A stretch of DNA of 64,000 nt from Leptolyngbya sp. SIOISBB (GTDB lineage: Bacteria > Cyanobacteriota > Cyanobacteriia > Phormidesmidales > Phormidesmidaceae). Positions 1-64,000 of the stretch are shown here, in pieces. The first letter of the stretch is position 1. Each line of letters opens with the position of its first letter. The position numbers and the translations under genes are program-made. Location of the stretch: NCBI GenBank assembly GCA_010671905.1, contig JAAHII010000001.1, forward strand, positions 2,542,001 through 2,606,000, written 5' to 3'. Below the pieces are notes generated by a model. The model saw nothing but the letters and a program-made list of their open reading frames with translations, did no database searches and was not told where the DNA came from.

Positions 1-459
1 CAGTACATCGCTGACACCCTGCATGTTTCGCAATTGTGAGGCCAGCTGGGGCACATTTTCTGAGCGATTCGCTTTCACTCGCAGCGCATCTACCAGAGGG
101 TTGCCCTTCAGCTGTTCTGTGGCCCCGGCAATATCCGAAATTCCTAAATCAGCGACCAACTGTTCCCAAGCCACCTCTTTGGAGATGGATTCGACATTGG
201 TCACTTCTGGCAAGGCAGCGACGGTATCACTGAGCGAAGTCGCTTGAACGCCACTGTCTAGATAGACCGAGACTTCGAGTTGGCTACCAAACTGGTTGAG
301 CAAGCCTTCGAGTTGCCAACTGGCTTGCAAACTAATGCCAAATAAAAATAACAGCACCGTCATGGTGCTAATCGCGGCCCAGTTCATCCAGCCGCCCCGC
401 CGCAACCCTAGGAGGGTTTCGCGAATTAAATAATCAGCTTTAGTGAAAGCCTTAAACAT
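1..459 (-). CDS. ftsX: cell division protein FtsX, 3' end beyond window
   Basis: Reading from ATG at 459 gives 153 residues that run off the left edge. The N-terminus MFKAFTKADYLIRETLLGL, a transmembrane segment near residues 27-47, and an extracytoplasmic domain with the expected alternation (LEVSVYLD, then LPEVTNVESISKEVAW) match FtsX, the permease-like partner of the FtsE ATPase. In the family, FtsEX couples ATP hydrolysis to septal peptidoglycan hydrolase activation. The remaining three membrane segments would lie outside the window. No ftsE is visible on this side. The start is the only Met before the first hydrophobic segment. Confidence 0.9.
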   Translation of the reverse strand, partial: MFKAFTKADYLIRETLLGLRRGGWMNWAAISTMTVLLFLFGISLQASWQLEGLLNQFGSQLEVSVYLDSGVQATSLSDTVAALPEVTNVESISKEVAWEQLVADLGISDIAGATEQLKGNPLVDALRVKANRSENVPQLASQLRNMQGVSDVL

Positions 460-1187
460 CACATCAACCAGGGATAGCAGGAAACGATTGCGAGTACCTT
501 AGTTCTAAAAGATGAGCACTGAGCGGTGACGCCTCATGATTCTAGAATCTCGGCACTGCCATGAGCGATCTTTTGTAACTTGTCTGTACTGTCAACACCC
601 TGGACATCGCGCTGCATCGTCGATGGTTCAGACTCCATCACGACTACATAGAGTGTGGCTTAAACTACGTGGGAAATAGAGGCTTTGTCAAGCAGGCGCA
701 GTGAAGGTTTACAGTGCGATCGCCCCGCTGTGAATTGCCCGGTTACCGCAGCGATGCATGGGTGAAACTGTGCTGATTTTTGCCATTGACAGCAACTTGT
801 CTGGGGGTGAGATTGCGCGAGTCGGTCGCAAAAGTCGCGGCAAAATCATTGTGTTTCAGGATGGGCAATGACGACGTTCGACATCGATGATCGAGGCCGA
901 ATTGCAACTCCTAGCCTGGGCTTAACCGGCTCAGTCGGCAGCGCGAAAGCGCCGGCAGCAAAATTCGTAACTTTCAGCCGTCATTGAGACCGATTTGGTT
1001 CCGGCAATCATTTCCCGACGATAACAGGCAAATTTGCCTGCAATTCAGTAAGCCTGATCGACGAGGCGCGATCGCGCCTCCGGCTCACGGCTAGGAGAAT
1101 GGCGGCAGAGTTTTGAGAAAAGTGCGCCACATCAGGGTTCTATTGCTACACTCTGAGACACTTAGACTGACTGTACTACTACTCACA
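460..1187. other. intergenic region between ftsX and the FAD oxidoreductase
   Basis: I see no convincing gene in these 728 bases. A 37-codon open frame at 758-871 (MGETVLIFAIDSNLSGGE...) has normal-looking composition and could be a remnant, but I do not recognise it. An 18-bp perfect palindrome centred on a HIP1 octamer lies at 1063-1080. The divergent arrangement of the flanking genes means promoters for both should lie here, but I cannot place them. Confidence 0.5.
758..871 (+). CDS. very small ORF or gene remnant of unknown function
   Basis: The ATG at 758 opens 37 codons ending in TGA. The product is MGETVLIFAIDSNLSGG followed by a basic stretch (RVGRKSRGK) and IIVFQDGQ. There is no clear ribosome binding site and no family I recognise. 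It sits alone in a long intergenic region, so it may be a relic of a larger gene or a chance open frame. Confidence 0.15.
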   Translation: MGETVLIFAIDSNLSGGEIARVGRKSRGKIIVFQDGQ

Positions 1188-3172
1188 ATGGCAACGCGCC
1201 GCCTTTATCGCAATCTTGCTGCTCAGCGTCGGCAACGTAAGCGCCGAGCTACGTTCTTTTCGATTTTGCTGATCGGGGGCGGGGCATTATTATTGCAGGC
1301 TTTTCAAATTGCTGCGGGCTACCTAGAAGTCCCGATCACGATAGGGACCATTCAAGTGGGCAAAACCCTGACTGAGAGTGCAACTCTCATCGGCCTACAG
1401 GATGTTAAATCGGCGAATGGGCGCCCCCAGATTTCTCCGTTGCCTCAAGCGCAAGAAGTTTGGGAATGTGATGTGGTCATAGTGGGGGGCACGCTGGGGG
1501 AGTCGCAGCGGCCAATCATGCGATGCGGGCGGGTGCTCAGACCTGCTTGATTGAAGTCACGCCTTGGCTGGGGGGGCAGGTGAGTTCTCAAGGAGTGTCG
1601 GCGATCGACGAGTCGCGCTCGATGCGACAGATGCAAAACTTTTCTGAAAGTTGGCGCGAGTTCAAACGTCTGATTCGGGGTCAACCTCTGAGATTACCGG
1701 GGTGGACGGGGATGAGCGATCGCCGATTCATTTACGAGACCAATAGCTGCTGGGTGGGCTCACTCTGTTTTTTGCCCAGGGCAGGAGCGAATGCCACTGA
1801 GCAATTGTTAAAAGCGGCCTTAGAAGCTTCACCCCAAAGTCGCTGGTCTACCTCTACCGCCTTTAAAGGGGCCGCTTTTGATACCTCAGGACGTAACATT
1901 ACCGCTGTGTACGCGGTGCAGCGCACCCCGAAGAATGACAACTATCTGCCTCGGGGACGCCTGTCTCAAGAACTGTATGACTGGTATGCCTGGTCGAGCA
2001 ATGAGCTGTACGACAAAAAGCCGATTCGGCTACAGCCGCCCCCCGGTCAGCGGATGATGGTGATCGACGCCACGGATACTGGAGAATTTATTGCTTGGGC
2101 TCAGGTGCCGTTTCGCGTGGGGTCGGATGGCAAAGATGTCCTGGATGAGCCGAACGCTCCGATTCGGTCTAATCCAGCCTGTACCCAGGCCTTCACCTAT
2201 CCCTTTGTGATGGCGGCCTTAGATGATAAAGGGGGCAGTAAGCAGGCCCTATCTCGTCTCGAAACCAGCCTGCCCAAAGACGAACATCGGGGCATGTTTG
2301 GCATGGAAGGGTTCCCCATGTTTCACAACAGCAGTCTCTTCAACTATCGGCGGATTATTAGCCGCTATACCGGCGAGGGTACGGTCACGCGCACCACGCC
2401 GGGCGAGCTCTCCATGATTAATTGGACCGAAGGCAATGACTGGAACCTCATGGATGACCCGCTGGTCATGACCCAAGACGTCTTAGCGGATACGGGGCAA
2501 TATCAAAACTGGATGGGGGGGCTCTCGATTCAAGCGCTGAAGAACGGCGAGAATCATGCCCTATTGTTTGCCGAATGGTTGATTGACCATCAGGCGACGG
2601 AGGAATTTCCCTTAACCTTTTTGTATGGGCCAGATGCGCCGATGTGGACGCAGTCCGGGTTGAGTATGGTGCCGTATATCCGCGAAGGGCGACGCATCAT
2701 TGGTCGCCCGGCGTATGGGCAAGAGCAGTTCATGATGACGGAGCGCGACTTGCGGGTGGATATTGACGGGGGGCGAGAATTTGCCCCGACGGCGATCGCC
2801 CTGACGCACTACGACATCGATATCCATGGCTGTCGCTGGCGCAATTGGGCGCCCTCCTTTGAGGCCACTCGCGCCAGCGTGAATGAACGTCTAGCGCGAC
2901 CGCTCCCGATTCCCTTGGAAGCCTTGGTGCCGGTAGGCGTGGATAACCTACTGATTGGCGGCAAGAGTATCGCGGGTTCGCATATTGTCAATGCCATGAC
3001 GCGGGTACATTATGGCGAATGGAGTGTGGGCGCGGCTGCAGGGGCGACGGCGGGCTGGCTGACCGAGCGCGCGCAACCAGCTAACCTCACGCCAGCCCAG
3101 ATTGTTGTCACCAACCAAATTGGCGATTTGCAAAACTTTTTGGTCGAGCAAAATCTGCGCTACTACTGGTAA
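1188..3172 (+). pseudogene. FAD-dependent oxidoreductase, split by a 1-nt frameshift
   Basis: Two overlapping frames form one protein. The first (ATG 1188) has a membrane anchor near residues 22-40 and ends in the start of a Rossmann FAD-binding loop (WECDVVIVGGTLG). The second resumes with the continuation (VAAANHAMRAGAQTCLIE, then WLGGQVSSQGVSAIDES) and runs to the stop at 3172. Inserting one G in the G5 run at 1496-1500 restores about 661 residues and a normal GG-x-LGG loop. The late segment with LLIGGKSIAGSHI and RVHYGEWSVG is the usual C-terminal FAD-contacting part of this FAD_oxidored family. The substrate is unknown. The N-terminal anchor suggests a membrane-attached enzyme. It may be real decay or a base-calling error. 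Confidence 0.8.
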
Positions 3173-3202
3173 GGAAACTTTCGTGCTGGGACGTTGGCGG
3201 CC

Positions 3203-4411
3203 ATGAGTAGGGCAAGACAATGGATGAGGGGATGGCAGTGGCACCGCAGGCTCATGATTGTGGGGCTAAGCGTTCTATCGGTGAGTTGCTTGCTGGGGCT
3301 CAGCGGCTGTGATTTACCTCAGGTGAGCGCCGAAGACCGATTGTTTTTACCGCTGCGGGCGGAACTGCTAGATATTGCAACGCTGCCCACTCAAACCTTT
3401 GAAGAAACCCCTGTGGGTGGCTTGTCGGCGATCGCCTACGATGCCCAGCGAGATCTCTTTTATGCGGTGTCGGATGATCGTGGCGGGTTCGCCCCACCGC
3501 GCTTCTACACGCTGGAGGCCAAGACTGATTTCAGCGATGCCGCGACACCGACCATCGAATCTGTGACCGTGAAGGCGGTAACGACCCTCAAAGACCGCGA
3601 GGGGAATGAATACGTCCGCGATCGCCTCGATCCAGAAGCGCTGGTGCTATCGCCCCGACAAACGGTGCTGATTGCCAGTGAAGGGGTGGCTACTAGTCAA
3701 ACGCCTCCAGTGTTTAACGAATACGATCTCGCCACGGGTGTACTTCAAACCGAATTCCGGCTGCCCCAACGCTTTATTCCGGCAGCGGCGACCGAAGAGA
3801 CGGGCACAGCCATCGGTGTTCGCGATAATCAAGGCTTTGAAGCGATGACGATGGGGCCGACCTCGAGTGCCGGTGAGTTTGAGCCCTTTCGCATTTTTAC
3901 GGCGACGGAGTCGGCGCTCGCTCAAGATTTTGATGAGGACCCGGCCAATCCGCTAGTAAGCCGGTTTTTGCATTATTTGATTGGGCCGGGCCAATCGTCC
4001 TTTATCGCCGAATATGCCTACCCCCTGAGTCTAGAGCCCCTCGGTGCGGTGGCCAACGGTCTGACCGATTTGGTCGCGATCGATCAGGGGGGACACTTTC
4101 TTGCCCTAGAGCGGGTCTATGGCATTCGCGGATTTGAGATCAAGCTGTTTCAGCTGGCGACGGGCGGCGCGACTGATATCTCCACGTCTGTTAGTTTGCC
4201 TCCCCTCGAAGGCATCAGCCCGATCCAAAAGAAGTTGGTGGTAGATTTCTCGACCTTAGAGTTGCCGGTCGAGGCGATCGATAACTTGGAGGGGATGACT
4301 ATCGGACCGCCCTTACCTGACGGTAGCGCCAGCTTGTGGCTCATTAGTGACAACAATTTTTCTGATGATCAAACTACCCAAGTTTGGTTGTTTCGACTAG
4401 CGAGCACTTGA
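3203..4411 (+). CDS. phytase-like esterase family lipoprotein
   Basis: The product is 402 residues. The N-terminus is basic, then hydrophobic, then a lipobox LSGC near residue 35, so it is predicted to be a lipoprotein. The body matches the 'esterase-like activity of phytase' beta-propeller family (PF13449): GGLSAIAYDAQRDLFYAVSDD near the start, DPEALVL in the middle, FEAMTM and DNLEGMTIGPPL further on, and a closing LISDNNFSD. Members are extracellular or periplasmic with poorly defined substrates. It starts 30 nt after the FAD oxidoreductase stop and is probably co-transcribed. ATG 3203 is preferred; an in-frame TTG at 3194 is possible. Confidence 0.85.
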   Translation: MSRARQWMRGWQWHRRLMIVGLSVLSVSCLLGLSGCDLPQVSAEDRLFLPLRAELLDIATLPTQTFEETPVGGLSAIAYDAQRDLFYAVSDDRGGFAPPRFYTLEAKTDFSDAATPTIESVTVKAVTTLKDREGNEYVRDRLDPEALVLSPRQTVLIASEGVATSQTPPVFNEYDLATGVLQTEFRLPQRFIPAAATEETGTAIGVRDNQGFEAMTMGPTSSAGEFEPFRIFTATESALAQDFDEDPANPLVSRFLHYLIGPGQSSFIAEYAYPLSLEPLGAVANGLTDLVAIDQGGHFLALERVYGIRGFEIKLFQLATGGATDISTSVSLPPLEGISPIQKKLVVDFSTLELPVEAIDNLEGMTIGPPLPDGSASLWLISDNNFSDDQTTQVWLFRLAST

Positions 4412-4645
4412 TTAATCTACGGGTATCTGATTAGCAAGGCACCTCCAAAAAGATCGGGCGAGAGAATGCTTGATCAAAGGGCGATCGCCATCATCCTAGA
4501 ATGTCTTAAAGCCCAATGATTTAGCCACAATCCCTCTGCTAAAAGAAAACTTCAAACCCTGGTTCTGGCCTCGGCACTTTTTCAGGAAACTATGTTTAGG
4601 GGACATAAAGCTGATACATTAAGCGGGTATTGGCGATGTGTTTGA

Positions 4646-5806
<1,161 letters not shown>

Positions 5807-5835
5807 ACCAACTTTTCACTTTGTCAATTGACGGC

Positions 5836-5908
5836 TAAGGAGATGAGATTTGCTGACATTTTTAGAGCCTCACTAGGTTTCTAGAAAGTAAGAAATCTCG
5901 TCTCCTTA
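5836..5908. repeat. 16-bp inverted repeat between sqdB and sqdX
   Basis: TAAGGAGATGAGATTT at 5836-5851 is mirrored by AAATCTCGTCTCCTTA at 5893-5908, with one G-T wobble pair and a 41-nt loop. The arms contain an AAGGAGA sequence resembling a Shine-Dalgarno, so folding could mask it. No T-tract follows, so it is not a standard Rho-independent terminator. It may be a processing or attenuation hairpin between sqdB and sqdX, or a remnant of a small repeat. Confidence 0.6.
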
Positions 5909-5959
5909 TTGGTATGTCGTATTGTTTGTTTGAATGTTTTCGCTTCGAGTGACGAGCCC

Positions 5960-7096
5960 ATGCGTATTGCCGTATTCACTGAAACTTTTTTGCCCAAAGT
6001 CGATGGTATTGTGACCCGCCTCAAACACACGGTGGAGCATTTGCAACGGCTCGGGCATGAGGTTATGGTGTTTTGCCCGGAAGGTGGCTTGACATCCTAT
6101 CAAGGGGCAAAGATTCATGGGGTTTCAGGTCTGGCGTTTCCGCTCTATCCCGAACTGAAGCTGGCCTTGCCCCGGCCTTCTATTGGTGACGCAGTTGAAA
6201 AGTTTGCTCCGGATCTGATTCACATCGTCAATCCGGCGGTGTTAGGCATGGCAGGGCTGTTCTATGCCAAAACGCTGAACATTCCCTTAATGGCGTCTTA
6301 CCACACCCATTTGCCCAAATACCTCGAACACTATGGCTTAGGCATGTTGGAAGGGGTGATGTGGGAGTTGATTAAAGCGGTTCACAACCAGGCTCGAATT
6401 AACTTGGTGACTTCGACTGCGATGCAGGACGAACTGACTGAGCACGGGGTCGAGCGCGTGCAGGTTTGGCAGCGCGGCGTCGATACGGAACTGTTCCGGC
6501 CTGAGTTGGCGAGCCGTGAAACCCGCGATCGCCTCTCACAAGGTCATCCCGATGCGCCATTGCTGCTGTATGTCGGTCGTCTGTCGGCAGAAAAAGAAGT
6601 TGATCGCATTAAACCTGTCCTCGAATCCATTCCTGATGCCCGGTTGGCATTGGTCGGTGATGGTCCCCATCGAGAGGACTTGGAGAAGCATTTTGCCGGT
6701 ACGCACACGAACTTTGTGGGCTATCTAGCAGGTGAAGCACTCGGTTCTGCTTACGCCTCGGCAGATGCTTTTGTCTTCCCCTCCCGCACGGAAACCCTGG
6801 GCTTAGTGTTGCTGGAAGCGATGGCTGCGGGCTGTCCGGTGGTGGCCGCAAATGCGGGCGGCATTCCCGACATCGTCACCAATGGCGAAAATGGCTACCT
6901 ATTTGATCCCAAAGATGACAACGGCTCGATCGCCGCTACCCAGCGCCTCCTCGATCGCGGTGCCGAGCGTGAACTCATGCGCCGCAACGCCCGCATGGAA
7001 GCCGAGAAGTGGGGCTGGAATGCTGCCACCCGTCAACTCGTCGATTTTTATCTCGAAATTCTGAGTCACGATCGCGCGATGCCGACAGCGGCCTAG
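5960..7096 (+). CDS. sqdX: SQDG synthase SqdX, GT4 glycosyltransferase
   Basis: The 378-residue product transfers sulfoquinovose from the SqdB product to diacylglycerol, giving SQDG at the membrane. The N-terminus MRIAVFTETFLPKVDGIVTR carries the GT4 glycine-loop region. The nucleotide-sugar end has VGRLSAEKEV and the EX7E motif in FPSRTETLGLVLLEAMAAG. Length equals known SqdX. ATG 5960 is preferred over the longer open frame because it starts at the conserved first strand. Placement directly after sqdB supports the function. An inverted repeat lies between the two genes. Confidence 0.96.
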   Translation: MRIAVFTETFLPKVDGIVTRLKHTVEHLQRLGHEVMVFCPEGGLTSYQGAKIHGVSGLAFPLYPELKLALPRPSIGDAVEKFAPDLIHIVNPAVLGMAGLFYAKTLNIPLMASYHTHLPKYLEHYGLGMLEGVMWELIKAVHNQARINLVTSTAMQDELTEHGVERVQVWQRGVDTELFRPELASRETRDRLSQGHPDAPLLLYVGRLSAEKEVDRIKPVLESIPDARLALVGDGPHREDLEKHFAGTHTNFVGYLAGEALGSAYASADAFVFPSRTETLGLVLLEAMAAGCPVVAANAGGIPDIVTNGENGYLFDPKDDNGSIAATQRLLDRGAERELMRRNARMEAEKWGWNAATRQLVDFYLEILSHDRAMPTAA

Positions 7097-7207
7097 CGAA
7101 TGTTCGGCTGTGTGCAGCATTTACCAATGGCTCTCCTGTCGTGGTTGCTATAGCCGCGATCGCTAATTCTCGTTAGGCTGAGGTCAGAACCGAACCGAGG
7201 GTGGGCT

Positions 7208-7729
7208 GTGCAGCGACATCAAGTGTATGGACTGATCGGATTATTGATCGCGATCGCCCTGCCGGTAGCTTGGTGGGGGCGGCAGCGGCTAGTGCCACCA
7301 GATGTCAGCCCGACTGCGATCTCGATCTCTCCCAACTCGCAACCCCTACCGTCTACTGCCACTTCTCTGACTCTGACACCAGCGGATAAGGCCGATATTG
7401 GTGTCGTCATTCAGCAACAGATGGCTGCCTTTCAAGCGAATGATGCGGAATTAGCGTTCAGTTTTGCCAGCCCTGGGATTCAGTCCCAGTTTCAAACGGC
7501 GGCTCAGTTTATGGCGATGGTACAGACGCTGTACGAGCCGGTGTATCGCCCCCAGTCTGTCGACTTTGGCTCAGTTGAATTAATTCGCGGACAACCCGTG
7601 CAAGCGGTCACCGTGCTCGGGCCTGATGGTGCTTGGATGACTGCCTACTATCGAATGGAGCAGCAGGCTGATAATAGCTGGAGAATTGCCGGTTGTGTGC
7701 TTGTGCCCGTAGAAAACACCACGATTTGA
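7208..7729 (+). CDS. DUF4864 domain protein, membrane-anchored
   Basis: A GTG at 7208 opens 173 residues. Residues 8-25 are a hydrophobic anchor or signal, and residues 26-55 are a Ser/Thr/Pro-rich linker. From about residue 60 the DUF4864 pattern appears: VIQQQMAAFQANDAELAFSF, then ASPGIQSQF, then MAMVQTLYEPVYRPQSVDFG. The family has a SnoaL/NTF2-like size and no established activity. An exported location is inferred from the N-terminus. It stands alone, about 110 bp after sqdX. Confidence 0.8.
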   Translation: MQRHQVYGLIGLLIAIALPVAWWGRQRLVPPDVSPTAISISPNSQPLPSTATSLTLTPADKADIGVVIQQQMAAFQANDAELAFSFASPGIQSQFQTAAQFMAMVQTLYEPVYRPQSVDFGSVELIRGQPVQAVTVLGPDGAWMTAYYRMEQQADNSWRIAGCVLVPVENTTI

Positions 7730-7980
7730 TGGAAGCAGTATTCCACAGCAGAGGAAAGACCTTCGCGCCGGGCTGATCAGCGATGACCCAAACACTATGA
7801 CCCAAACACTATGACGAGCATGCCTCGCCCCGACATCCATTGCGTCGCAATTACATCTACCGTTGCCACCAACTACAGCGAACCGCAGGCGGGTTGGGAG
7901 ACTTCAATCGCGGATCGCTTGCGGCAAGTCCTTTCCCTGTACCTTGAACTCTTCGCCTTGCTACCTTCTGCTATATCTGT
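7730..7980. other. short intergenic region with a 14-bp tandem duplication
   Basis: ATGACCCAAACACT is repeated twice in tandem at about 7784-7811. The flanking genes converge. I see no strong terminator hairpin and no gene. Confidence 0.5.
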
Positions 7981-9147
7981 TTAACGTCGTCGTAATTTAC
8001 TGACAAGTTTGCGCGAAAACTGCACGTTCAGGTCTTCGCGATCGGCCCAGTCTTGCAAGATTCGGTAAAACAGTTGGCGATCGGGGGCTTGTAGGACAGC
8101 GGTTTGATCAGCCGTCTCAATGGCATAGGGATAACCGCCGCCGACAATTACCTCGGCTTTAACCCAATTAATGACTGTTTCGGCCCTGCCCGCCTCCCAG
8201 ATCCACCGGGGGAGTTCGAGTCGGGCTGGGGGGCGATCGCGGGTGGTTTGCAGATAGGTGAAGGTAACCTGATCTTGCTGGTCGCCGTATTGATTGAGAA
8301 TGCCTTCGCGATCGCATTGCAGCAGCGGCGTGCGATCACCCCAATTCATTAACCGTTTCAACACTTGAGCATCGTGAATGGCCTCGACTGCCTTGATTTC
8401 GGCATCGTAATGCTGCAACAGCGTGGTGATGTCGCGAGCATAGGAGGTGTCGATAAACCCCACTAGTGGCACCTGGTATTGCTGACTAGTGGTCAGCAGC
8501 TTGACCATGGCATCGACATAGGCCGCTTGACTCTCGGGATCAAAAGCATCGGCAAATGTCACAACCAGCGAGCCGTCGAAGAAGACGAGCGTGCGTTCAG
8601 GATACGGGCAGGTTTTCATATAGCCGATGAGGCGATCGACTTCCATTTCGAAACGACGAATGTTGACCCGTCGGTCAACCGGTTCGCCTTGGTGATTGAC
8701 CTGCAAATCTTTGGGTGTGAGCACATCCAGCGCGATATCTTTGGTGTACTCGCCATCCGCCGTATGCGGATTTTCAAACCAGCCAATTTGAATTAGGGCC
8801 ACAGGCAACGACACATCTTTGCTGGGAAAAATCTGCGAGCCATCCACTGCAAAAGTGGTCACGCCTGACAGTTGATCCTTTACCCAGACCAAGCTATCTT
8901 CTCGATTTTTCCAGTGATGGGGATTCGTGATCACGCCCTGCGCCACCGCATCAAACGGCTCCATCAAATGCGCCCCGATGCCATGCTTGGATAAGCGCTT
9001 GGCCGTTTTTGCAAATGGTTCCTGAGTTAGCGTTTTCCAGGCTTTACGATAGCGTGCGAGGTCGTAGACCATCGTTTGGTCAAACTGGGCAAGCACCTCG
9101 CGCTTTTCTGCTAACACGGCGCGGATTTGAGCAGGGCTAACTGGCAT
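7981..9147 (-). CDS. NurA-domain nuclease
   Basis: This 388-residue protein has the NurA nuclease core. It shows FAVDGSQIFPSK (acidic Asp about residue 102), a second acidic strand TLVFFDGSLVV, GFIDTSYARDI, and near the C-terminus a GGGYPYAIETAD segment. In archaea NurA is the 5'-3' exo/endonuclease that works with the HerA helicase in double-strand-break end resection. Cyanobacterial members are widespread, but their partner is less clear. No herA-like gene is visible here, so the gene acts from a solitary locus. ATG 9147 begins the only plausible N-terminus. Confidence 0.85.
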   Translation of the reverse strand: MPVSPAQIRAVLAEKREVLAQFDQTMVYDLARYRKAWKTLTQEPFAKTAKRLSKHGIGAHLMEPFDAVAQGVITNPHHWKNREDSLVWVKDQLSGVTTFAVDGSQIFPSKDVSLPVALIQIGWFENPHTADGEYTKDIALDVLTPKDLQVNHQGEPVDRRVNIRRFEMEVDRLIGYMKTCPYPERTLVFFDGSLVVTFADAFDPESQAAYVDAMVKLLTTSQQYQVPLVGFIDTSYARDITTLLQHYDAEIKAVEAIHDAQVLKRLMNWGDRTPLLQCDREGILNQYGDQQDQVTFTYLQTTRDRPPARLELPRWIWEAGRAETVINWVKAEVIVGGGYPYAIETADQTAVLQAPDRQLFYRILQDWADREDLNVQFSRKLVSKLRRR

Positions 9148-9323
9148 AAATCCCGGATCTTTATTTATAGAACGAATGTATTGTATCGTTGTTTTTGTGA
9201 TGCGATCACTGAGTTTTTCCAGAGCCGGGTGACCGGGGTCGGAATGGCTCGGTTAATCTTGGCGCGGGGGTCGGTAGGAGATTTGCTACCCTATGCGAAC
9301 TGCTGTGATGGAGTTTATCGCGT

Positions 9324-10337
9324 TTGGAAGGTGAACCTGAGATCGCGTCTCAACCTCAGCCCGAAGCTGATTCGGGGCGATCGCCGCTCGTCATTGGCAA
9401 GGTCGAAATTCCGCCAGGCAAGCGGGTCAAGGTCGAGATTCCAGTGACGCGCTTGCCGACGGGGACCACGCTATCTCTACCGGTAGCGGTTGTCCGAGGA
9501 CGCTACCCTGGCCCTTGTATTTGGCTCAGCGCGGCCATTCATGGTGATGAGCTGAACGGGGTAGAAATTATCCGTCGGGTGATCCGTTCCCTCAAAACGT
9601 CCTATCTGCACGGCACGGTGTTGGCAGTACCCGTGGTGAATATCTTTGGTCTACTCGAGCAGTCCCGTTACTTGCCCGACCGCCGCGATCTGAACCGTTC
9701 CTTTCCGGGTTCCCCACGTGGTTCTCTGGCGGCTCGCCTCGCTGATATTTTCATGAAAGAGGTCGTCAGTCACTGCACCCACGGCATCGACCTGCATACC
9801 GCCGCCATTCATCGCAACAACTATCCTCAGATTCGCGCCAACCTCAACGATCCCGGCACTTATGCCTTCGCTAAAGCCTTTGGTGCCCCGGTTGTTATCC
9901 ATGCGGGTACGCGCGATGGTTCACTGCGAGAGTCAGCTGCCAAGCGCAATATTCCCACGCTGCTATATGAAGGCGGTGAAGCATTGCGATTTGGGGAAGA
10001 CGCCATTCAAATTGGGGTGGACGGAGCCCGGCGAGTGCTAGCTTATCTGGATATGTATACGCTGGATGCGCCTGATGAAGTCCCACTCGCGATCGAATCT
10101 TATGAAACAAAGTGGATCCGGGCTTCACGGGGCGGTTTTTGGCACCGCAATATTGAGTTGGGGCAGCGAGTCAGCTACAAAGAAACGCTGGGATTTGTAA
10201 CCGATGCCTTTGGTGATAAACCGACTCCGGCCCGCAGCCCTCTTGAAGGCTGCGTCATCGGTTATAGCCAAAACCCTCTCATTCACCAGGGCGATGCCCT
10301 CGTTCACATCGCGAAATCGCAGTCCCTTGAAGGTTGA
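9324..10337 (+). CDS. succinylglutamate desuccinylase/aspartoacylase family hydrolase
   Basis: The protein is a 337-residue zinc carboxypeptidase-like deacylase. Zinc ligands are visible as HGDE (H73, E76) and the distal His in DLHTA (H158). The substrate-side DLNRSFPG motif is at residues 122-129. A C-terminal beta-rich AstE/AspA extension ends in a biotinyl-like fold (GQRVSYKETLGFVTD). The family removes acyl groups from amino acids; the exact substrate here is unknown. TTG 9324 is the first start in frame. About 20 acidic or polar residues precede the conserved domain, so a later start is possible. Confidence 0.87.
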   Translation: MEGEPEIASQPQPEADSGRSPLVIGKVEIPPGKRVKVEIPVTRLPTGTTLSLPVAVVRGRYPGPCIWLSAAIHGDELNGVEIIRRVIRSLKTSYLHGTVLAVPVVNIFGLLEQSRYLPDRRDLNRSFPGSPRGSLAARLADIFMKEVVSHCTHGIDLHTAAIHRNNYPQIRANLNDPGTYAFAKAFGAPVVIHAGTRDGSLRESAAKRNIPTLLYEGGEALRFGEDAIQIGVDGARRVLAYLDMYTLDAPDEVPLAIESYETKWIRASRGGFWHRNIELGQRVSYKETLGFVTDAFGDKPTPARSPLEGCVIGYSQNPLIHQGDALVHIAKSQSLEG

Positions 10338-11098
10338 TGACAGTGGGGCTAAGAAGCCATTTTTCGGAGGACGAGACAAGTTTATATCTTGGATTTTGAC
10401 CGCCCTCAAAACATCATTCAGCTAAATGGCGATAGCGACGCTGACTCTCTCATCGATGCTAATCACGGCAGTGGTATAGCAACGGCCCATGACGCTGATG
10501 CGACACTCCGAGCCATGAAAAGGGTGGCGGGCGTGACGGGTGCGGCTTGGTGGGTCAAGATACTCTCTGGCAAGGAGTTTTGGCGCGATCTAATAGGACA
10601 TGACCCACCCTACGAGAGGCTTATTTTCAGGGCAAGCCGCAGTTTGATCAGGCCGACCTGGATAATTGGAACCAGCTTCTGGCGAGCATTTCAATTCCGC
10701 ATTCCGACCTCCACATTGCGAATGCTGCTATACCTGGCTGATAACCCACCAAAATATCGAGGCCATGGCCTCGATCGCCAACAATGTGAATATGGGTTGG
10801 GATCACTCAAATCTGAGTCGCACTGCTGCTTACTTTGACTATGCCGGTCAAAGATCTCACTGGCCATGTTGCTGATGATACCTAGGGGCAATCGGGTTCT
10901 TAGCTATCAGCAAAGTGGCTCTGAAGTCGTGCCCTACTCGGACTGGTGGTGGCTATAGCAACACTGTCTAAGCTCGCCCTTGACTCAAAAATCGATGAGC
11001 AACCGGATCGATCGCTTCTCCTGATCTTCCAGATCACCCGATACTTTAAAAATTGAGCTTCATCTGCACGCCCCTCTGCTCTGCGGCCCTCACAAATC
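10338..11098. other. long intergenic region with repeat-like debris
   Basis: No gene is convincing here. A 150-codon open frame (10389-10838) has no family resemblance and is probably chance. GGTGGGTCA (10549-10557) and TGACCCACC (10601-10609) form a 9-bp inverted repeat of a kind common in cyanobacterial spacers. A roughly 98-bp element at 10635-10732 recurs at 29306-29403. A glycosyltransferase starts at 11099. Confidence 0.6.
10635..10732 (+). repeat. dispersed intergenic repeat, copy 1
   Basis: This block starts AGCCGCAGTTTGATCAGG and contains TTTCAATTCCGCATTCCGAC. It matches 29306-29403 in the same orientation over nearly its whole length with scattered substitutions. Both copies lie in gene-free spacers. 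It encodes nothing obvious and may be a degenerate small mobile element. Confidence 0.75.
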
Positions 11099-12340
11099 AT
11101 GAATATTCTCTTCTTGCATTCCAACTTCCCAGCCCAGTTTCGCCATCTGGCCTATGCCCTCGCGCAAGACGAACGTCATCGGGTCGTGTTTGGCACCAAC
11201 CGCCGTGAAGGTCACATTCCTGGCGTGACGAAAGCGCTGTATCGTCCCAATCGCGAAGTGAGTAAACACACTCATCCCTATGTGCGCCCCCTCGAAAGCG
11301 CTGCTTTAACGGGACAAGCGGTGTATCGCATGGCCAATCAGCTCAAGGCAGATGGCTTTGTCCCCGATATCATTTTTGGTCACTCTGGTTGGGGTACCAC
11401 GTTGTTTATGAAAGACCTATTCCCTAAAGCGCAACTAAATTGCTACTTCGAGTGGTTTTACCATGCCCACGGCAGCGATGCTGATTTCGACCCGAGTGAG
11501 CCGATGGATGCCGATGGGGAAGCGCGTATTCGGTTGAAAAACGCGCCGATTTTGACGGATTTGTACAGTTGCGATCGCGGCTTGTCACCCACTTACTGGC
11601 AGCGATCGCAGTTTCCTCCAGAATTTCAAGCCAAAATTCATGTGATGCATGATGGCGTTGACACTGAGTTTTTCAGCCCTCGCCCTGGCAGCAAGTTGAT
11701 TTTGCCGCGCCTGCTGCTAGACCTCTCAGCGGCTCAGGAGGTTGTCACTTACGTGGCACGAGGTATGGAGCCCTATCGGGGCTTTCCGCAATTCATTGAA
11801 ACTGTGGCCCTGCTACAACAGCGTCGCCCGCAATGTCATGTCGTCGTCGTCGGAGAAGACCGCGTGGCCTATGGTCGCCAACGTTCTGATGGCAAAACCT
11901 ACAAAGAATGGATGTTGGAAAACACGCCCCTAGACATGTCGCGCCTCCATTTCACCGGCATGCTCCCCTATCCAGAATATTTGCAGGTCTTACAAGCCTC
12001 TTCAGTGCATGTTTACCTGACCCGGCCTTTTGTTCTGTCTTGGTCGATGTTGGAAGCGATGTCCACGGGCTGTTTAATTGTGGGTTCCTCGACGGCTCCT
12101 GTGCAAGAAGCGATCGAAGATGGCGTCAATGGGTTGCTGGCAGACTTCTTTGATCCCGCAGATATTGCGGACAAGGTAGCAACCGCTTTGGACCACCCGC
12201 AAGACATGACTCGCCTACGGGACAACGCTCGCGAGACCATTTTGCAGCGCTACGACTTGGCTACGCTACTACCCCAGCAAATCGCGTGGCTGCTCGATGA
12301 AGCGCCCTCAGAGATTACACCGCAGCCCGTGACCTTGTAG
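11099..12340 (+). CDS. GT4-family glycosyltransferase
   Basis: The product is 413 residues. The N-terminal domain starts NILFLHSNFPAQFRHLAYAL, as in the Glyco_trans_4_3 type of starting domain. The middle has CDRGLSPTYWQRSQFP and MHDGVDTEFF. The C-terminal GT4 half has VTYVARGMEPYRGF and the acidic EX7E-like site in SWSMLEAMSTGCLIVGS. It is probably a cytoplasmic or peripheral enzyme for cell-surface polysaccharide. The substrate cannot be read from the sequence and no sugar-pathway genes adjoin it. ATG 11099 begins exactly at the first beta strand. Confidence 0.88.
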   Translation: MNILFLHSNFPAQFRHLAYALAQDERHRVVFGTNRREGHIPGVTKALYRPNREVSKHTHPYVRPLESAALTGQAVYRMANQLKADGFVPDIIFGHSGWGTTLFMKDLFPKAQLNCYFEWFYHAHGSDADFDPSEPMDADGEARIRLKNAPILTDLYSCDRGLSPTYWQRSQFPPEFQAKIHVMHDGVDTEFFSPRPGSKLILPRLLLDLSAAQEVVTYVARGMEPYRGFPQFIETVALLQQRRPQCHVVVVGEDRVAYGRQRSDGKTYKEWMLENTPLDMSRLHFTGMLPYPEYLQVLQASSVHVYLTRPFVLSWSMLEAMSTGCLIVGSSTAPVQEAIEDGVNGLLADFFDPADIADKVATALDHPQDMTRLRDNARETILQRYDLATLLPQQIAWLLDEAPSEITPQPVTL

Positions 12341-12726
12341 GGGATGCTGATCATCCAACCATGAAGCAAGGCAACAACTTTGAACTGCCACAAAGTTGCT
12401 GCCTTGAGGAAAAATCTCCCAAGTATGGGGTTCTGGGATTCAGAAAAAAGCTGGTGACAGGACTCGAACATGCGACCGGCTGATTACAAATCAGCTGCAC
12501 TATTTTTATAAGTATTAATACATAAGGGTTTGAGAGTCTCTAAAGAATAATGAACTAAAATATGTGCTAATTTTTCGCGTACCTTTGCCGTGTTTTGCGC
12601 AGCAATGAGAGCAAATGAGTAGTGCTCAGCGGGTCGCAAAGCAGCCATTAAACGCGACCCATAAATTTATGCCTTGACGATTTTGTCGAGCATAAGGGGA
12701 GTTCTTGTAACACATCCCATTCTGAT
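12341..12726. other. spacer at the left border of the putative island
   Basis: This 386-bp stretch has no gene. It contains the truncated tRNA-Thr copy (12446-12495), then turns AT-rich (about 12500-12590), unlike the flanking chromosome. The minus-strand gene at 12727 ends next to it. Confidence 0.5.
12446..12495 (-). repeat. 3'-half copy of tRNA-Thr, attachment-site-like
   Basis: Fifty nucleotides match 17594-17643 with one mismatch (GAACATGCG here, GAACCTGCG in the intact tRNA). They cover the 3' acceptor arm, T arm, variable region and anticodon arm of the minus-strand tRNA-Thr. The tRNA 5' half is missing. The copy lies downstream of the 3' end of the tRNA and in the same orientation, the geometry left when an element integrates into a tRNA 3' end. 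Confidence 0.85.
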
Positions 12727-13026
12727 TCACTTGAAATCTCTGTTGTGACGATACTTGCGGCTTGGCAACTGCAGCCACATCAAGATACCTGTGAGGAGAA
12801 ATGTTAGTAGCCCCAAAGCATTGAAGAACGGATAAATCCAATCCAAATTTATCTGTCCAAACTTGCCCCGATGCAGCTCTAGAAGCCAAAGGAAATCATT
12901 GGCGCGATCGCTTGCAACTGCTAACTGAAACAGCACACCCGTTGTCAGCGTGAGCAGCAGGGGCAACACCATAAAGGGCACCAAGGCGGTATGTAGTTGA
13001 CGCAAACGGGCTCGGTTAATGGGCAT
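12727..13026 (-). CDS. small PepSY-TM-like membrane protein
   Basis: The 99-residue protein has an N-terminal RLRQLHTALVPFMVLPLLLTL segment, the motif LLELHRGKFG, and a second hydrophobic stretch, FFNALGLLTFLLTGILMWL. This spacing of a helix, a His-containing loop and a second helix ending in a Trp resembles the PepSY-associated transmembrane family. A GGAG ribosome site precedes ATG 13026. It follows the His-rich protein gene by 17 nt, so the two are probably co-transcribed. Function is unknown; metal or redox handling is suggested only by the neighbours. Confidence 0.65.
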   Translation of the reverse strand: MPINRARLRQLHTALVPFMVLPLLLTLTTGVLFQLAVASDRANDFLWLLELHRGKFGQINLDWIYPFFNALGLLTFLLTGILMWLQLPSRKYRHNRDFK

Positions 13027-13043
13027 TGAGGAGAGTCGCTAAA

Positions 13044-13433
13044 TCATCGAGAGTGAAGCTGTTTTTTCAAAGCGCGAAGGAGAAATGGCCCCACCACGAT
13101 CAATGCTAGGAGCGGTTCGCCGAAGCCCAGAGAAAACCCAGCCGGGACGCTGGCTGCTGTGGCTGAGAGACTTTCCTCGGTCGCAGCAGTTTCTGGCATC
13201 GGCATGGGCTCGGCGGCATCCATCGGCATCTCAGCGGCAGGGGGGGTTGGAGCCTCCGAATCAGTCGTGTTTGACTCGGGCTCCGGGGCCGCCTGCTCTC
13301 TGGCACTGGGCTCGGCATCGGCATTTCGGCTATGGTCGTGCCCCGCATGGGCCAGTGTCCCTTGAGCCACAAACAGTGGAACTGAGGCCATCCCCGTGCA
13401 GGTGATCAGATGCTGAGTCGTCCTATCGGCCAT
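13044..13433 (-). CDS. exported His-rich protein with C-terminal membrane anchor
   Basis: The 129-residue product has a signal peptide ending near AHA, then HAGHDHSRN, a probable metal-binding patch. A long linker rich in Pro, Glu, Ala and Met follows (about residues 40-95, including PMPMPE). It ends in a hydrophobic helix near LLALIVVGPFLL and a basic tail. GAGG precedes ATG 13433. The Met/His composition and the adjacent Spy-like gene hint at periplasmic copper or other metal binding. I do not recognise a named family. Confidence 0.65.
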   Translation of the reverse strand: MADRTTQHLITCTGMASVPLFVAQGTLAHAGHDHSRNADAEPSAREQAAPEPESNTTDSEAPTPPAAEMPMDAAEPMPMPETAATEESLSATAASVPAGFSLGFGEPLLALIVVGPFLLRALKKQLHSR

Positions 13434-13468
13434 GTTTTTAACCTCTAGCTGAGCGAGATAATGATCAT

Positions 13469-13993
13469 TCAGTGATGCTGATGAGGAACTCTGGAAGCGT
13501 TGTCAGCATAGCCTCGTAATTGGTCATAACGGGCAATCTGTGTGGCTGACAGGATGGGGGTGATCTCTAGATGAGCCTGGAGGTGAACCGCTCGCAGTTC
13601 CCCATACAACTGGGCTATTTCCTGGATTTGCTGATGCAGTTGCTCAGGAGTGATGGCCGCAGTGGCAAACACTTGGCTGACGGCTTGTTCTTGCTCAACG
13701 ATCGCTTTTCCCAGCGTCTGCGCCTGGGTCTGCATCTCTGCAAAAACCCCTTGAATCACCTGTTCTTGAGCCGGAGAAAGCGCTAGTTCCTCTCTGAGGT
13801 CGAGAACATGGCGGGGGCCGGGATAACTGTTTAATTCAGCCATGCGAGCAAGTCCCGCCCCTCGGCCCTGCAACAAGTCATCAACCTCTTGAGCGGTTAA
13901 GCCTCGCACCGGACTTTCCGGTTGGTCGGCATAGGGGGACTTGGGCAGACCTGGAGACAAGTGAGGCGTGGCGACTTTGACCCACGGCTGCAC
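13469..13993 (-). CDS. Spy/CpxP-like periplasmic heavy-metal sensor-type protein, N-terminus altered
   Basis: From residue 30 onward the protein is helical, with LALSPAQEQVIQGVFAEM and a long amphipathic region to SATQIARYDQLRGY. It ends PHQHH, a His-rich tail. This is the Spy/CpxP/CnrR (heavy-metal resistance) pattern of LTxxQ-type motifs. Such proteins are normally exported, but no signal peptide is present. The frame opens only just downstream of a TAA near 14056 and runs through a join with an EamA gene remnant. The original 5' end therefore appears to be lost, and GTG 13993 is a makeshift start. Function may be gone. Confidence 0.6.
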   Translation of the reverse strand: MQPWVKVATPHLSPGLPKSPYADQPESPVRGLTAQEVDDLLQGRGAGLARMAELNSYPGPRHVLDLREELALSPAQEQVIQGVFAEMQTQAQTLGKAIVEQEQAVSQVFATAAITPEQLHQQIQEIAQLYGELRAVHLQAHLEITPILSATQIARYDQLRGYADNASRVPHQHH

Positions 13994-14019
13994 CCATGCC
14001 AGCCCCGCGACGCGATGCA

Positions 14020-14136
14020 GCCCTTGGCGAGGTTCAGCACTAGAAGACTCAAAGACTTACCCAAGCGACCGAAGATAACCGTCGATAGTGCCCATAAAAA
14101 TGCCGCCATCAGGGCCGCGACTTCTCCTCTCAGCAT
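14020..14136 (-). pseudogene. EamA-family transporter fragment
   Basis: ATG 14136 opens LRGEVAALMAAFLWALSTV, then FGRLGKSLSLLVLNLAKG. This is the first helix and loop of an EamA/DMT exporter. After about 40 residues the resemblance stops and the DNA becomes the 5' part of the Spy-like gene, read in another frame. The remaining nine or so helices are absent. A deletion join is the simplest explanation. Confidence 0.6.
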
Positions 14137-14458
14137 TCCGGTTGCATCCAATTCGTCATGCTTACACAGTATGCAACACGTCTTAGGTTCAAGCCCTTCG
14201 GTTCGCTACTTCATGATTGAGTGGCCCTGGCCATCGAGCCTTTCAATCAGGCATGGTCCTGAAATACTGTGACAGCAACCTATTTATTGTCAATGTGTGT
14301 AGAACACCGATGATCACGGCTCTTATTAGCCAATCATACGGGCTCTCTTTTCTAGATCTACAGATCTAGATCTACAGAGGTTGAAACTGAAGGTCTCAGT
14401 ATTCAACCGTTCTCGAATCCACAATCGAAAATTGAGAATGGGTGTAAACCCTGCATGA
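14137..14458. other. spacer inside the island
   Basis: I see no gene. A palindromic cluster of AGATCT/TCTAGA sites lies near 14351-14378, with TCTAGATC and AGATCTAGA arms that can fold back. Confidence 0.4.
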
Positions 14459-14499
14459 AAACACCGCACTAAGCATGCATCACGCTCGGTGCGGTGTTT
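14459..14499 (-). terminator. Rho-independent terminator of the orphan exported-protein gene
   Basis: AAACACCGCAC (14459-14469) pairs with GTGCGGTGTTT (14489-14499). Read on the minus strand the stem is followed by TTTTCA. It lies about 30 bp after the stop of the minus-strand gene at 14531. Confidence 0.75.
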
Positions 14500-14530
14500 A
14501 AGAGGTCAGGAATCGCTCATGTTTTGAGGT

Positions 14531-15883
14531 TTATTCGGAAAACGCGGTTTGAGATGCCGATTTGTCCAAATCAACGACATAATGTCCAACAAGAAGAATG
14601 CGCTCATAAGACATGGGATAGATATGTAAGAGGCTGGAGTCAGCTACATCACGATGTAAAACTAGCCCGTTCAGCCCTACATCCATCCGATAATTCATGA
14701 TGCGATCGTTTTCATCAAGCAATACGCTGAAGAAAGGATCCTCACTGGGAGGCAACGCCTTGAGATCTTCGTAGTCTTGAGTAAACGGTGTCCCGAAACC
14801 CATAGGACGATAGATTCCATCAGAATAGTCTTCAGTGGGAAGCTGAGGGACTTTATCGAGATCAATACCGCTAATAATCAAGCGACGAGGCACCCCTTCA
14901 TTGTTTAGTAAAATCAGCTCAAGCTCTGTTAGATCATCTTCTAGTGGAGAATCAACCTGCCTAACAACAGCATGATCTAAGGTGGCAATTTCACTCAAGT
15001 TTGAATCCCACAGACGCCGTTCGGTGTAAATGCCAGGATCAACAAAACTTTGGAACTTGACTCGAGATTGCCGCAATTCGGCATACGTCTCCCAGGGGCT
15101 ACCGTCGTAGACAACCAAGTCAGCTTTGTCTGCTTGCTCGTTGCGGACCAGTACTGCTGCATCCGCCCGATCAGATGCTTCGACAATTTGTTCACTGGCG
15201 ACAGTACGGAGCTGATCAATGGCAAAGGGACTCCCTTTGAGGAAGTCAAATCCAAGCCAGGGTTCCATCGAGCGGGCATGAACTATGTAAGAAACCTCTG
15301 GGTTGCTATTTCGCACCATCTCAGCATAAGTTCCCAGAGGAAAATCAAAGAAGCCTTGATAAATTTTGCGAGTCGAACCGTCCTCTTCTACAACAGAGAC
15401 GGCTAGCTCCCAATACCCTGCGCCTAAACAGTTATTAGTTAATGCAATAACCAAGTGATCGCTGTCATAACCCGCAAATCCATTAGGTGCATCAATATGT
15501 TCTGAGCCAGGGGAAAATATTGACCTTTGGCGGTTGAACTCTCGTTCAGACAAAAACCACCGAACGAGTTCGGCATTGCCTTGAACATGTTCAGGCACCC
15601 TAGGGATGAACAGATTGAGGTCAACATTACGCAGACTCAAGGTTTCACTAACCCCTTCTCCCTCTAAATCGAATGAAATATCGTAAAGGCCAGCATCGGT
15701 AGATGTAAAGCGAATATCTTCACCGACATAGGTAAGTTGGCCAGATACAGGCTTACTGGTTAGTGCAATCTCGGAGAGGTTGCGATTGGCATACTTCATA
15801 TGTAATTTCACGGCAAAAACCCCTGCAGCAACTAGCACCCCGACACCTACATATAGGGCACCCTGTTTCCACAACTTCCGCAT
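14531..15883 (-). CDS. orphan membrane-anchored extracytoplasmic protein, 450 residues
   Basis: ATG 15883 has an ideal AAGGAG 7 nt upstream. Residues 1-28 (basic start, then ALYVGVGVLVAAGVFAV) form a signal anchor. The rest is hydrophilic, acidic and beta-rich, with an early GQLTYVGEDIRF segment and DAGLYDISFDLEG, suggestive of a beta-sandwich. A middle region with HARSMEPWLGFDFLKG and a late MGFGTPFTQDYEDL follow. I recognise no family. It has its own terminator and no operon partner. Its position inside the tRNA-bounded segment suggests acquired accessory function. Confidence 0.75.
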   Translation of the reverse strand: MRKLWKQGALYVGVGVLVAAGVFAVKLHMKYANRNLSEIALTSKPVSGQLTYVGEDIRFTSTDAGLYDISFDLEGEGVSETLSLRNVDLNLFIPRVPEHVQGNAELVRWFLSEREFNRQRSIFSPGSEHIDAPNGFAGYDSDHLVIALTNNCLGAGYWELAVSVVEEDGSTRKIYQGFFDFPLGTYAEMVRNSNPEVSYIVHARSMEPWLGFDFLKGSPFAIDQLRTVASEQIVEASDRADAAVLVRNEQADKADLVVYDGSPWETYAELRQSRVKFQSFVDPGIYTERRLWDSNLSEIATLDHAVVRQVDSPLEDDLTELELILLNNEGVPRRLIISGIDLDKVPQLPTEDYSDGIYRPMGFGTPFTQDYEDLKALPPSEDPFFSVLLDENDRIMNYRMDVGLNGLVLHRDVADSSLLHIYPMSYERILLVGHYVVDLDKSASQTAFSE

Positions 15884-16161
15884 GGGAATATTCTCCTTAA
15901 ATATAAATTGGCAGCTATAACCGCAAAAGCTCATCCGAAACTTATGCTACGCAAAATTCTCTTGCAATATATGTACTTATTAATACAATTTAAAATTTTT
16001 CGGCAACATTAGAAAATCAATTTTATTTGGTAATTTGCTTTGTAATCTAATAAGGAAAATTTGATGCAATATTTAGTTCTGTCAGATTTTTGACGCATTC
16101 AAGTGTCTTTGAGAGGCACCATTTTTATCTTGCGAAGGCAAGTCACGATCTGACGATTTTC

Positions 16162-17451
16162 GGCTCTACCGAGATGAATATGCAGCCATGGCAGAAAAAT
16201 GCCAGCTAATCAAACATCGTAAACGGAACCGCTCGAAATTTCTGAACCCGTAGCCGGAGCGTTGGATGAGCTTCAAGCGATTGTTGATGCTCTCCACGAC
16301 GCCACTGGTAGTTCTGTGCTCAAAGTATTGCAGAATCTCGCCAAACCATCGCCTTATCGTCGCCACCGAGTTCGGGTAGAGGCTTTGCGCCGTCGCCATC
16401 CAGTCCAGTCAATCGACCAAAGCGTCACTGCCGTTCTGGGCCTTAAAGACCGCTCGGAACGCTTCCTTAGTTTCGTGCATCAAGGCGAGTTTGGGGCCAC
16501 CGCTTTCACTGCAGCGAGCTTCTCGACTGGCTGGTCCGTCAGTTTCTCCTCCGGTTTCAGGACAGCGTACTGGCTGTTCTTGAGTGCGGCTTTCGCGGCC
16601 TCTGGCGCAACGCTTTCTGGCAAGTCCTCGGGGCGACGCCGAAACGCGTTTCGCGCTTGGTTAAGTTCGTCAGTGACCAACTTCATCACAGGAAAGCGGT
16701 CTGCCACGATCTCAGCTTGGGGCATTAATCGCCGGACTACCCCCCGGTAACTGCCCGATAAGTCGATACTGACTTCCTCAACATTCGATCACTCCTCAGG
16801 GCCCCAAGCCAGCAGTAACGTCTCAATAGCGGCATGGGTGCGGGCGGCGGCCATCCCGATGAGGGTGTGCGTGTCGAGGTCACTCAGAACCACCACGAAG
16901 TCTTTGTGCCCTTTGCGGAGGGCGATTTCATCGATCCCCAAACGCCGCAATTGACTCACGTCGATAGCGACTTTTTTGCGCCCATATCCTCCACCATTGA
17001 CCAGACGATATCCTCACTCAATCCCTGATGACGGGCCACATTGGCACTATCGCTGTGGATCACTTGCTGAACCACCCGCTCGGCGTAACGGTCGCTATAG
17101 CTCCGCCGTGCCCCCATAAACTCGAAGTCCTTGCTGAAAGGCTTACCGCACACCGCACACCGCACACTGAAATTGACGGCGGTTGACCCGCAACCAGGTC
17201 TTGCCATAGTGACTGATGGGCAGGTCTCGCACGAGATGCCAGTGATTCTGGTGCAGATGGTGACTGACAGTGCCACAACGAGAACAGGTTGATGATGCCG
17301 AATGGACTTCCACATCGAGAATCAAGTCGTTCTCATTGGCTTCATAAGATTCGACATCAACACCCGGTAGACCCAGTAATTCCGTGAGTAGAGGCACCAT
17401 GACGATTCAGTATCGTAGCGACTACATCAGCATACTCATTCCCGTAGAGCC
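16162..17451 (-). mobile_element. degenerate ISL3-family insertion sequence
   Basis: Imperfect terminal inverted repeats start GGCTCTAC at both ends: 16162-16185 and the complement of 17428-17451, with about 19 of 24 positions matching. The span of 1290 bp fits ISL3. Possible decayed 8-bp duplicated flanks are ACGATTTT and ACTAATTT. The transposase inside is broken in several places, so the copy is inactive. It lies between the orphan exported-protein gene and tRNA-Thr. Confidence 0.82.
16166..17400 (-). pseudogene. ISL3-type transposase, multiply disrupted
   Basis: Fragments in different frames follow ISL3 order. ATG 17400 opens MVPLLTELLGLPGVDV with zinc-finger cysteines (CSRCGTVSHH). Next come FMGARRSYSDRYAERVV, then LGIDEIALRKGH with the first catalytic Asp region. 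Near the end stands TTSGVVESINNRLKLIQRSG, the DDE-associated C-terminus. Visible lesions are a third copy of the heptanucleotide CGCACAC at 17147-17167, an A6 run at 16972-16977 where A7 restores frame, and a nonsense TGA near 16790. More breaks lie near 16400-16480. The stop overlaps the left inverted repeat. Confidence 0.85.
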
Positions 17452-17596
17452 ACTAATTTCATGCTTATTTTGGCGCATCTACGCGTAGTTTTGGGTATCA
17501 ACGCGTAGCTATTAGTACAGGAAAGAGAGCCCAAAATGCCCACTAGAACGAAAAAACAAAGCCCCCAAGGCGTTGCACCATGGAGTTCTAGAGAAA

Positions 17597-17669
17597 AGCT
17601 GGTGACAGGACTCGAACCTGCGACCGGCTGATTACAAATCAGCAGCTCTACCAACTGAGCTACACCAGC
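17597..17669 (-). tRNA. trnT: tRNA-Thr(TGT)
   Basis: On the minus strand the acceptor 5' arm GCTGGTG pairs with CACCAGC. The D arm contains AGCTCAGTTGGTAGAGC. The anticodon stem is GCTGA/TCAGC with loop TTTGTAA, giving anticodon TGT. The T arm has GGTTCGAGTCC. The discriminator is T and CCA is not encoded. Its 3' half is duplicated at 12446-12495. Confidence 0.97.
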
Positions 17670-17735
17670 ACATCGGACAACTAGCATACCAAACTAGCTG
17701 CCTAATATTTGAGAAAAATACCGGAAATTGGCAAT

Positions 17736-18383
17736 TTAAGCTTTGCTATTTTCGATCGCCCAACGAGCCAATTCCGTACGATTGTGCAATCCGGTCTTAC
17801 CCAGCATATTGCTGACGTGACTTTCGATGGTCCGCTGACTCACTTGTAGCTCCTCAGCAATTTCGCGGTTAGCCATGCCTCGCGCCACAAACTGAACGAC
17901 CTTGAGCTCGGTGGGAGTCAGTTCAACATCAAAGGGGACGCTGATCGTAGGCGTTGAGGTGCTGCCCCGCGACTGCTGGCGAATGAGACGCGACGCTTGT
18001 TTGAGCGATGACTCGACTTGAGCCACGAGTTCCTCCGGCTCAAAGGGCTTCACCATATAGACGTCGGCCCCGGTATTGAGGCCTTTAACGCGGTCTTGGC
18101 TTTGTCCCTTGGCTGAGAGAAAGAGTACCGGAATCCATTCGGTTTCTGGGTTATCTCGCACATGTTCGACGAAGGCATAGCCATCCATTTCAGGCATCAT
18201 GACATCGCAGATGATCATGTCGGGGCTGTTGCCATTAAGGACATCCAGAGCCTCACGCCCATTCTCAGCCGTGATCACGCTGTAGCCTCGAAATTCTAGA
18301 TAGTCCTTGACTAGCAAGATCAAGTTGGGGTCATCATCAATGAGCAGTAAGGTCTTCTGATCCCCCGCATTTCCGTCTTTCAT
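17736..18383 (-). CDS. NarL/LuxR-type response regulator, Ycf29/Rre1-like
   Basis: The 215-residue regulator has a receiver domain: acidic pocket DDD near residues 16-18, phospho-acceptor D60 in MIICDVMMPEMDGYAF, and KPFEPEELV with the conserved Lys. A linker of about 20 residues leads to a LuxR helix-turn-helix (LTPTELKVVQFVARGM, then EIAEELQVSQRTIESHV). It resembles the Ycf29/Rre1 group of cyanobacterial and plastid regulators, which mediate stress-gene control with a histidine kinase. No kinase adjoins. ATG 18383 starts about 10 residues before the first beta strand. Confidence 0.9.
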   Translation of the reverse strand: MKDGNAGDQKTLLLIDDDPNLILLVKDYLEFRGYSVITAENGREALDVLNGNSPDMIICDVMMPEMDGYAFVEHVRDNPETEWIPVLFLSAKGQSQDRVKGLNTGADVYMVKPFEPEELVAQVESSLKQASRLIRQQSRGSTSTPTISVPFDVELTPTELKVVQFVARGMANREIAEELQVSQRTIESHVSNMLGKTGLHNRTELARWAIENSKA

Positions 18384-18576
18384 GCTGACCTGCTTACGTA
18401 AAAAATCGATGTCAATTAATCCTCTTACAGGTTACCCATTCTTACGAAATCCGCTACGAACAGGGCGAAAAATTACTGAATTAATTGAGTATGTATCTTT
18501 AAGTTACGTCGAGTTACGTCCGTACTTACCTCAAACTTGACTGCTCAGATGGTTGGGCTCAGCTATTTTACGGTAA

Positions 18577-18996
18577 TCATACAGAGGGCGCCGCGATCAC
18601 CAAGGGGTGAGTCACGATTGCGTACTCTTCAACGACTTGGCCACCCATAATGTGCTCTTGCAGGATGCGCTCAATCACCTCTGGGGTAGCACTGTGGTAC
18701 CACACACCGTCGGGGTACACCAATAAAATGGGACCTTGTTGACACACCTGTAGACAATTTGCCTTGGTGCGAAAGACGCATGTTGACCGAGTCTCGGTCG
18801 GCGCGATCAGACTCAGGTCTTTAAGGCGCTGTTTGAGATAGTTCCACGCTTCTATGCTGGCCGCTTTATCGCAACATTTGGGCTTGGTTTGGTCTGCGCA
18901 CAAAAAGATATGGCGGTCAATCGCCTTGAGATGCAAGGCTTCGACCGTTTTTGTTAAGGCCGTGATGTCAGGCCTCACTTCTGAGGAAGATGCCAT
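18577..18996 (-). CDS. thioredoxin-like [2Fe-2S] ferredoxin domain protein
   Basis: The 139-residue protein has cysteines C33, C41/C42, C73, C81 and C85 ([31 protein letters not shown]). The closing [14 protein letters not shown] is the hallmark of thioredoxin-fold [2Fe-2S] ferredoxins. These act as small electron carriers; the partner is unknown. The start lies 3 nt after the minE stop, so it belongs to the minD-minE transcription unit, although no functional link with division-site selection is evident. Confidence 0.88.
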
Positions 18997-18999
18997 CGA

Positions 19000-19518
19000 C
19001 TACGACTCCACGGAGATATCGACTGTTGAGGCCGACTTTTGCTCATCAGTCGCCTCAGAGTCACCTGCAGTCTCAGAGTCACCTGCAGCCTCAGAGTCAG
19101 TCTCGGTTTCAGTCTCGGAGTCGTCAGCGCTCTCGGGCACTGGCGCGGCCTCGGCGCTCGGCTCGATCGCAGTCTCAAAAGTAGAATCGGCTGGCAGCGC
19201 CTCTGACTCAGTGCTCGTCTTGCTCGCTTCTGATTCTATGGTTTCCACCTCCGGTTGTCGAATGCGCCGAATCGGCAGATTGGCAATCAAGGCGGTCATA
19301 CGGTCGTCATTTTCTAAGGTAAATTCCAAGCCTTCGGTGTCAATTTCCACATAGCGGGACACGACTTCGAGAATTTCCTGGCGCATCTTTTCGACCATTT
19401 CCGGAGAGAGGTCGGCGCGATCGTGAGCCAGCACAAATTGCAAACGACGCTTGACCGCTGAACGACTGGTTTCAGTGCGACCGCGATTAAAGAGTCGATC
19501 TAACAGTTCACTCAACAT
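19000..19518 (-). CDS. minE: division topological specificity factor MinE with long acidic tail
   Basis: Residues 1-90 are MinE: an amphipathic N-terminal helix [13 protein letters not shown], the MinD-contacting segment [20 protein letters not shown], and the dimerisation domain ending ANLPIRRIR. MinE displaces MinD from the membrane and drives Min oscillation, placing the Z ring at midcell. Family members are normally about 90 residues. Here residues 91-172 add a low-complexity Ser/Glu/Asp/Ala/Thr tail containing repeated DSETA/DSEAT-type units. The tail looks disordered. minD lies 42 bp upstream. Confidence 0.95.
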
Positions 19519-19560
19519 GGGAAATTTGCAAAGACAGTTTGGTCACTCAGCGCCACAAGT

Positions 19561-20361
19561 TTAACCCCGAAAGAATCGACGAAAGCGGGAAAATAAATCG
19601 TCATGGGGAGCGGTGAGATCGAGAAAGGAGACTTTTTCACCCAGTAGTCGTCGCGCAATATTCGAAAAAGCCACCCCTGCTAGGGATAACTTCTTCTCTA
19701 AAACTAGCGGTTCACCTTTGTTAGTGGAGACGATGACGCGCTCATCGTCAGGAATCACCCCTAATAGAGGAATCGCCAAAATGTCTTGGACGTCTTGCAC
19801 AGACATCATTTGCTCTTCCTGTACCATCGCAGGCTTCAATCGATTGATGAGGAGTCGCTTAGTCTTAATATCGTTGGCTTCAAGCAAGCCAATCACCCGG
19901 TCGGCATCCCGCACCGCCGAAATTTCTGGAGTGGTGACCACGATCGCTTCTTTGGCGGCCGCGATCGCATTGCGAAAGCCCCCCTCAATGCCCGCCGGAC
20001 AATCAATAAAGACAAAGTCAAATTTGGCAGCCTTGAGTTTAGCGACCAATTCTGCCATTTGCTCAGGCGTAATGGCCTCTTTTGAGCGGTTTTGCGCCGC
20101 TGGTAGCAAAGCTAGATTCGGTTGGCGCTTGTCTTTAACCAGGGCCTGGCCGAGTCGACAGTCGCCAGCCAACACATCCAAAGCGGTGTAGACAATGCGA
20201 TTCTCTAGCCCCAGCAGCAAATCCAGATTGCGCAGCCCAAAGTCAGCATCAATCACAACAATTCGCTTTCCCTGCTGGGCCAGCGCCATCCCCAAATTAG
20301 CGGTGCAAGTGGTTTTGCCAACGCCACCTTTACCAGAGGTCAGTACAACAACGCGGGTCAT
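19561..20361 (-). CDS. minD: septum site-determining ATPase MinD
   Basis: The product has 266 residues. The deviant Walker A SGKGGVGKTT is at residues 9-18, followed by VVVIDADFGLRNLDLLLGLENR (switch I region, given in part). Walker B is FVFIDCPAG and VTTPEISAVRDADRVIGLLE follows. The C-terminus has the amphipathic membrane-targeting helix FSRFRRFFRG. MinD dimerises on the membrane with ATP and recruits MinC. ATG 20361 is chosen because upstream codons in the frame encode unrelated low-quality sequence. minC is not next to it. Confidence 0.96.
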   Translation of the reverse strand: MTRVVVLTSGKGGVGKTTCTANLGMALAQQGKRIVVIDADFGLRNLDLLLGLENRIVYTALDVLAGDCRLGQALVKDKRQPNLALLPAAQNRSKEAITPEQMAELVAKLKAAKFDFVFIDCPAGIEGGFRNAIAAAKEAIVVTTPEISAVRDADRVIGLLEANDIKTKRLLINRLKPAMVQEEQMMSVQDVQDILAIPLLGVIPDDERVIVSTNKGEPLVLEKKLSLAGVAFSNIARRLLGEKVSFLDLTAPHDDLFSRFRRFFRG

Positions 20362-20626
20362 AAAACGTCGAGTGGATGTCTGCGAAAAGTCTACTACGGG
20401 TCTGGCCGGTTCAGCGATCGCCAAATCCCGACCAAGTTCTGATTGATTATGCCTTACTCTGTCCCTCTTAAAACCATTTCTCATGAATGCAGCTGATAGA
20501 GGGCAAGGGGGAAGGGGAGAGAGGGGGCGATCTCTGGAGTGAGATGCCATAGAGGTGCAATGACTCAGCAGTCCAGTAACTTTGCCCATCGCTAAACAGG
20601 TTGGCCCGTTAGCGGGTGGAGCGGCC

Positions 20627-21529
20627 TCAGCTCAAGCGATCGCCGACTGGTGAATCCTGCAAACAATTACTAACAAGCTCCTTGCCTTCCTCAGAATTCC
20701 CCTCATCCGTTTGCTCCTGAGGAGATTGGGCAAACACGGGCGAGTCAATCCATAAGTACTTTGAGAGCCCATAAACACAAATGTAAAACGGTCCTGTATC
20801 AAGCAGCGCCGCGACGAGCTTAAAAGCGTATCCGTAGGCAATGAACAGCATCAACTGTGGCCACAATGGCTGGTCGGTAGCTAGCGGCAAGACCCCGGCA
20901 AAGAAATGGGTAATTAGCACCACAGCAGACGTATCGACGAGTTGACTCAGTAAGGTGGAACCGTTGTTTCTCAACCAGAGGTATTTGCCTTGAGTCAGAT
21001 TTTTCCAAAAATGGAAGAGTTGGACATCCACAAACTGAGCCGTCAGATACGCGCACATGGAGGCAAAGACCGTGCCAAACGTGAGATAGCGAATCTCAAA
21101 AAAGATGGGTAAGCGGCCAGCGGCATCCCGGACGATCTCTCCTGTCGTCGGGTCGGTCGCTTCAAACCCTGGCAAGATGGCCCCTAACCACACGATGAAA
21201 AAGACCCAAAGATTGAGCAAGAGCCCAACCCACACCACTTGGTTGGCGCGTCGCCGACCATACAGTTCTGAAATTAAATCAGTACATAAAAATGTGAGCG
21301 GATAAGGCAGGGCCCCGATCGCCACAGTAATATCGAGTTCGTGATAGCTAAATATTTTGACGAAACGAGTGATCCCCAAAATATTCAACATGCCCAGGGT
21401 GCCAAGAAACAGTCCTGACAAGATCAGGAACACAAGTACCCGTCGTTCTTGAATGTGGGTAGGTACCTGATCGTCAGGCACCGCATCAAACGTGGCTAGA
21501 CTTTCAGAAGTTTGAGCACTCAGAGACAT
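20627..21529 (-). CDS. queuosine precursor transporter, YhhQ/VUT family
   Basis: This integral membrane protein has about 300 residues and six or more helices. Typical features are LGMLNILGITRF, PYPLTFLCTDLISELYGRRRA in the second helix (a conserved TDLISE-YG signature), and a later ALLDTGPFYICVY. YhhQ proteins import preQ0/preQ1 for queuosine tRNA modification. The hydrophilic C-terminal tail (about residues 265-300) is Glu-rich and unusual. The ATG at 21529 gives a short cytosolic N-terminus; a longer open frame extends to 21592. Confidence 0.85.
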   Translation of the reverse strand: MSLSAQTSESLATFDAVPDDQVPTHIQERRVLVFLILSGLFLGTLGMLNILGITRFVKIFSYHELDITVAIGALPYPLTFLCTDLISELYGRRRANQVVWVGLLLNLWVFFIVWLGAILPGFEATDPTTGEIVRDAAGRLPIFFEIRYLTFGTVFASMCAYLTAQFVDVQLFHFWKNLTQGKYLWLRNNGSTLLSQLVDTSAVVLITHFFAGVLPLATDQPLWPQLMLFIAYGYAFKLVAALLDTGPFYICVYGLSKYLWIDSPVFAQSPQEQTDEGNSEEGKELVSNCLQDSPVGDRLS

Positions 21530-21829
21530 CAGTATCATCACCTGTAGAGCAAGGGGAAAATCTGAGGCGAGATTACTGACGGTCTCCCTCAACCATCGTC
21601 CACACTAGCGTAAAGATTGAGCCATTTGAGACCCGCAATTTTCTATGGTGCTGATTGTGCCTGTAGCCTATTCGGCCAGGTTCAAGCTTGCCGAGTTCAA
21701 AGTTAAGAAAAGACGGTTTGACAGCTTGGGGATGCCGCAATCTGCAGGGTGCTCACGGCGTCACTGGTGACTCTATCGACAACTCTGAAATGCGCGATCA
21801 CTGTCGGTCTCACCAGTTCATCCAGCTGG
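21530..21829. other. intergenic region, nothing recognised
   Basis: Exactly 300 bp lie between two minus-strand genes. I see no hairpin with a T-tract and no open frame of interest. The promoter of the transporter gene should lie near 21530-21650. Confidence 0.4.
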
Positions 21830-22996
21830 CTACAATCGCGAGGATGTGAACCGGCCCATATCCGGCGGAATTAAGTCAAAGCAACCCTCGGTCTGATTCC
21901 AGACAAACATTTCCGTGTCGTTGGTCGAGCGCCAGTGCTTATCTTCGGGCGGGTGCCCAAAGCGAAAATGGAGCGTCACTAAGGGCTGATCTGAGCAATT
22001 GGCAATTTGGTGACCGTGACGGCGATCAATCGCAATCACATCCCCGGCTTTCAAGACCTCTGAAGGTCCCTCATGATGCCGAGAATGCTCAAAGCCCTCA
22101 AAGGGGACACTTTCCTCCCAATGTTCCGGTGGAATTAACCAGTGGGTCATCTCCCCTCGAATGACGCGGATCGCATCTAGAGCATAGCCGTGGTGATGCA
22201 CCCCAACTTCCTGACCGGGCATCCAACTAATGACGTAAACCACCAGTGACCAAGTGCGACAGACCAGTTGCCGCTTGTAGAACTGCTCATCAAAAGAAAC
22301 ATAGCGTTCTAAAAAGGACTCATCCAGACGCAGCTGTTCTACCCAGTGATGAAATCTGTCCACGTCAACACTATGGGGGGGAACCAACTCGACCTGGCGG
22401 ATCAGGCTGCTGAGCAAAAAACTGTTAGCGATCGCCTCAGCATCAATCACCTTTTCGCCCTGAGCTAAGCATTTGTCAATGATGCGATCGGCCTGTCGCA
22501 TCCAATAAGAGGAGAGATGTTGAGGCAGACCCAAGAGCTTACGACTGAGTCCCAAATTGTACAGCCGTCGAGTGGCACAGTACTGTTTGATCTGGCTAAA
22601 TTCCTCAGAGGTGAGCGTACTACCTGCATAATCTTCGATGTTCAGGTTCTGGCAAGTCCTATGGTGAGATTCTTTAGTATCCAGCCACTGCGTCCACTGC
22701 TCTTCTATTAACAACAGGATGGAGGCTTTTATTAAAGAGCAGAAATATTGCAAAGCCTTTACTAATCGCCAGAATCGAGACGTCTCAGACTGTTTCAATT
22801 GACTGTCAAGTTCCCACAAGTCACCTAAGGCTTCATCTCGAATGGATTCTAGCACCAAGACTTTGGCAGCACTTTCGACAATCTCGACAAACATAATACG
22901 CCTACTTGAAACGAACGTTTTGACAGTCAATGAATACAGCAGATACAAAGCCAGTTGTGACTGCTTTGGCCTCAGAAAAGCTCTCTCATCCAGCAT
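21830..22996 (-). CDS. cysteine dioxygenase-type cupin with an unusual N-terminal extension
   Basis: The C-terminal third is a type I cysteine dioxygenase cupin: MPGQEVGVHHHGYALDAIRV (His267-269) and GDVIAIDRRHGHQIANC (His327/329) supply the three-His iron site. The enzyme family oxidises thiols such as cysteine to sulfinates. Residues 1-120 are extra. They include SIRDEALGDLWELDSQLKQ, which resembles the PadR-partnered 'permease prefix' helices, and a hydrophobic stretch near residues 78-98. The gene starts with TGATG overlap on the PadR stop, so translation is coupled. Total 388 residues, about twice a plain dioxygenase. Confidence 0.75.
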   Translation of the reverse strand: MLDERAFLRPKQSQLALYLLYSLTVKTFVSSRRIMFVEIVESAAKVLVLESIRDEALGDLWELDSQLKQSETSRFWRLVKALQYFCSLIKASILLLIEEQWTQWLDTKESHHRTCQNLNIEDYAGSTLTSEEFSQIKQYCATRRLYNLGLSRKLLGLPQHLSSYWMRQADRIIDKCLAQGEKVIDAEAIANSFLLSSLIRQVELVPPHSVDVDRFHHWVEQLRLDESFLERYVSFDEQFYKRQLVCRTWSLVVYVISWMPGQEVGVHHHGYALDAIRVIRGEMTHWLIPPEHWEESVPFEGFEHSRHHEGPSEVLKAGDVIAIDRRHGHQIANCSDQPLVTLHFRFGHPPEDKHWRSTNDTEMFVWNQTEGCFDLIPPDMGRFTSSRL

Positions 22997-23328
22997 CAAG
23001 TCAGTGCTTGATGGACACGACTCTGACTCTTAATCTGATCCCTGATGGTTTCAATTCTGAGCAGCATGTCATGACCCGTGGTCGTTACTTGGTAATAGCA
23101 GCGACTATGACCATTCCGCACATCCAGGTTTTCTTGTAGCTTTTGCTCCTGAATGAACCCTCTTCTAGATAGCCGTTTTAGCGCCGGATATAAAGTTCCA
23201 CATCCAATTTGATATTCACCTTGGCTAGCTTCGCTCACGACCTCGACAATGTCTTGCCCATAGCGAGGATGATGCAGAATGGCTAGCATAATCGCTTCCT
23301 CTAAAGATGTTAGCTTCAGATTTTCCAT
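22996..23328 (-). CDS. PadR-family transcriptional regulator
   Basis: The 110-residue winged-helix repressor has the PadR signature: LTSLEEAIMLAILHHPRYGQD (given in part), then a recognition region with IGCGTLYPALKRLSRRGFI and the wing RCYYQVTTTG. PadR regulators usually control neighbouring genes and themselves, and are relieved by a small ligand. Here the stop overlaps the start of the cysteine-dioxygenase-like gene. The A/T and ATCGAT-rich spacer 23329-23557 probably contains its operator. A small membrane-protein gene diverges on the other side. Confidence 0.9.
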   Translation of the reverse strand: MENLKLTSLEEAIMLAILHHPRYGQDIVEVVSEASQGEYQIGCGTLYPALKRLSRRGFIQEQKLQENLDVRNGHSRCYYQVTTTGHDMLLRIETIRDQIKSQSRVHQALT

Positions 23329-23400
23329 GCGCTGAAAAACCTCCGTGGTGAGGGCTATAAGTCATCTTAATCAGCGTTTCTTGATGGCGCTATCCAGTTT

Positions 23401-23436
23401 TCGATATCGATCGCTGCTATCGACTATTGACATCGA
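23401..23436. promoter_or_regulatory. possible PadR operator cluster of ATCGAT elements
   Basis: TCGATATCGATCG, TATCGA and ACATCGATC occur within 36 bp upstream of the padR gene, including the palindrome TCGATATCGA. It lies between divergent genes. No direct evidence of binding; proposed from position and symmetry only. Confidence 0.25.
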
Positions 23437-23557
23437 TCTACAAATTGGCAGCGTTCACTTTTATGCCCACATTAGAAAGCAAGGGGATTTCGATCTCCTT
23501 GCCGCGATAAACCGTTGGTTTTGATGGCTATCAGACTTTCCAGAAGGATGCTCACCT

Positions 23558-23779
23558 ATGCGGTATCACAGTCGTTTCTTTTATTGGGTTTGTCGATTTA
23601 TTAAATACTTTTTTCTATTCAGCTTTGGTCTGGCGGTTTTTTGTGTCATTGCTAGCTTGTTTGAAGCTGCTAACTTTGCCCTGCTAGTGCTGCATCTCAT
23701 CAAAGATCTCTGGTTCAGGCTTGCCTTGGGATCACTGATCTCTTTAGGGTTAGCAGCCGTCATTGAGTCGATTGGCTAA
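23558..23779 (+). CDS. small membrane protein, 73 residues
   Basis: ATG 23558 has an AGAAGGA site 11 nt upstream. The protein has a basic/aromatic start (RYHSRFFYWVCRFIKYFF), a hydrophobic helix LFSFGLAVFCVIASLF, and a second helix ending in LGLAAVIESIG. It is divergent from padR, an arrangement in which PadR repressors often control small membrane proteins. I recognise no family. Confidence 0.5.
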   Translation: MRYHSRFFYWVCRFIKYFFLFSFGLAVFCVIASLFEAANFALLVLHLIKDLWFRLALGSLISLGLAAVIESIG

Positions 23780-23963
23780 GGCGATCGCTATGAGGCCAGA
23801 ATGATTTGATTGACCTCTTAACCACACAGAGTTCTTGAGAGTGCGATTGGCGCGAGTAATTCTGGTGCAGTCGAAATGCTGGCTGCCCGGTTTCTAATTT
23901 CCGCGCCAGTGGCCTCCAGAGCATCATGGTGGCGCGGATGCTGGGCATCAAGTCTAAAGAAAA

Positions 23964-23991
23964 CCCCCTTGACGAATAAACCTCAAGGGGG
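23964..23991 (-). terminator. Rho-independent terminator of the repeat-protein gene
   Basis: CCCCCTTGA (23964-23972) and TCAAGGGGG (23983-23991) form a 9-bp GC-rich stem with a 10-nt loop. On the minus strand the stem is followed by TTTTCTTT. It ends the minus-strand gene whose stop is at 24047. Confidence 0.88.
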
Positions 23992-24046
23992 TGTAGGAGT
24001 GTGTGTGGAAGGAAGCGTTATGGATTCGTAAGAAGAACATGATCGC

Positions 24047-24448
24047 TTACGCGATCGCATCTGTCTCTAGATTTTCGCGACGTAATTCGTCAAAGTTGAC
24101 GGCATCTTTATCTAAGTTTCTGCGGCGTAGTTCATCAAGGTCTTCACCTCGCAAAGACACCTCGAAGACGGCATCTTTATCCAAGTTCTCGCGACGCAGC
24201 TCATCAAAATTTACGGCATCCTTGTCTAAGTTTTCGCGGCGCAATTCGTCAAAATTAACTGCTTTTGCATATATCTCAACGACGGCATCTTTGTCCAAGT
24301 TCTCGCGGCGCAGCTCATCAAAATTTACGGCATCCTTGTCGAGGTTTTCTTGGCGCAACTCATCGAAATCAGGGGCAGCGTAACTAGCCGGAGCGAGGGC
24401 AATAGCAACAGCGGTCAGAGCAGTCAGGGCTAAAGCAATCCGTTTCAT
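24047..24448 (-). CDS. secreted protein built from 15-residue FDELRRENLDKDAVN repeats
   Basis: ATG 24448 has AAGGAG upstream. Residues 1-24 are a signal peptide (MKRIALALTALTAVAIALAP, cleavage near SYA/AP). The mature chain is almost wholly repeats starting at residues 28, 43, 66, 81, 104 and 119. Spacing therefore alternates 15-23-15-23-15, meaning three 38-residue super-repeats, each with two FDELRRENLDKDAV units and an 8-residue spacer (VEIYAKAV or FEVSLRGE type). The mature protein of about 108 residues is strongly charged and likely helical. It has its own strong terminator. I know no family with this unit. Confidence 0.85.
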   Translation of the reverse strand: MKRIALALTALTAVAIALAPASYAAPDFDELRQENLDKDAVNFDELRRENLDKDAVVEIYAKAVNFDELRRENLDKDAVNFDELRRENLDKDAVFEVSLRGEDLDELRRRNLDKDAVNFDELRRENLETDAIA

Positions 24449-25126
24449 AATTGGAACTCCTTGTCGCTTGAGCGACTTAATCATCTTGAGTTCTATAGTC
24501 GACGCCCCTGCTGAAGCTTCCCTGACGACAAAATAAGAGCACCTTAATCACTGCCTGAGAAAACTGAGAGATCGTCTACTATGACCTGAGTGCTGGTGAA
24601 CTCGCTCACATCTGCATGGACAAATCCCCCCACTCTCATCGATCCCAAGGCTTGTATGGCAAGGGTTTTTGAGCATTAGAGCGAAGTTGTAGCGAAGTTG
24701 TGCGGTAGCAGTTGCTGTCGCCTTGATATCAACCGACATCACGCTGAAGCGGGCATGCATTCGAGCTCGCCCAAAGACGATGCTCTGCCCCCAAGCATGA
24801 GCTCGTCAGCAGCGATCGACATGGTGCCAGAGATAACACTGATGACTTTTTAGCGTTGGCCATGATTCATGCCGTTATGCACTGTATCGCCTGACTGTTT
24901 TGTCCCTGTAAAGGTTGGATTCTCGATTAGCTGAAAAACTTTCGCGGGCTTGGCAACAGTGTTATCCCTGCTTTGTGCAAGCCTGTTCATAATTTCTTCA
25001 CATACATATCAAATTTGTGTTCATGGTGTAATTTTGCTCTGTTGGCATCCCGACGAGACTCGTATTTGAGGATATATTGGCGCCAGCCCAGGAGCATATG
25101 TAAGGAAGCCATATGGAGGCTCATTT
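24449..25126. other. intergenic region upstream of the PRPP synthetase paralogue
   Basis: This 678-bp stretch has no convincing gene. AGCGAAGTTGT occurs twice close together near 24680-24700. The leader and promoter of the downstream gene must lie toward 25000-25120. The repeat-protein promoter should lie near 24460-24560. Confidence 0.4.
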
Positions 25127-26134
25127 ATGCTGACTCTTGCGACTCAACCTGGCACTAGCCAAAGCAGTCAGACGCAGCACTCACAAGACCGCCTGAGAAT
25201 TTTCTCGGGTTCTGCCAATCCTCCCTTAGCCGAAAAAATTGCCAATTACTTGGGCGTGAACCTGGGGAGGGTGACTCGTAAGCACTTTGCTGACGGCGAA
25301 GCCTATATTCAGTTTCAGGAATCGATTCGAGGATGCGACGTATTTTTGTTGCAGCCAACCTGTAACTCGGTCAACGAAAGGTTGATGGAGTTATTGATCA
25401 TGATTGACGCCTGCAAACGGGCTTCGGCTCGCCAGGTGACCGCTGTACTGCCTTACTATGGCTACGCTCGGGCTGATCGGCGATCCTCTGGCAGGGAGTC
25501 GATCACGGCTAAGCTAGTGTCCGATTTAATTGCCCAGTCAGGGGCAACCAGAGTCTTGGCTTTGGATTTGCATTCCCCCCAAATTCCGGCCTATTTCGAT
25601 ATTCCGATTGATCATGTTTCTGGGTTTCCGGTACTGGTTCAGCATCTGCTAGAGCGCCGAATCGAGAACCCTGTCGTGGTATCGCCCGATATCGGCGGTG
25701 TCTCTCGGGCTAGAGCCTTTGCCAAAGCGCTCGGAGACGCGCCCCTCGCGATTATTGATAAGCGCCGCGCCACGGACACCGCCGATATTGCCGCATCCAC
25801 GATCAATGTCATTGGGGATGTTGAGGGCAAGACCGCGATTCTCGTGGATGACATTATTGATACCGGCAGCACTCTACACAGAGCAGCTTGCGCCCTCAGA
25901 AATGCTGGTGTAGTCGAAGTTGTAGCCTGTGCTTGTCACGGTGTTTTGTCAGCGCCAGCCATTCCTAAACTCAACAGCGACGAGTTTGACGAAGTCATCA
26001 TTACCGATACGATTCCGCTTGGTGACGCTCAGCAGTTTAGTAAGCTCACCATTCTCACCGTCGCTGATTTACTCGGTGAATCTATTCGACGGATTCATCA
26101 AGGTATTTCTGTTAGCGATATGCTGTCGTCTTAA
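25127..26134 (+). CDS. prs: ribose-phosphate pyrophosphokinase, probably a second copy
   Basis: The enzyme makes PRPP from ribose 5-phosphate and ATP. It shows HFADGEAYIQFQESIRGCDV, PYYGYARADRRSSGRES (ATP/R5P loop), VVSPDIGGVSRARAFAK and the PRPP loop VDDIIDTGSTLH near residue 228. Length (335) fits the family. Several usually invariant cyanobacterial positions differ, for example DLHSPQIPAYFDIP and RRATDTAD where housekeeping copies have HSAQIQGYF and RRQAHN. This suggests a divergent paralogue. A membrane protein gene with a HAD domain follows 79 bp downstream, probably in the same transcript. Confidence 0.88.
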   Translation: MLTLATQPGTSQSSQTQHSQDRLRIFSGSANPPLAEKIANYLGVNLGRVTRKHFADGEAYIQFQESIRGCDVFLLQPTCNSVNERLMELLIMIDACKRASARQVTAVLPYYGYARADRRSSGRESITAKLVSDLIAQSGATRVLALDLHSPQIPAYFDIPIDHVSGFPVLVQHLLERRIENPVVVSPDIGGVSRARAFAKALGDAPLAIIDKRRATDTADIAASTINVIGDVEGKTAILVDDIIDTGSTLHRAACALRNAGVVEVVACACHGVLSAPAIPKLNSDEFDEVIITDTIPLGDAQQFSKLTILTVADLLGESIRRIHQGISVSDMLSS

Positions 26135-26213
26135 AAACAGGCTTTTTAACTGAGTTACTTGTAAGTTGATGATGGTCAAAGGTTCCGGTTATTTTTAATC
26201 CCCTAATTGTGTA

Positions 26214-27728
26214 ATGACAATGTCAGATACTATTCAGCATTCTGAGAATCGCTTAGAGCTTAAAGAAAGCTTTGAGGCGACCAAGTTTATCGATAATTTG
26301 TCAGATCCTACAATTACTGTGGTTGATTTCGATGAAACTCTGTTTCTGAGAAACTCCACCGAGGCCTATCTCGATAGCATCCAACCTCAATTACTCGGCA
26401 ATATTCTGCTCGTCGTTTTAGAAAAACTCAATATCTGGCGATGGTTACCCAAGCCTCTGAGAAATCAAGAGTCGATGGACTGGTTGCGAGTCGTCATTGC
26501 TACTGTGTTATTTCCATGGACGCTTCTAATCTGGAAAAATAAGGCCAAAAAATTAGCCTATCGCTACACTAATCCACTGCTATTAGAGAGTTTGCAGAAT
26601 AATCCTAATGCCAAGGTGGTGGTGGCTACACGGGGTTTTGATTTTATTGTTAAGCCCCTACTCAGGCATATGCCGCTGCAAGTCGATCGCTTGATTGGCT
26701 GCCGCTTTCTCAGCGGGGGATATGACCGTCAGCTGGGCAAAGAAGAGATGTTGGTGCGTCAGTTTTCGGAGCGAGAGATTCGATCATCAGCCTTGATCAC
26801 GGATTCTCTTGATGATGCATCGTTATTGGCGATCGCTAAATATCCATTTTTGGTGAGGTGGCCAGATGCGAAATATATCCGAGCGATGTCTGGGGCTTAT
26901 TTGCCATTCTTTTACCTTGAAAAGGTGAAAAAGCCAGGGCAGAATTTCACAGCTACTGTTGTGATCAAAGACTATCTCGTCGCCCTGATTTTCGCCTGTA
27001 CTTGGCTCAGCTCAATGCCACTGTTTCATGCTGCGGGTATGGTGCTACTCACATTTTCATTTTGGTGCATTTATGAAATTGGCTACTTTGAAAATGATCT
27101 AGTGGCTGAAAAATATGAAGCGAAGCCTGTTCTATCAGATACCTACCAGCAGTATAAAGACCGCATGGCTGTCTTTTTACCTTGGTTCGTAAGTCTGGTT
27201 GCGGCGATTCCTGGGATCGCTTTAGTCTTGCTGGGTAATACTGTGACCTGGAATACGGTGCTTGATTGGAGCCTCTATCCTCGCCTGTTGGAGTGGCAAA
27301 CTTTCGCGGTGGGTTTGGGGCTCTGGGTGGCAGCACTGATCGGCACCCGGCTACTCTTCTTTGTTTATAACTACTTGGATGAGATCACCCGCATTTGGAT
27401 CTATCCATTGCTGCAGTTTGCGAAGTATTCCGGCATTTTGTTGGTCGCTCAAGTCAGTACCGTTGGCTTAGCCCTCTTGATTGCTCAGGTCTTTGTGGAG
27501 TGGATTCCCTACGTCATTTATCGTTGTGGTGGCGATCGCACATTACTCAAAGAGCAAATCTTTCGGGTCTTTATCTTTTTGCTGTTGACCGTTTCAGTTG
27601 TGATTGTGCAGCGAGATGCTGCCATCTTATTAACGGGGCAGTTTGTGGCAATTTTGCTTTGGTATTGCGCTCGCAGTGTTTCACAAGCGAAAGAACTCTT
27701 TAGAAATGCTCATCTGATTTGGAACTGA
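26214..27728 (+). CDS. HAD phosphatase fused to UbiA-like polytopic membrane domain
   Basis: The 504-residue protein begins with a HAD-type hydrolase: motif I VVDFDETLFLR (D38, D40, T42), VVVATRGFDF (motif II) and ALITDSLDDASLL near residue 198. From about residue 240 it has eight or so membrane helices. The segment CIYEIGYFENDLVAEKYEAK carries an Asn-Asp-x3-x-Glu pattern reminiscent of UbiA prenyltransferase motif 1. HAD-UbiA fusions and PRPP-using UbiA enzymes (DPPR synthase) are known. Following a PRPP synthetase, a polyprenyl-phosphoribose role is plausible but unproven. Confidence 0.7.
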   Translation: MTMSDTIQHSENRLELKESFEATKFIDNLSDPTITVVDFDETLFLRNSTEAYLDSIQPQLLGNILLVVLEKLNIWRWLPKPLRNQESMDWLRVVIATVLFPWTLLIWKNKAKKLAYRYTNPLLLESLQNNPNAKVVVATRGFDFIVKPLLRHMPLQVDRLIGCRFLSGGYDRQLGKEEMLVRQFSEREIRSSALITDSLDDASLLAIAKYPFLVRWPDAKYIRAMSGAYLPFFYLEKVKKPGQNFTATVVIKDYLVALIFACTWLSSMPLFHAAGMVLLTFSFWCIYEIGYFENDLVAEKYEAKPVLSDTYQQYKDRMAVFLPWFVSLVAAIPGIALVLLGNTVTWNTVLDWSLYPRLLEWQTFAVGLGLWVAALIGTRLLFFVYNYLDEITRIWIYPLLQFAKYSGILLVAQVSTVGLALLIAQVFVEWIPYVIYRCGGDRTLLKEQIFRVFIFLLLTVSVVIVQRDAAILLTGQFVAILLWYCARSVSQAKELFRNAHLIWN

Positions 27729-28045
27729 CGAGGAGCATCCGAGCAACTGCGAGGTCATCCGGCGACCGTTTGTTGTGCATTGATTGAATACAAGCAGAAG
27801 CATTTGATCACTGACCTGATGGCAATTGGCTAAAGTTCCTGCCGCTAGTGTTGTCGTGGTTTGGTGGCAGTAGTTCTAAAGTTCCTGCCGCTAGTGTTGT
27901 CGTGGTTTGGTGGCAGTAGTTCTAACGAGGCATCAAGTCATCCACCAAGTCCGTGATGAATCCTGCGATCGCAGCCATTAGGGTTAAGACTAGAATCGTC
28001 AGCTAGCGTGAACTCTTCGTCGAATTGAGAGCTTGACGCTCCGGC
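27729..28045. other. intergenic region with a two-copy 46-bp tandem repeat
   Basis: Between convergent genes. The repeat at 27831-27922 is the only structure. No terminator with a T-tract is evident. Confidence 0.5.
27831..27922. repeat. 46-bp tandem duplication
   Basis: TAAAGTTCCTGCCGCTAGTG begins each of two consecutive identical units (27831-27876 and 27877-27922), each ending TGGCAGTAGTTC. The perfect identity suggests a recent duplication. Confidence 0.92.
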
Positions 28046-28918
28046 TTAGATGGATGGGTTGGTGGCCGGCTTCAATAGGCGGAAGCCGATGTGGGTCGTT
28101 CCGGTGTCTAGCGCTTGGGATTCGCGGGCAGCGGGGCGATAGCGGCTGCAGTAGTTTTTGGCGCACAGGTAAGAGCCGCCTTTGATGACGTGCATAGCGC
28201 CATCCATCGGTTTCTTGGGGTCATAGCTCTCGGTTTGGGGCGGGCCGATGGGGTCTTGGCGATGGGCCATATCGTCGTGTAAGACGGTGTACCAGCTCGC
28301 AGTCAGTTCCCAGACGTTGCCGGTCATGTCGTAGAGGCCGTAGCCGTTGGGCGGAAACGACATTGCGGGAGCGGTGCTTAAGTACCCATCTTGTTTTGTG
28401 TTGAAAAAAGGGAACATGCCTTGCCAAGTATTGGCTTGCTCGGCAGCATACTGTTCTCCCCAGGTATATGTCCACCCAGCATTACCCCCGCGAGCGGCGT
28501 ATTCCCACTGAGCTTCGGTCGGCAGTTGGCGATCGGCCCAATCGGCGTAGGCGATGGCATCTTCGTAGGCGATTTGAACGACGGGATGATCCGCCTTACC
28601 CTGAATGCCGCTCTCGGGGCCAAAGGGATGCTGCCAATCAGCCCCTGGGGTCCACTGCCACCAACTGAGATAGGCAACTTGCTGGATGCCTTCTGCAGGC
28701 GGTTGAAAAACCAGCGAACCGGGGGCTCGCTCATCGTCAGCTAAGTCAGGAAACTGCTCCTGGGATAAAGGGCGTTCGGCCACTGTGATGTAGCCCGTGG
28801 CTGCCACAAATTGAGCAAACTGGGCGTTAGTAACTTCGTGGGGCTCGATGCAAAAGCTGCTGACAGTGACATCCTCAGCAATTTTCTCTTCTACAAAGTC
28901 GGGGTTGTCTGACCCCAT
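28046..28918 (-). CDS. formylglycine-generating enzyme (FGE/SUMF1) family protein, catalytic domain
   Basis: The frame from ATG 28918 gives 290 residues of FGE-sulfatase fold: SFCIEPHEVTNAQFAQFV, DHPVVQIAYEDAIAYADWA, LPTEAQWEYAARGG, GLYDMTGNVWELTASW, and GGSYLCAKNYCSRYRPAAR. The last contains the C-x4-C pair typical of aerobic copper-dependent FGE. FGE converts the active-site Cys of sulfatases to formylglycine. Three sulfatase genes lie 11-18 kb away. The translated frame lacks its leader and the family's PGGTFTMG start: that sequence is present just upstream but in other frames. Confidence 0.8.
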   Translation of the reverse strand: MGSDNPDFVEEKIAEDVTVSSFCIEPHEVTNAQFAQFVAATGYITVAERPLSQEQFPDLADDERAPGSLVFQPPAEGIQQVAYLSWWQWTPGADWQHPFGPESGIQGKADHPVVQIAYEDAIAYADWADRQLPTEAQWEYAARGGNAGWTYTWGEQYAAEQANTWQGMFPFFNTKQDGYLSTAPAMSFPPNGYGLYDMTGNVWELTASWYTVLHDDMAHRQDPIGPPQTESYDPKKPMDGAMHVIKGGSYLCAKNYCSRYRPAARESQALDTGTTHIGFRLLKPATNPSI

Positions 28919-29067
28919 GGTAAAAGTGCCCCCCCGGAATGTAGATCATGTCACTAGGGCAGGGGGTTGCTAGGAGCCGCGATCGCATTCCCGATCATCA
29001 ATAATCCGCTACTGAGGATGAGTAAGCAGCAACTCGCAATTGTGAATAGAGAACTAAGCACTTTCAT
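28919..29067 (-). pseudogene. detached 5' end and signal peptide of the FGE-like gene
   Basis: On the minus strand ATG 29067 encodes a signal peptide (MKVLSSLFTIASCCLLILSS..., ending near AIAA) and stops at TAG. A second frame then reads SDMIYIPGG, the typical FGE start. After the G7 run at 28930-28936 the sequence TFTMGSDNP continues in the main frame. With G6 and one more single-base change the whole would be one exported FGE. Two one-base indels therefore separate the leader from the enzyme. Confidence 0.65.
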
Positions 29068-29465
29068 TTTGCCAAGTATCAATATATTGAGTCAGGTATC
29101 GAGCCAGTTTAATGCGGTTCCGGTAAAGCCCATCAATACGGTAAGCATATCCCTGCCAGATCAGGCCAATATGTGACTCAAGCAGGAAGACCGGAGCAAA
29201 TTTGACTAAACATCGTTGGAGGCCAAAAGACTTTAACTTCTCGCTGAGCCGTTACTGAGATTGGGAAAGGCGGCAAGGTATTCAGCGCTAAGGACACATA
29301 TAGCGAGCCGCAGTTTGATCAGGTCGCCCTGGATTGTCAAAACCGCTTTCTAGCCCACCTTTCAATTCCGCATTCCGACCTCTGCATTCCGCATTCTGCT
29401 ATAACTTCACATCTAGATAACGTCCTAGAGAGGATTATGTGACATTCATCAAGGCTGAGGTGGCA
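29068..29465. other. intergenic region with dispersed repeat
   Basis: Nearly 400 bp between two minus-strand genes. The only notable content is the second copy of the dispersed repeat at 29306-29403. No gene seen. Confidence 0.5.
29306..29403 (+). repeat. dispersed intergenic repeat, copy 2
   Basis: Matches 10635-10732 in the same orientation, including AGCCGCAGTTTGATCAGG and TTTCAATTCCGCATTCCGAC. The middle is most diverged. The copies are 18.7 kb apart. Confidence 0.75.
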
Positions 29466-30929
29466 TTAAGTTGCGATCGCGTTTGCCTCTGCCCCTTGCT
29501 GCTGCTTAATCCAAACATTGTAAGGCAGGGCGGTGAGCGCCCCCACCACCATATAAGCAATGATGGTCGGAATGGCTTGCGGGGCGCCATTGGCAGCCAC
29601 TAAGAACAAGGCCAGACCGGCATTGCGGGCAATGGTGCCCGTCGCAATCGAAGAGCGATTGGCCAACTCGGGGCCACCCAACAGATGCCCCCAAATCAAT
29701 CCCACCAGAACGACGGGGGGAACGACCGCGAGCCCTCGCCAAGGCACTGTTGGCAGCAGCACCCAACTGAGGCCGAGTAAAAAGACCAACAACACGATGA
29801 AGAGTGTATTGGCGACGGTGGTGAGTAATTCACTAATTTTGGCAGCACTGGCTCCGCCTAGACGACGGATTAAAAGACCCAATCCCAAGGGTAAAAACTG
29901 CACCGTGAGCACTTGTTTACCAATAACCAGAAAGTCACCGCTGGCTTCAACGTCAGCAAAAATGGCTGTAAACATGAACAGCGTTAGCGGGGTGGTGACA
30001 ACAGCCAGAGCGGCTAAGGTCACCTGCAAGCTTGTGGCGATCGCAATATTGCCGCCCGCCATCGAGGCGCGCTGAGTCAATAGCGGTGCTCCGGGGGCTG
30101 ATGCCAGCACCACTAAGCCCAACCCGATCGGCAGAGCAGCAGGAGTACCTTTCAAAAATAAATAGCCAATCAGTCCTGTACTGATGGGGAACAGGACCAA
30201 GGCCGCCATAATCGCGCGACCGAGTAACCCCGGTTGGCGCCAGAGCACGGCTAAATTCGTCAGCTCTGTATTGACACCTAACGTCAGCATCAACAGGAAG
30301 ATCGCCATTGCGGCTAAGGCTTGAATCACTTGGCTATCAAGCGTAAACACATCGGCTAGGGCCACCCCGTTTAACACCAGCGGAATGAATGCAGCCAAGC
30401 CTAAAAACAAGAGGACGACTGCCACCGTGAGGCCCTGAGACCAACCTGGAGTGTACTCGTATTCCTCGGTCTCAATATTTTGCAGAATGCGCCAGTGGTT
30501 GATGATGGCCGCCACCAGGGTAAACAAGCCGAGGGACATCAGACTCAGTCCCAAGATGCGCTCTTCGGTGAGGATGTTAATGCCAGTGCTGGTTTCGGTC
30601 TTGTCCAGATATTTAAACAAGCGATCGATGCCGAAGCCAAAGCTAATCATCGACAAGGCCGTGCGAATCCAGGCCATCAGCGTACGTTCTTCGGCGGCAC
30701 GGGTACGTTCTCGAGCCAAGGCCGTGCGAATGACCGCCAGGTCCGTCCGCTCTCCCGCCAGGTCCGTCCGCTGCATGGACATGCCTGTGCGCTTTTCCGC
30801 GAGCTCGGTGCGTTGGCCCGCCAGAGCGGTGCGCTGCTCCGCCATCTCGGTACGCTGCATGGCCAGTTCATTATTGCTGGGCAGCTTGGCAGGCGGTTGA
30901 TCGGGAGAGGGTGGAGTGGAGTCAGTCAT
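29466..30929 (-). CDS. RT-heptad repeat + DUF202 + BASS transporter fusion protein
   Basis: The 487-residue protein has three parts. Residues 20-90 are ten exact heptads with Arg-Thr at 26/27 and every seventh residue after (33, 40, 47, 54, 61, 68, 75, 82, 89), in units such as AEQRTALAGQRTELAEKRT. Residues 75-170 are a DUF202/YidH domain (ERTLMAWIRTALSMISFGFG). Residues 180-475 form a BASS (bile acid:sodium symporter/arsenite-carrier) membrane domain, including GVNTELTNL, LASAPGAPLLTQRA and GTIARNAGLALFLVA. A DUF202-BASS fusion is unfamiliar to me. The heptads extend the three-heptad motif of ordinary DUF202 proteins encoded next door. Confidence 0.85.
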   Translation of the reverse strand: MTDSTPPSPDQPPAKLPSNNELAMQRTEMAEQRTALAGQRTELAEKRTGMSMQRTDLAGERTDLAVIRTALARERTRAAEERTLMAWIRTALSMISFGFGIDRLFKYLDKTETSTGINILTEERILGLSLMSLGLFTLVAAIINHWRILQNIETEEYEYTPGWSQGLTVAVVLLFLGLAAFIPLVLNGVALADVFTLDSQVIQALAAMAIFLLMLTLGVNTELTNLAVLWRQPGLLGRAIMAALVLFPISTGLIGYLFLKGTPAALPIGLGLVVLASAPGAPLLTQRASMAGGNIAIATSLQVTLAALAVVTTPLTLFMFTAIFADVEASGDFLVIGKQVLTVQFLPLGLGLLIRRLGGASAAKISELLTTVANTLFIVLLVFLLGLSWVLLPTVPWRGLAVVPPVVLVGLIWGHLLGGPELANRSSIATGTIARNAGLALFLVAANGAPQAIPTIIAYMVVGALTALPYNVWIKQQQGAEANAIAT

Positions 30930-31041
30930 AGCGACCTCGACAACAGCATAGGCAAATGATGCCTGAAATGATGACCGAACTGAATGAACAGAAGCTTAAG
31001 AGCTGGTTCCTTAGGGCTGGACCTCACCTCAAGGTGATGGC

Positions 31042-31452
31042 TTAACGCAGCAGTGGACTCAACAGCACACTGAGAAAAGCTAGCCCGCCAATGAAGGCTA
31101 AAGCGTAGGCGACGATCAAAGCGGGCGATCGCCGCGATACATAGACCAAATCATTGCGTTGAATCCGTTGGAGCTGGTAACGATGATCGACCGCTGCATA
31201 GAGCATCGCAAAGGTGCCTAAAGCGACAAATGCAAGCCCCAAGAGGCGCGTCAGTCGTACCGGATTCACCGCGTCGCCCAAAGCTTGTTGAATCGCCGCG
31301 ACAATACTATCGATACCAAAGCCGAAACCAATCAGCGCCAGGGCTGTTCGGATCCACGCCATCAGAGTGCGCTCTTCGGCAGCGCGATTCCGTTCCTTCG
31401 CGAGTTCAGTACCAGGATTGGGTACTGGAGGGGTAGAATTTGCATCACTCAT
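31042..31452 (-). CDS. DUF202 (YidH) membrane protein
   Basis: The 136-residue protein has LAKERNRAAEERTLMAWIRT, then a helix ALALIGFGFGIDSI, a second helix LLGLAFVALGTFAMLYAAV and a third near the C-terminus. This is the YidH/DUF202 fold of unknown function. ATG 31452 is chosen; the longer frame adds eight unrelated residues. The gene diverges from another DUF202 gene at 31551, leaving a 98-bp spacer that must hold both promoters. Confidence 0.88.
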   Translation of the reverse strand: MSDANSTPPVPNPGTELAKERNRAAEERTLMAWIRTALALIGFGFGIDSIVAAIQQALGDAVNPVRLTRLLGLAFVALGTFAMLYAAVDHRYQLQRIQRNDLVYVSRRSPALIVAYALAFIGGLAFLSVLLSPLLR

Positions 31453-31550
31453 GGCAAAAATATTGTTGTAGAACAATCAACCATCACTGAACGAACAGCA
31501 GAGAATACACCCGTATATCTTGGATATATCCAGTAGGAGCAACCAGCATC

Positions 31551-31955
31551 GTGAGCCCTTCGCAACCCCCTAAGCTGTTTGGCACCAACAACGAGTTGGC
31601 CAAGGAACGTAACCGCGCCGCCGCCGAGCGCACGATGAATGCCTGGATTGGCCAATCTTTGACGCTGATTGGGTTTGGCGTGGCCATTGATCGGGTTTAT
31701 CAGGGGGTACACCAACAGCTGCCGGATACTGATCCATTGCTGAGAGAAGCCCTGACCCACACCATTAGCATCGCGTTTATTGCGATGGGAACTTTGCTGT
31801 TGGCGTTGGCGTTGGTACAACATCGCTTGGAAATTAAATCGATTGAGCGCGAAGACTATGTACTGCAGTCGGTGTCGATGCTGAACCGCTTTGTCGTCTC
31901 TGGTGTGATCGTGAGTGGTGTCTTGGGCTTGGTGGTCATCACCTTGTTTTTGTAA
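31551..31955 (+). CDS. DUF202 (YidH) membrane protein, divergent
   Basis: GTG 31551 opens 134 residues: ELAKERNRAAAERTMNAWIG, three hydrophobic helices (SLTLIGFGVAIDRV; SIAFIAMGTLLLALALV; VVSGVIVSGVLGLVVITLFL). It lacks the second RT (IGQS replaces IRTA). It is the only plus-strand gene between about 28 and 54 kb. Divergent partner of the DUF202 gene at 31042-31452. Confidence 0.85.
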   Translation: MSPSQPPKLFGTNNELAKERNRAAAERTMNAWIGQSLTLIGFGVAIDRVYQGVHQQLPDTDPLLREALTHTISIAFIAMGTLLLALALVQHRLEIKSIEREDYVLQSVSMLNRFVVSGVIVSGVLGLVVITLFL

Positions 31956-32024
31956 GCAGAACCATCGCCTGGCGAACAGACCGGTTAGCAAATAGAGGTT
32001 AAGCATGGGTGGCAGTGGCATGCG

Positions 32025-32423
32025 TTAATACACCGGCGTCAGAAATAACTGTAGAAGCGTCAATAAACCGGCAATCAGAATAATCCAGCCGGTAACCCCC
32101 CCGAGAGAACAGCGCGGTGTGAAATAATATTCTGGCTGTTGCAGACGCTGGAGTTCACCTTGATAATCGCGGGTTGCAAAGACGAGGCTGATAACGCCTA
32201 ACCCCACCATCAAAACGCTTAACAGATAGGTCCAATAGCCGAGATAGGACACGATCGGTAAATAGGCGCTAGAAATTTGACTAATCCCGACACCGATCCC
32301 AATCAGCGATACGCTGCTGCGAATAAATGACAGTAAAGAGCGATCGGCCGAGATGCGATTACGCTCACGGGCCAGCGCTGGCTGAGGATTGGGAGGATAC
32401 GGATTTTGCATGGGTTGATTCAT
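32025..32423 (-). CDS. DUF202 (YidH) membrane protein
   Basis: 132 residues: LARERNRISADRSLLSFIRS, SVSLIGIGVGISQI, a long central helix YLLSVLMVGLGVISLVF and a C-terminal helix. This is a more distant member than the other three in the window (RS rather than RT). It lies 47 bp after the MFS transporter and is probably the last gene of that operon. Confidence 0.85.
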   Translation of the reverse strand: MNQPMQNPYPPNPQPALARERNRISADRSLLSFIRSSVSLIGIGVGISQISSAYLPIVSYLGYWTYLLSVLMVGLGVISLVFATRDYQGELQRLQQPEYYFTPRCSLGGVTGWIILIAGLLTLLQLFLTPVY

Positions 32424-32470
32424 CGGCTTCGATCTCCCTCACTCATTAATCATCATGAAGAATCGGGGAT

Positions 32471-33931
32471 TTACTTTGTGACTAAAGTGTCTGGCGCAAC
32501 TGCAGACCCTTGGATGGTTTCAAGCGATTGACCGGTGGTGTCAATGCGGTAAATGAGCGTCAGCCCCGCTGCCACCATACAACACCCGGCTAACCCACAA
32601 AGCATCCAGGGCACCCCCCAAGTTCTTTGCAAAATGGGCAGCACAAAGGTGCCTAGTACGGCTCCTGCTTTGGCCACAGCGGCCGCAAAGCCTGCTCCGG
32701 TAGCCCGCATAGAAGTGGGAAACACCTCCCCCGATAGCAAAAAAGTGGTGGCATTAGGCCCGGCATTCATTAGGAGATTGAATACCAGAAAGCCGACAAT
32801 CACCAGTCCGACTTCTCCCTGACTACCAGGTGGTAACCCGCTAGAGGCGGCAAGGATGCTGAGTCCGATGGCCATGCCGATAAACCCAATGACTTGTAAG
32901 CGAATGCGACCCAGTTTTTCGATTAGCAGAATGGCACTGATAAATCCCAGAATGAGAAATAAATCGACGACGGCAGCACCTTGAGCCGAACCCATCTCCC
33001 GAGTCATAAAGTCTGTTTCGCCAGCAAAGGCCAACAGACCAATAATGGCAGGCGTGAAAATGCCGACACCATAGGTGGCAATATCTTGCAGAAACCAGGG
33101 ACCAGCCGCCAAAATCGTGCTGCGCCGATAGGCCTGGCTGAAGAGAATGCCGTAAGTTGGGCGTTCTGCTGAAACTGGCGGTTCCCGCTCGGGCGTAATG
33201 GTCAGCGGCATTTCCAGTAGTTGGGTGGCGGCGGCAGAGGCTTCGTTGTACTCCCCACGGCTGATGTAATAACGGGGACTTTCTAGACTAAAACTCAGGC
33301 GAACGATCGCCACCAACACCGCCAACACAACGCCCACAGCGAGCATCCAGCGCCACGCATATTGAATCACCATCGTATTCGTGTCGGGATACAGGGTCCG
33401 GAACAGGTAAATCACCACTAAACCCGTGACGGCCCCCAACAGCGCTCCCACCGCCTGAAACGTAAACGCCCCAATCACCATGCGTCCGCGAAACCGGGCG
33501 GGCACGTTTTCCGTAATGTAAGACACGCTAATGGGATAATCAGCCCCAATGCCGACCCCGACCAGAAAGCGAAAGGCAATCAATGAGGCAGCATTCCATG
33601 CGAGGGCCGTCCCAGCGGTCGCAATCACAAAAATCGCGACATCCACAATCAGCATGAGCTGTCGACCGACCCGGTCAGTAATTGGCCCCAAAGTCAGCGA
33701 ACCCACTAGAGATCCTGCGACAGCGGCTGTGGCGACTGCTCCGATAGCGGTGGCACTGAGCCCAAAGTCCCGCTGTAAAAAGGGGAGCGCCACCCCAATA
33801 ATGAAAAAGTCAAAGCCATCGAGAGCAATCAGACCGGCTGACAGCAGCCACAGTAGCCACATGGTGCGGGTGATCGGTGCGGCATCGAGTCGTTCTTCAA
33901 AGGATGGCGCGGATGCTGGACTTGTGATCAT
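32471..33931 (-). CDS. MFS transporter, sugar/metabolite:H+ symporter type
   Basis: 486 residues with 12 helices. Signatures are LDGFDFFIIGVALPFLQRDF (helix 1), GPITDRVGRQ (loop 2-3), FRFLVGVGIGADYPISVSYI, a loop ending in ARFRGR, SLESPRYYI and a later SGEVFPTSMRATGAGFA. This resembles the SP/PHS-like or aromatic acid:H+ group. The substrate is not readable. Start ATG 33931 overlaps the stop of the upstream UPF0114 gene by four bases (ATGA). Confidence 0.88.
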   Translation of the reverse strand: MITSPASAPSFEERLDAAPITRTMWLLWLLSAGLIALDGFDFFIIGVALPFLQRDFGLSATAIGAVATAAVAGSLVGSLTLGPITDRVGRQLMLIVDVAIFVIATAGTALAWNAASLIAFRFLVGVGIGADYPISVSYITENVPARFRGRMVIGAFTFQAVGALLGAVTGLVVIYLFRTLYPDTNTMVIQYAWRWMLAVGVVLAVLVAIVRLSFSLESPRYYISRGEYNEASAAATQLLEMPLTITPEREPPVSAERPTYGILFSQAYRRSTILAAGPWFLQDIATYGVGIFTPAIIGLLAFAGETDFMTREMGSAQGAAVVDLFLILGFISAILLIEKLGRIRLQVIGFIGMAIGLSILAASSGLPPGSQGEVGLVIVGFLVFNLLMNAGPNATTFLLSGEVFPTSMRATGAGFAAAVAKAGAVLGTFVLPILQRTWGVPWMLCGLAGCCMVAAGLTLIYRIDTTGQSLETIQGSAVAPDTLVTK

Positions 33932-34506
33932 TCTTCTGCCTCCCGAGGTGGGGCGGCCTCTTCTTCATTATCAAATTGCAGCAAGCGGGTGCTGGCCGCG
34001 ATCGCCAAAATCGATAACGGGATGACCAGATAAGTCCACTCCAAGCCTTGGAAAGATAAGCGCTCTAGCAGTCCTTTGACAAAAATGACGGTGAGCAACA
34101 CCACCAGCACTTCCAATAGTGTTTTTTTCAGGGTGCCAATGTTGCTAACCGCTAGCCAGCTTGGCAAGTTGGGATCTGGACGCCCGAGTTGAATGAACAA
34201 AGCATAGATGCCGTAAGCGAAATAGAGGAAGGCCAAACCGACGATAAAGTCATCTAGGCATTCCAACAGCTCAATCGTCGCTAACTCGGTCAGCTCCAGG
34301 CGGGCGCTCTCGATGAACGGTTCTTCAAGACCGCCGACCAGCAAAATCACCTTAAAGGTGTTGACCGTCCCAATCCAGAACATGATCAAAGCCCCCAACA
34401 GGGATGACAGAATGGCCAAGACGCTGATTAATCGCGTCAATTTGATGACGGCCAAGATACGGGGCATTGCACTGACATCTTTATTCGACGGAGCAACATC
34501 TGCCAT
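33928..34506 (-). CDS. UPF0114 (YqhA) family membrane protein
   Basis: 192 residues with four hydrophobic segments. Family cues are LTRLISVLAILSSLLGALIMF, the loop ECLDDFIVGLAFLYFAYGIY and IGTLKKTLLEVLVVLL. The acidic tail (NEEEAAPPREAEE) is extra. Function of the family is not established. It overlaps the next gene (MFS) by ATGA and follows MarC by 56 bp. Confidence 0.85.
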   Translation of the reverse strand: MADVAPSNKDVSAMPRILAVIKLTRLISVLAILSSLLGALIMFWIGTVNTFKVILLVGGLEEPFIESARLELTELATIELLECLDDFIVGLAFLYFAYGIYALFIQLGRPDPNLPSWLAVSNIGTLKKTLLEVLVVLLTVIFVKGLLERLSFQGLEWTYLVIPLSILAIAASTRLLQFDNEEEAAPPREAEE

Positions 34507-34562
34507 AACGGTTCACGAGTTCGACACGGTTGGGGGCAATGAGAAAGGGAGCGGGTGAGACG

Positions 34563-35483
34563 TTATTGGCCTCTGAGCAATAGCTGGATGACCAACGCCT
34601 GAATTTCGAGCCCGACTAAAATGAACTGGATGCCGAGGGCAAACTGCATCACGCCTAGGGTATAGCCCAAAATTTTCAGCGTGACTGGGCGAATGAATTT
34701 GAGGATCGGTTCCGCCGCTAGCATCGAGAGCAAATTCAGCACCATCACCAGCAACAGCAGCGCGATCACCGCCACGACTTCGAGTCCTAACGCCGTCGAG
34801 AGCACCATTAGCGTCAGGGCGATCGCAATGCCAAAGGGCGGCAAAATGGACGGAAAGGCTAAAGGCGTAATGGCTAAATGTAACCCGGGTGATTCAGGCG
34901 CGGTCTCTGGTGGGGGATTCGGCGTGTACTGGGTCAAGATCAGCCGGAGGGCCACTAGCGATAGCAAAATACCACCGGCAATCATCAGCGCGGGCAACTG
35001 AATCTGCCACCCTCTTAGCAGAGACTGGCCGATGACCATGACAATCATAATGACCGCTGTGGAGATCGCGGTGCTACGCAACGCTAGCTGGCGCTTGAGG
35101 GCAGTGCTGGCATGGCGAGTGACCTGCATAAACGTCGGGATGACCTTTAAGGGACCCAGCGTGACAAAGAAGATAATGAATAAATTAAATTTGCCAAAGT
35201 CCTCTTCCAGGGTGCTGGCGGCAATCTCATCGGCAATGCGTAACTTACCTGGTTGAATTGGCGTCGTTTCCACTTGAGCGATCACCCAGGCGTGATGGGA
35301 GAGCCCCATGGCCGCGAATACGTTCGGGATCATGATGCTCAGCACCAGCGCTACAGCCAGTACCCGCAAAGCTGTCAAGAGTCTGCATCGGAGCTGTGTG
35401 GGGCTTTGCCCAGCCCAAGACATACATTTGGTTGGGCGGCGGGAGCGATCGCGCTTCCCCCAGTAACGGCTACGATTTGCCAT
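34563..35483 (-). CDS. MarC-family integral membrane protein, long N-terminus
   Basis: 306 residues. MarC signatures begin near residue 98: FNLFIIFFVTLGPLKVIPTF, with IAGGILLSLVALRLIL, LAFPSILPPFGIAIALTLMV and a C-terminal GVMQFALGIQFILVGL. The family has six helices and no proven transport substrate. The first 95 residues are unusual: a basic stretch, then a helix (LLTALRVLAVALVLSIMI), which may be a membrane leader. The start lies 3 nt after the preceding small open frame's stop. Confidence 0.82.
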   Translation of the reverse strand: MANRSRYWGKRDRSRRPTKCMSWAGQSPTQLRCRLLTALRVLAVALVLSIMIPNVFAAMGLSHHAWVIAQVETTPIQPGKLRIADEIAASTLEEDFGKFNLFIIFFVTLGPLKVIPTFMQVTRHASTALKRQLALRSTAISTAVIMIVMVIGQSLLRGWQIQLPALMIAGGILLSLVALRLILTQYTPNPPPETAPESPGLHLAITPLAFPSILPPFGIAIALTLMVLSTALGLEVVAVIALLLLVMVLNLLSMLAAEPILKFIRPVTLKILGYTLGVMQFALGIQFILVGLEIQALVIQLLLRGQ

Positions 35484-35486
35484 GGG

Positions 35487-35678
35487 CTATCCTTGAGCCT
35501 CCTCAATCACCCCAACCTCCCGGACCTGGACCCGAGACTGTCTGAGCATGACTGTCCCATCCGTATTCCTGGGTTTAGCGACTGCCGAGAGAGGGGATGC
35601 CAACCCCCAACCGTCAACCATCAATGCCATCGGACTCTGATCGATACAGGAGCCCAAGAGAGACGTTAACGCGCTCAT
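35487..35678 (-). CDS. small coupled ORF between ClC and MarC genes
   Basis: ATG 35678 overlaps the ClC stop (ATGA), and the frame's stop at 35487 is 3 nt before the MarC ATG. The 63-residue product begins MSALTSLLGSCIDQSP and contains LMVDGWGLASPLSAVAK. It has no known domain. The exact junctions on both sides argue for a real gene, but the sequence alone cannot confirm it. Confidence 0.45.
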   Translation of the reverse strand: MSALTSLLGSCIDQSPMALMVDGWGLASPLSAVAKPRNTDGTVMLRQSRVQVREVGVIEEAQG

Positions 35679-36991
35679 GCGATCGCCTCCGGTGGCACGT
35701 CATCGGCTTCTTCTTGGAGAGCGGCATCAATATCCTGCAACCGTTGCCCTGTCGCTATCGGATCACTTAAGACCATCCCTTTAAGAACAAAGTGCGCGGT
35801 CAGCGCGGCGGTCAAGACGGGGATCGCATTGACGACGGGGGTGCCCGTAATGAGTAGCACAATGACTGCCAACGTTGCCGGAAATGGTACGAGAGCGCAG
35901 GGGACGGCCGCCATCATGCAGCCCACTGTCATCATGACTGGTAACCCTGGAAAGAGTTGCCAGATGGCGATTCCCACTGTGCCACCGACAAAGAGGAGCG
36001 GAAAAATCGGACCGCCAATAAAGCCCCCTGCCAGCACTAACGTTACCGCCAGGATTTTCAACACTGCTGACAACAGGAGAAAACCGAGGGCGAAGTCCTG
36101 TCGTCCGGCGACGACGGTTGCCAGACTTTCGGTTCCCAAAAACAGGGTGATCGGCATCGCCATGCCCAGTAGGCCGATGAGTAGACCAATGCCAGTACAG
36201 CGCAGAATAGGGCGAGCATGCAGGGGTGCCATGAGCTGCTGCAGGATTTTCATTAAAACTGCGAACCCGAAGGCAAACACCACCGCAATGAGGCCGAGCA
36301 GCACCCCGACCAGCACATGCCAAGTGCCTAACTCGTAGGGTGGCAGCTCCAAAAGTCGCAGGACGGCAGAAAAGCGATTGCCCCCCGCCGCATAGAAAAC
36401 GGTAAAGCCCAGAATCGAGGCCACCGCAATAATCATCAGCGTGCCGTAGTAATACGGCGACTGCCGATGCTTGAGCTCAAGGCCCATAAGGATGATGCCA
36501 AAAGGAGCCGTAAAGAGACCGGCAAACGCTCCGGCCACACTGCTGAATAGGTTGGTGCGTACAATCGCTTTGGGGAGGCCTCGCTTTTTAGAAATCCAGA
36601 CGCCCACCCCACCGGCCAAAATACCGGTCGGGGCTTCTGGACCCAAGGCGAAGCCCCCGGCCAGGGACACCACTGACGCCATAATGGCACCCATCGCGTG
36701 GGTCAAATCCATATCGCCTTGGGCAATTGCCCCAAAGACATCAACTTCTTCTGTGGGCATGATTTTATGAATGATGCCCACCACCAGACCCGCCAAGGTG
36801 GTGATGATGACTATTTGGACGGAGCCAGCAAAGGGGGTGATGGAGATGTCGTCATGCCAGAGTATATGCTCCAGGCCATGCACGATGATGACGTAGACAA
36901 AAGCGACCACCGCCCCGATCAGTCCCATCAAGGTACCCCAACCGAAGCGGATCCAGTATTCCCGTGATCTGGCGTAACCGATGGGCTTCAT
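35675..36991 (-). CDS. ClC-type voltage-gated chloride channel/antiporter
   Basis: About 438 residues, 10-12 helices. ClC signatures: GGFALGPEAPTGILAGG (the family's G-x-E-G-P, with Pro-Glu-Ala-Pro here), GAFAGLFTAPFGIILMGLEL and GGFIGGPIFPLLFVGG (GGxFxP). It lacks the C-terminal CBS domains found in some homologues. Acidic gating Glu is in the GPEAP site. ATG 36991 is preferred; an in-frame TTG at 37000 adds three residues. First in a coupled minus-strand run (ClC, small ORF, MarC, UPF0114, MFS, DUF202). Confidence 0.9.
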   Translation of the reverse strand: MKPIGYARSREYWIRFGWGTLMGLIGAVVAFVYVIIVHGLEHILWHDDISITPFAGSVQIVIITTLAGLVVGIIHKIMPTEEVDVFGAIAQGDMDLTHAMGAIMASVVSLAGGFALGPEAPTGILAGGVGVWISKKRGLPKAIVRTNLFSSVAGAFAGLFTAPFGIILMGLELKHRQSPYYYGTLMIIAVASILGFTVFYAAGGNRFSAVLRLLELPPYELGTWHVLVGVLLGLIAVVFAFGFAVLMKILQQLMAPLHARPILRCTGIGLLIGLLGMAMPITLFLGTESLATVVAGRQDFALGFLLLSAVLKILAVTLVLAGGFIGGPIFPLLFVGGTVGIAIWQLFPGLPVMMTVGCMMAAVPCALVPFPATLAVIVLLITGTPVVNAIPVLTAALTAHFVLKGMVLSDPIATGQRLQDIDAALQEEADDVPPEAIA

Positions 36992-37049
36992 GGCGCTCAA
37001 TGACCTCGTTAGTATCGTTTCGTTAAACCGCCCGCCCTCTAACGCATTG

Positions 37050-37850
37050 CTAAACTCCGGTCTCGGCCTGGGCGGCTAGAGTCTCTTCGATCGCGGCGAT
37101 CGCGGCATCCGCCTTATCCAAGGCATCCGCGACGAGATCGGGTGAGAGCAGACCCGCTTCTACCAAGGCCACAATTGCGGTTTCAAGTTCGGTATCGTCG
37201 ACCACGCCGACGGCCATCAGCGTCCGCAGGGCTTCCGCCGCGATCGCGGCTGTGACTAACTCATCGGCCATCAAGGCTTGGGCTTCTTCTGCCGCTGCGG
37301 TAAAGGCCAGGGTGTCGAGCACTGCCGCTCCTTTGATGGCTTCCGTGGCGGCGATCGCCCGCTCAGCCTCGGCGATCGCCGCCAATTCACTCCCCACCAC
37401 GAGCACCGCTTCCCGCGTGAGCAGGCCCTGAGCTAAGAGATGGCCCCCAGCCTCTCTAATCGCCTGAGCTAAGCCGCCTGCCCAGCGATGTTCAAACAGC
37501 ACAAGGGCCAAAGCCGTGTCCGGTGGCATTTGTTCCACCACGCCGCGAATTTCTTCGAGGGAGAGACCGTAGCCGTCATCTACCGATGTGCCGTTTATGT
37601 CAGCGGCGCTACTTTCTCCCAAGCCCAGCAGCGTGCTGAGCACATCCCCATAATCGGCGAGGTCGGCCGCTTCGACGTCGGTATCGGTCATGACGGTGAC
37701 ATTGCCGGAGGCTTCGCGATAGATGAAAAGTAAGTCAATCAAGCGAATGACGCCCCGCCCCCGGACGGCGTCCAGCTCGGCCAAGATCTCCCCTTTGAAG
37801 GTGGGATTCTCAAAGGCGATCGCAGCAAGTTGCAAGGGTCCAATATGCAT
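37050..37850 (-). CDS. DUF1269/DUF6325-like protein with tandem C-terminal helical motif
   Basis: 266 residues. The N-terminal MHIGPLQLAAIAFENP, then FKGEILAELDAVRGRGVIRLID, matches the membrane-stress-type DUF1269/6325 domain. Ala-rich helices follow from residue 110, with three related segments (AREAVLVVGSEL; ALRTLMAVGVVDDTEL; AIVALVEAGLLSPDLV) that resemble SHOCT-like repeats. It is very rich in Ala, Glu and Leu. There are no transmembrane segments. It lies between ClC and the LURP gene. Function unknown. Confidence 0.7.
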   Translation of the reverse strand: MHIGPLQLAAIAFENPTFKGEILAELDAVRGRGVIRLIDLLFIYREASGNVTVMTDTDVEAADLADYGDVLSTLLGLGESSAADINGTSVDDGYGLSLEEIRGVVEQMPPDTALALVLFEHRWAGGLAQAIREAGGHLLAQGLLTREAVLVVGSELAAIAEAERAIAATEAIKGAAVLDTLAFTAAAEEAQALMADELVTAAIAAEALRTLMAVGVVDDTELETAIVALVEAGLLSPDLVADALDKADAAIAAIEETLAAQAETGV

Positions 37851-37978
37851 AAGACAAACCTCCTATAAGGCTGCAGCGATGAAGAGAGTTAAGAAGAGTC
37901 CAAAAAGCTCAGTCAATGGCTGCTAATCGGCGAACTGCGATGGCAGCAGGACGTGAGTCAGTTCTGCAAATGACAGCC

Positions 37979-38614
37979 TTACGCATGGGCCATCATGTCA
38001 ATCGTGACGGTGATCGCCAAAATTAAGGGGGCATCAAAGGCACTCTCCAACTCGACACCATAGGTGTCACGCAGGCGGAACCACTTTTTAGAGATTTCAG
38101 CAATTGGCCGGCGTTCGCCCTTGCGACTGATTTTGTATTCGTGCTGCAAAATATTGCCTCTGGCCACAAGATCGTCACCGCCAGGAATATCAATTTTCCA
38201 GCGATCGCGAAGGGGAGAAATCAAGGCATTGTGAACTACAGCAGCGCGATCGCCATTAGGCCGCTTGATCACCATCGTTTCGCGGATGTCGATCAGTTTG
38301 GCCTTGATGGTGTACAGCTCGCGGCCTTGCATATCTTCAAAAATCAGGGTTTGCCGAATTCGCAGGAGCTTGCCATCCACTTTAATGACTTTCTCGTTGC
38401 GCTCGTTGGTGATGAAAAAGTCATCTCCAAAGGAAAATAGACGCTGCTTCATTTTGAAGCGGGTGCCAATGCGCTGGGCTGCCGTTTGTTGGAGGTTCTG
38501 CAAGGCGGCGCGGTGATCGCTCCCGCCGAGTCCACTGCTTGATGCTTGAGCAGAGGTGCCAGCATTCCCGCCCTGTAGGAGGCCACCATTACGGGCTGAT
38601 CGTCGTTTGAGCAT
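37979..38614 (-). CDS. LURP-one-related (scramblase-like) family protein
   Basis: 211 residues. A Ser/Gly-rich disordered N-terminus (to residue 40) precedes a LURP-one/Tubby-like domain with repeated short strands: KMKQRLFSFGDDFFITNERN, DGKLLRIRQTLIFEDMQG, LIDIRETMVIKRPNGDRA. The family binds membranes in plants; bacterial copies have unknown roles. TGGAGAG precedes ATG 38614. Sits within the transporter cluster. Confidence 0.82.
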   Translation of the reverse strand: MLKRRSARNGGLLQGGNAGTSAQASSSGLGGSDHRAALQNLQQTAAQRIGTRFKMKQRLFSFGDDFFITNERNEKVIKVDGKLLRIRQTLIFEDMQGRELYTIKAKLIDIRETMVIKRPNGDRAAVVHNALISPLRDRWKIDIPGGDDLVARGNILQHEYKISRKGERRPIAEISKKWFRLRDTYGVELESAFDAPLILAITVTIDMMAHA

Positions 38615-38732
38615 TGATTCTCTCCAAATGTACAAGGCACAAAGTTGCTAGAAAGCGCTGCGATCGCAGCCCGGAATTCTCGTTGTCACTATCATTCAAG
38701 CTAATTTCGTCCGACCTCCGTTTTGCTGGCGG

Positions 38733-39596
38733 CTATCCGGTCTCCCCCGAGGCTTTGTGGGCGACGCGTTTGCCCATCTCTCCGGCCACTGGCATGAGAA
38801 TCACGAGCATCAGCAATGCCCCTACCAAAATCATGGTTAAAACATTGGGGTCGTCGCTAAAGTTGCCAGTTGCGACCACCATGGCCGCCGCAATATTGCG
38901 CTGCGCGGTGCCGAGCCCCATGACGGGGCGAGTCCCTGCTGTTGGCCCCAAAAAGTAGCCCAGCGCCAGCGATACCAGAATAAAAATAATGGCGACGATG
39001 ATGGCCCCGCTGCCAATCGCGGCAATCATCGTACTGAAGTTCAGCACCAGCATCAGCACAAACACGGCTAGCAGGCTCACGGTCGAAGCCTGGGCCATCT
39101 GCGGCTGCAGAGATGCCGCGATATCGGGATAGCGAGCCTTCATTACCAGACCGATCGCTAATGGGATGAGCATCAAGATGATCAGCGATCGCGCGATATC
39201 GAGCGGATTCACCGCCACCCCTGGCAATAAAAGTGGCAGTACTAAAGGCACATACACTACCGTGACAACCATCAGTAGCACCATTAGCCCAACACTGAAA
39301 GCGACATCGGCCTTAGCGGCTTGGGCCAGCTTGGGCAAGAAGGGGGCTCCGGCAGCCGTGGCCAACAAGATCAGCCCCACCCCCAAAGAAGGATCTAAGG
39401 GAATGACCGTTTTCAGCAGATAGGCGACCAGCGGCACCAGGACAAAATTGACAGTGAGCGCTCGTGCAACCAAGTTCACATTCTTAAGGGGCTGGATGAT
39501 CTGCTGAACTGTGAGGCTTAAGCCCAACGCCAACATACTGCTGATCACAAAGATCAATGTGGCGAGATTCGCTAAGACACTTATCGTTTGGGCCAT
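38733..39596 (-). CDS. BASS-family (bile acid:sodium symporter-like) transporter
   Basis: 287 residues, about nine helices. Core signatures: GLSLTVQQIIQPLKN, NFVLVPLVAYLLKTVIPL, LATAAGAPFLPKLAQAAKAD and TAQRNIAAAMVVATGNF. The family co-transports organic anions or arsenite with sodium. Distinct from the fused BASS at 29466-30929, which has an added heptad/DUF202 head. ATG 39596 begins 10 residues before the first helix. Confidence 0.87.
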   Translation of the reverse strand: MAQTISVLANLATLIFVISSMLALGLSLTVQQIIQPLKNVNLVARALTVNFVLVPLVAYLLKTVIPLDPSLGVGLILLATAAGAPFLPKLAQAAKADVAFSVGLMVLLMVVTVVYVPLVLPLLLPGVAVNPLDIARSLIILMLIPLAIGLVMKARYPDIAASLQPQMAQASTVSLLAVFVLMLVLNFSTMIAAIGSGAIIVAIIFILVSLALGYFLGPTAGTRPVMGLGTAQRNIAAAMVVATGNFSDDPNVLTMILVGALLMLVILMPVAGEMGKRVAHKASGETG

Positions 39597-39927
39597 TTGC
39601 AATCTCCTCCCAGTGTCAGAAAATACGCTAGCCCCGCCATCAACCTCCAACCCTTAGTTCAGATAGTTCAGAACAGATTGCTGGCCCGTAGGCTGTCACG
39701 GCAACTGAAAGACGGACGTCAATGTGCGGCTTCGTAAGTTTCCTTCTTTTCAACATTTGAACGTGCGATTACTCGAATCATCAAAGGCTTCTTACAGTCA
39801 GCTGCTAACTGCTATAAGAAGCCTTGATCACCAGCATCCTTGCCTACCGCCTGTAGTGCTTATTCGACGCTAAAGACGGTAGCTATTGCAGGGGTAGAAC
39901 TTCCTGAAAACTTGGCAGGAATTCACC
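39597..39927. other. intergenic region with a 14-bp hairpin
   Basis: No gene in 331 bp. A strong hairpin is annotated separately (39780-39828). Confidence 0.5.
39780..39828. repeat. inverted repeat downstream of a sulfatase gene
   Basis: ATCAAAGGCTTCTTA (39780-39794) mirrors TAAGAAGCCTTGAT (39815-39828) with one bulged A. It sits about 100 bp after the sulfatase stop, so it may act as a terminator or RNA-stability hairpin, though no T-tract follows on the minus strand. Confidence 0.6.
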
Positions 39928-41571
39928 TTAGCTGCTCGGCGACTGCTGCAGTTGCTCTAGAGCATCATCAATTGTGAAGCTGGCAGCTTTTTGACGCGGC
40001 GGATATTCTTTGAAGGTTGCCAAAAACTCACCCACAAACTTTTGCGCCGGTACTAGCAAGAAGACGTGATCCAAGTACCAATCCCAGTAGGTATTGGAAG
40101 TAATCGTGGCCTTCTCATAGGGGTCTGTTCTCAGGTTATATAACCAGGGAATGCGAGTGGCGACAAACGGCTCACCCCACAAGGCCAGCGTACCGGGCGT
40201 CCGTTGCTGGGCAAAATGCACTTTCCAGTTGTCGTACCGCATCGCCAGCAGGTCGCCATCGTCAGAGAAATAGAAATACTCATCACGAGGCGCTTCCGTG
40301 GTTTCGCCGGTCAGATAGGGCAACCAGTTATAGCCATCTAGGTGCACCTTAAAGCGCTTGCCGTTGGCTCGATAACCGGCCAGCAGCTTGTCTTTGACAT
40401 CAGGAACGCCAGCAGCAGCCAAAAAGGTCGGCAGCCAATCTAGGTGAGACATAAAGTCGTTAGAAACACTCCCTGGCTCAATATGGCCGGGCCAACGCAT
40501 CATAAATGGCACGCGGAAAGCGCCTTCCCAACCGGTATCTTTTTCCCCACGGAAAGGGGTCATCGCAGCATCAGGCCAGGAATTCATGTGAGGGCCGTTA
40601 TCGGTGCTATAGATCACAATGGTGTTATCCGCAATTCCAGCGGCATCAATGGCATCAAGCACGGTCCCCACATTTTTGTCATGGTCCATCATGACATCGT
40701 GATAAGGGGACTGCCAGCGACCCGCCTGACCGACGCTCTCCGGCTTGGGATGCGTGCGGAAGTGCATGTGGGTAAAGTTCGTCCACAGAAAGAAAGGCTC
40801 ACCCGTGGCGGCTTGCTGCTTCACATATTCGGCAGACCGTTCAGCAACATCATCGTCGATCGTTTCCATCCGCTTTTTGGTCAGCGGGCCGGTATCTTCG
40901 ATGCGACCATCGGCAAAACTATGGAGTACTCCCCGAGGACCAAAGTTTTTAGCAAAGTTAGGAAACTCTTTAGCCTTGGGATAATCGGGCAGCTCGGGCT
41001 CTTCTTCGGCGTTGAGATGGTAGAGGTTGCCATAAAACTCGTCAAAGCCGTGGTTGGTGGGCAAGAACTCATCCTTATCGCCGAGGTGATTCTTCCCAAA
41101 CTGAGCGGTGGCGTAGCCCTGTTCTTTCAACAGATCGGCAATCGTGGGATCTTCCGCCCGTAGGCCCAGATCAGCACCCGGCAGGCCCACTTTGCTGAGA
41201 CCGGTGCGGAACACACTCTGACCTGTGATAAAGGCCGAACGACCGGCAGTACAACTCTGCTCTGCGTAATAATCGGTGAAGATCATGCCTTCATCGGCGA
41301 CGCGGTCAATGTTAGGAGTTTGGAAGCCCATGAGGCCTTTGGTATAAGCACTAACGTCGCTTTGACCAATATCATCCCCCCAAATCACGACAATATTAGG
41401 CTTACCAGAGGACGCAGTAGCCGCAGCTTGGGCTTGTCCATAAGACGCGGCAATCGCGGTACTTCCTAAAGGCAGATTGCCAATAAAGAGAAAGGTTGCC
41501 GTGAGCGCGATCGCGGCAACTTGTTTCAACCGAATCCGCAGCTGTTGCGGACGATTAAAGTTATGCAACAT
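39928..41571 (-). CDS. exported arylsulfatase with CTAGR active site
   Basis: 547 residues with a signal peptide (IALTATFLFIGNLPLGSTAI). Sulfatase hallmarks: metal-binding VVIWGDDIGQSD and active-site Cys107 in EQSCTAGRSAFITGQ, followed by FGKNHLGD and TDNGPH. The C-T-A-G-R motif deviates from canonical C-x-P-x-R but is common in a branch of bacterial sulfatases. Cys must become formylglycine for activity. The next two sulfatases on the same strand have CSPTR. Predicted to cleave sulfate esters outside the cell. Confidence 0.9.
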   Translation of the reverse strand: MLHNFNRPQQLRIRLKQVAAIALTATFLFIGNLPLGSTAIAASYGQAQAAATASSGKPNIVVIWGDDIGQSDVSAYTKGLMGFQTPNIDRVADEGMIFTDYYAEQSCTAGRSAFITGQSVFRTGLSKVGLPGADLGLRAEDPTIADLLKEQGYATAQFGKNHLGDKDEFLPTNHGFDEFYGNLYHLNAEEEPELPDYPKAKEFPNFAKNFGPRGVLHSFADGRIEDTGPLTKKRMETIDDDVAERSAEYVKQQAATGEPFFLWTNFTHMHFRTHPKPESVGQAGRWQSPYHDVMMDHDKNVGTVLDAIDAAGIADNTIVIYSTDNGPHMNSWPDAAMTPFRGEKDTGWEGAFRVPFMMRWPGHIEPGSVSNDFMSHLDWLPTFLAAAGVPDVKDKLLAGYRANGKRFKVHLDGYNWLPYLTGETTEAPRDEYFYFSDDGDLLAMRYDNWKVHFAQQRTPGTLALWGEPFVATRIPWLYNLRTDPYEKATITSNTYWDWYLDHVFLLVPAQKFVGEFLATFKEYPPRQKAASFTIDDALEQLQQSPSS

Positions 41572-41904
41572 AAAAATTTCACACGTATCAAAACAGCAAA
41601 ATTGCAGCCATGGAATCTTAGCTGCCAAACCTAAAAAAAAGCAATTAAACTAGGCTTAAAAAATACTCAAATATAGAAATCAGCCTTGGTAAAAGCCTGC
41701 TTTCTTTGTCCTATCAGGGCTTGGTATATCTATTAACTAATCATAAGAATGAGATAAATCTTTTAAGGCTTGATAGTGGCAAGGCGGCATGGCTGATGAC
41801 AATTTTTTGTCCAGCATGACGCTATTGCTGAGTAAGTAACAGGATTGGGGCAAGCGATCGCATCACAACTGAATTGGATGCGATCGCTCCACTACTTTTA
41901 GAGT
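41572..41904. other. intergenic region with a HIP1 hairpin
   Basis: 333 bp, no gene. A perfect 12-bp hairpin with two HIP1 octamers lies at 41853-41888; upstream of 41700 the region is AT-rich. Confidence 0.5.
41853..41888. repeat. perfect 12-bp inverted repeat of HIP1 octamers
   Basis: AGCGATCGCATC (41853-41864) pairs with GATGCGATCGCT (41877-41888) across a 12-nt loop. It is 17 bp past the sulfatase stop at 41905. Structure suggests a terminator-like role although no T-run follows. Confidence 0.7.
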
Positions 41905-44265
41905 CTAAGTCAGGTCAATCGTGACCTTGTTCAATGCACCCGTGAAATCAAACGGGGTTGCATAGTCCTCGGTCACCGGAGTGCCGGTGTCAAAGCCCAC
42001 ATCTAAGGTCTCGTCAAGAGAAATGCGGTTAGCAATACTCTTGTCCACTCGCCCCTGACCAATTTTTTTGTTATTGGCATAAAGGGTTACTGTGGCACCC
42101 GCAAAGGGTCGAGCAGCATCGGTTTTATACACCGCCTTCAACGTGACCTTACCCGTGGGGATATTGCTGGTGGACTTCACCTCATAGCGTTCAACGCCTG
42201 CAAGATTATAGTGATATACCAGCTTGCCATCCTGAACAAACAAGCCATAACCAGAGAAACGCCCACCTTGGGTCAGTAGCATCCCTTCAGCTCCCTCATC
42301 AGGAATCACCACGTCAGCGGTGATCGTGTGGCTCTTATATTTCAGGTCTGGTGCTGAACCTTCTGGCACGCGGAAATGATCAGGATAGATAAAGGTATCG
42401 CGCCCAGCCGTGAGGCTAGGACGGTTGGACACATCCAGACGCTGTGTCTTGCGATCATCCAGAGGCAATACGTTATATCGAGCCGCCTCTGCATAGAACA
42501 GATCCTTCATTTCTTGCAGCTTTTGGGGCTTTTGATCGGCCAAATCGACTGCCTGAGTGAAGTCTTCATCAATGTGATAAAGCTCCCAGTCCATGTTCAA
42601 CAAGTCCATGGGCTCGTTTTCAGAGAGCCAGGGAATGCCGCGTAGAGCACTGGCCATCCAACCATCGCTGTAGATGCCCTGGTTGCCCAACATCTCAAAG
42701 TATTGGGTGGTATGACGGGTCGGCGCTTGCGCTGCATCAAAGGTGTAAACCAGGCTGGTCCCTTCAATGGGCTTTTGGCCGACGCCGTTCACTGCTACCG
42801 GTGCCTCAATGCCAATCGCCTCCAGAATGGTCGGGGCAATATCAATCACGTGGCTGAACTGATAGCGAGTGCCGCCCTTATCTTTGATCTGCGCTGGCCA
42901 GGCAATCGCCATGCCGTTACGGGTGCCGCCAAAGTGGGAGGCAATTTGCTTAGTCCATTGGAACGGCGTATCCATGGCCCAGGCCCAAGCCGCTGGGAAG
43001 TGGTTGTAGTTCATGGGGCCACCAAGGGTATCAATCGCCGCCAGTTTTTGCGCGGTGCTTTCAGGTAAGCCATTGAAGAAGGTCATCTCGTTGAGCAGAC
43101 CTTCTAGCCCCCCCTCGGCGCTGGAGCCGTTATCGCCAGCAATGTAAATCACCAGGGTATTGTCCAGTTCACCCAGGGCATCAATGGTGTCTACCACCCG
43201 ACCCACTTCGTAGTCGGTTTGGGCGGTAAAGCCCGCAAACACTTCCATCATTCGGGCATAAACCTTTTGCTCCTCAGAGGAGAGGGAGTCCCAAGCAGGC
43301 AGAGCGTCGGGGCGAGGGGTTAGCTTCGCATCAGCAGGAATCACGCCCAGCTTTTTCTGACGGGCAAAGGTTTGCTCCCGGTACTGGTCCCAACCCATGT
43401 CGAACTGGCCCTTAAACTTGTCGATCCAGGCCTGAGGGACCTGGTGAGGGGCATGGGTCGCACCGGTCGCGAAGTAGGCCAAGAAAGGCTTCTCGGGGGA
43501 GAGAGCCTTCACCGTCTGGATGTAGTTGATGGCATGGTCAGCCATATCGGTAGTGAAGTGATAAGACGAGCCATCAGCATTGGTTTCTGGAGGTTCCAAA
43601 CGGGTGGTGTTTTCGACAATCGCAGGGTGGAACTGGTCAGTATCGCCACCGACAAAACCATAAAAGTAGTCAAACCCTAGCCCCAGCGGCCAGTGGTCAA
43701 AGGGACCAGCAGCGCTGCTTTCCCAGTCGGGGACGTTATGGTTTTTGCCAAACCAGGCGGTGGCATAGCCATATTCCTGAAGAATCTGAGAAAAGGTGGC
43801 AGCACTCTTAGGAATCACGCCAGAGTAACCGGGCAGTCCGGTTCCGGCCTCGGTAATCACGCCGTTGCTAACGGAGTGGTGGTTGCGCCCCGTGAGTAGG
43901 GCCGCACGAGTGGGGGAACAGAGGGCAGTGGTGTGGAACTGGGTGTAGCGCAGCCCATTGTTGGCGATCCGGTCCATCGTGGGAGTAGGAATGCTGCCGC
44001 CAAAGGTGCCGAACTGGCCATAGCCAACATCATCCACTAGCACTAACAGGATGTTGGGGGCATCTTTGATGCCGTAGGTGGAGGGCAGTTTCAGTTCTGA
44101 TTTGACCTCCTCTGAGGTCTTATAGGTGAGACCGATTTTGCCAGTAAACGGCTTCTCAGGATGGGGCAGGATCTCTTGGGCGAGGGCCGGAGAAACTGCT
44201 GTTTCTAGGAAAAGTGTGAGGGCAATTGTCAGACTTGCTGCCACCCTCCAGATTCGATTTAGCAT
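41905..44265 (-). CDS. exported arylsulfatase (CSPTR)
   Basis: 786 residues. Signal peptide ends SPALAQ (residue 30). Sulfatase core: LLVLVDDVGYGQFGTFGG (metal Asp78/79), active-site Cys116 in HTTALCSPTRAALLTGR, HNHSV-like NHHSVSNG, GDNGSSAEGG. After residue about 600 there is a beta-rich C-terminal domain (VVIPDEGAEGMLLTQGGRFS, LYANNKKIGQGRV). The Cys requires FGE maturation. Closely related to the next gene upstream. Likely sulfate release from extracellular polymers or aryl esters. Confidence 0.93.
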   Translation of the reverse strand: MLNRIWRVAASLTIALTLFLETAVSPALAQEILPHPEKPFTGKIGLTYKTSEEVKSELKLPSTYGIKDAPNILLVLVDDVGYGQFGTFGGSIPTPTMDRIANNGLRYTQFHTTALCSPTRAALLTGRNHHSVSNGVITEAGTGLPGYSGVIPKSAATFSQILQEYGYATAWFGKNHNVPDWESSAAGPFDHWPLGLGFDYFYGFVGGDTDQFHPAIVENTTRLEPPETNADGSSYHFTTDMADHAINYIQTVKALSPEKPFLAYFATGATHAPHQVPQAWIDKFKGQFDMGWDQYREQTFARQKKLGVIPADAKLTPRPDALPAWDSLSSEEQKVYARMMEVFAGFTAQTDYEVGRVVDTIDALGELDNTLVIYIAGDNGSSAEGGLEGLLNEMTFFNGLPESTAQKLAAIDTLGGPMNYNHFPAAWAWAMDTPFQWTKQIASHFGGTRNGMAIAWPAQIKDKGGTRYQFSHVIDIAPTILEAIGIEAPVAVNGVGQKPIEGTSLVYTFDAAQAPTRHTTQYFEMLGNQGIYSDGWMASALRGIPWLSENEPMDLLNMDWELYHIDEDFTQAVDLADQKPQKLQEMKDLFYAEAARYNVLPLDDRKTQRLDVSNRPSLTAGRDTFIYPDHFRVPEGSAPDLKYKSHTITADVVIPDEGAEGMLLTQGGRFSGYGLFVQDGKLVYHYNLAGVERYEVKSTSNIPTGKVTLKAVYKTDAARPFAGATVTLYANNKKIGQGRVDKSIANRISLDETLDVGFDTGTPVTEDYATPFDFTGALNKVTIDLT

Positions 44266-44343
44266 ACTTGGCTTAGATATTTGCAAAAGAGCAATGTCGA
44301 ATCCAGGCGGAGAAAACACGGTTCTCTCCGCCTTTGCCTAAAC

Positions 44344-46698
44344 TTATTTGATGTCGAGCACGACCTTTTCAACCGTACCCGTGAACTTAAAAGGCGGTTG
44401 ATAGGCCGTACTTACCGGAGCCTGTAGGTCTTTGCCGAAGTCGAGGGACTCCAGCCCAAAGCGACCCGCCACGGTTTTAGGAATGCTGCCCTGACCGACC
44501 TTGCGGTTATTGACATACAGGGTGCCGGTACCCCCTTTACCAGAGCCACCACCGTCGTATTTGAAGTCAAAGCGCACGTTGACGTTGCCTGTGGGTAGTG
44601 GCGTAGATGCAGTGATGGAGGTACGTTCCAGATCAAACCAGTTATAGTCATAGGCCAGCTTGTTGTCCTTGACGTAAAGGGTAAAGCCACCCGTTAAGCC
44701 GCCCTCTGACAAAATGACGCCTTCGGCCCCTTCTTTAGGCAACATCAGATCAGCCGTTATAGTGTGAGAGACATTTTTGGTTGTGGGGGCGCTACCTTCA
44801 GGAATAGACGGCATGTCGCCGGCAAACTCGATGTGTTTGCGACCGGTGTAGAAGCCAGGCCTTAGATTCACATCTGAACGCTCGATAAAGCGATCGTCCA
44901 AGGGGAAGACGTTGTATTTTTTGCCTTCCTGAATAAAGGCTTCCTGTAACGTTTTAAGCGTTTCAGGTTGCTCCACCGACAGGTCTTGGGCTTGGGTAAA
45001 GTCCTGAGTGAGGTCAAACAGTTCCCATTTGTCCTGATCAAAGGGGACAGTGCCTGCATTAATCCAGGGCATGCGGTTATGAAAGGCCGAGGCCATCATG
45101 CCGTCTTGGTAGATGGCGCGGTGACCAAACATCTCAAAGTACTGCGTTTCATGTCGGCCAGGCGCTGATTCGGCCCCGCGATCGAAGGTATAAACCAGGC
45201 TAGTGCCTTCCATCGGTTTCTGTTCGAAGCCATTGTAGATTTCGGGTTCAGGAATACCCGTAGCTTCCAGAATGGTGGGAGCGATATCGATCGCATGGCT
45301 AAACTGAGGCCGCAATCCCCCTTTTTCTTTGATCTTTGCTGGCCAGGAAATGACCATGCCATTGCGGGTACCGCCAAAGTGAGAGGCGACTTGCTTGGTC
45401 CAACGGAAGGGACTATCCATAGCCCAAGCCCAACTCACTGCATAGTGGGGAGAGGTTTCGGGACTGCCCCACTTGTCGTAGCAGCGGCGATTATCCTCCA
45501 TCGTGAGTTGGAAGCCATTGAGATTCAAAATCTCGTTACAGGACCCAATCAAGCTGCCTTCTGCACTGGAGCCGTTGTCGCCATTGATATAGATGACCAT
45601 AGTGTTATCGAGTTCACCAAGGTCGTCAATGGCGTCTACGACCCGACCAATTTCGTAGTCGGTGTAGTCCAGGAATCCCGCATAGGTTTCCATTTGCCGC
45701 GCCAGAATCTTTTGATCTTCAGGACTGAAACTGTCCCAGGCGGGCATCTGTTCTGGACGGGGCGTTAACTGAGCGTTGGCAGGAATTACCCCCAGCTTTT
45801 TCTGTCGCTCATAGGTTTCTTCCCGGAGTTTGTCCCAACCCTGGTCAAACTGGCCTTTGTACTTGGCTACATATTCTGCCGGGGGTTGGTGAGGTGCATG
45901 CACGGCTCCCGGTGCCAGGTAAGCAAAGAAGGGGCGATCCGGTGCGGTGGTTTGCTCTTGCTTAATCCAGGCAATGGTTTGATCGGCCAGATCATGGGTG
46001 AGGTTGTAGCCGTCTTCCGGTAGGGGCAACTCTTCCACGAGGTTCTGGTTTTCATAAATGGTGGGATACCATTGGTCGGTTTCACCGCCGATAAAGCCAT
46101 AGAAATAGTCAAAGCCCAGACCATTGGGCCAGCGTTCGAAGGGGCCAACGCTGGTGGTCTGGTTATCGGGCACATTGTGGTTTTTGCCAAACCAGGCGGT
46201 GCTATAGCCGTTGCGCTGCAAGATTTGCCCGATGGTCGCGGTGCTCTGAGGAATCAGCCCGGTATAGCCAGGGTAAGCGGTCGCCAATTCTTGAATGGTG
46301 CCGGAGCCAACTGAGTGATGGTTGCGCCCCGTCAGTAAGGCTGCACGAGTAGGGGAGCACAGCGCCGTAGTGTGAAAAGTGTTGTACCGCAGACCATTGT
46401 CAGCCAAGCGACCAAAGGTCGGCGTTGGGATGGGGCCACCAAAGGTACTAGCAGAGCCGAATCCAGCATCATCAATCAGCACCAGGAAAATATTGGGTGC
46501 ATCCGCTGGGGCTGCAGTGGCCTTAAACAAATTAGTATCGGCTTCGGACTCTTGATAGGTAATGCCGATTTTGCCATTGAATTCGGGCTCGGGTTGGGGC
46601 AACTTTTCTTGGGCCAGGGCTGGGGGTACAGCAGTCTGGAAGACCAGAGCCGCGATCACCACCCAGAACAAGGTGAAATTCCAAATGCGAGAGAGCAT
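44344..46698 (-). CDS. exported arylsulfatase (CSPTR), tandem paralogue
   Basis: 784 residues with the same architecture as its neighbour: signal to PPALAQ, FLVLIDDAGFGSASTFGG, Cys114 in HTTALCSPTRAALLTGR, INGDNGSSAEG and a matching C-terminal domain (LYVNNRKVGQGSIPKTVAGR). The two are clearly duplicates diverged in places. Stop at 44344 is about 80 bp ahead of the next gene's ATG, suggesting co-transcription. Confidence 0.93.
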   Translation of the reverse strand: MLSRIWNFTLFWVVIAALVFQTAVPPALAQEKLPQPEPEFNGKIGITYQESEADTNLFKATAAPADAPNIFLVLIDDAGFGSASTFGGPIPTPTFGRLADNGLRYNTFHTTALCSPTRAALLTGRNHHSVGSGTIQELATAYPGYTGLIPQSTATIGQILQRNGYSTAWFGKNHNVPDNQTTSVGPFERWPNGLGFDYFYGFIGGETDQWYPTIYENQNLVEELPLPEDGYNLTHDLADQTIAWIKQEQTTAPDRPFFAYLAPGAVHAPHQPPAEYVAKYKGQFDQGWDKLREETYERQKKLGVIPANAQLTPRPEQMPAWDSFSPEDQKILARQMETYAGFLDYTDYEIGRVVDAIDDLGELDNTMVIYINGDNGSSAEGSLIGSCNEILNLNGFQLTMEDNRRCYDKWGSPETSPHYAVSWAWAMDSPFRWTKQVASHFGGTRNGMVISWPAKIKEKGGLRPQFSHAIDIAPTILEATGIPEPEIYNGFEQKPMEGTSLVYTFDRGAESAPGRHETQYFEMFGHRAIYQDGMMASAFHNRMPWINAGTVPFDQDKWELFDLTQDFTQAQDLSVEQPETLKTLQEAFIQEGKKYNVFPLDDRFIERSDVNLRPGFYTGRKHIEFAGDMPSIPEGSAPTTKNVSHTITADLMLPKEGAEGVILSEGGLTGGFTLYVKDNKLAYDYNWFDLERTSITASTPLPTGNVNVRFDFKYDGGGSGKGGTGTLYVNNRKVGQGSIPKTVAGRFGLESLDFGKDLQAPVSTAYQPPFKFTGTVEKVVLDIK

Positions 46699-46888
46699 CA
46701 CAAACCTCATTAACACAGCAAACAAGGCGTCGCCAAACGCTATTGACCAATGGCCGTAGGCAAGTTGAAGAAATATTTAGTGGAAGAGCGATCGCGCCAC
46801 TTAAAAACTCACGATTATCTTTTTAGGTAAAGACGAGGTAAATATTTACAAGTCTTTAACTTTGGTTGTAAGGCTCCCTGGCGGGCAG

Positions 46889-47284
46889 TTAGTCGAACCA
46901 ATCATCAATATCGTTGGAGATGTGACGCATGGTGTCATCCACGTCATCGACAAAGTCTTCCACCGTATCGTCGACACCTGTGAAGGGCTCCCAAATCCTG
47001 AAATCGGTCACATCGTTGTACGTATCAGTGACATCGTCCACCACATCCTCGACGCCCTCCGTCACATCGCGGAAGGGGTCAATGTCTAAAAAGTCGCCAT
47101 CCAAAGCATCATCCACGTCTTCAATGAGGTCGATGGTGTCAAACAGGCTGGCCGTCTTTTGGAGTGGGCGATTGGCAGATGCTAACTGAGGGGTGATCGC
47201 GGCAGGGGTTGGTTGAGCAGACGAGATCGCCATTCCCACGACACTGATACTCAAGGCATACGCTAAACGATTGATAAGTCTCAT
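46889..47284 (-). CDS. secreted Asp-rich protein
   Basis: 131 residues. Signal peptide (to about residue 25), then a highly acidic chain of Asp-Val/Asp-Asp units: DLIEDVDDALDGDFLDIDP, VEDVVDDVTDTYNDVTDF, DDTVEDFVDDVDDTMRHI, ending DDWFD. There are no cysteines. Such spacing is compatible with calcium binding or an extended acidic coil. I recognise no family. Adjacent to the sulfatase pair. Confidence 0.75.
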   Translation of the reverse strand: MRLINRLAYALSISVVGMAISSAQPTPAAITPQLASANRPLQKTASLFDTIDLIEDVDDALDGDFLDIDPFRDVTEGVEDVVDDVTDTYNDVTDFRIWEPFTGVDDTVEDFVDDVDDTMRHISNDIDDWFD

Positions 47285-47339
47285 GGGCTTTCTTACAAGG
47301 GGACATTACTCAAACACAGTCGCCATGGCAACAGTCGAC

Positions 47340-48359
47340 TTAGCGAAAGTGAAATGAGTTGAGAAATCGATCAAGGTTATGGACTGACCGACTGCCAGCC
47401 ACCACGCCATACAGGCGATCGTCTACTAGGTAGAACTGCAACACGTAGGAGATGCCATTGTTGCCGGTAGTCAAGTATTCGCGTCCCGGATATCCCTGTA
47501 GCGTCGTGCGAGTACCCATTGCACTCAACGTCCCTGCATCTAAAGATTCCAAAATGGTTGTGGCGACGGTACTGAGCAGCGTATCAGCGTCATCCGTGAT
47601 GACGTCGGGGGGCACATCCACATAAGCAATCTGATACTTATCGTCCGTCGCCATCAGGTTATACATCGTGAACTGCCGCCAAACTAATGACTGACCCTGA
47701 TACTCAATTAGGTGGGGCGTCACGATCGGAGTCGCGGGGACATCAACGCTGAAATTACCCACCTCACTGACAAATGGTCGCCAGGGATCTGCGATATGAA
47801 ACGAGTTCACAAACTGGTAAACCTCACCCAAATCTGGGGCAGAGGCCATGACTACGTATAGTCGACGGTTGACCAGGTAGAACTGCACGTCAGAAAAGCG
47901 TCCCTCTGACAGGTGCAAATACTCTCTGCCTGGAATGTCATCCAGATAGATGAGTTCGCCCCGGTTGGCGATCGCTTGCCAATCCAGATCTTCGAGCAAA
48001 GGTTGCGTTTGCAGGCTGTCGATAACCGCCTCTTGCCCTCGGGCCAGCAGTGCTAGTGGAATGTCTGTGTACGCCACAGCAAAGGTGCTGTCATCTATCC
48101 GAGTCGCGGCGAGCTTCCACTCTAAAGTGCTTTCACCAACGCGGATGGTGCGTGTAGAAACGTCCGGATAGCTCGGCATCGCGACGGAAAACCCGCCCAT
48201 CTCAGAGACATAGGGATGATCGCCAGAATGCGATGCGATCGTTGGCGAGACCGGCAATGGTGCTGAGACTGCCTGCCTTTGAACAGCTGCTGGCATACCC
48301 ATACCTAGCATTAGGGCCAGGCTCAGGGAGGTGAGGTTGACGGGGTTAACCATGGGCAT
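47340..48359 (-). CDS. secreted protein with duplicated domain
   Basis: 339 residues with a signal peptide and two copies of one module. Copy A starts with PYVSEMGGFSVAMPSYP and has IPGREYLHLSEGRFSDVQFYLVNRRLYVV; copy B has PFVSEVGNFSVDVPATP and PGREYLTTGN then QFYLVDDRLYGVVAGS. Both end with a FxNSFH motif. Found as a single-domain protein in other cyanobacteria as far as I recall, of unknown role. Predicted periplasmic or outer-surface. Confidence 0.75.
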   Translation of the reverse strand: MPMVNPVNLTSLSLALMLGMGMPAAVQRQAVSAPLPVSPTIASHSGDHPYVSEMGGFSVAMPSYPDVSTRTIRVGESTLEWKLAATRIDDSTFAVAYTDIPLALLARGQEAVIDSLQTQPLLEDLDWQAIANRGELIYLDDIPGREYLHLSEGRFSDVQFYLVNRRLYVVMASAPDLGEVYQFVNSFHIADPWRPFVSEVGNFSVDVPATPIVTPHLIEYQGQSLVWRQFTMYNLMATDDKYQIAYVDVPPDVITDDADTLLSTVATTILESLDAGTLSAMGTRTTLQGYPGREYLTTGNNGISYVLQFYLVDDRLYGVVAGSRSVHNLDRFLNSFHFR

Positions 48360-48480
48360 AAACCATGAACGGCTCTGATGTCTGTGCAGTCAGTTTAGGT
48401 CAATTCCATCTCATCGCAAGTAGGTCGTCCCTGTTCTACGGCTGCATGATTTTGGCGCATCCATGGCAGCGCTGCCTGAA

Positions 48481-49443
48481 TTAGTTCAGGCTTTCTTGTA
48501 GGGCGCAATTGCTCGACTTAGCCAGATAGATGCCGCCCAAGATCACAACAAATCCGATGCCTGTTACCGGGCTGAGGGTTTCCGCAAAAATGAGCCAGCC
48601 GAGGAAGGCACTGACCAGAGGCTCTAACAGCAAGAAGAGCGCAATAAAGCTCGACGAAAACTTGGCCATGCAGTCAGCTAAAAGATTTTGCCCCATTCCC
48701 TCGGAAATGATGCCTAATCCCAGGACGGCTAAGAGACCAATGCCTGTGGTCGGCCACATGTGCCCTTCAGTGAGCCAAACAATCGGGCAGAGTAAGAGAC
48801 TGCCGATAGCACAGCGCCATAGCAAAATGGTGGTTGCTGAGAACCGCGTCCGCAGATGTTCTACGAGCAAAAAATAAACGGCTAAGAAGACGGCTGATAA
48901 CAAAGCATAGGCATCGCCGACCAGGGTATCCATCTCACCGATTTGGAGATCTTCTAACCCCAAGACCAAGGCTCCGCCGACCGCGATCGCGAGTCCCCCC
49001 ACAAAGCGCGCATCAAATCGTTTGCCGAGGACAAGCCAACTGCCCACGCTGGCAAAGATCGGGGTGAGGTTATTCAACAGCATCGATTTGGCGACGCTGG
49101 TATACATCAGTGAAATGGCCCAGAGTCCCAGGGTTGTGATCGAAGCGAGTCCCACGGCGACTAACAAGCCATATTGCTGGTAAGTCAAGGGTTCTGAAGG
49201 CGAAGGCACGCTTGCTTGATGACGCCCTTGAGTGATGAGTTGCCAACTGCCTCGGCCTAAGCCAAACACCAGCAAAAACACTAGCATCCGATTGAGCACA
49301 GTGGCGTTGGGGCCTAAATCAGTTTCGCTGAAGCGAATGAAAATGGGCGCCAAGGAGACAGCAATTAGAGCAATGCAAAGTGTGGCGATCGCTCTCAGAT
49401 CGGGGCTATTTGAGACGGGGGATGAGACCGATGACTGAGTCAT
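48481..49443 (-). CDS. EamA/DMT-family transporter
   Basis: 320 residues with ten helices arranged as two EamA halves: VSLAPIFIRFSETDLGP, IYTSV-like LMYTSVAKSMLLNNLTPIFA, and second half AYALLSAVFLAVYFLLVEHL, FIALFLLLEPLVSAFLGWLI. DMT exporters handle metabolites or amino acids; the substrate is unknown. The EamA fragment at 14020 is a different gene. Confidence 0.88.
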   Translation of the reverse strand: MTQSSVSSPVSNSPDLRAIATLCIALIAVSLAPIFIRFSETDLGPNATVLNRMLVFLLVFGLGRGSWQLITQGRHQASVPSPSEPLTYQQYGLLVAVGLASITTLGLWAISLMYTSVAKSMLLNNLTPIFASVGSWLVLGKRFDARFVGGLAIAVGGALVLGLEDLQIGEMDTLVGDAYALLSAVFLAVYFLLVEHLRTRFSATTILLWRCAIGSLLLCPIVWLTEGHMWPTTGIGLLAVLGLGIISEGMGQNLLADCMAKFSSSFIALFLLLEPLVSAFLGWLIFAETLSPVTGIGFVVILGGIYLAKSSNCALQESLN

Positions 49444-49615
49444 GGTGAGAACGAGTGACCAACTCCATCGTCAACCTTACACCAGCTGGTTGACTCCTGA
49501 TTTAGCGCTGAACGATCCTGGATTAGACTTAACCTGATGCCAAAGGTGAATGGCCGTTGGGCATCAGGCAAAACCACTATCTGGAGTTCTTGACGAGTGC
49601 CATCACCGGCCCGAC

Positions 49616-49891
49616 TTAACGATCACCCACCAGTTGTAATCCCAGCAACGCCCCTAAAATCACGGCATAAATCAGCATGGTTTTGAGCCAAGAACTGCGC
49701 TTGAGCCAAAACTTACCAACGACGCCCGTCAAAATAGCGGCCATCAGATAGCTAAACAATACCTGTCCAACAATCTCACCCGCTTCAAAAGAACTGGGGT
49801 AAAACGCCTGAGATAACGCGATCGCGGCGTGAACTATAAAGGGGGGAATGGCAATTACCAAGGCTTTGAGCCAAGGACCGGGTGATTTCAT
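49616..49891 (-). CDS. small three-helix membrane protein
   Basis: From ATG 49891 the product is 91 residues: KSPGPWLKALVIAIPPFIVH, a helix VLFSYLMAAILTGVVGKFW, then TMLIYAVILGALLGLQLVG. The longer open frame upstream overlaps the Aat-like gene, so its extra N-terminus is rejected. No family recognised. Confidence 0.65.
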   Translation of the reverse strand: MKSPGPWLKALVIAIPPFIVHAAIALSQAFYPSSFEAGEIVGQVLFSYLMAAILTGVVGKFWLKRSSWLKTMLIYAVILGALLGLQLVGDR

Positions 49892-50081
49892 CGGGGTATT
49901 CTCGGTTCGGGACAATGTCATATTTCCAAAGTGCCCCGCTGCCTTACCAATCTTGCGAACACATGGGAATCGCTGCCTCTCGCCGGTCAAGACGATCCGC
50001 GTCACATCTATGGTGATGGCAGAACCGTCAACGCCGAATCGAGATCGCCTTTCCCCTTGAGCCGTCAACTTGTTCAACCAC

Positions 50082-50867
50082 TCATTCTTCGGCTGCTGCT
50101 GGCTTGGTGATGGAATTGAGGATGGCGACACTGTCGAGCTGGTTGACTGCCCACGCTGGAGTAGGGCGATCGCGATGCTGTATCCACCGTTCTAAGAATG
50201 GCTGGCGGTGGATCACGTGAGCTCCAAGTTGGCATTTGTAAGGTAATTCCATTCCCAGATCCCAGAAGCCGAACCCGCTGCGGGCCAAGACTTGACCCAA
50301 CAGCGCTAGTTGCACCGAACCAGCCCCGTTTTGAGTGTGAAATCCTGCCAAGCTGGTATAGATTGCGCCCGTGCTATAGCCCACTTCGCCTGCTACCAGT
50401 TGAGTACCGTTGTAGATTTCAATTGAGTGGAGGGCAATGTTGCTTTGGGGATGTTGGTGTAACTGGATAAACGCCTCCCGGAGCGGCTTAATCAGCCAGG
50501 TGGTGGGGTGATGGTGGGTAATCGCCCTCAGGCATGCATAGAAATTTTGATTAATGGCCAACGTCAGCCCCTGAGCGTAGCGCTTGAGCTTCCGAGACAG
50601 ATGCAGGTTGGCAAAATCCAGCACACAGCGCTGGTGATGTGACTTGATGAGGAGAACCGGTAACTCGGCGATTTGCTCACCCATCGGCAGATAGCCCTGG
50701 TAGCAAACCGCCGCAACAAAGGCAGGGGTGAAATCGATCGCCGTGCAAAATTCTTGCTGCCGCTGAACCAGCAGCTGCGGGACTGCAGAGAGTTGGGAGC
50801 GATCGCGGATAAAGGGGTAATGTGCGTCTAGCCACTGAATAATGGCGCGCTCACGATTCTCTAGCAT
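50082..50867 (-). CDS. leucyl/phenylalanyl-tRNA-protein transferase-like (Aat-like) acyltransferase
   Basis: 261 residues. The family core is visible: NQNFYACLRAITHHHPTTWLI, EAFIQLHQ, EIYNGTQLVAGEVGYSTGAI, GAGSVQLALLGQVLARSGFGFWDLGM. Aat adds Leu or Phe to N-terminal Arg/Lys of proteins for N-end-rule decay by ClpAP. The first 90 residues diverge from canonical Aat, so altered activity is possible. Confidence 0.75.
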   Translation of the reverse strand: MLENRERAIIQWLDAHYPFIRDRSQLSAVPQLLVQRQQEFCTAIDFTPAFVAAVCYQGYLPMGEQIAELPVLLIKSHHQRCVLDFANLHLSRKLKRYAQGLTLAINQNFYACLRAITHHHPTTWLIKPLREAFIQLHQHPQSNIALHSIEIYNGTQLVAGEVGYSTGAIYTSLAGFHTQNGAGSVQLALLGQVLARSGFGFWDLGMELPYKCQLGAHVIHRQPFLERWIQHRDRPTPAWAVNQLDSVAILNSITKPAAAEE

Positions 50868-50901
50868 GGTGGATTATTCGAGAGCCCCCATCAGTGCTGA
50901 A

Positions 50902-52887
50902 TCAGGCTATCTGCTCAGCTTCTTGCCCACAAGTATATTTCGCCAAAATGGAAACTAACTCAGCGTGGTTGAGCGGTTTACTGAGATAACCTTGCATGCC
51001 CGCAGCCAAGCAGCGATCGCGATCTTGAGGCTGAGCCAACGCCGTCGTGGCCACAATCGGAATGCCTTGCCATTCCGGTTGTTGGCGGATTTGCTGAGTG
51101 ACATCCAAGCCACTGAGGCCCGGCAGTTGTATATCCATGAGCACGAGAGCTGGATTGTGTTCCTGCAACCAAGTCAGGGCCTCTTGGCCGTTGGCGCAGT
51201 GATGGACCCGGTAGCCCCAATGGGTCAACATATGCTGCAAGAGCAGGGCATTAATCGGGTTGTCTTCGACCACTAAGATGGGCCGCGTCGTTGAGGGGGC
51301 GGGGGGGGTCGGGGTCAAACTTTCCGAGAGCGTGGCATCTTGCACCGCATGGTGTTCGTCACGCGATGTGGCCGCGCGGCAGTTGATGGGTAAGTGCAAC
51401 GTGAATTCACTGCCTTCATGGGGACGCGACTTCACTGTGATATCGCCACCATGCAGTCGAATCAGTTTTTGGGTGAGGGCTAATCCTAAGCCAGTGCCCT
51501 CGTACTGCTTTGACAAGGGGTTTTCTAACTGTTGAAAGGGTTGAAATAGCGACGAAAGTTCATCTTCGGCAATGCCGATGCCCTCATCCCAAACCGTCAA
51601 CTGGACCTGCTCTGCCACGGGTCGCACGCGAATGCCGATCGCTTTCCCTTTGGGGGTGAACTTGATCGCATTGGACAACAAATTGAGCAGCATTTGCCGC
51701 ACGCGAATTTCATCGGCCGTCAACGTTGGCAAGTCCTCGGGGACCTCACACTGAATCCGGAGATTCTTCATGCCGGCCTGGGTTTCCACCATTTTGACCA
51801 CGTCATTGCACAGGGTCCCGAGGTGAACTTGAGAAATATTCAGATCCATCTGGCCGGCCTCTACCTTAGAGAGGTCAAGCACTTCATTGATTAAACTGAG
51901 CAAATGTTCGCCGCTTTGATAAATCTGGTCGACATACAGCTGCTGACGCTCATTCAAGTCGCCATATACCAGCTGGCTCAGCAGTTTGGAAAATCCCAGG
52001 ATAGACGTCATCGGCGTCCGCAACTCGTGGGACATATTGGCCAAAAACTCAGATTTCAATCGATTAGCCCGCGCTAGTTCCAAGTTTTTAGCGGCTAATT
52101 CTGCCTCGATCCGCTCTTGTTGAGTGATGTCTCGCAAAATGATGGAAATCGAGGTGATGTCTCGATCATTTTCGCCATAAACCGGGCTGATGGAAATGAA
52201 GGCGCTAAAGGAGGTGTCATCGTAGCGCTGGCAGACAACCTGTCCGCTCCAACCCGCGCCGTCAGCCTGATCTAACAGCCAATCGACTTGGTCAGGGTTG
52301 GGAAAAAACTTGGCAATATTGGTGCCCGTCAGTCGTGCTGCCGGCCAGTTAAACAGTCGCTGTGTGGCCAGATTGGCATACTGAATATTGCCTGACAGGT
52401 CAGTGATGATGGCGCTATCGTGGGCCGAGTCGAGCGCTTTAGAAAACATTTTGAGCTGGGCTTCAAAGCGTTTGCGCTCGGTGATATCGCGGCCAATGCC
52501 CAAGGCCCCCACTAAGCGCCCCGAACGATAGAGCAATCGCCCGTTGACTTCAATAAAGACGCGATCGCCACTTTTGGTCAGCACGGCAAATTCATAGTCC
52601 CGCAATTCGCCCGTTTTTAAGAGTCGAGCAAACACCTCAAACGTGCGCCCCCGATACTCTGGAGCCACAATCTCTAGATAGGAGTGCCCCACCACCTCAT
52701 CGTATTTGTCAGCCCCAATCAGTTTGAGACCATACGAATTGACAAAGGTGAATTTGCCCGTGAGATCAAGGGTGTAAACGATATCCGAAGCCGCTTCTAC
52801 ATAGGTTCGAAAGAGACTATCTGACTCAGAATTCAAAGTCTTGGCTCCTTTGTCAGAAGACATCGCTGGCGGGTTAGCGCTGGTCAT
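50902..52887 (-). CDS. hybrid sensor histidine kinase, two PAS domains and receiver
   Basis: 661 residues. PAS 1 (about 28-140, AASDIVYTLDLTGKF), PAS 2 (150-270, DSAIITDLSGNIQYANLATQ), a coiled linker, HisKA phospho-acceptor in FLANMSHELRTPMTSI (H near 290), ATPase motifs (NLLSNAIKFTPKG; DEGIGIAEDEL; GTGLGLALTQKL), and a C-terminal receiver with the Asp in ALVLMDIQLPGLSG (near residue 590). No membrane segments, so it is cytosolic. Hybrid kinases feed a phosphorelay; partners are not adjacent. Confidence 0.94.
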   Translation of the reverse strand: MTSANPPAMSSDKGAKTLNSESDSLFRTYVEAASDIVYTLDLTGKFTFVNSYGLKLIGADKYDEVVGHSYLEIVAPEYRGRTFEVFARLLKTGELRDYEFAVLTKSGDRVFIEVNGRLLYRSGRLVGALGIGRDITERKRFEAQLKMFSKALDSAHDSAIITDLSGNIQYANLATQRLFNWPAARLTGTNIAKFFPNPDQVDWLLDQADGAGWSGQVVCQRYDDTSFSAFISISPVYGENDRDITSISIILRDITQQERIEAELAAKNLELARANRLKSEFLANMSHELRTPMTSILGFSKLLSQLVYGDLNERQQLYVDQIYQSGEHLLSLINEVLDLSKVEAGQMDLNISQVHLGTLCNDVVKMVETQAGMKNLRIQCEVPEDLPTLTADEIRVRQMLLNLLSNAIKFTPKGKAIGIRVRPVAEQVQLTVWDEGIGIAEDELSSLFQPFQQLENPLSKQYEGTGLGLALTQKLIRLHGGDITVKSRPHEGSEFTLHLPINCRAATSRDEHHAVQDATLSESLTPTPPAPSTTRPILVVEDNPINALLLQHMLTHWGYRVHHCANGQEALTWLQEHNPALVLMDIQLPGLSGLDVTQQIRQQPEWQGIPIVATTALAQPQDRDRCLAAGMQGYLSKPLNHAELVSILAKYTCGQEAEQIA

Positions 52888-53233
52888 GGTGTAGGGGGTA
52901 TCCCAATTGCAAATCAGCAGTGTGTTGCCTCATATGGCTTTACCGAGCAGACTCACGAATAGGCAGGCTCTGACTGCCTAATTGAACCTTTCATCGCTGA
53001 CAGCCAGGAATCAGGGATATTTCGGAAAGAAGGCGGTCAAAATAGTCAGGAATCACTCTTGAGTGTATCGTTTTAGACTTATGCAAAAAAGTGACCTGGG
53101 TAAATACGCAAGAAAGTTAACGGATATGAAGTTTTGATGAGCTGAGCGATCGCGTTAAAAGGACGACCACAGCAGTATGAAAGTTCCTCACGATGGCTAA
53201 TTTAGTGTTTCTATTGCCGTTGCTTTCCTGGCT
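52888..53233. other. intergenic region, nothing recognised
   Basis: 346 bp between the hybrid kinase start and the 3' end of sdhB. No hairpin of note and no gene. The kinase promoter should lie here. Confidence 0.4.
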
Positions 53234-53971
53234 TCAAAAGAAGGCTTTGACATACTCGCGTCGCATACGCGCGATCGCATCAATCGAAATTCCTTGGGGA
53301 CACACGGCCTCACATTCTGCATGGTTAGAGCAATCGCCGAAATCTTCTGTCGCCATCTGTTCCGTCATGGCTTGGACGCGCTGTTGCCGCTCGACCTGTC
53401 CCTGCGGTAACAGAGACAAATGGGCAATTTTGGCGGCTGTAAACAGTGAGGCTGAGGCATTCGGACAAGCGGCCACACAGGCCCCACAACCGATACAGGT
53501 GGCATAGTCAAAGGCTAAATCAGCGTTTGCTTTAGGAATCGGCAGACTATTCGCTTCGGCGGCTGAGCCCGTTTTTACCGAGACATAACCGCCAGCGGCC
53601 ATGATGCGATCCAACGCCGAGCGATCGACCACTAAATCTTTGATCACAGGAAACGCTCGGGCCCGCCAGGGTTCAACCGTAATGATGTCGCCGTCTTGAA
53701 AGTGTCGCAGATAGAGCTGGCAAGTGGCTGTTTTCGTCTGAGAACCGTGAGCTTGTCCGTTGATCATCAGGCCACAGGAGCCACAAATGCCTTCTCGACA
53801 GTCGTGATCAAATTCGACGGGCAACTGGTCTTGAGCGATGAGCTGCTCATTCAGCACATCCAGCAGTTCGAGAAACGACATATCAGGATGAGCTTGCTCA
53901 ACGGTGTACTGGCAGAACTGTCCAGTGACATCAAGACTGGCCTGACGCCAAATTTTGAGGGTGAGTTTCAT
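53234..53971 (-). CDS. sdhB: succinate dehydrogenase/fumarate reductase iron-sulfur subunit
   Basis: 245 residues. The N-terminal plant-type ferredoxin domain has CREGICGSCGLM and the later Cys in TKTATCQLYL ([2Fe-2S]). The C-terminal domain has CIGCGACVAACPN and CEAVCPQGIS, ligands of the [4Fe-4S] and [3Fe-4S] clusters. It passes electrons from the flavoprotein SdhA to plastoquinone. sdhA is not adjacent, which is usual in cyanobacteria. ATG 53971. Confidence 0.93.
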   Translation of the reverse strand: MKLTLKIWRQASLDVTGQFCQYTVEQAHPDMSFLELLDVLNEQLIAQDQLPVEFDHDCREGICGSCGLMINGQAHGSQTKTATCQLYLRHFQDGDIITVEPWRARAFPVIKDLVVDRSALDRIMAAGGYVSVKTGSAAEANSLPIPKANADLAFDYATCIGCGACVAACPNASASLFTAAKIAHLSLLPQGQVERQQRVQAMTEQMATEDFGDCSNHAECEAVCPQGISIDAIARMRREYVKAFF

Positions 53972-54069
53972 GGCGCGAGTAAATGAGATAGCGCTTTTCT
54001 TTTAGTGTAGAAAGACAGCTGAAAATTACGAGGGGTTGCTGTCAAAACGTTGTGTTCTTAAGGCGTGAC

Positions 54070-54411
54070 ATGAATAATCGAGATGGCGTTCATGACTTCC
54101 TAGTCGTACGGCTACTGATCGTTTGTTTAGCGATCGCCGTCAGCGTACTCAGTTTTGCCTGGCCTGCCCATGCTCGCAGCTGCTATCACCGGGGCGGTCA
54201 CGACATTTGCTTAGAGCGGGTGCAGCGCAGTGCAAAGTATCATTGGCGCTATCGGGTTGAGGCAACTATCGATGGCCAACGGCAGCCCCTGACTCGGTAT
54301 GATTGCCGCGATCGCACCCACACTTTCCTCAAAGGACCGCAAAAGGGTCGACCGCAAAAGTTCACGTCAGCCGGTATTGGCGACAAACTCTGTCAGTTGG
54401 TTAACCGCTAG
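54070..54411 (+). CDS. small secreted cysteine-containing basic protein
   Basis: 113 residues. Residues 12-35 are a signal peptide (VCLAIAVSVLSFAWPAHA). The mature part has SCYHRGGHDICLERVQRS, two later cysteines (RYDCRDRT; DKLCQLV) and a basic linker GPQKGRPQK, so two disulfides are possible. Not recognised. Single gene between sdhB and fabG. Confidence 0.7.
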   Translation: MNNRDGVHDFLVVRLLIVCLAIAVSVLSFAWPAHARSCYHRGGHDICLERVQRSAKYHWRYRVEATIDGQRQPLTRYDCRDRTHTFLKGPQKGRPQKFTSAGIGDKLCQLVNR

Positions 54412-54463
54412 GGATGACCTGAATCAGGTTGATTCTGGTCCAGAGCCACAAGAGCGATCGGTC

Positions 54464-55210
<747 letters not shown>

Positions 55211-55334
55211 TTACTGGTCTCCTGTCGCAATTCCAACCAAAGGGTTATCTTACGCCATCCGGTTATCCTCCCGTGAAGAGATTCGGTTTTCTGCCACCCG
55301 CCTTTGAGGAGGCTTATTAACCTAGAAGAGTTGA

Positions 55335-55667
55335 ATGATGGTGCAAGACGTGGCGACCAAACAACAGTTTTCCAGCTTTGCCGAGTTGCTCACCCAGAGC
55401 GATCGCCCCGTGCTGGTTGATTTTTATGCCACTTGGTGTGGACCTTGCCAGATGATGGCCCCCATCCTAGAGCAAGTCAACGCTCAACTCCAAGGGCAGC
55501 TCAAGGTCGTCAAAATTGATACGGATCGCTACCCGCAACTGGCGTCTCAGTATCAGATCCATGCCTTGCCCACCTTGGTGCTATTCAAGCAAGGCCAACC
55601 CGCTCAGCGCATTGAAGGCGTTCGTACTGCTGAGCAATTGGTTCAGGATCTCAAGCCCTTACTCTAG
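55335..55667 (+). CDS. thioredoxin family protein
   Basis: 110 residues: VDFYATWCGPCQMMAPILEQ (active site WCGPC), LASQYQIHALPTLVLFKQG (cis-Pro loop), QRIEGVRTAEQLV. A classical thioredoxin fold, dithiol reductant. A second thioredoxin gene follows 195 bp downstream. ATG ATG start; first Met at 55335. Confidence 0.93.
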   Translation: MMVQDVATKQQFSSFAELLTQSDRPVLVDFYATWCGPCQMMAPILEQVNAQLQGQLKVVKIDTDRYPQLASQYQIHALPTLVLFKQGQPAQRIEGVRTAEQLVQDLKPLL

Positions 55668-55862
55668 TTTGCTTAAGGGTCTTCAAGATCTCAGTTTTAG
55701 ATTGTCTCCTGGCCGTATCTTCTCAACCTGTTGAGTTGCTGTCATCATGGGTGGTGCGATCGCCCAGGGAGTTATGTCTGAATGCAAAGCCATTCAAAGA
55801 ACGGACGCGACATTGGCTATGGTAGTATTTTGGTAATTAGGAAAGGTAAGGACATCTGAGGC

Positions 55863-56183
55863 ATGGCAGCCGTACAAGTATCTGATTCTTCCTTCAAGCA
55901 AGACGTGCTTGAGAGTGAAATTCCTGTTCTCGTTGATTTTTGGGCTCCCTGGTGTGGACCTTGCCGCATGGTTGCACCCGTTGTTGATGAGATTTCTGAG
56001 CAGTACGACGGTCAAGTCAAAGTCGTCAAGCTCAACACTGATGAAAATCCTAGCGTTGCTAGCCAGTACGGAATCCGCAGCATTCCTACCCTCATGATTT
56101 TCAAAGATGGTCAGCGAGTTGACATGGTTGTAGGTGCCGTGCCCAAGACAACACTGGCTAACACCCTTGAAAAGTATCTTTAA
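55863..56183 (+). CDS. trxA: m-type thioredoxin
   Basis: 106 residues matching the cyanobacterial m-type: [60 protein letters not shown]. The housekeeping thioredoxin reduced by ferredoxin-thioredoxin reductase, activating carbon-fixation enzymes. The preceding gene is a divergent paralogue, probably separately regulated. Confidence 0.95.
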
Positions 56184-56669
56184 GCCTTGAACGGATAGTC
56201 TCAAATCTTCCAGTGACTAACCCTGAGGTTCGATGTATGAATGGCACTGTAGCTTCAGGCGCAGTGTCATTTATGCGTTTAAAGGGTGCCTACAAATCCC
56301 CAAACTCCCTGCTGGCGAGGTTGCCTGTAGGAATGCGTGAGTTGTTCTCATCAGCTTCACGGAGTAGCAGCTCATTCGCTGCAAGCGTTCCTAAGGAGTA
56401 GGGTAGTCCTACACATTCCAGGCAATGAAGATCTTACTGATGATAGCTCGTAGCGATCAGGATACGTCTTCGCTATCAGCGAATTGCGGTAACTGATATC
56501 TGGTGTAGTTCTGAATCATCACCACATATCGATGGAGTGGGAGCCCGAGCGCACGTTTGCTGAGTTTTCTTGACTCAATGCCACACGAAAAGCTTTGAAT
56601 GCCTGGAGTTGGTGAGGCTTGGCGCTTCCTCTCAACCGCCTTCCTTAATCCAGCGGCAGAGTAGTGGTG
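56184..56669. other. intergenic region with strong RNA-like secondary structure
   Basis: No protein gene in 486 bp. Three hairpins lie in order: ATGAATGGCACTG (56237-56249) with CAGTGTCATTTAT (56262-56274), 13 pairs including two G-U; GCCTACA (56288-56294) with TGTAGG (56326-56331); GTAGG (56398-56402) with CCTAC (56408-56412). Such compensating G-U pairs suggest a small RNA or an RNA element downstream of trxA, but I recognise no named family. Confidence 0.3.
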
Positions 56670-57326
56670 CTAACTGAGCCGCTGCTGACGCAACAGAATG
56701 GGGAAGAGAGAAAGGACGCCCAGAAAGCCTAGCGCTAGGGTGAGAGGCCAAAGACCCTTACCTTGAGCCGCTTCTAAACCGGCCAGCCCAATCCAGGTAT
56801 AGGCCACTGTACCAGGGGCAATGCCCACTAAAGTGCCCCAAAAAAATGCACTCACCGGAGCTGACGTGAGGCCAAACAAAAAATTCACTAAATTAAACGG
56901 CGAAAGTGGGGCAAATCGTACCGCTAACACGCAGTTGAAGGAGTGGGTATCCATTAACTTGTCGATGTTGCGGTAGATCTTGTGTCGGGCAAAGCGCTCA
57001 CGAAACCAATCTTGGAGTAGATAACGGGCTACCCAAAAAGCCGCTGTGGCTCCTGCCGTCGCGCCGATCAGTGACCAGAGTGATCCCCACCACAGACCAA
57101 ACTTAGCACCCCCCAGCAGCACCAATAGCGTTGCGGGGATTCCCACCATGGTGGCTAAGATATGGGCTGCAACAAATGCCGGTACCGCCCATGGGCCAAA
57201 AGAGGCAAAGGTATCGATCAACGCTTGCGGATCCAAGAACAGGGAGAGATTGCGCAGGCACCATACGAGAATCAGGCCCAACAGCACCAGTAGCCAGAAA
57301 TATCTTTTGCGAAATACGGTGCGCAT
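56670..57326 (-). CDS. TVP38/TMEM64 (VTT domain) membrane protein
   Basis: 218 residues, six helices. VTT core: ATMVGIPATLLVLLGGAKFG, AGATAAFWVARYLLQDW, FERHK-like FARHKIYRNI, LAVRFAPLSPFNLVNFLFGL, GIAPGTVAYTWIGL. Family function is lipid scrambling or related membrane handling, shown in eukaryotic homologues. ATG 57326 chosen; a GTG at 57347 precedes it. Second, frameshifted copy upstream. Confidence 0.9.
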   Translation of the reverse strand: MRTVFRKRYFWLLVLLGLILVWCLRNLSLFLDPQALIDTFASFGPWAVPAFVAAHILATMVGIPATLLVLLGGAKFGLWWGSLWSLIGATAGATAAFWVARYLLQDWFRERFARHKIYRNIDKLMDTHSFNCVLAVRFAPLSPFNLVNFLFGLTSAPVSAFFWGTLVGIAPGTVAYTWIGLAGLEAAQGKGLWPLTLALGFLGVLSLFPILLRQQRLS

Positions 57327-57440
57327 GATGTTTGGATGTGGGGTCACAATCTGTTTGTTAGAGGGGATGGACGCAGATCGATACTGGCGCTGCTCAAAAG
57401 CCAGCCAAGGTGTTGAGCGCCCCCTAAAGGCTGTCTGAGA

Positions 57441-58251
57441 TCAAGCTGACATGGCTTCGCCGTTTTCTTCATTGACGCTGGGCACTGATTCTTTCAGAGC
57501 TTTGCGAGCAATGCGGGTCACATATACGGTCACGGCCACCGTCGCAATGAAGGCGATAATGCGAATCGTCCAAGTAATGGTGGGGTTGTTGGGCGTTTCA
57601 CCGGCGCCCAAGGTAGCGAGGTTGCCCGCTAGGGAACCCAAATATACATACATAATCGTGCCAGGAATAATACCCGTTGTGCCCAACACGTAGTCTTTTT
57701 ACAGACACCTTAGTCAACCCTAGAGCATAGTTGAGCAGGTTGAATGGAAACGCCGGAGACAGACGAATGAGGAAAATGATTTTGCGGCCTTCGCGGGCGA
57801 TCGCTTCATCAATCGCTTTAAATTTTTCATTACTGGCAACCTTGCGACTGACCCAATCGCGGGCAATGTAGCGGCCGACTAAAAAGGCTGCCGTCGCTCC
57901 CAACATTGCCCCGATAAAGACGTATAGGGAGCCTTTGACCACACCGAAGACGACCCCCGCCCCCAGGGTCACCACCGAGGCCGGGACAAACGCCACCGTC
58001 ACAATCACATACAGCACGATAAACGCGATCGGCGCGATCACCCCTAAACTATCGACCCAAGCTAAGGCATTAACCAGCCATCCTTGGATTTGGCCGACCA
58101 AACCTGGCCCGGACTCGGCGGCAGCGGTCTGAGCGAGAGCAGGCAGCACAGGCATGAGCACCATGGCAAATAGGGTTAATCCACTCAATTGCAACCAACG
58201 GTTAGACCGTCGTCTTAAGCTTACGGGAAGTTGGCGATGGAGAAAGTTCAT
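57441..58251 (-). pseudogene. second TVP38/TMEM64 protein, single frameshift
   Basis: Frame 1 (from ATG 58251) has a signal or leader helix, then VTT core (ASVVTLGAGVVFGVVKG, TAAFLVGRYIARDW, RLSPAFPFNLLNYALGLTKVS). After A5 at 57696-57700 the family sequence continues only in the next frame (DYVLGTTGIIPGTIMYVYLG). Removing one A joins them into about 269 residues. Downstream of arsS. Confidence 0.82.
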
Positions 58252-58374
58252 GGGTTTGTCCTTTAGGGGAATACAGCAATCAAGGGGCAGTCAAAACAAC
58301 AACGACGGGAACAGTTAGCCGTGCGACGGTCAATCAGCGTTGAACCACTGCCAACCCTGGCTGTTAAGGCGTGG

Positions 58375-59388
58375 CTAATCGGTCAGGGCACCCCCACAAC
58401 TCGAGCCGCTACCCGCTGTACAGCCATAGCAGTAGGAGCGCGTTTGCACCGTTGCGATCGCGTCGATGGAGTCAGCAGCGAGTAAGGTTTCTAGCGTGAC
58501 GGGATGACCTGCGGGGGTTTGGGCCGGCACGCCTGCCATCTGGTTGAAATCACAGTCGTAAACGTTGCCCTCATAATCGATGGACAATTCATTCCGGCAC
58601 ATCAGCCCGGATACGTTGGCAGCATTATGATTGGCCGCCAAGAATTCGGTGTAAGAGGTCAGTAATCCCCGATGTTCTAGCTGAAAACGGGTGCGGCCAA
58701 TGGGCAGATTGGTAATCGTCAACAGGTGATTAAAAGTAATTCCAAAATGCTCGGCTAAGTATGACTTGTAATCCCCCTCTAAAGCCCCCTGGCTAGGCGT
58801 CAGCCGAAAATCATCATCGGTGGGAATCGGTGGGTTGTACACCAGATCTAAAATCAACTTGGGATCTTGACCATAACCCAATGCGTTTAACTGCTGAATG
58901 GCCCGAATGGAGCCGTCGTACACGCCCTGACCGCGCATTTGGTCGACATTGTCTTGTAGATAACAGGGCAGCGATGCCACTACCCGGACTTGATGCCGGG
59001 CAAAGTATTCAGGCAAATCTCCAAATCCCGGTTCAAAAAAGATGGTCAGGTTGGAGCGCACGATAATTTCTTTGCCCAAGGCGTGCGATCGCTCCACTAA
59101 GGGCCGAAAGCCGTAGTTCATTTCCGGGGCACCCCCCGTTAAATCGACCGTGCGAATTTGCGGGAAGCGATCGAGCATTTCGAGGAGTTGCGCTAACACC
59201 GCTGGTGATAATTCCTCAGTGCGATGGGGGCCCGCTTCGACGTGACAGTGGGTGCAGGCCAGATTGCAACGGCGGCCCAAATTGATCTGCAACACCTGAA
59301 TCCCTTGCTTGGTCAGTGGACTGCCTAAAGCCTGCTCAAAGGACAGATCAGAGGTGGCGAGTTTGGGACTTTCGGACGATAAAACCAT
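58375..59388 (-). CDS. arsS: arsenosugar biosynthesis radical SAM protein ArsS
   Basis: 337 residues. Radical SAM cluster CNLACTHC (C41, C45, C48), DLTGGAPEMN, the ArsS C-terminal half (IGRTRFQLEHRG; LMCRNELSIDYEGNVYDCDF) and a closing CYGCTAGSGSSCGG with extra cysteines. It transfers a 5'-deoxyadenosyl group to dimethylarsenite on the route to arsenosugars. Beside VTT genes; an arsM partner is not in view. Confidence 0.93.
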   Translation of the reverse strand: MVLSSESPKLATSDLSFEQALGSPLTKQGIQVLQINLGRRCNLACTHCHVEAGPHRTEELSPAVLAQLLEMLDRFPQIRTVDLTGGAPEMNYGFRPLVERSHALGKEIIVRSNLTIFFEPGFGDLPEYFARHQVRVVASLPCYLQDNVDQMRGQGVYDGSIRAIQQLNALGYGQDPKLILDLVYNPPIPTDDDFRLTPSQGALEGDYKSYLAEHFGITFNHLLTITNLPIGRTRFQLEHRGLLTSYTEFLAANHNAANVSGLMCRNELSIDYEGNVYDCDFNQMAGVPAQTPAGHPVTLETLLAADSIDAIATVQTRSYCYGCTAGSGSSCGGALTD

Positions 59389-59436
59389 AGTGCGTTGAGA
59401 ACCTTAGAACAAACGAGGCTGCCGCGGGTGATCACC

Positions 59437-59466
59437 CAACGTGCCTATTTACAACGTGCCTATTTA
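59437..59466. repeat. 15-bp perfect tandem duplication
   Basis: CAACGTGCCTATTTA occurs twice back to back (59437-59451 and 59452-59466) in the promoter region between arsS and the histidine kinase. Could be a direct-repeat operator or a chance duplication. Confidence 0.8.
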
Positions 59467-59628
59467 CAATGACATTCTCTGCAAAAAGAAGCTGTTTCAT
59501 TACAAGCCATTAAATCGGGCTGACCTGAATATTCCCTGAGAGCAATGAATGAACTGTCTGAATCAAAAAATCAGCATTTTCTCAGGAACCCTTGTTAGCG
59601 TTGTAATCAGGAATTTGAAACTAAATGT

Positions 59629-61074
59629 ATGTCGTGGTTTCGCCGCCAATCTTCTAAAGTCTGGCAGTTGTTGGATGTCAATTCGATCCGCTTCCGATTG
59701 ACAGCGGGCGTTGTGCTGGCTTCTGCTCTCACCATTGGCGGTGTCGCTATTTGGCTTAACTGGCAGCTACAGCAAACTTTGTTAGCGAGTCAACAAGCCG
59801 CTGTCGCTGAGTTGTCACAGCGCTTCAAAGAAGACGTGGGGCTGTATGAAGATATGATGCCCACCCAAGCAGCGGTGCAAAAAGTGATCGACCACCGCGC
59901 CATCGGCGACACCGCCATTTGGGTTCGGACTCCAGATGACACTGCTTTTGCCCAATCAGAAACGCTATCGATGGGGTCTTGGCAGACAGCTGGGCTCACG
60001 GATGTCTTGCGAACGCTATCGCCGGATCCGCGACTGGGTCTGATGACCGTGGGCGATCGCTCCCTAGCGCTCTGCGTTAGCCCCCTCACGATCGCGGGTG
60101 AAACGCTCGGCACCCTCTACATCGTCACCGATGTCACCCAAGAGCGCCGCACTTATCTGACGATGACCCGCAGCTTGATGATGATCAGTGGTAGCGCGAT
60201 CGTCCTACTAGCTAGCCTGATTGCGGTGTACGTTGGACGCTCGTTACAGCCCGTCAAAGGCTTGAGCCAGCAGGTCATGGGGGTTACTGCCGAATCGCTC
60301 AATGCGACCCGTCTAGAACTCGATAAAACCCCGACCGAAGTGAAGGAACTCGCCCACGCCCTCGACCATACGCTCGAACGATTAGCGCAGTCTTGGGAGC
60401 AGCAGCGCCGCTTAGTGGGTGATGTTTCCCACGAGTTGCGGACCCCGTTGACCCTCGTGCAAGGTTATTTACAGAGTACGCTGCGCCGCTGTCAAACCCT
60501 GACCACAGTGCAACGAGACGGCTTAGAAACCGCTGCCTCGGAAACCGATCGCACCATTCAAATCTTGAACGATTTACTGGTGCTAGCCCGAGCCAGGATG
60601 GGGCACCTGCAAATCTGTGCCGAGCGTCTCGACCTCAAGCAGGTGGTATTAGATGCGGTGATGACTGCTGACCCAGCGGGCGATCGCATCGAAGTGGACA
60701 TCAAAGTGGCCCCGCTGTGGATCCGGGGTGATACCAATGCCCTGCGACAAGTATTAGTCAACCTGATCGAGAACGCGTTGAACTATTCGCCTGCTGACAC
60801 AACTGTGATGGTGAACGTGTTTCAGCGGGCTAATCAAGCGGTGATTCAGATTTGTGATCACGGTCGAGGCATTCCCCTGGCGGACCAAGCAGAAATTTTC
60901 CAGCCCTTTTACCGAGTTGAGGTTGATCGGTCTCGTGCAACCGGCGGCACGGGTTTAGGATTGGCAATTGTTAAAACCCTGTTGACGCAAATGCGCGGGA
61001 GCGTTAACGTGCAATCGTCTCCCGGCGTTGGTAGCACCTTTACAATTCAATTACCCCTCACTCAAGGAGAGTGA
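59629..61074 (+). CDS. sensor histidine kinase, membrane-bound
   Basis: 481 residues. TM1 near 25-45, an extracytoplasmic sensor domain (about 46-180), TM2 near 185-205, HAMP, then HisKA with GDVSHELRTPLTLVQGYLQS (phospho-His about 269), N box NLIENALNYSP, G boxes DHGRGIPLAD and GGTGLGLAIVKTLL. Four bases before the response regulator. Typical OmpR-class kinase; the stimulus is unknown. Confidence 0.94.
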   Translation: MSWFRRQSSKVWQLLDVNSIRFRLTAGVVLASALTIGGVAIWLNWQLQQTLLASQQAAVAELSQRFKEDVGLYEDMMPTQAAVQKVIDHRAIGDTAIWVRTPDDTAFAQSETLSMGSWQTAGLTDVLRTLSPDPRLGLMTVGDRSLALCVSPLTIAGETLGTLYIVTDVTQERRTYLTMTRSLMMISGSAIVLLASLIAVYVGRSLQPVKGLSQQVMGVTAESLNATRLELDKTPTEVKELAHALDHTLERLAQSWEQQRRLVGDVSHELRTPLTLVQGYLQSTLRRCQTLTTVQRDGLETAASETDRTIQILNDLLVLARARMGHLQICAERLDLKQVVLDAVMTADPAGDRIEVDIKVAPLWIRGDTNALRQVLVNLIENALNYSPADTTVMVNVFQRANQAVIQICDHGRGIPLADQAEIFQPFYRVEVDRSRATGGTGLGLAIVKTLLTQMRGSVNVQSSPGVGSTFTIQLPLTQGE

Positions 61075-61077
61075 CCC

Positions 61078-61752
61078 ATGAATCCGAAAATTCTACTCAT
61101 TGAAGATGAGGAGAAGCTCGCCAAATTCGTTGAAATGGAACTGGGCTATGAATCCTATGACGTGACGGTGGCTAACGATGGCTTGTCAGGACTGATGGCT
61201 GCTCGCGATGCAGAACCGGATCTCATCTTGCTGGACTGGATGATGCCGGGTCTCACCGGCGTGGAAGTGTGCCGTCGTTTACGGGCCACCGGTTTTAAAG
61301 AACCGATCATTCTCATGACGGCAAAGGATGATGTCGCAGATCGAGTAGCGGGGCTAGATGCGGGGGCGGATGACTATGTGGTCAAGCCGTTCAGCATTGA
61401 AGAGCTGTTGGCCCGGGTGCGCGCTCATCTGCGTCGCAATCAACCCCAAGAGGTGGATGCGCTGCAGTTTCAGAATCTCATCCTGAATCGCAAGACCCGT
61501 GAGGTCAAGCGGGGCGATCGCGACATCGAACTTACCGCCAAAGAATTTGACCTGCTGGATTATTTGATGACCCATCCCCGTCAGGTGCTCACTCGCGATC
61601 GCATCCTGGAAGAAGTCTGGGGTTACGACTTTATGGGCGATTCCAACATTATCGAAGTCTATATTCGATACCTGCGTCTCAAACTCGAAGCCGAAGGCGA
61701 AAAGCGCCTGATCCAAACCGTACGCGGCGTCGGCTATGTCTTAAAAGATTGA
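61078..61752 (+). CDS. OmpR-type response regulator
   Basis: 224 residues. Receiver: IEDEEKLAKF, D53 in LILLDWMMPGLTG, VVKPFSIEELLARV; DNA-binding winged helix: LTAKEFDLLDYLMTHP, EEVWGYDF, TVRGVGYVLK. Cognate of the kinase 3 nt upstream. Resembles RppA-like regulators but the exact orthologue is not assignable. Confidence 0.95.
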   Translation: MNPKILLIEDEEKLAKFVEMELGYESYDVTVANDGLSGLMAARDAEPDLILLDWMMPGLTGVEVCRRLRATGFKEPIILMTAKDDVADRVAGLDAGADDYVVKPFSIEELLARVRAHLRRNQPQEVDALQFQNLILNRKTREVKRGDRDIELTAKEFDLLDYLMTHPRQVLTRDRILEEVWGYDFMGDSNIIEVYIRYLRLKLEAEGEKRLIQTVRGVGYVLKD

Positions 61753-61805
61753 CCTGACTGAGAAGAGTTTGCTGGCTTGCATACACCACATAACCTCCAG
61801 AGGGG

Positions 61806-63164
61806 CTACTGGGTCTGAGTTTGAAAGAAATGGCCAATCAAGTATAACGATCCACATAAAACTTTCACCGTGTCAGGATCAGCGATCGCCTCAGATAATC
61901 CCGCGGCTAATGTCTCGTAGGTCTTGCAGACCGCTAACTCTGGACAGACCTGTAGGGCAATTGCTTTTAGATCGGCGGGGGGCATGGTGGTATGACCGGG
62001 CACCGGCACCAGATGCAGGCGATCGCCAGGCCGCAAGAGGGCGGCAAAGACATCGGCATGATCTTTGGTGGATAACATGCCCATCAGCCAGGTCGTCTTA
62101 GCCGGTAAGGGGAATGAGAGCCCGACTTGCTGCAGTCTGACGATTTCCCTAGCGGCTAGGTTCGGATGCTGTAAATCATCCCGATACTGGCGTAACGCTG
62201 TGGCCGCAGCAGGATTATGAGCCCCATCAATCAGCCAGGGATAGTGTTGACCGTTGGGAGCTTGCCAGTTGAGCCACTGCAGCCTGCCAGGCCACTGGGC
62301 TTGCGCCATCCCCGTTTGGATTGCTGCATCCGTAATGTGCCAACCCTGATCGCGCAAGGCGTAGAGTGTCGCGATCGCCATTGCCGAATTAATCTGCTGA
62401 TGTGCGCCTACAAAGGGCAAGGGGTAAAGCAGCGGCGCCTGGCCAGTTTGATAGGGCGGATGACTGACTAAGCCGGTGGCATCAAGCTCCGCGATCGCGG
62501 GACGGATGACAGTAGCGCCAACAGCCTGTGCGCGTGCCAAGACGACTGCTTCTGCGTCATCAGGCAATGGCCCCACCACAGCGGGACAACCAGTTTTTAA
62601 GACACCAGCTTTTTCTCCCGCGATATCGGCCAGAGTCGGCCCTAAGCGCTGCCAATGCTCGCGGCTGAGGGACGTGATGACTGAGACTAAGGGCGTATCA
62701 ACGACATTGGTCGCATCTAACCGACCGCCTAAACCCACTTCAATGACGGCGACATCCACTTTCTGCTGGGCAAAAAATAACCAGGCGGCAGCGGTGATAA
62801 CCTCAAACTGGGTAGGTGTTTCAGCATCGGGGGCGATCGCCGCTTCAACCGCTGTCAACATCTTGGCTAATGTCTCAGGAGCGATCGGCTGACCATTCAA
62901 ACAAATGCGCTCGCACCAACTCACTAAGTGAGGTGAGGTATATCGACCCACGCGATAGCCTGCCGCTGCCAGCACCGACGACAGGTACGCACAAACTGAT
63001 CCTTTGCCATTGGTGCCCGCGACATGGATGATCGGAACCTGATGGTGCGGATTCCCCAAGGCTGTCAAAAGGCGCTCAATCCGTTCTAACCCCAGGTGAA
63101 CTCCAAAGCGACTGTATTGCTTTAACTGCTGATTGATGCCCTGTTCTAGGGGCTCTACAGGCAT
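61806..63164 (-). CDS. folC: bifunctional folylpolyglutamate/dihydrofolate synthase FolC
   Basis: 452 residues. P-loop HVAGTNGKGSVCAYLSSVL (residues 47-65), GRYTSPHLVSWCERI, GLGGRLDATNVV, WLIDGAHNPAAATALRQY. Adds glutamate to dihydropteroate and folates. Converges with the response regulator (54 bp). A hairpin lies between folC and glnB. Confidence 0.95.
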   Translation of the reverse strand: MPVEPLEQGINQQLKQYSRFGVHLGLERIERLLTALGNPHHQVPIIHVAGTNGKGSVCAYLSSVLAAAGYRVGRYTSPHLVSWCERICLNGQPIAPETLAKMLTAVEAAIAPDAETPTQFEVITAAAWLFFAQQKVDVAVIEVGLGGRLDATNVVDTPLVSVITSLSREHWQRLGPTLADIAGEKAGVLKTGCPAVVGPLPDDAEAVVLARAQAVGATVIRPAIAELDATGLVSHPPYQTGQAPLLYPLPFVGAHQQINSAMAIATLYALRDQGWHITDAAIQTGMAQAQWPGRLQWLNWQAPNGQHYPWLIDGAHNPAAATALRQYRDDLQHPNLAAREIVRLQQVGLSFPLPAKTTWLMGMLSTKDHADVFAALLRPGDRLHLVPVPGHTTMPPADLKAIALQVCPELAVCKTYETLAAGLSEAIADPDTVKVLCGSLYLIGHFFQTQTQ

Positions 63165-63207
63165 AAATCCCTAACGCTATATCGACACAACTACACGCTT
63201 TTACACA

Positions 63208-63258
63208 AGAAACCTCTGCCTTCTCCAACAGCGTGCGTTCACTGGGGCAGAGGTTTCT
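63208..63258. terminator. hairpin between glnB and folC
   Basis: AGAAACCTCTGCC (63208-63220) and GGCAGAGGTTTCT (63246-63258) form a perfect 13-bp stem with a 25-nt loop, 25 bp past the glnB stop. The loop is long and the T-run short, so efficiency is uncertain. Confidence 0.7.
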
Positions 63259-63282
63259 GAAACTAAGTCTGGAGATGCCGGA

Positions 63283-63633
<351 letters not shown>

Positions 63634-63697
63634 CTACACGACCACTGCCAACATGCAGTGCAGCCCTATGTCTAGCGAGGGCTACGGACACAATACT

Positions 63698-63711
63698 GTA
63701 ATTCTCACTAC
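63698..63711 (-). promoter_or_regulatory. NtcA binding site of glnB
   Basis: GTAATTCTCACTAC reads GTA-N8-TAC on both strands, the NtcA consensus. It lies about 77 bp upstream of the PII start, a standard activator position. NtcA control of glnB is established in cyanobacteria. Confidence 0.8.
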
Positions 63712-63791
63712 ATTTTGCTTCATATGTGAGATTTTGCTCCACAACGGGTCGCCGTTAAGAGCTATCGCAGTGGGTGAATATTCCGACAAAA

Positions 63792-63836
63792 ATTCCCGCA
63801 GATCCCAGTTCTTTGAACCATCGGATCTGCGGGAAT
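63792..63836 (-). terminator. Rho-independent terminator of the partial gene at the right edge
   Basis: ATTCCCGCAGATC (63792-63804) pairs with GATCTGCGGGAAT (63824-63836). On the minus strand TTTTTGTC follows. It lies 20 bp past the stop of the minus-strand gene that enters from the right. Confidence 0.87.
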
Positions 63837-63855
63837 ACTGAATTTTCAGACAAGA

Positions 63856-64000
63856 TTAACGATTGAGTAGTGGACGCATGATCAAAAAGCCTGCGCCAAA
63901 AGCCGACACCACCACGACTAAGATGGTGGTCGCTAACCACAAGTTACCCAGATCTGATCGCGATGCCACCTTGCTGAGCGGGCGACCTTCGTCAGGCTGC
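63856..64000 (-). CDS. partial single-helix membrane protein (3' end)
   Basis: Last 47 codons, entering from the right: QPDEGRPLSKVASRSDLGN, then a helix (LWLATTILVVVVSAFGAGFL) and a short basic tail MRPLLNR. The N-terminus is outside. Small C-terminally anchored membrane protein; no family recognised from this piece. Confidence 0.65.
   Translation of the reverse strand, partial: QPDEGRPLSKVASRSDLGNLWLATTILVVVVSAFGAGFLIMRPLLNR

What the first reader, a model, noticed from the sequence alone, without database searches (positions are those of the whole stretch)
30650..30862. Ten perfect Arg-Thr heptads fused to DUF202 and a BASS transporter
Arg-Thr recurs at exactly seven-residue spacing ten times (residues 26 to 89), leading without a break into the DUF202 motif ERTLMAWIRT and then a BASS membrane transporter. 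Ordinary DUF202 proteins next door have only two or three such heptads. The seven-residue register would place Arg-Thr on one face of a long helix. The domain combination and the heptad expansion are, to my knowledge, not described. It could gate or scaffold the transporter.
Basis: partly seen in the sequence, partly recalled or inferred. Interest (0 to 1): 0.85.

Follow-up and report, generated by a model that had tools for sequence, protein, structure and literature searches.

The report
Arginine-ladder helix fused to anion transporter
A cyanobacterial membrane protein joins a DUF202 domain, whose first helix carries ten Arg-Thr pairs exactly seven residues apart, to a bile-acid-type transporter inside a sulfatase gene cluster; the join and the spacing are real, conserved and under selection, and the arginines fall in the register of the pore-lining residues of yeast's polyphosphate channel.

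Summary
Window 29466-30929(-) encodes 487 residues: ten Arg-Thr pairs at seven-residue spacing (26-89), running into DUF202, then a BASS/SBF transporter. The last two pairs are the DUF202 core itself. It is not an assembly join: about ten other cyanobacteria of the same family carry the fusion, plus one outside it, with 8-12 heptads (five positions in the outsider). In other cyanobacteria, and in a Zixibacteria MAG, DUF202 and BASS are separate neighbouring genes, usually beside sulfatase genes. The fusion is therefore a derived state of an old DUF202-BASS-sulfatase module; E. coli yidG/yidH-yidJ-yidK has a similar layout. Arg and Thr are under purifying selection. Long Arg-Thr heptads recur in DUF202 proteins without BASS, with 14-36 in Desulfobacterota. 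AlphaFold makes heptads plus TM1 one helix (19-111). The core Arg aligns with Vtc1 R31; R31 and K24, seven residues apart, line the VTC channel. Best mechanism: a cytosolic, arginine-faced extension of a DUF202 oligomer feeding or gating an anion transporter. Oligomer and cargo are inferred, not shown. This BASS subfamily lacks canonical Na+-site residues and has arginine there.

The parts
29466..30929 (-). DUF202-BASS fusion gene, 487 aa
   Evidence: Open frame; Pfam DUF202 and SBF both over gathering score; full-length relatives at 66-81% identity
30660..30854 (-). Arg-Thr heptad ladder, residues 26-90, ten RT; the last two belong to the DUF202 core
   Evidence: Sequence and codon analysis; imperfect 21-bp periodicity, 72-77% matches
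30486..30707 (-). DUF202 domain, residues 75-148 by Pfam; predicted helices 19-111, 120-152, 165-194
29469..30344 (-). BASS (SBF) transporter part, residues ~196-487, without a first TM helix of its own
   Evidence: Na+-site positions replaced
31042..31476 (-). DUF202 paralogue a
   Evidence: Pfam E 3.7e-17; same position in the family's fusion loci
31551..31955 (+). DUF202 paralogue b, opposite strand
   Evidence: Pfam E 8.4e-13; conserved
32025..32423 (-). DUF202 paralogue c
   Evidence: Pfam E 3.1e-8; conserved
28046..28918 (-). Formylglycine-generating (sulfatase-modifying) enzyme; its 5' part is out of frame in this sequence
   Evidence: Pfam FGE-sulfatase E 1.9e-69; frame break; intact in relatives
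32471..33931 (-). MFS transporter, conserved neighbour
33928..34506 (-). UPF0114 membrane protein, conserved neighbour
38733..39650 (-). Second, free-standing BASS transporter, distant from the fused one
39928..41628 (-). Sulfatase with CTAGR active-site motif and a signal-peptide-like N-terminus
   Evidence: near the fusion in relatives
41905..44319 (-). Sulfatase, CSPTR motif
44344..46725 (-). Sulfatase, CSPTR motif

Best explanation
This is the membrane transport part of a cyanobacterial sulfate-ester module. Exported, FGE-activated sulfatases cut sulfate esters outside the inner membrane, and a BASS-fold carrier moves an anion (sulfate or the desulfated acid) across it. DUF202 is the carrier's regular partner, here fused to it. 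The DUF202 part most likely oligomerises with the three DUF202 paralogues of the locus, as Vtc1 does with the DUF202-type membrane domains of Vtc3 and Vtc4. TM1 lines a central path, and the Arg-Thr heptads prolong TM1 about 80-95 A into the cytosol, repeating the register in which VTC places its pore-lining K24 and R31. The heptad (R-T-[ED]-[LM]-A-x-x) puts Arg between the Leu/Met and Ala positions, at the helix-helix face. A bundle of such helices would be a basic, anion-binding vestibule or gate. Shown: fusion, conservation, selection on R and T, gene context. Predicted: the continuous helix and the alignment register. Inferred: oligomer, arginine-lined interior, cargo, gating.
For: Fusions. 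Separate DUF202 and BASS genes side by side, some with 4-bp overlaps (L109, L110) or gaps of 15-49 bp (L103, L115, L117-L120). Sister clade of unfused BASS. Zixibacteria trio of sulfatase, seven-heptad DUF202 and BASS. E. coli yidG/yidH with sulfatase yidJ and SSF symporter yidK. Selection: R 26 synonymous/0 replacement and T 24/0 over 36 unit pairs. One helix 19-111. Core Arg aligned to Vtc1 R31. VTC TM1 residues K24/R31 and K622/R629 line the channel of a 3:1:1 pentamer: PMC9911596. Arg at a Na+-site position of this BASS subfamily.
Against: The VTC link is weak by sequence (E 0.008-0.03), and by fold the VTC chains rank among generic helical bundles. No multimer prediction could be run. Yeast Vtc1 has only one extra basic step. 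Mutating Vtc1 K24/R31 to alanine raised polyphosphate synthesis (PMC9911596). Arginine in a buried helix face is costly without bound anions. The giant-ladder DUF202 proteins sit beside histidine kinases, not transporters. Cargo and direction are unknown.
Confidence: 0.4

Rival explanations
1. The ladder is only a coiled-coil stalk. It holds DUF202 subunits (and thus several BASS carriers) together in a fixed number and has no part in moving or sensing the cargo. The arginines make inter-helix salt bridges with Glu at neighbouring positions.
For: Heptad with Leu/Met at position 4, Ala at 5 and Glu common at 6 and 7; one long helix; number varies 8-12 among close relatives; only five positions in the G341 fusion, so exact length does not seem to matter.
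Against: Arg and Thr, not the hydrophobic position, are the most conserved (83/83 and 81/83 units); the same R-T pair is kept in unrelated ladders of up to 36 units.
Confidence: 0.3
2. The ladder is a cytosolic sensor or regulatory arm. It binds a polyanion, acidic lipid or partner protein and adjusts the transporter's activity.
For: Long ladders (21-34 units) lie directly beside histidine kinase and response-regulator genes in Desulfobacterota; cytosolic placement is expected from the positive-inside rule.
Against: None of the cyanobacterial loci was seen to hold such a pair, though they were screened only with the window's own proteins; no ligand is known.
Confidence: 0.2
3. The repeat is neutral slippage in an N-terminal tail with no function.
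For: Imperfect 21-bp and 42-bp DNA repeats; unit number varies in steps of one heptad.
Against: Repeat units differ synonymously at R and T but never in the residue, while other positions diverge freely; recurrence in other phyla.
Confidence: 0.05
4. The fusion is an assembly or annotation artefact.
For: None found.
Against: Same fusion at 66-81% identity in independent genomes with the same gene order.
Confidence: 0.01

Closest known systems
DUF202 / YidH family (Pfam PF02656), e.g. E. coli YidH and YidG
   Same: ERT core running into TM1, tandem paralogues, sulfatase and transporter genes beside them (yidJ, yidK)
   Different: YidH is 115 aa, so has no room for added heptads, and is not fused; its transporter neighbour is of the SSF family, not BASS
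VTC complex membrane subunits (Vtc1, and the membrane parts of Vtc3 and Vtc4)
   Same: DUF202-type three-helix domain; basic residues seven apart before and at the ERT motif; several copies, some fused to other domains
   Different: VTC carries SPX and polyphosphate-polymerase domains and moves polyphosphate; neither domain is present here, and the sequence similarity is weak (E ~0.01)
BASS / SBF transporters (ASBT_NM, PDB 3zuy; PF01758)
   Same: Family by Pfam and phmmer; crossover motifs in TM4 and TM9 align
   Different: TIGR00841 score far below its cut-off; Glu and Gln of the TM9 Na+ site replaced by Gly and Arg; the first TM helix is absent, with DUF202 helix 3 in its place in the chain

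Membership tests
DUF202 (PF02656) | Pfam gathering score | tested here: met
   58.9 bits against 23.4
DUF202 (PF02656) | ERT-x-x-A-W core running into TM1, three membrane helices | tested here: met
   Residues 81-90; predicted helices 19-111, 120-152, 165-194
BASS / SBF (PF01758) | Pfam gathering score | tested here: met
   43.7 bits against 24.3
BASS TIGR00841 subfamily | NCBIfam cut-off | tested here: not met
   43.6 bits against 326.3
Na+-coupled BASS as ASBT_NM | Na+-site residues E260 and Q264 of TM9 (numbers from memory) | tested here: not met
   Alignment to 3zuy puts Arg435 at the Gln and, counted back from it, Gly431 at the Glu; the Arg before Asn recurs in nearly all compared members
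VTC polyphosphate polymerase | SPX and TTM polymerase domains | tested here: not met
   Pfam finds only DUF202 and SBF above cut-off
VTC-like membrane channel | DUF202-type membrane domain with basic residues at heptad spacing in TM1 | tested here: inconclusive
   E 0.008-0.03, core Arg aligned to R31; fold match Z 9.4, rmsd 2.8 over 103 residues, not above unrelated bundles
VTC-like membrane channel | Pentamer with TM1 lining the pore | not testable with these tools
   No multimer prediction available
DUF202-BASS-sulfatase module | DUF202, BASS and sulfatase genes together | tested here: met
   Window and relatives, Zixibacteria

The most novel reading that the evidence does not exclude
DUF202 proteins are a general bacterial class of VTC-like oligomeric anion channels or carrier partners. 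The Arg-Thr ladder is a modular, length-variable arginine-ring conduit (8-36 rings) projecting into the cytosol. Here it is coupled in one chain to an elevator-type anion carrier that serves periplasmic sulfatases.
Probability: 0.25. Interest if true: 0.85.

Novelty: new variant of a known kind. Interest (0 to 1): 0.6.

Why it matters
DUF202 is a widespread domain without an assigned bacterial function. Fusion to BASS, repeated neighbourhood with BASS and sulfatases in two phyla, and E. coli yidGH-yidJ-yidK give it a concrete hypothesis: partner of an anion carrier in sulfate-ester use. The heptad register links it to VTC, a DUF202-type channel with solved structures, so a known pore can guide the experiments. 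The ladder offers a natural length series (5 to 36 units) for testing what arginine-faced helices do.

Tried and rejected
Assembly join: rejected. Slippage without selection: rejected. DNA-level pattern of five RT heptads over a class: swamped by 7- and 21-bp tandem repeats, control as high as signal, not used. The search for related loci in genome contigs with the single protein: nothing. Pattern anchored on the DUF202 core over 84,980 species: 84 stretches; after translation 31 in-frame, many of them low-complexity, the DUF202 ones kept. AlphaFold of the whole chain: BASS part unreliable (pLDDT mostly under 55, 12 sequences), so no claim is made on domain packing. Fold searches do not separate VTC from other helical bundles. 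Search for the Zixibacteria DUF202 in cyanobacteria at E 1e-20: empty and uninformative. YidH as a D-alanine exporter: came up in a growth screen but did not lower intracellular D-Ala (PMC10299036), so not used. A paper on sulfur starvation in Synechocystis gave no link.

Full report
Observation. The minus-strand frame 29466-30929 encodes 487 residues. Arg-Thr occurs at 26, 33... 89, ten times in register. Shuffles of the same residues reach 4 at most. Pfam finds DUF202 at 75-148 and SBF at 208-387. The last two Arg-Thr pairs are the DUF202 core ERTLMAWIRT; the added part is eight heptads.

The fusion is real. A whole-protein search found it at 81% identity in two species of the same genus and at 66% in another genus. 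A profile from these found more in the same family (G314, G261, G327, G339, G275, G368, and the shortened G319) and one in another family (G341). Gene order is shared by the family's loci: sulfatase, usually UPF0114 and MFS, DUF202c, DUF202b on the other strand, DUF202a, fusion, FGE. All four DUF202 genes of the window's genome lie here.

Origin. In other cyanobacteria the nearest BASS stands alone. In the unfused clade nearest to the fusion BASS (the family's fusions themselves are one clade at 100/100), 11 of 12 have a DUF202 gene in the fetched region, nine of them within 1 kb, two overlapping by 4 bp. In one family of small genomes DUF202 precedes BASS by 45-49 bp, the order seen in the fusion; these loci were partly picked because both genes matched the query, so that count is biased. 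Most of the loci also hold sulfatases, several an FGE. A Zixibacteria MAG has a sulfatase, a DUF202 with seven Arg-Thr, and a BASS (37% identical to the fused one) close together. E. coli K-12 has yidG and yidH (both DUF202), sulfatase yidJ and SSF symporter yidK together. The window's sulfatases carry the formylglycine-type motifs CTAGR, CSPTR and CSPTR. I conclude that DUF202 and BASS form an old sulfatase-linked pair and that fusion came later. Whether the G341 fusion is a separate event is not settled: the tree needs one or two changes.

Heptads. Counts in the fusions are 8, 9, 9, 9, 10, 10 and 12 in one genus, 10 positions in the window's genus (one Arg-Asn in two species), and five positions in G341, of which three are Arg-Thr. 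An unfused DUF202 of Synechococcaceae SM2_3_1 has eight, so the ladder does not need the fusion. In the window, comparison of nine units gives 26 synonymous and no replacement differences at Arg, 24 and 0 at Thr, against mostly replacements at the variable positions. Consensus: R-T-[ED]-[LM]-A-x-x. A scan of 84,980 species found ladders in other DUF202 proteins (Niastella, Eremiobacterota, WS1, Zixibacteria), and in Desulfobacterota ladders of up to 34 units, 36 in a further search, most over Pfam's DUF202 cut-off, one just under.

Structure and register. AlphaFold gives one helix 19-111 (pLDDT about 70-90 along most of it), then helices 120-152 and 165-194. On a 3.5-residue wheel (arithmetic, not a measurement) Arg lies between the Leu/Met and Ala positions, that is, in the helix-helix face. 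The nearest solved relatives are yeast Vtc1 chains (E 0.008-0.03). The core Arg aligns with Vtc1 R31. In the VTC structure five TM1 helices form the channel, and K24 and R31 of Vtc1 and K622 and R629 of Vtc4, each pair seven apart, line it; the narrowest ring contains R31 (PMC9911596). The ladder thus repeats the VTC register outward. The fold search is compatible but not decisive.

Transporter part. The match to ten-helix ASBT_NM begins at its residue 45, so the first BASS helix is missing and DUF202 helix 3 comes where it would be. This agrees with an N-in DUF202 whose third helix ends outside (inference). At the aligned TM9 site, G431 and R435 replace the Glu and Gln of ASBT_NM, and TM4 carries a conserved basic residue. 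In ASBT_NM the substrate anion binds at the N-termini of TM4b and TM9b, and Na+ stabilises it (PMC10645422). Arginine there suggests anion binding without the usual Na+ sites; this is inference.

Mechanism and confidence. Module membership and fusion: about 0.9. Ladder as continuous cytosolic extension of TM1: about 0.8. Oligomeric arginine-lined anion path feeding or gating BASS: about 0.3-0.4. A pure stalk and a sensory arm are the main rivals.

Novelty. No paper in the searched library was found to describe a DUF202-BASS fusion or the Arg-Thr ladder; subscription journals are not covered. I class it as a new variant of a known kind.

Noticed in passing
L226 (same gene as L240), L192, L172, L178, L187, L169: DUF202-type proteins of Desulfobacterota with 36, 34, 28, 24, 21 and 14 Arg-Thr heptads before a short membrane domain; in L172, L178, L187 and L192 the gene lies directly beside what is, or by its sequence looks like, a histidine kinase and a response regulator.
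   Followed up: partly
L197:95-6021: Zixibacteria MAG with sulfatase, a seven-heptad DUF202 and BASS close together, the same trio as in cyanobacteria.
   Followed up: partly
28840-29070: The FGE gene is out of frame near its 5' end: a signal-peptide-like start and the body lie in different frames, with changes near C- and G-runs. Relatives have it intact. Either a sequencing error or a broken gene.
   Followed up: partly
L100:5522-6688: In genome G319 the fusion protein has lost most of DUF202 in frame (heptads joined to the last DUF202 helix and BASS); a real deletion or an assembly collapse.
   Followed up: no
L121:9317-10792 and L122:16726-18210: Related BASS proteins with a different N-terminal extension of about 190 residues, another BASS fusion.
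   Followed up: no
24168-24369: 45-bp tandem repeats coding NFDELRRENLDKDAV-type units in a small exported-looking protein.
   Followed up: no
27830-27925: Perfect 46-bp tandem repeat, 2.1 copies, outside the listed genes.
   Followed up: no
32471-38635: The cluster also holds MFS, UPF0114, MarC, ClC-type channel and LURP-one-related genes: an unusual density of membrane transport genes beside the sulfatases.
   Followed up: partly
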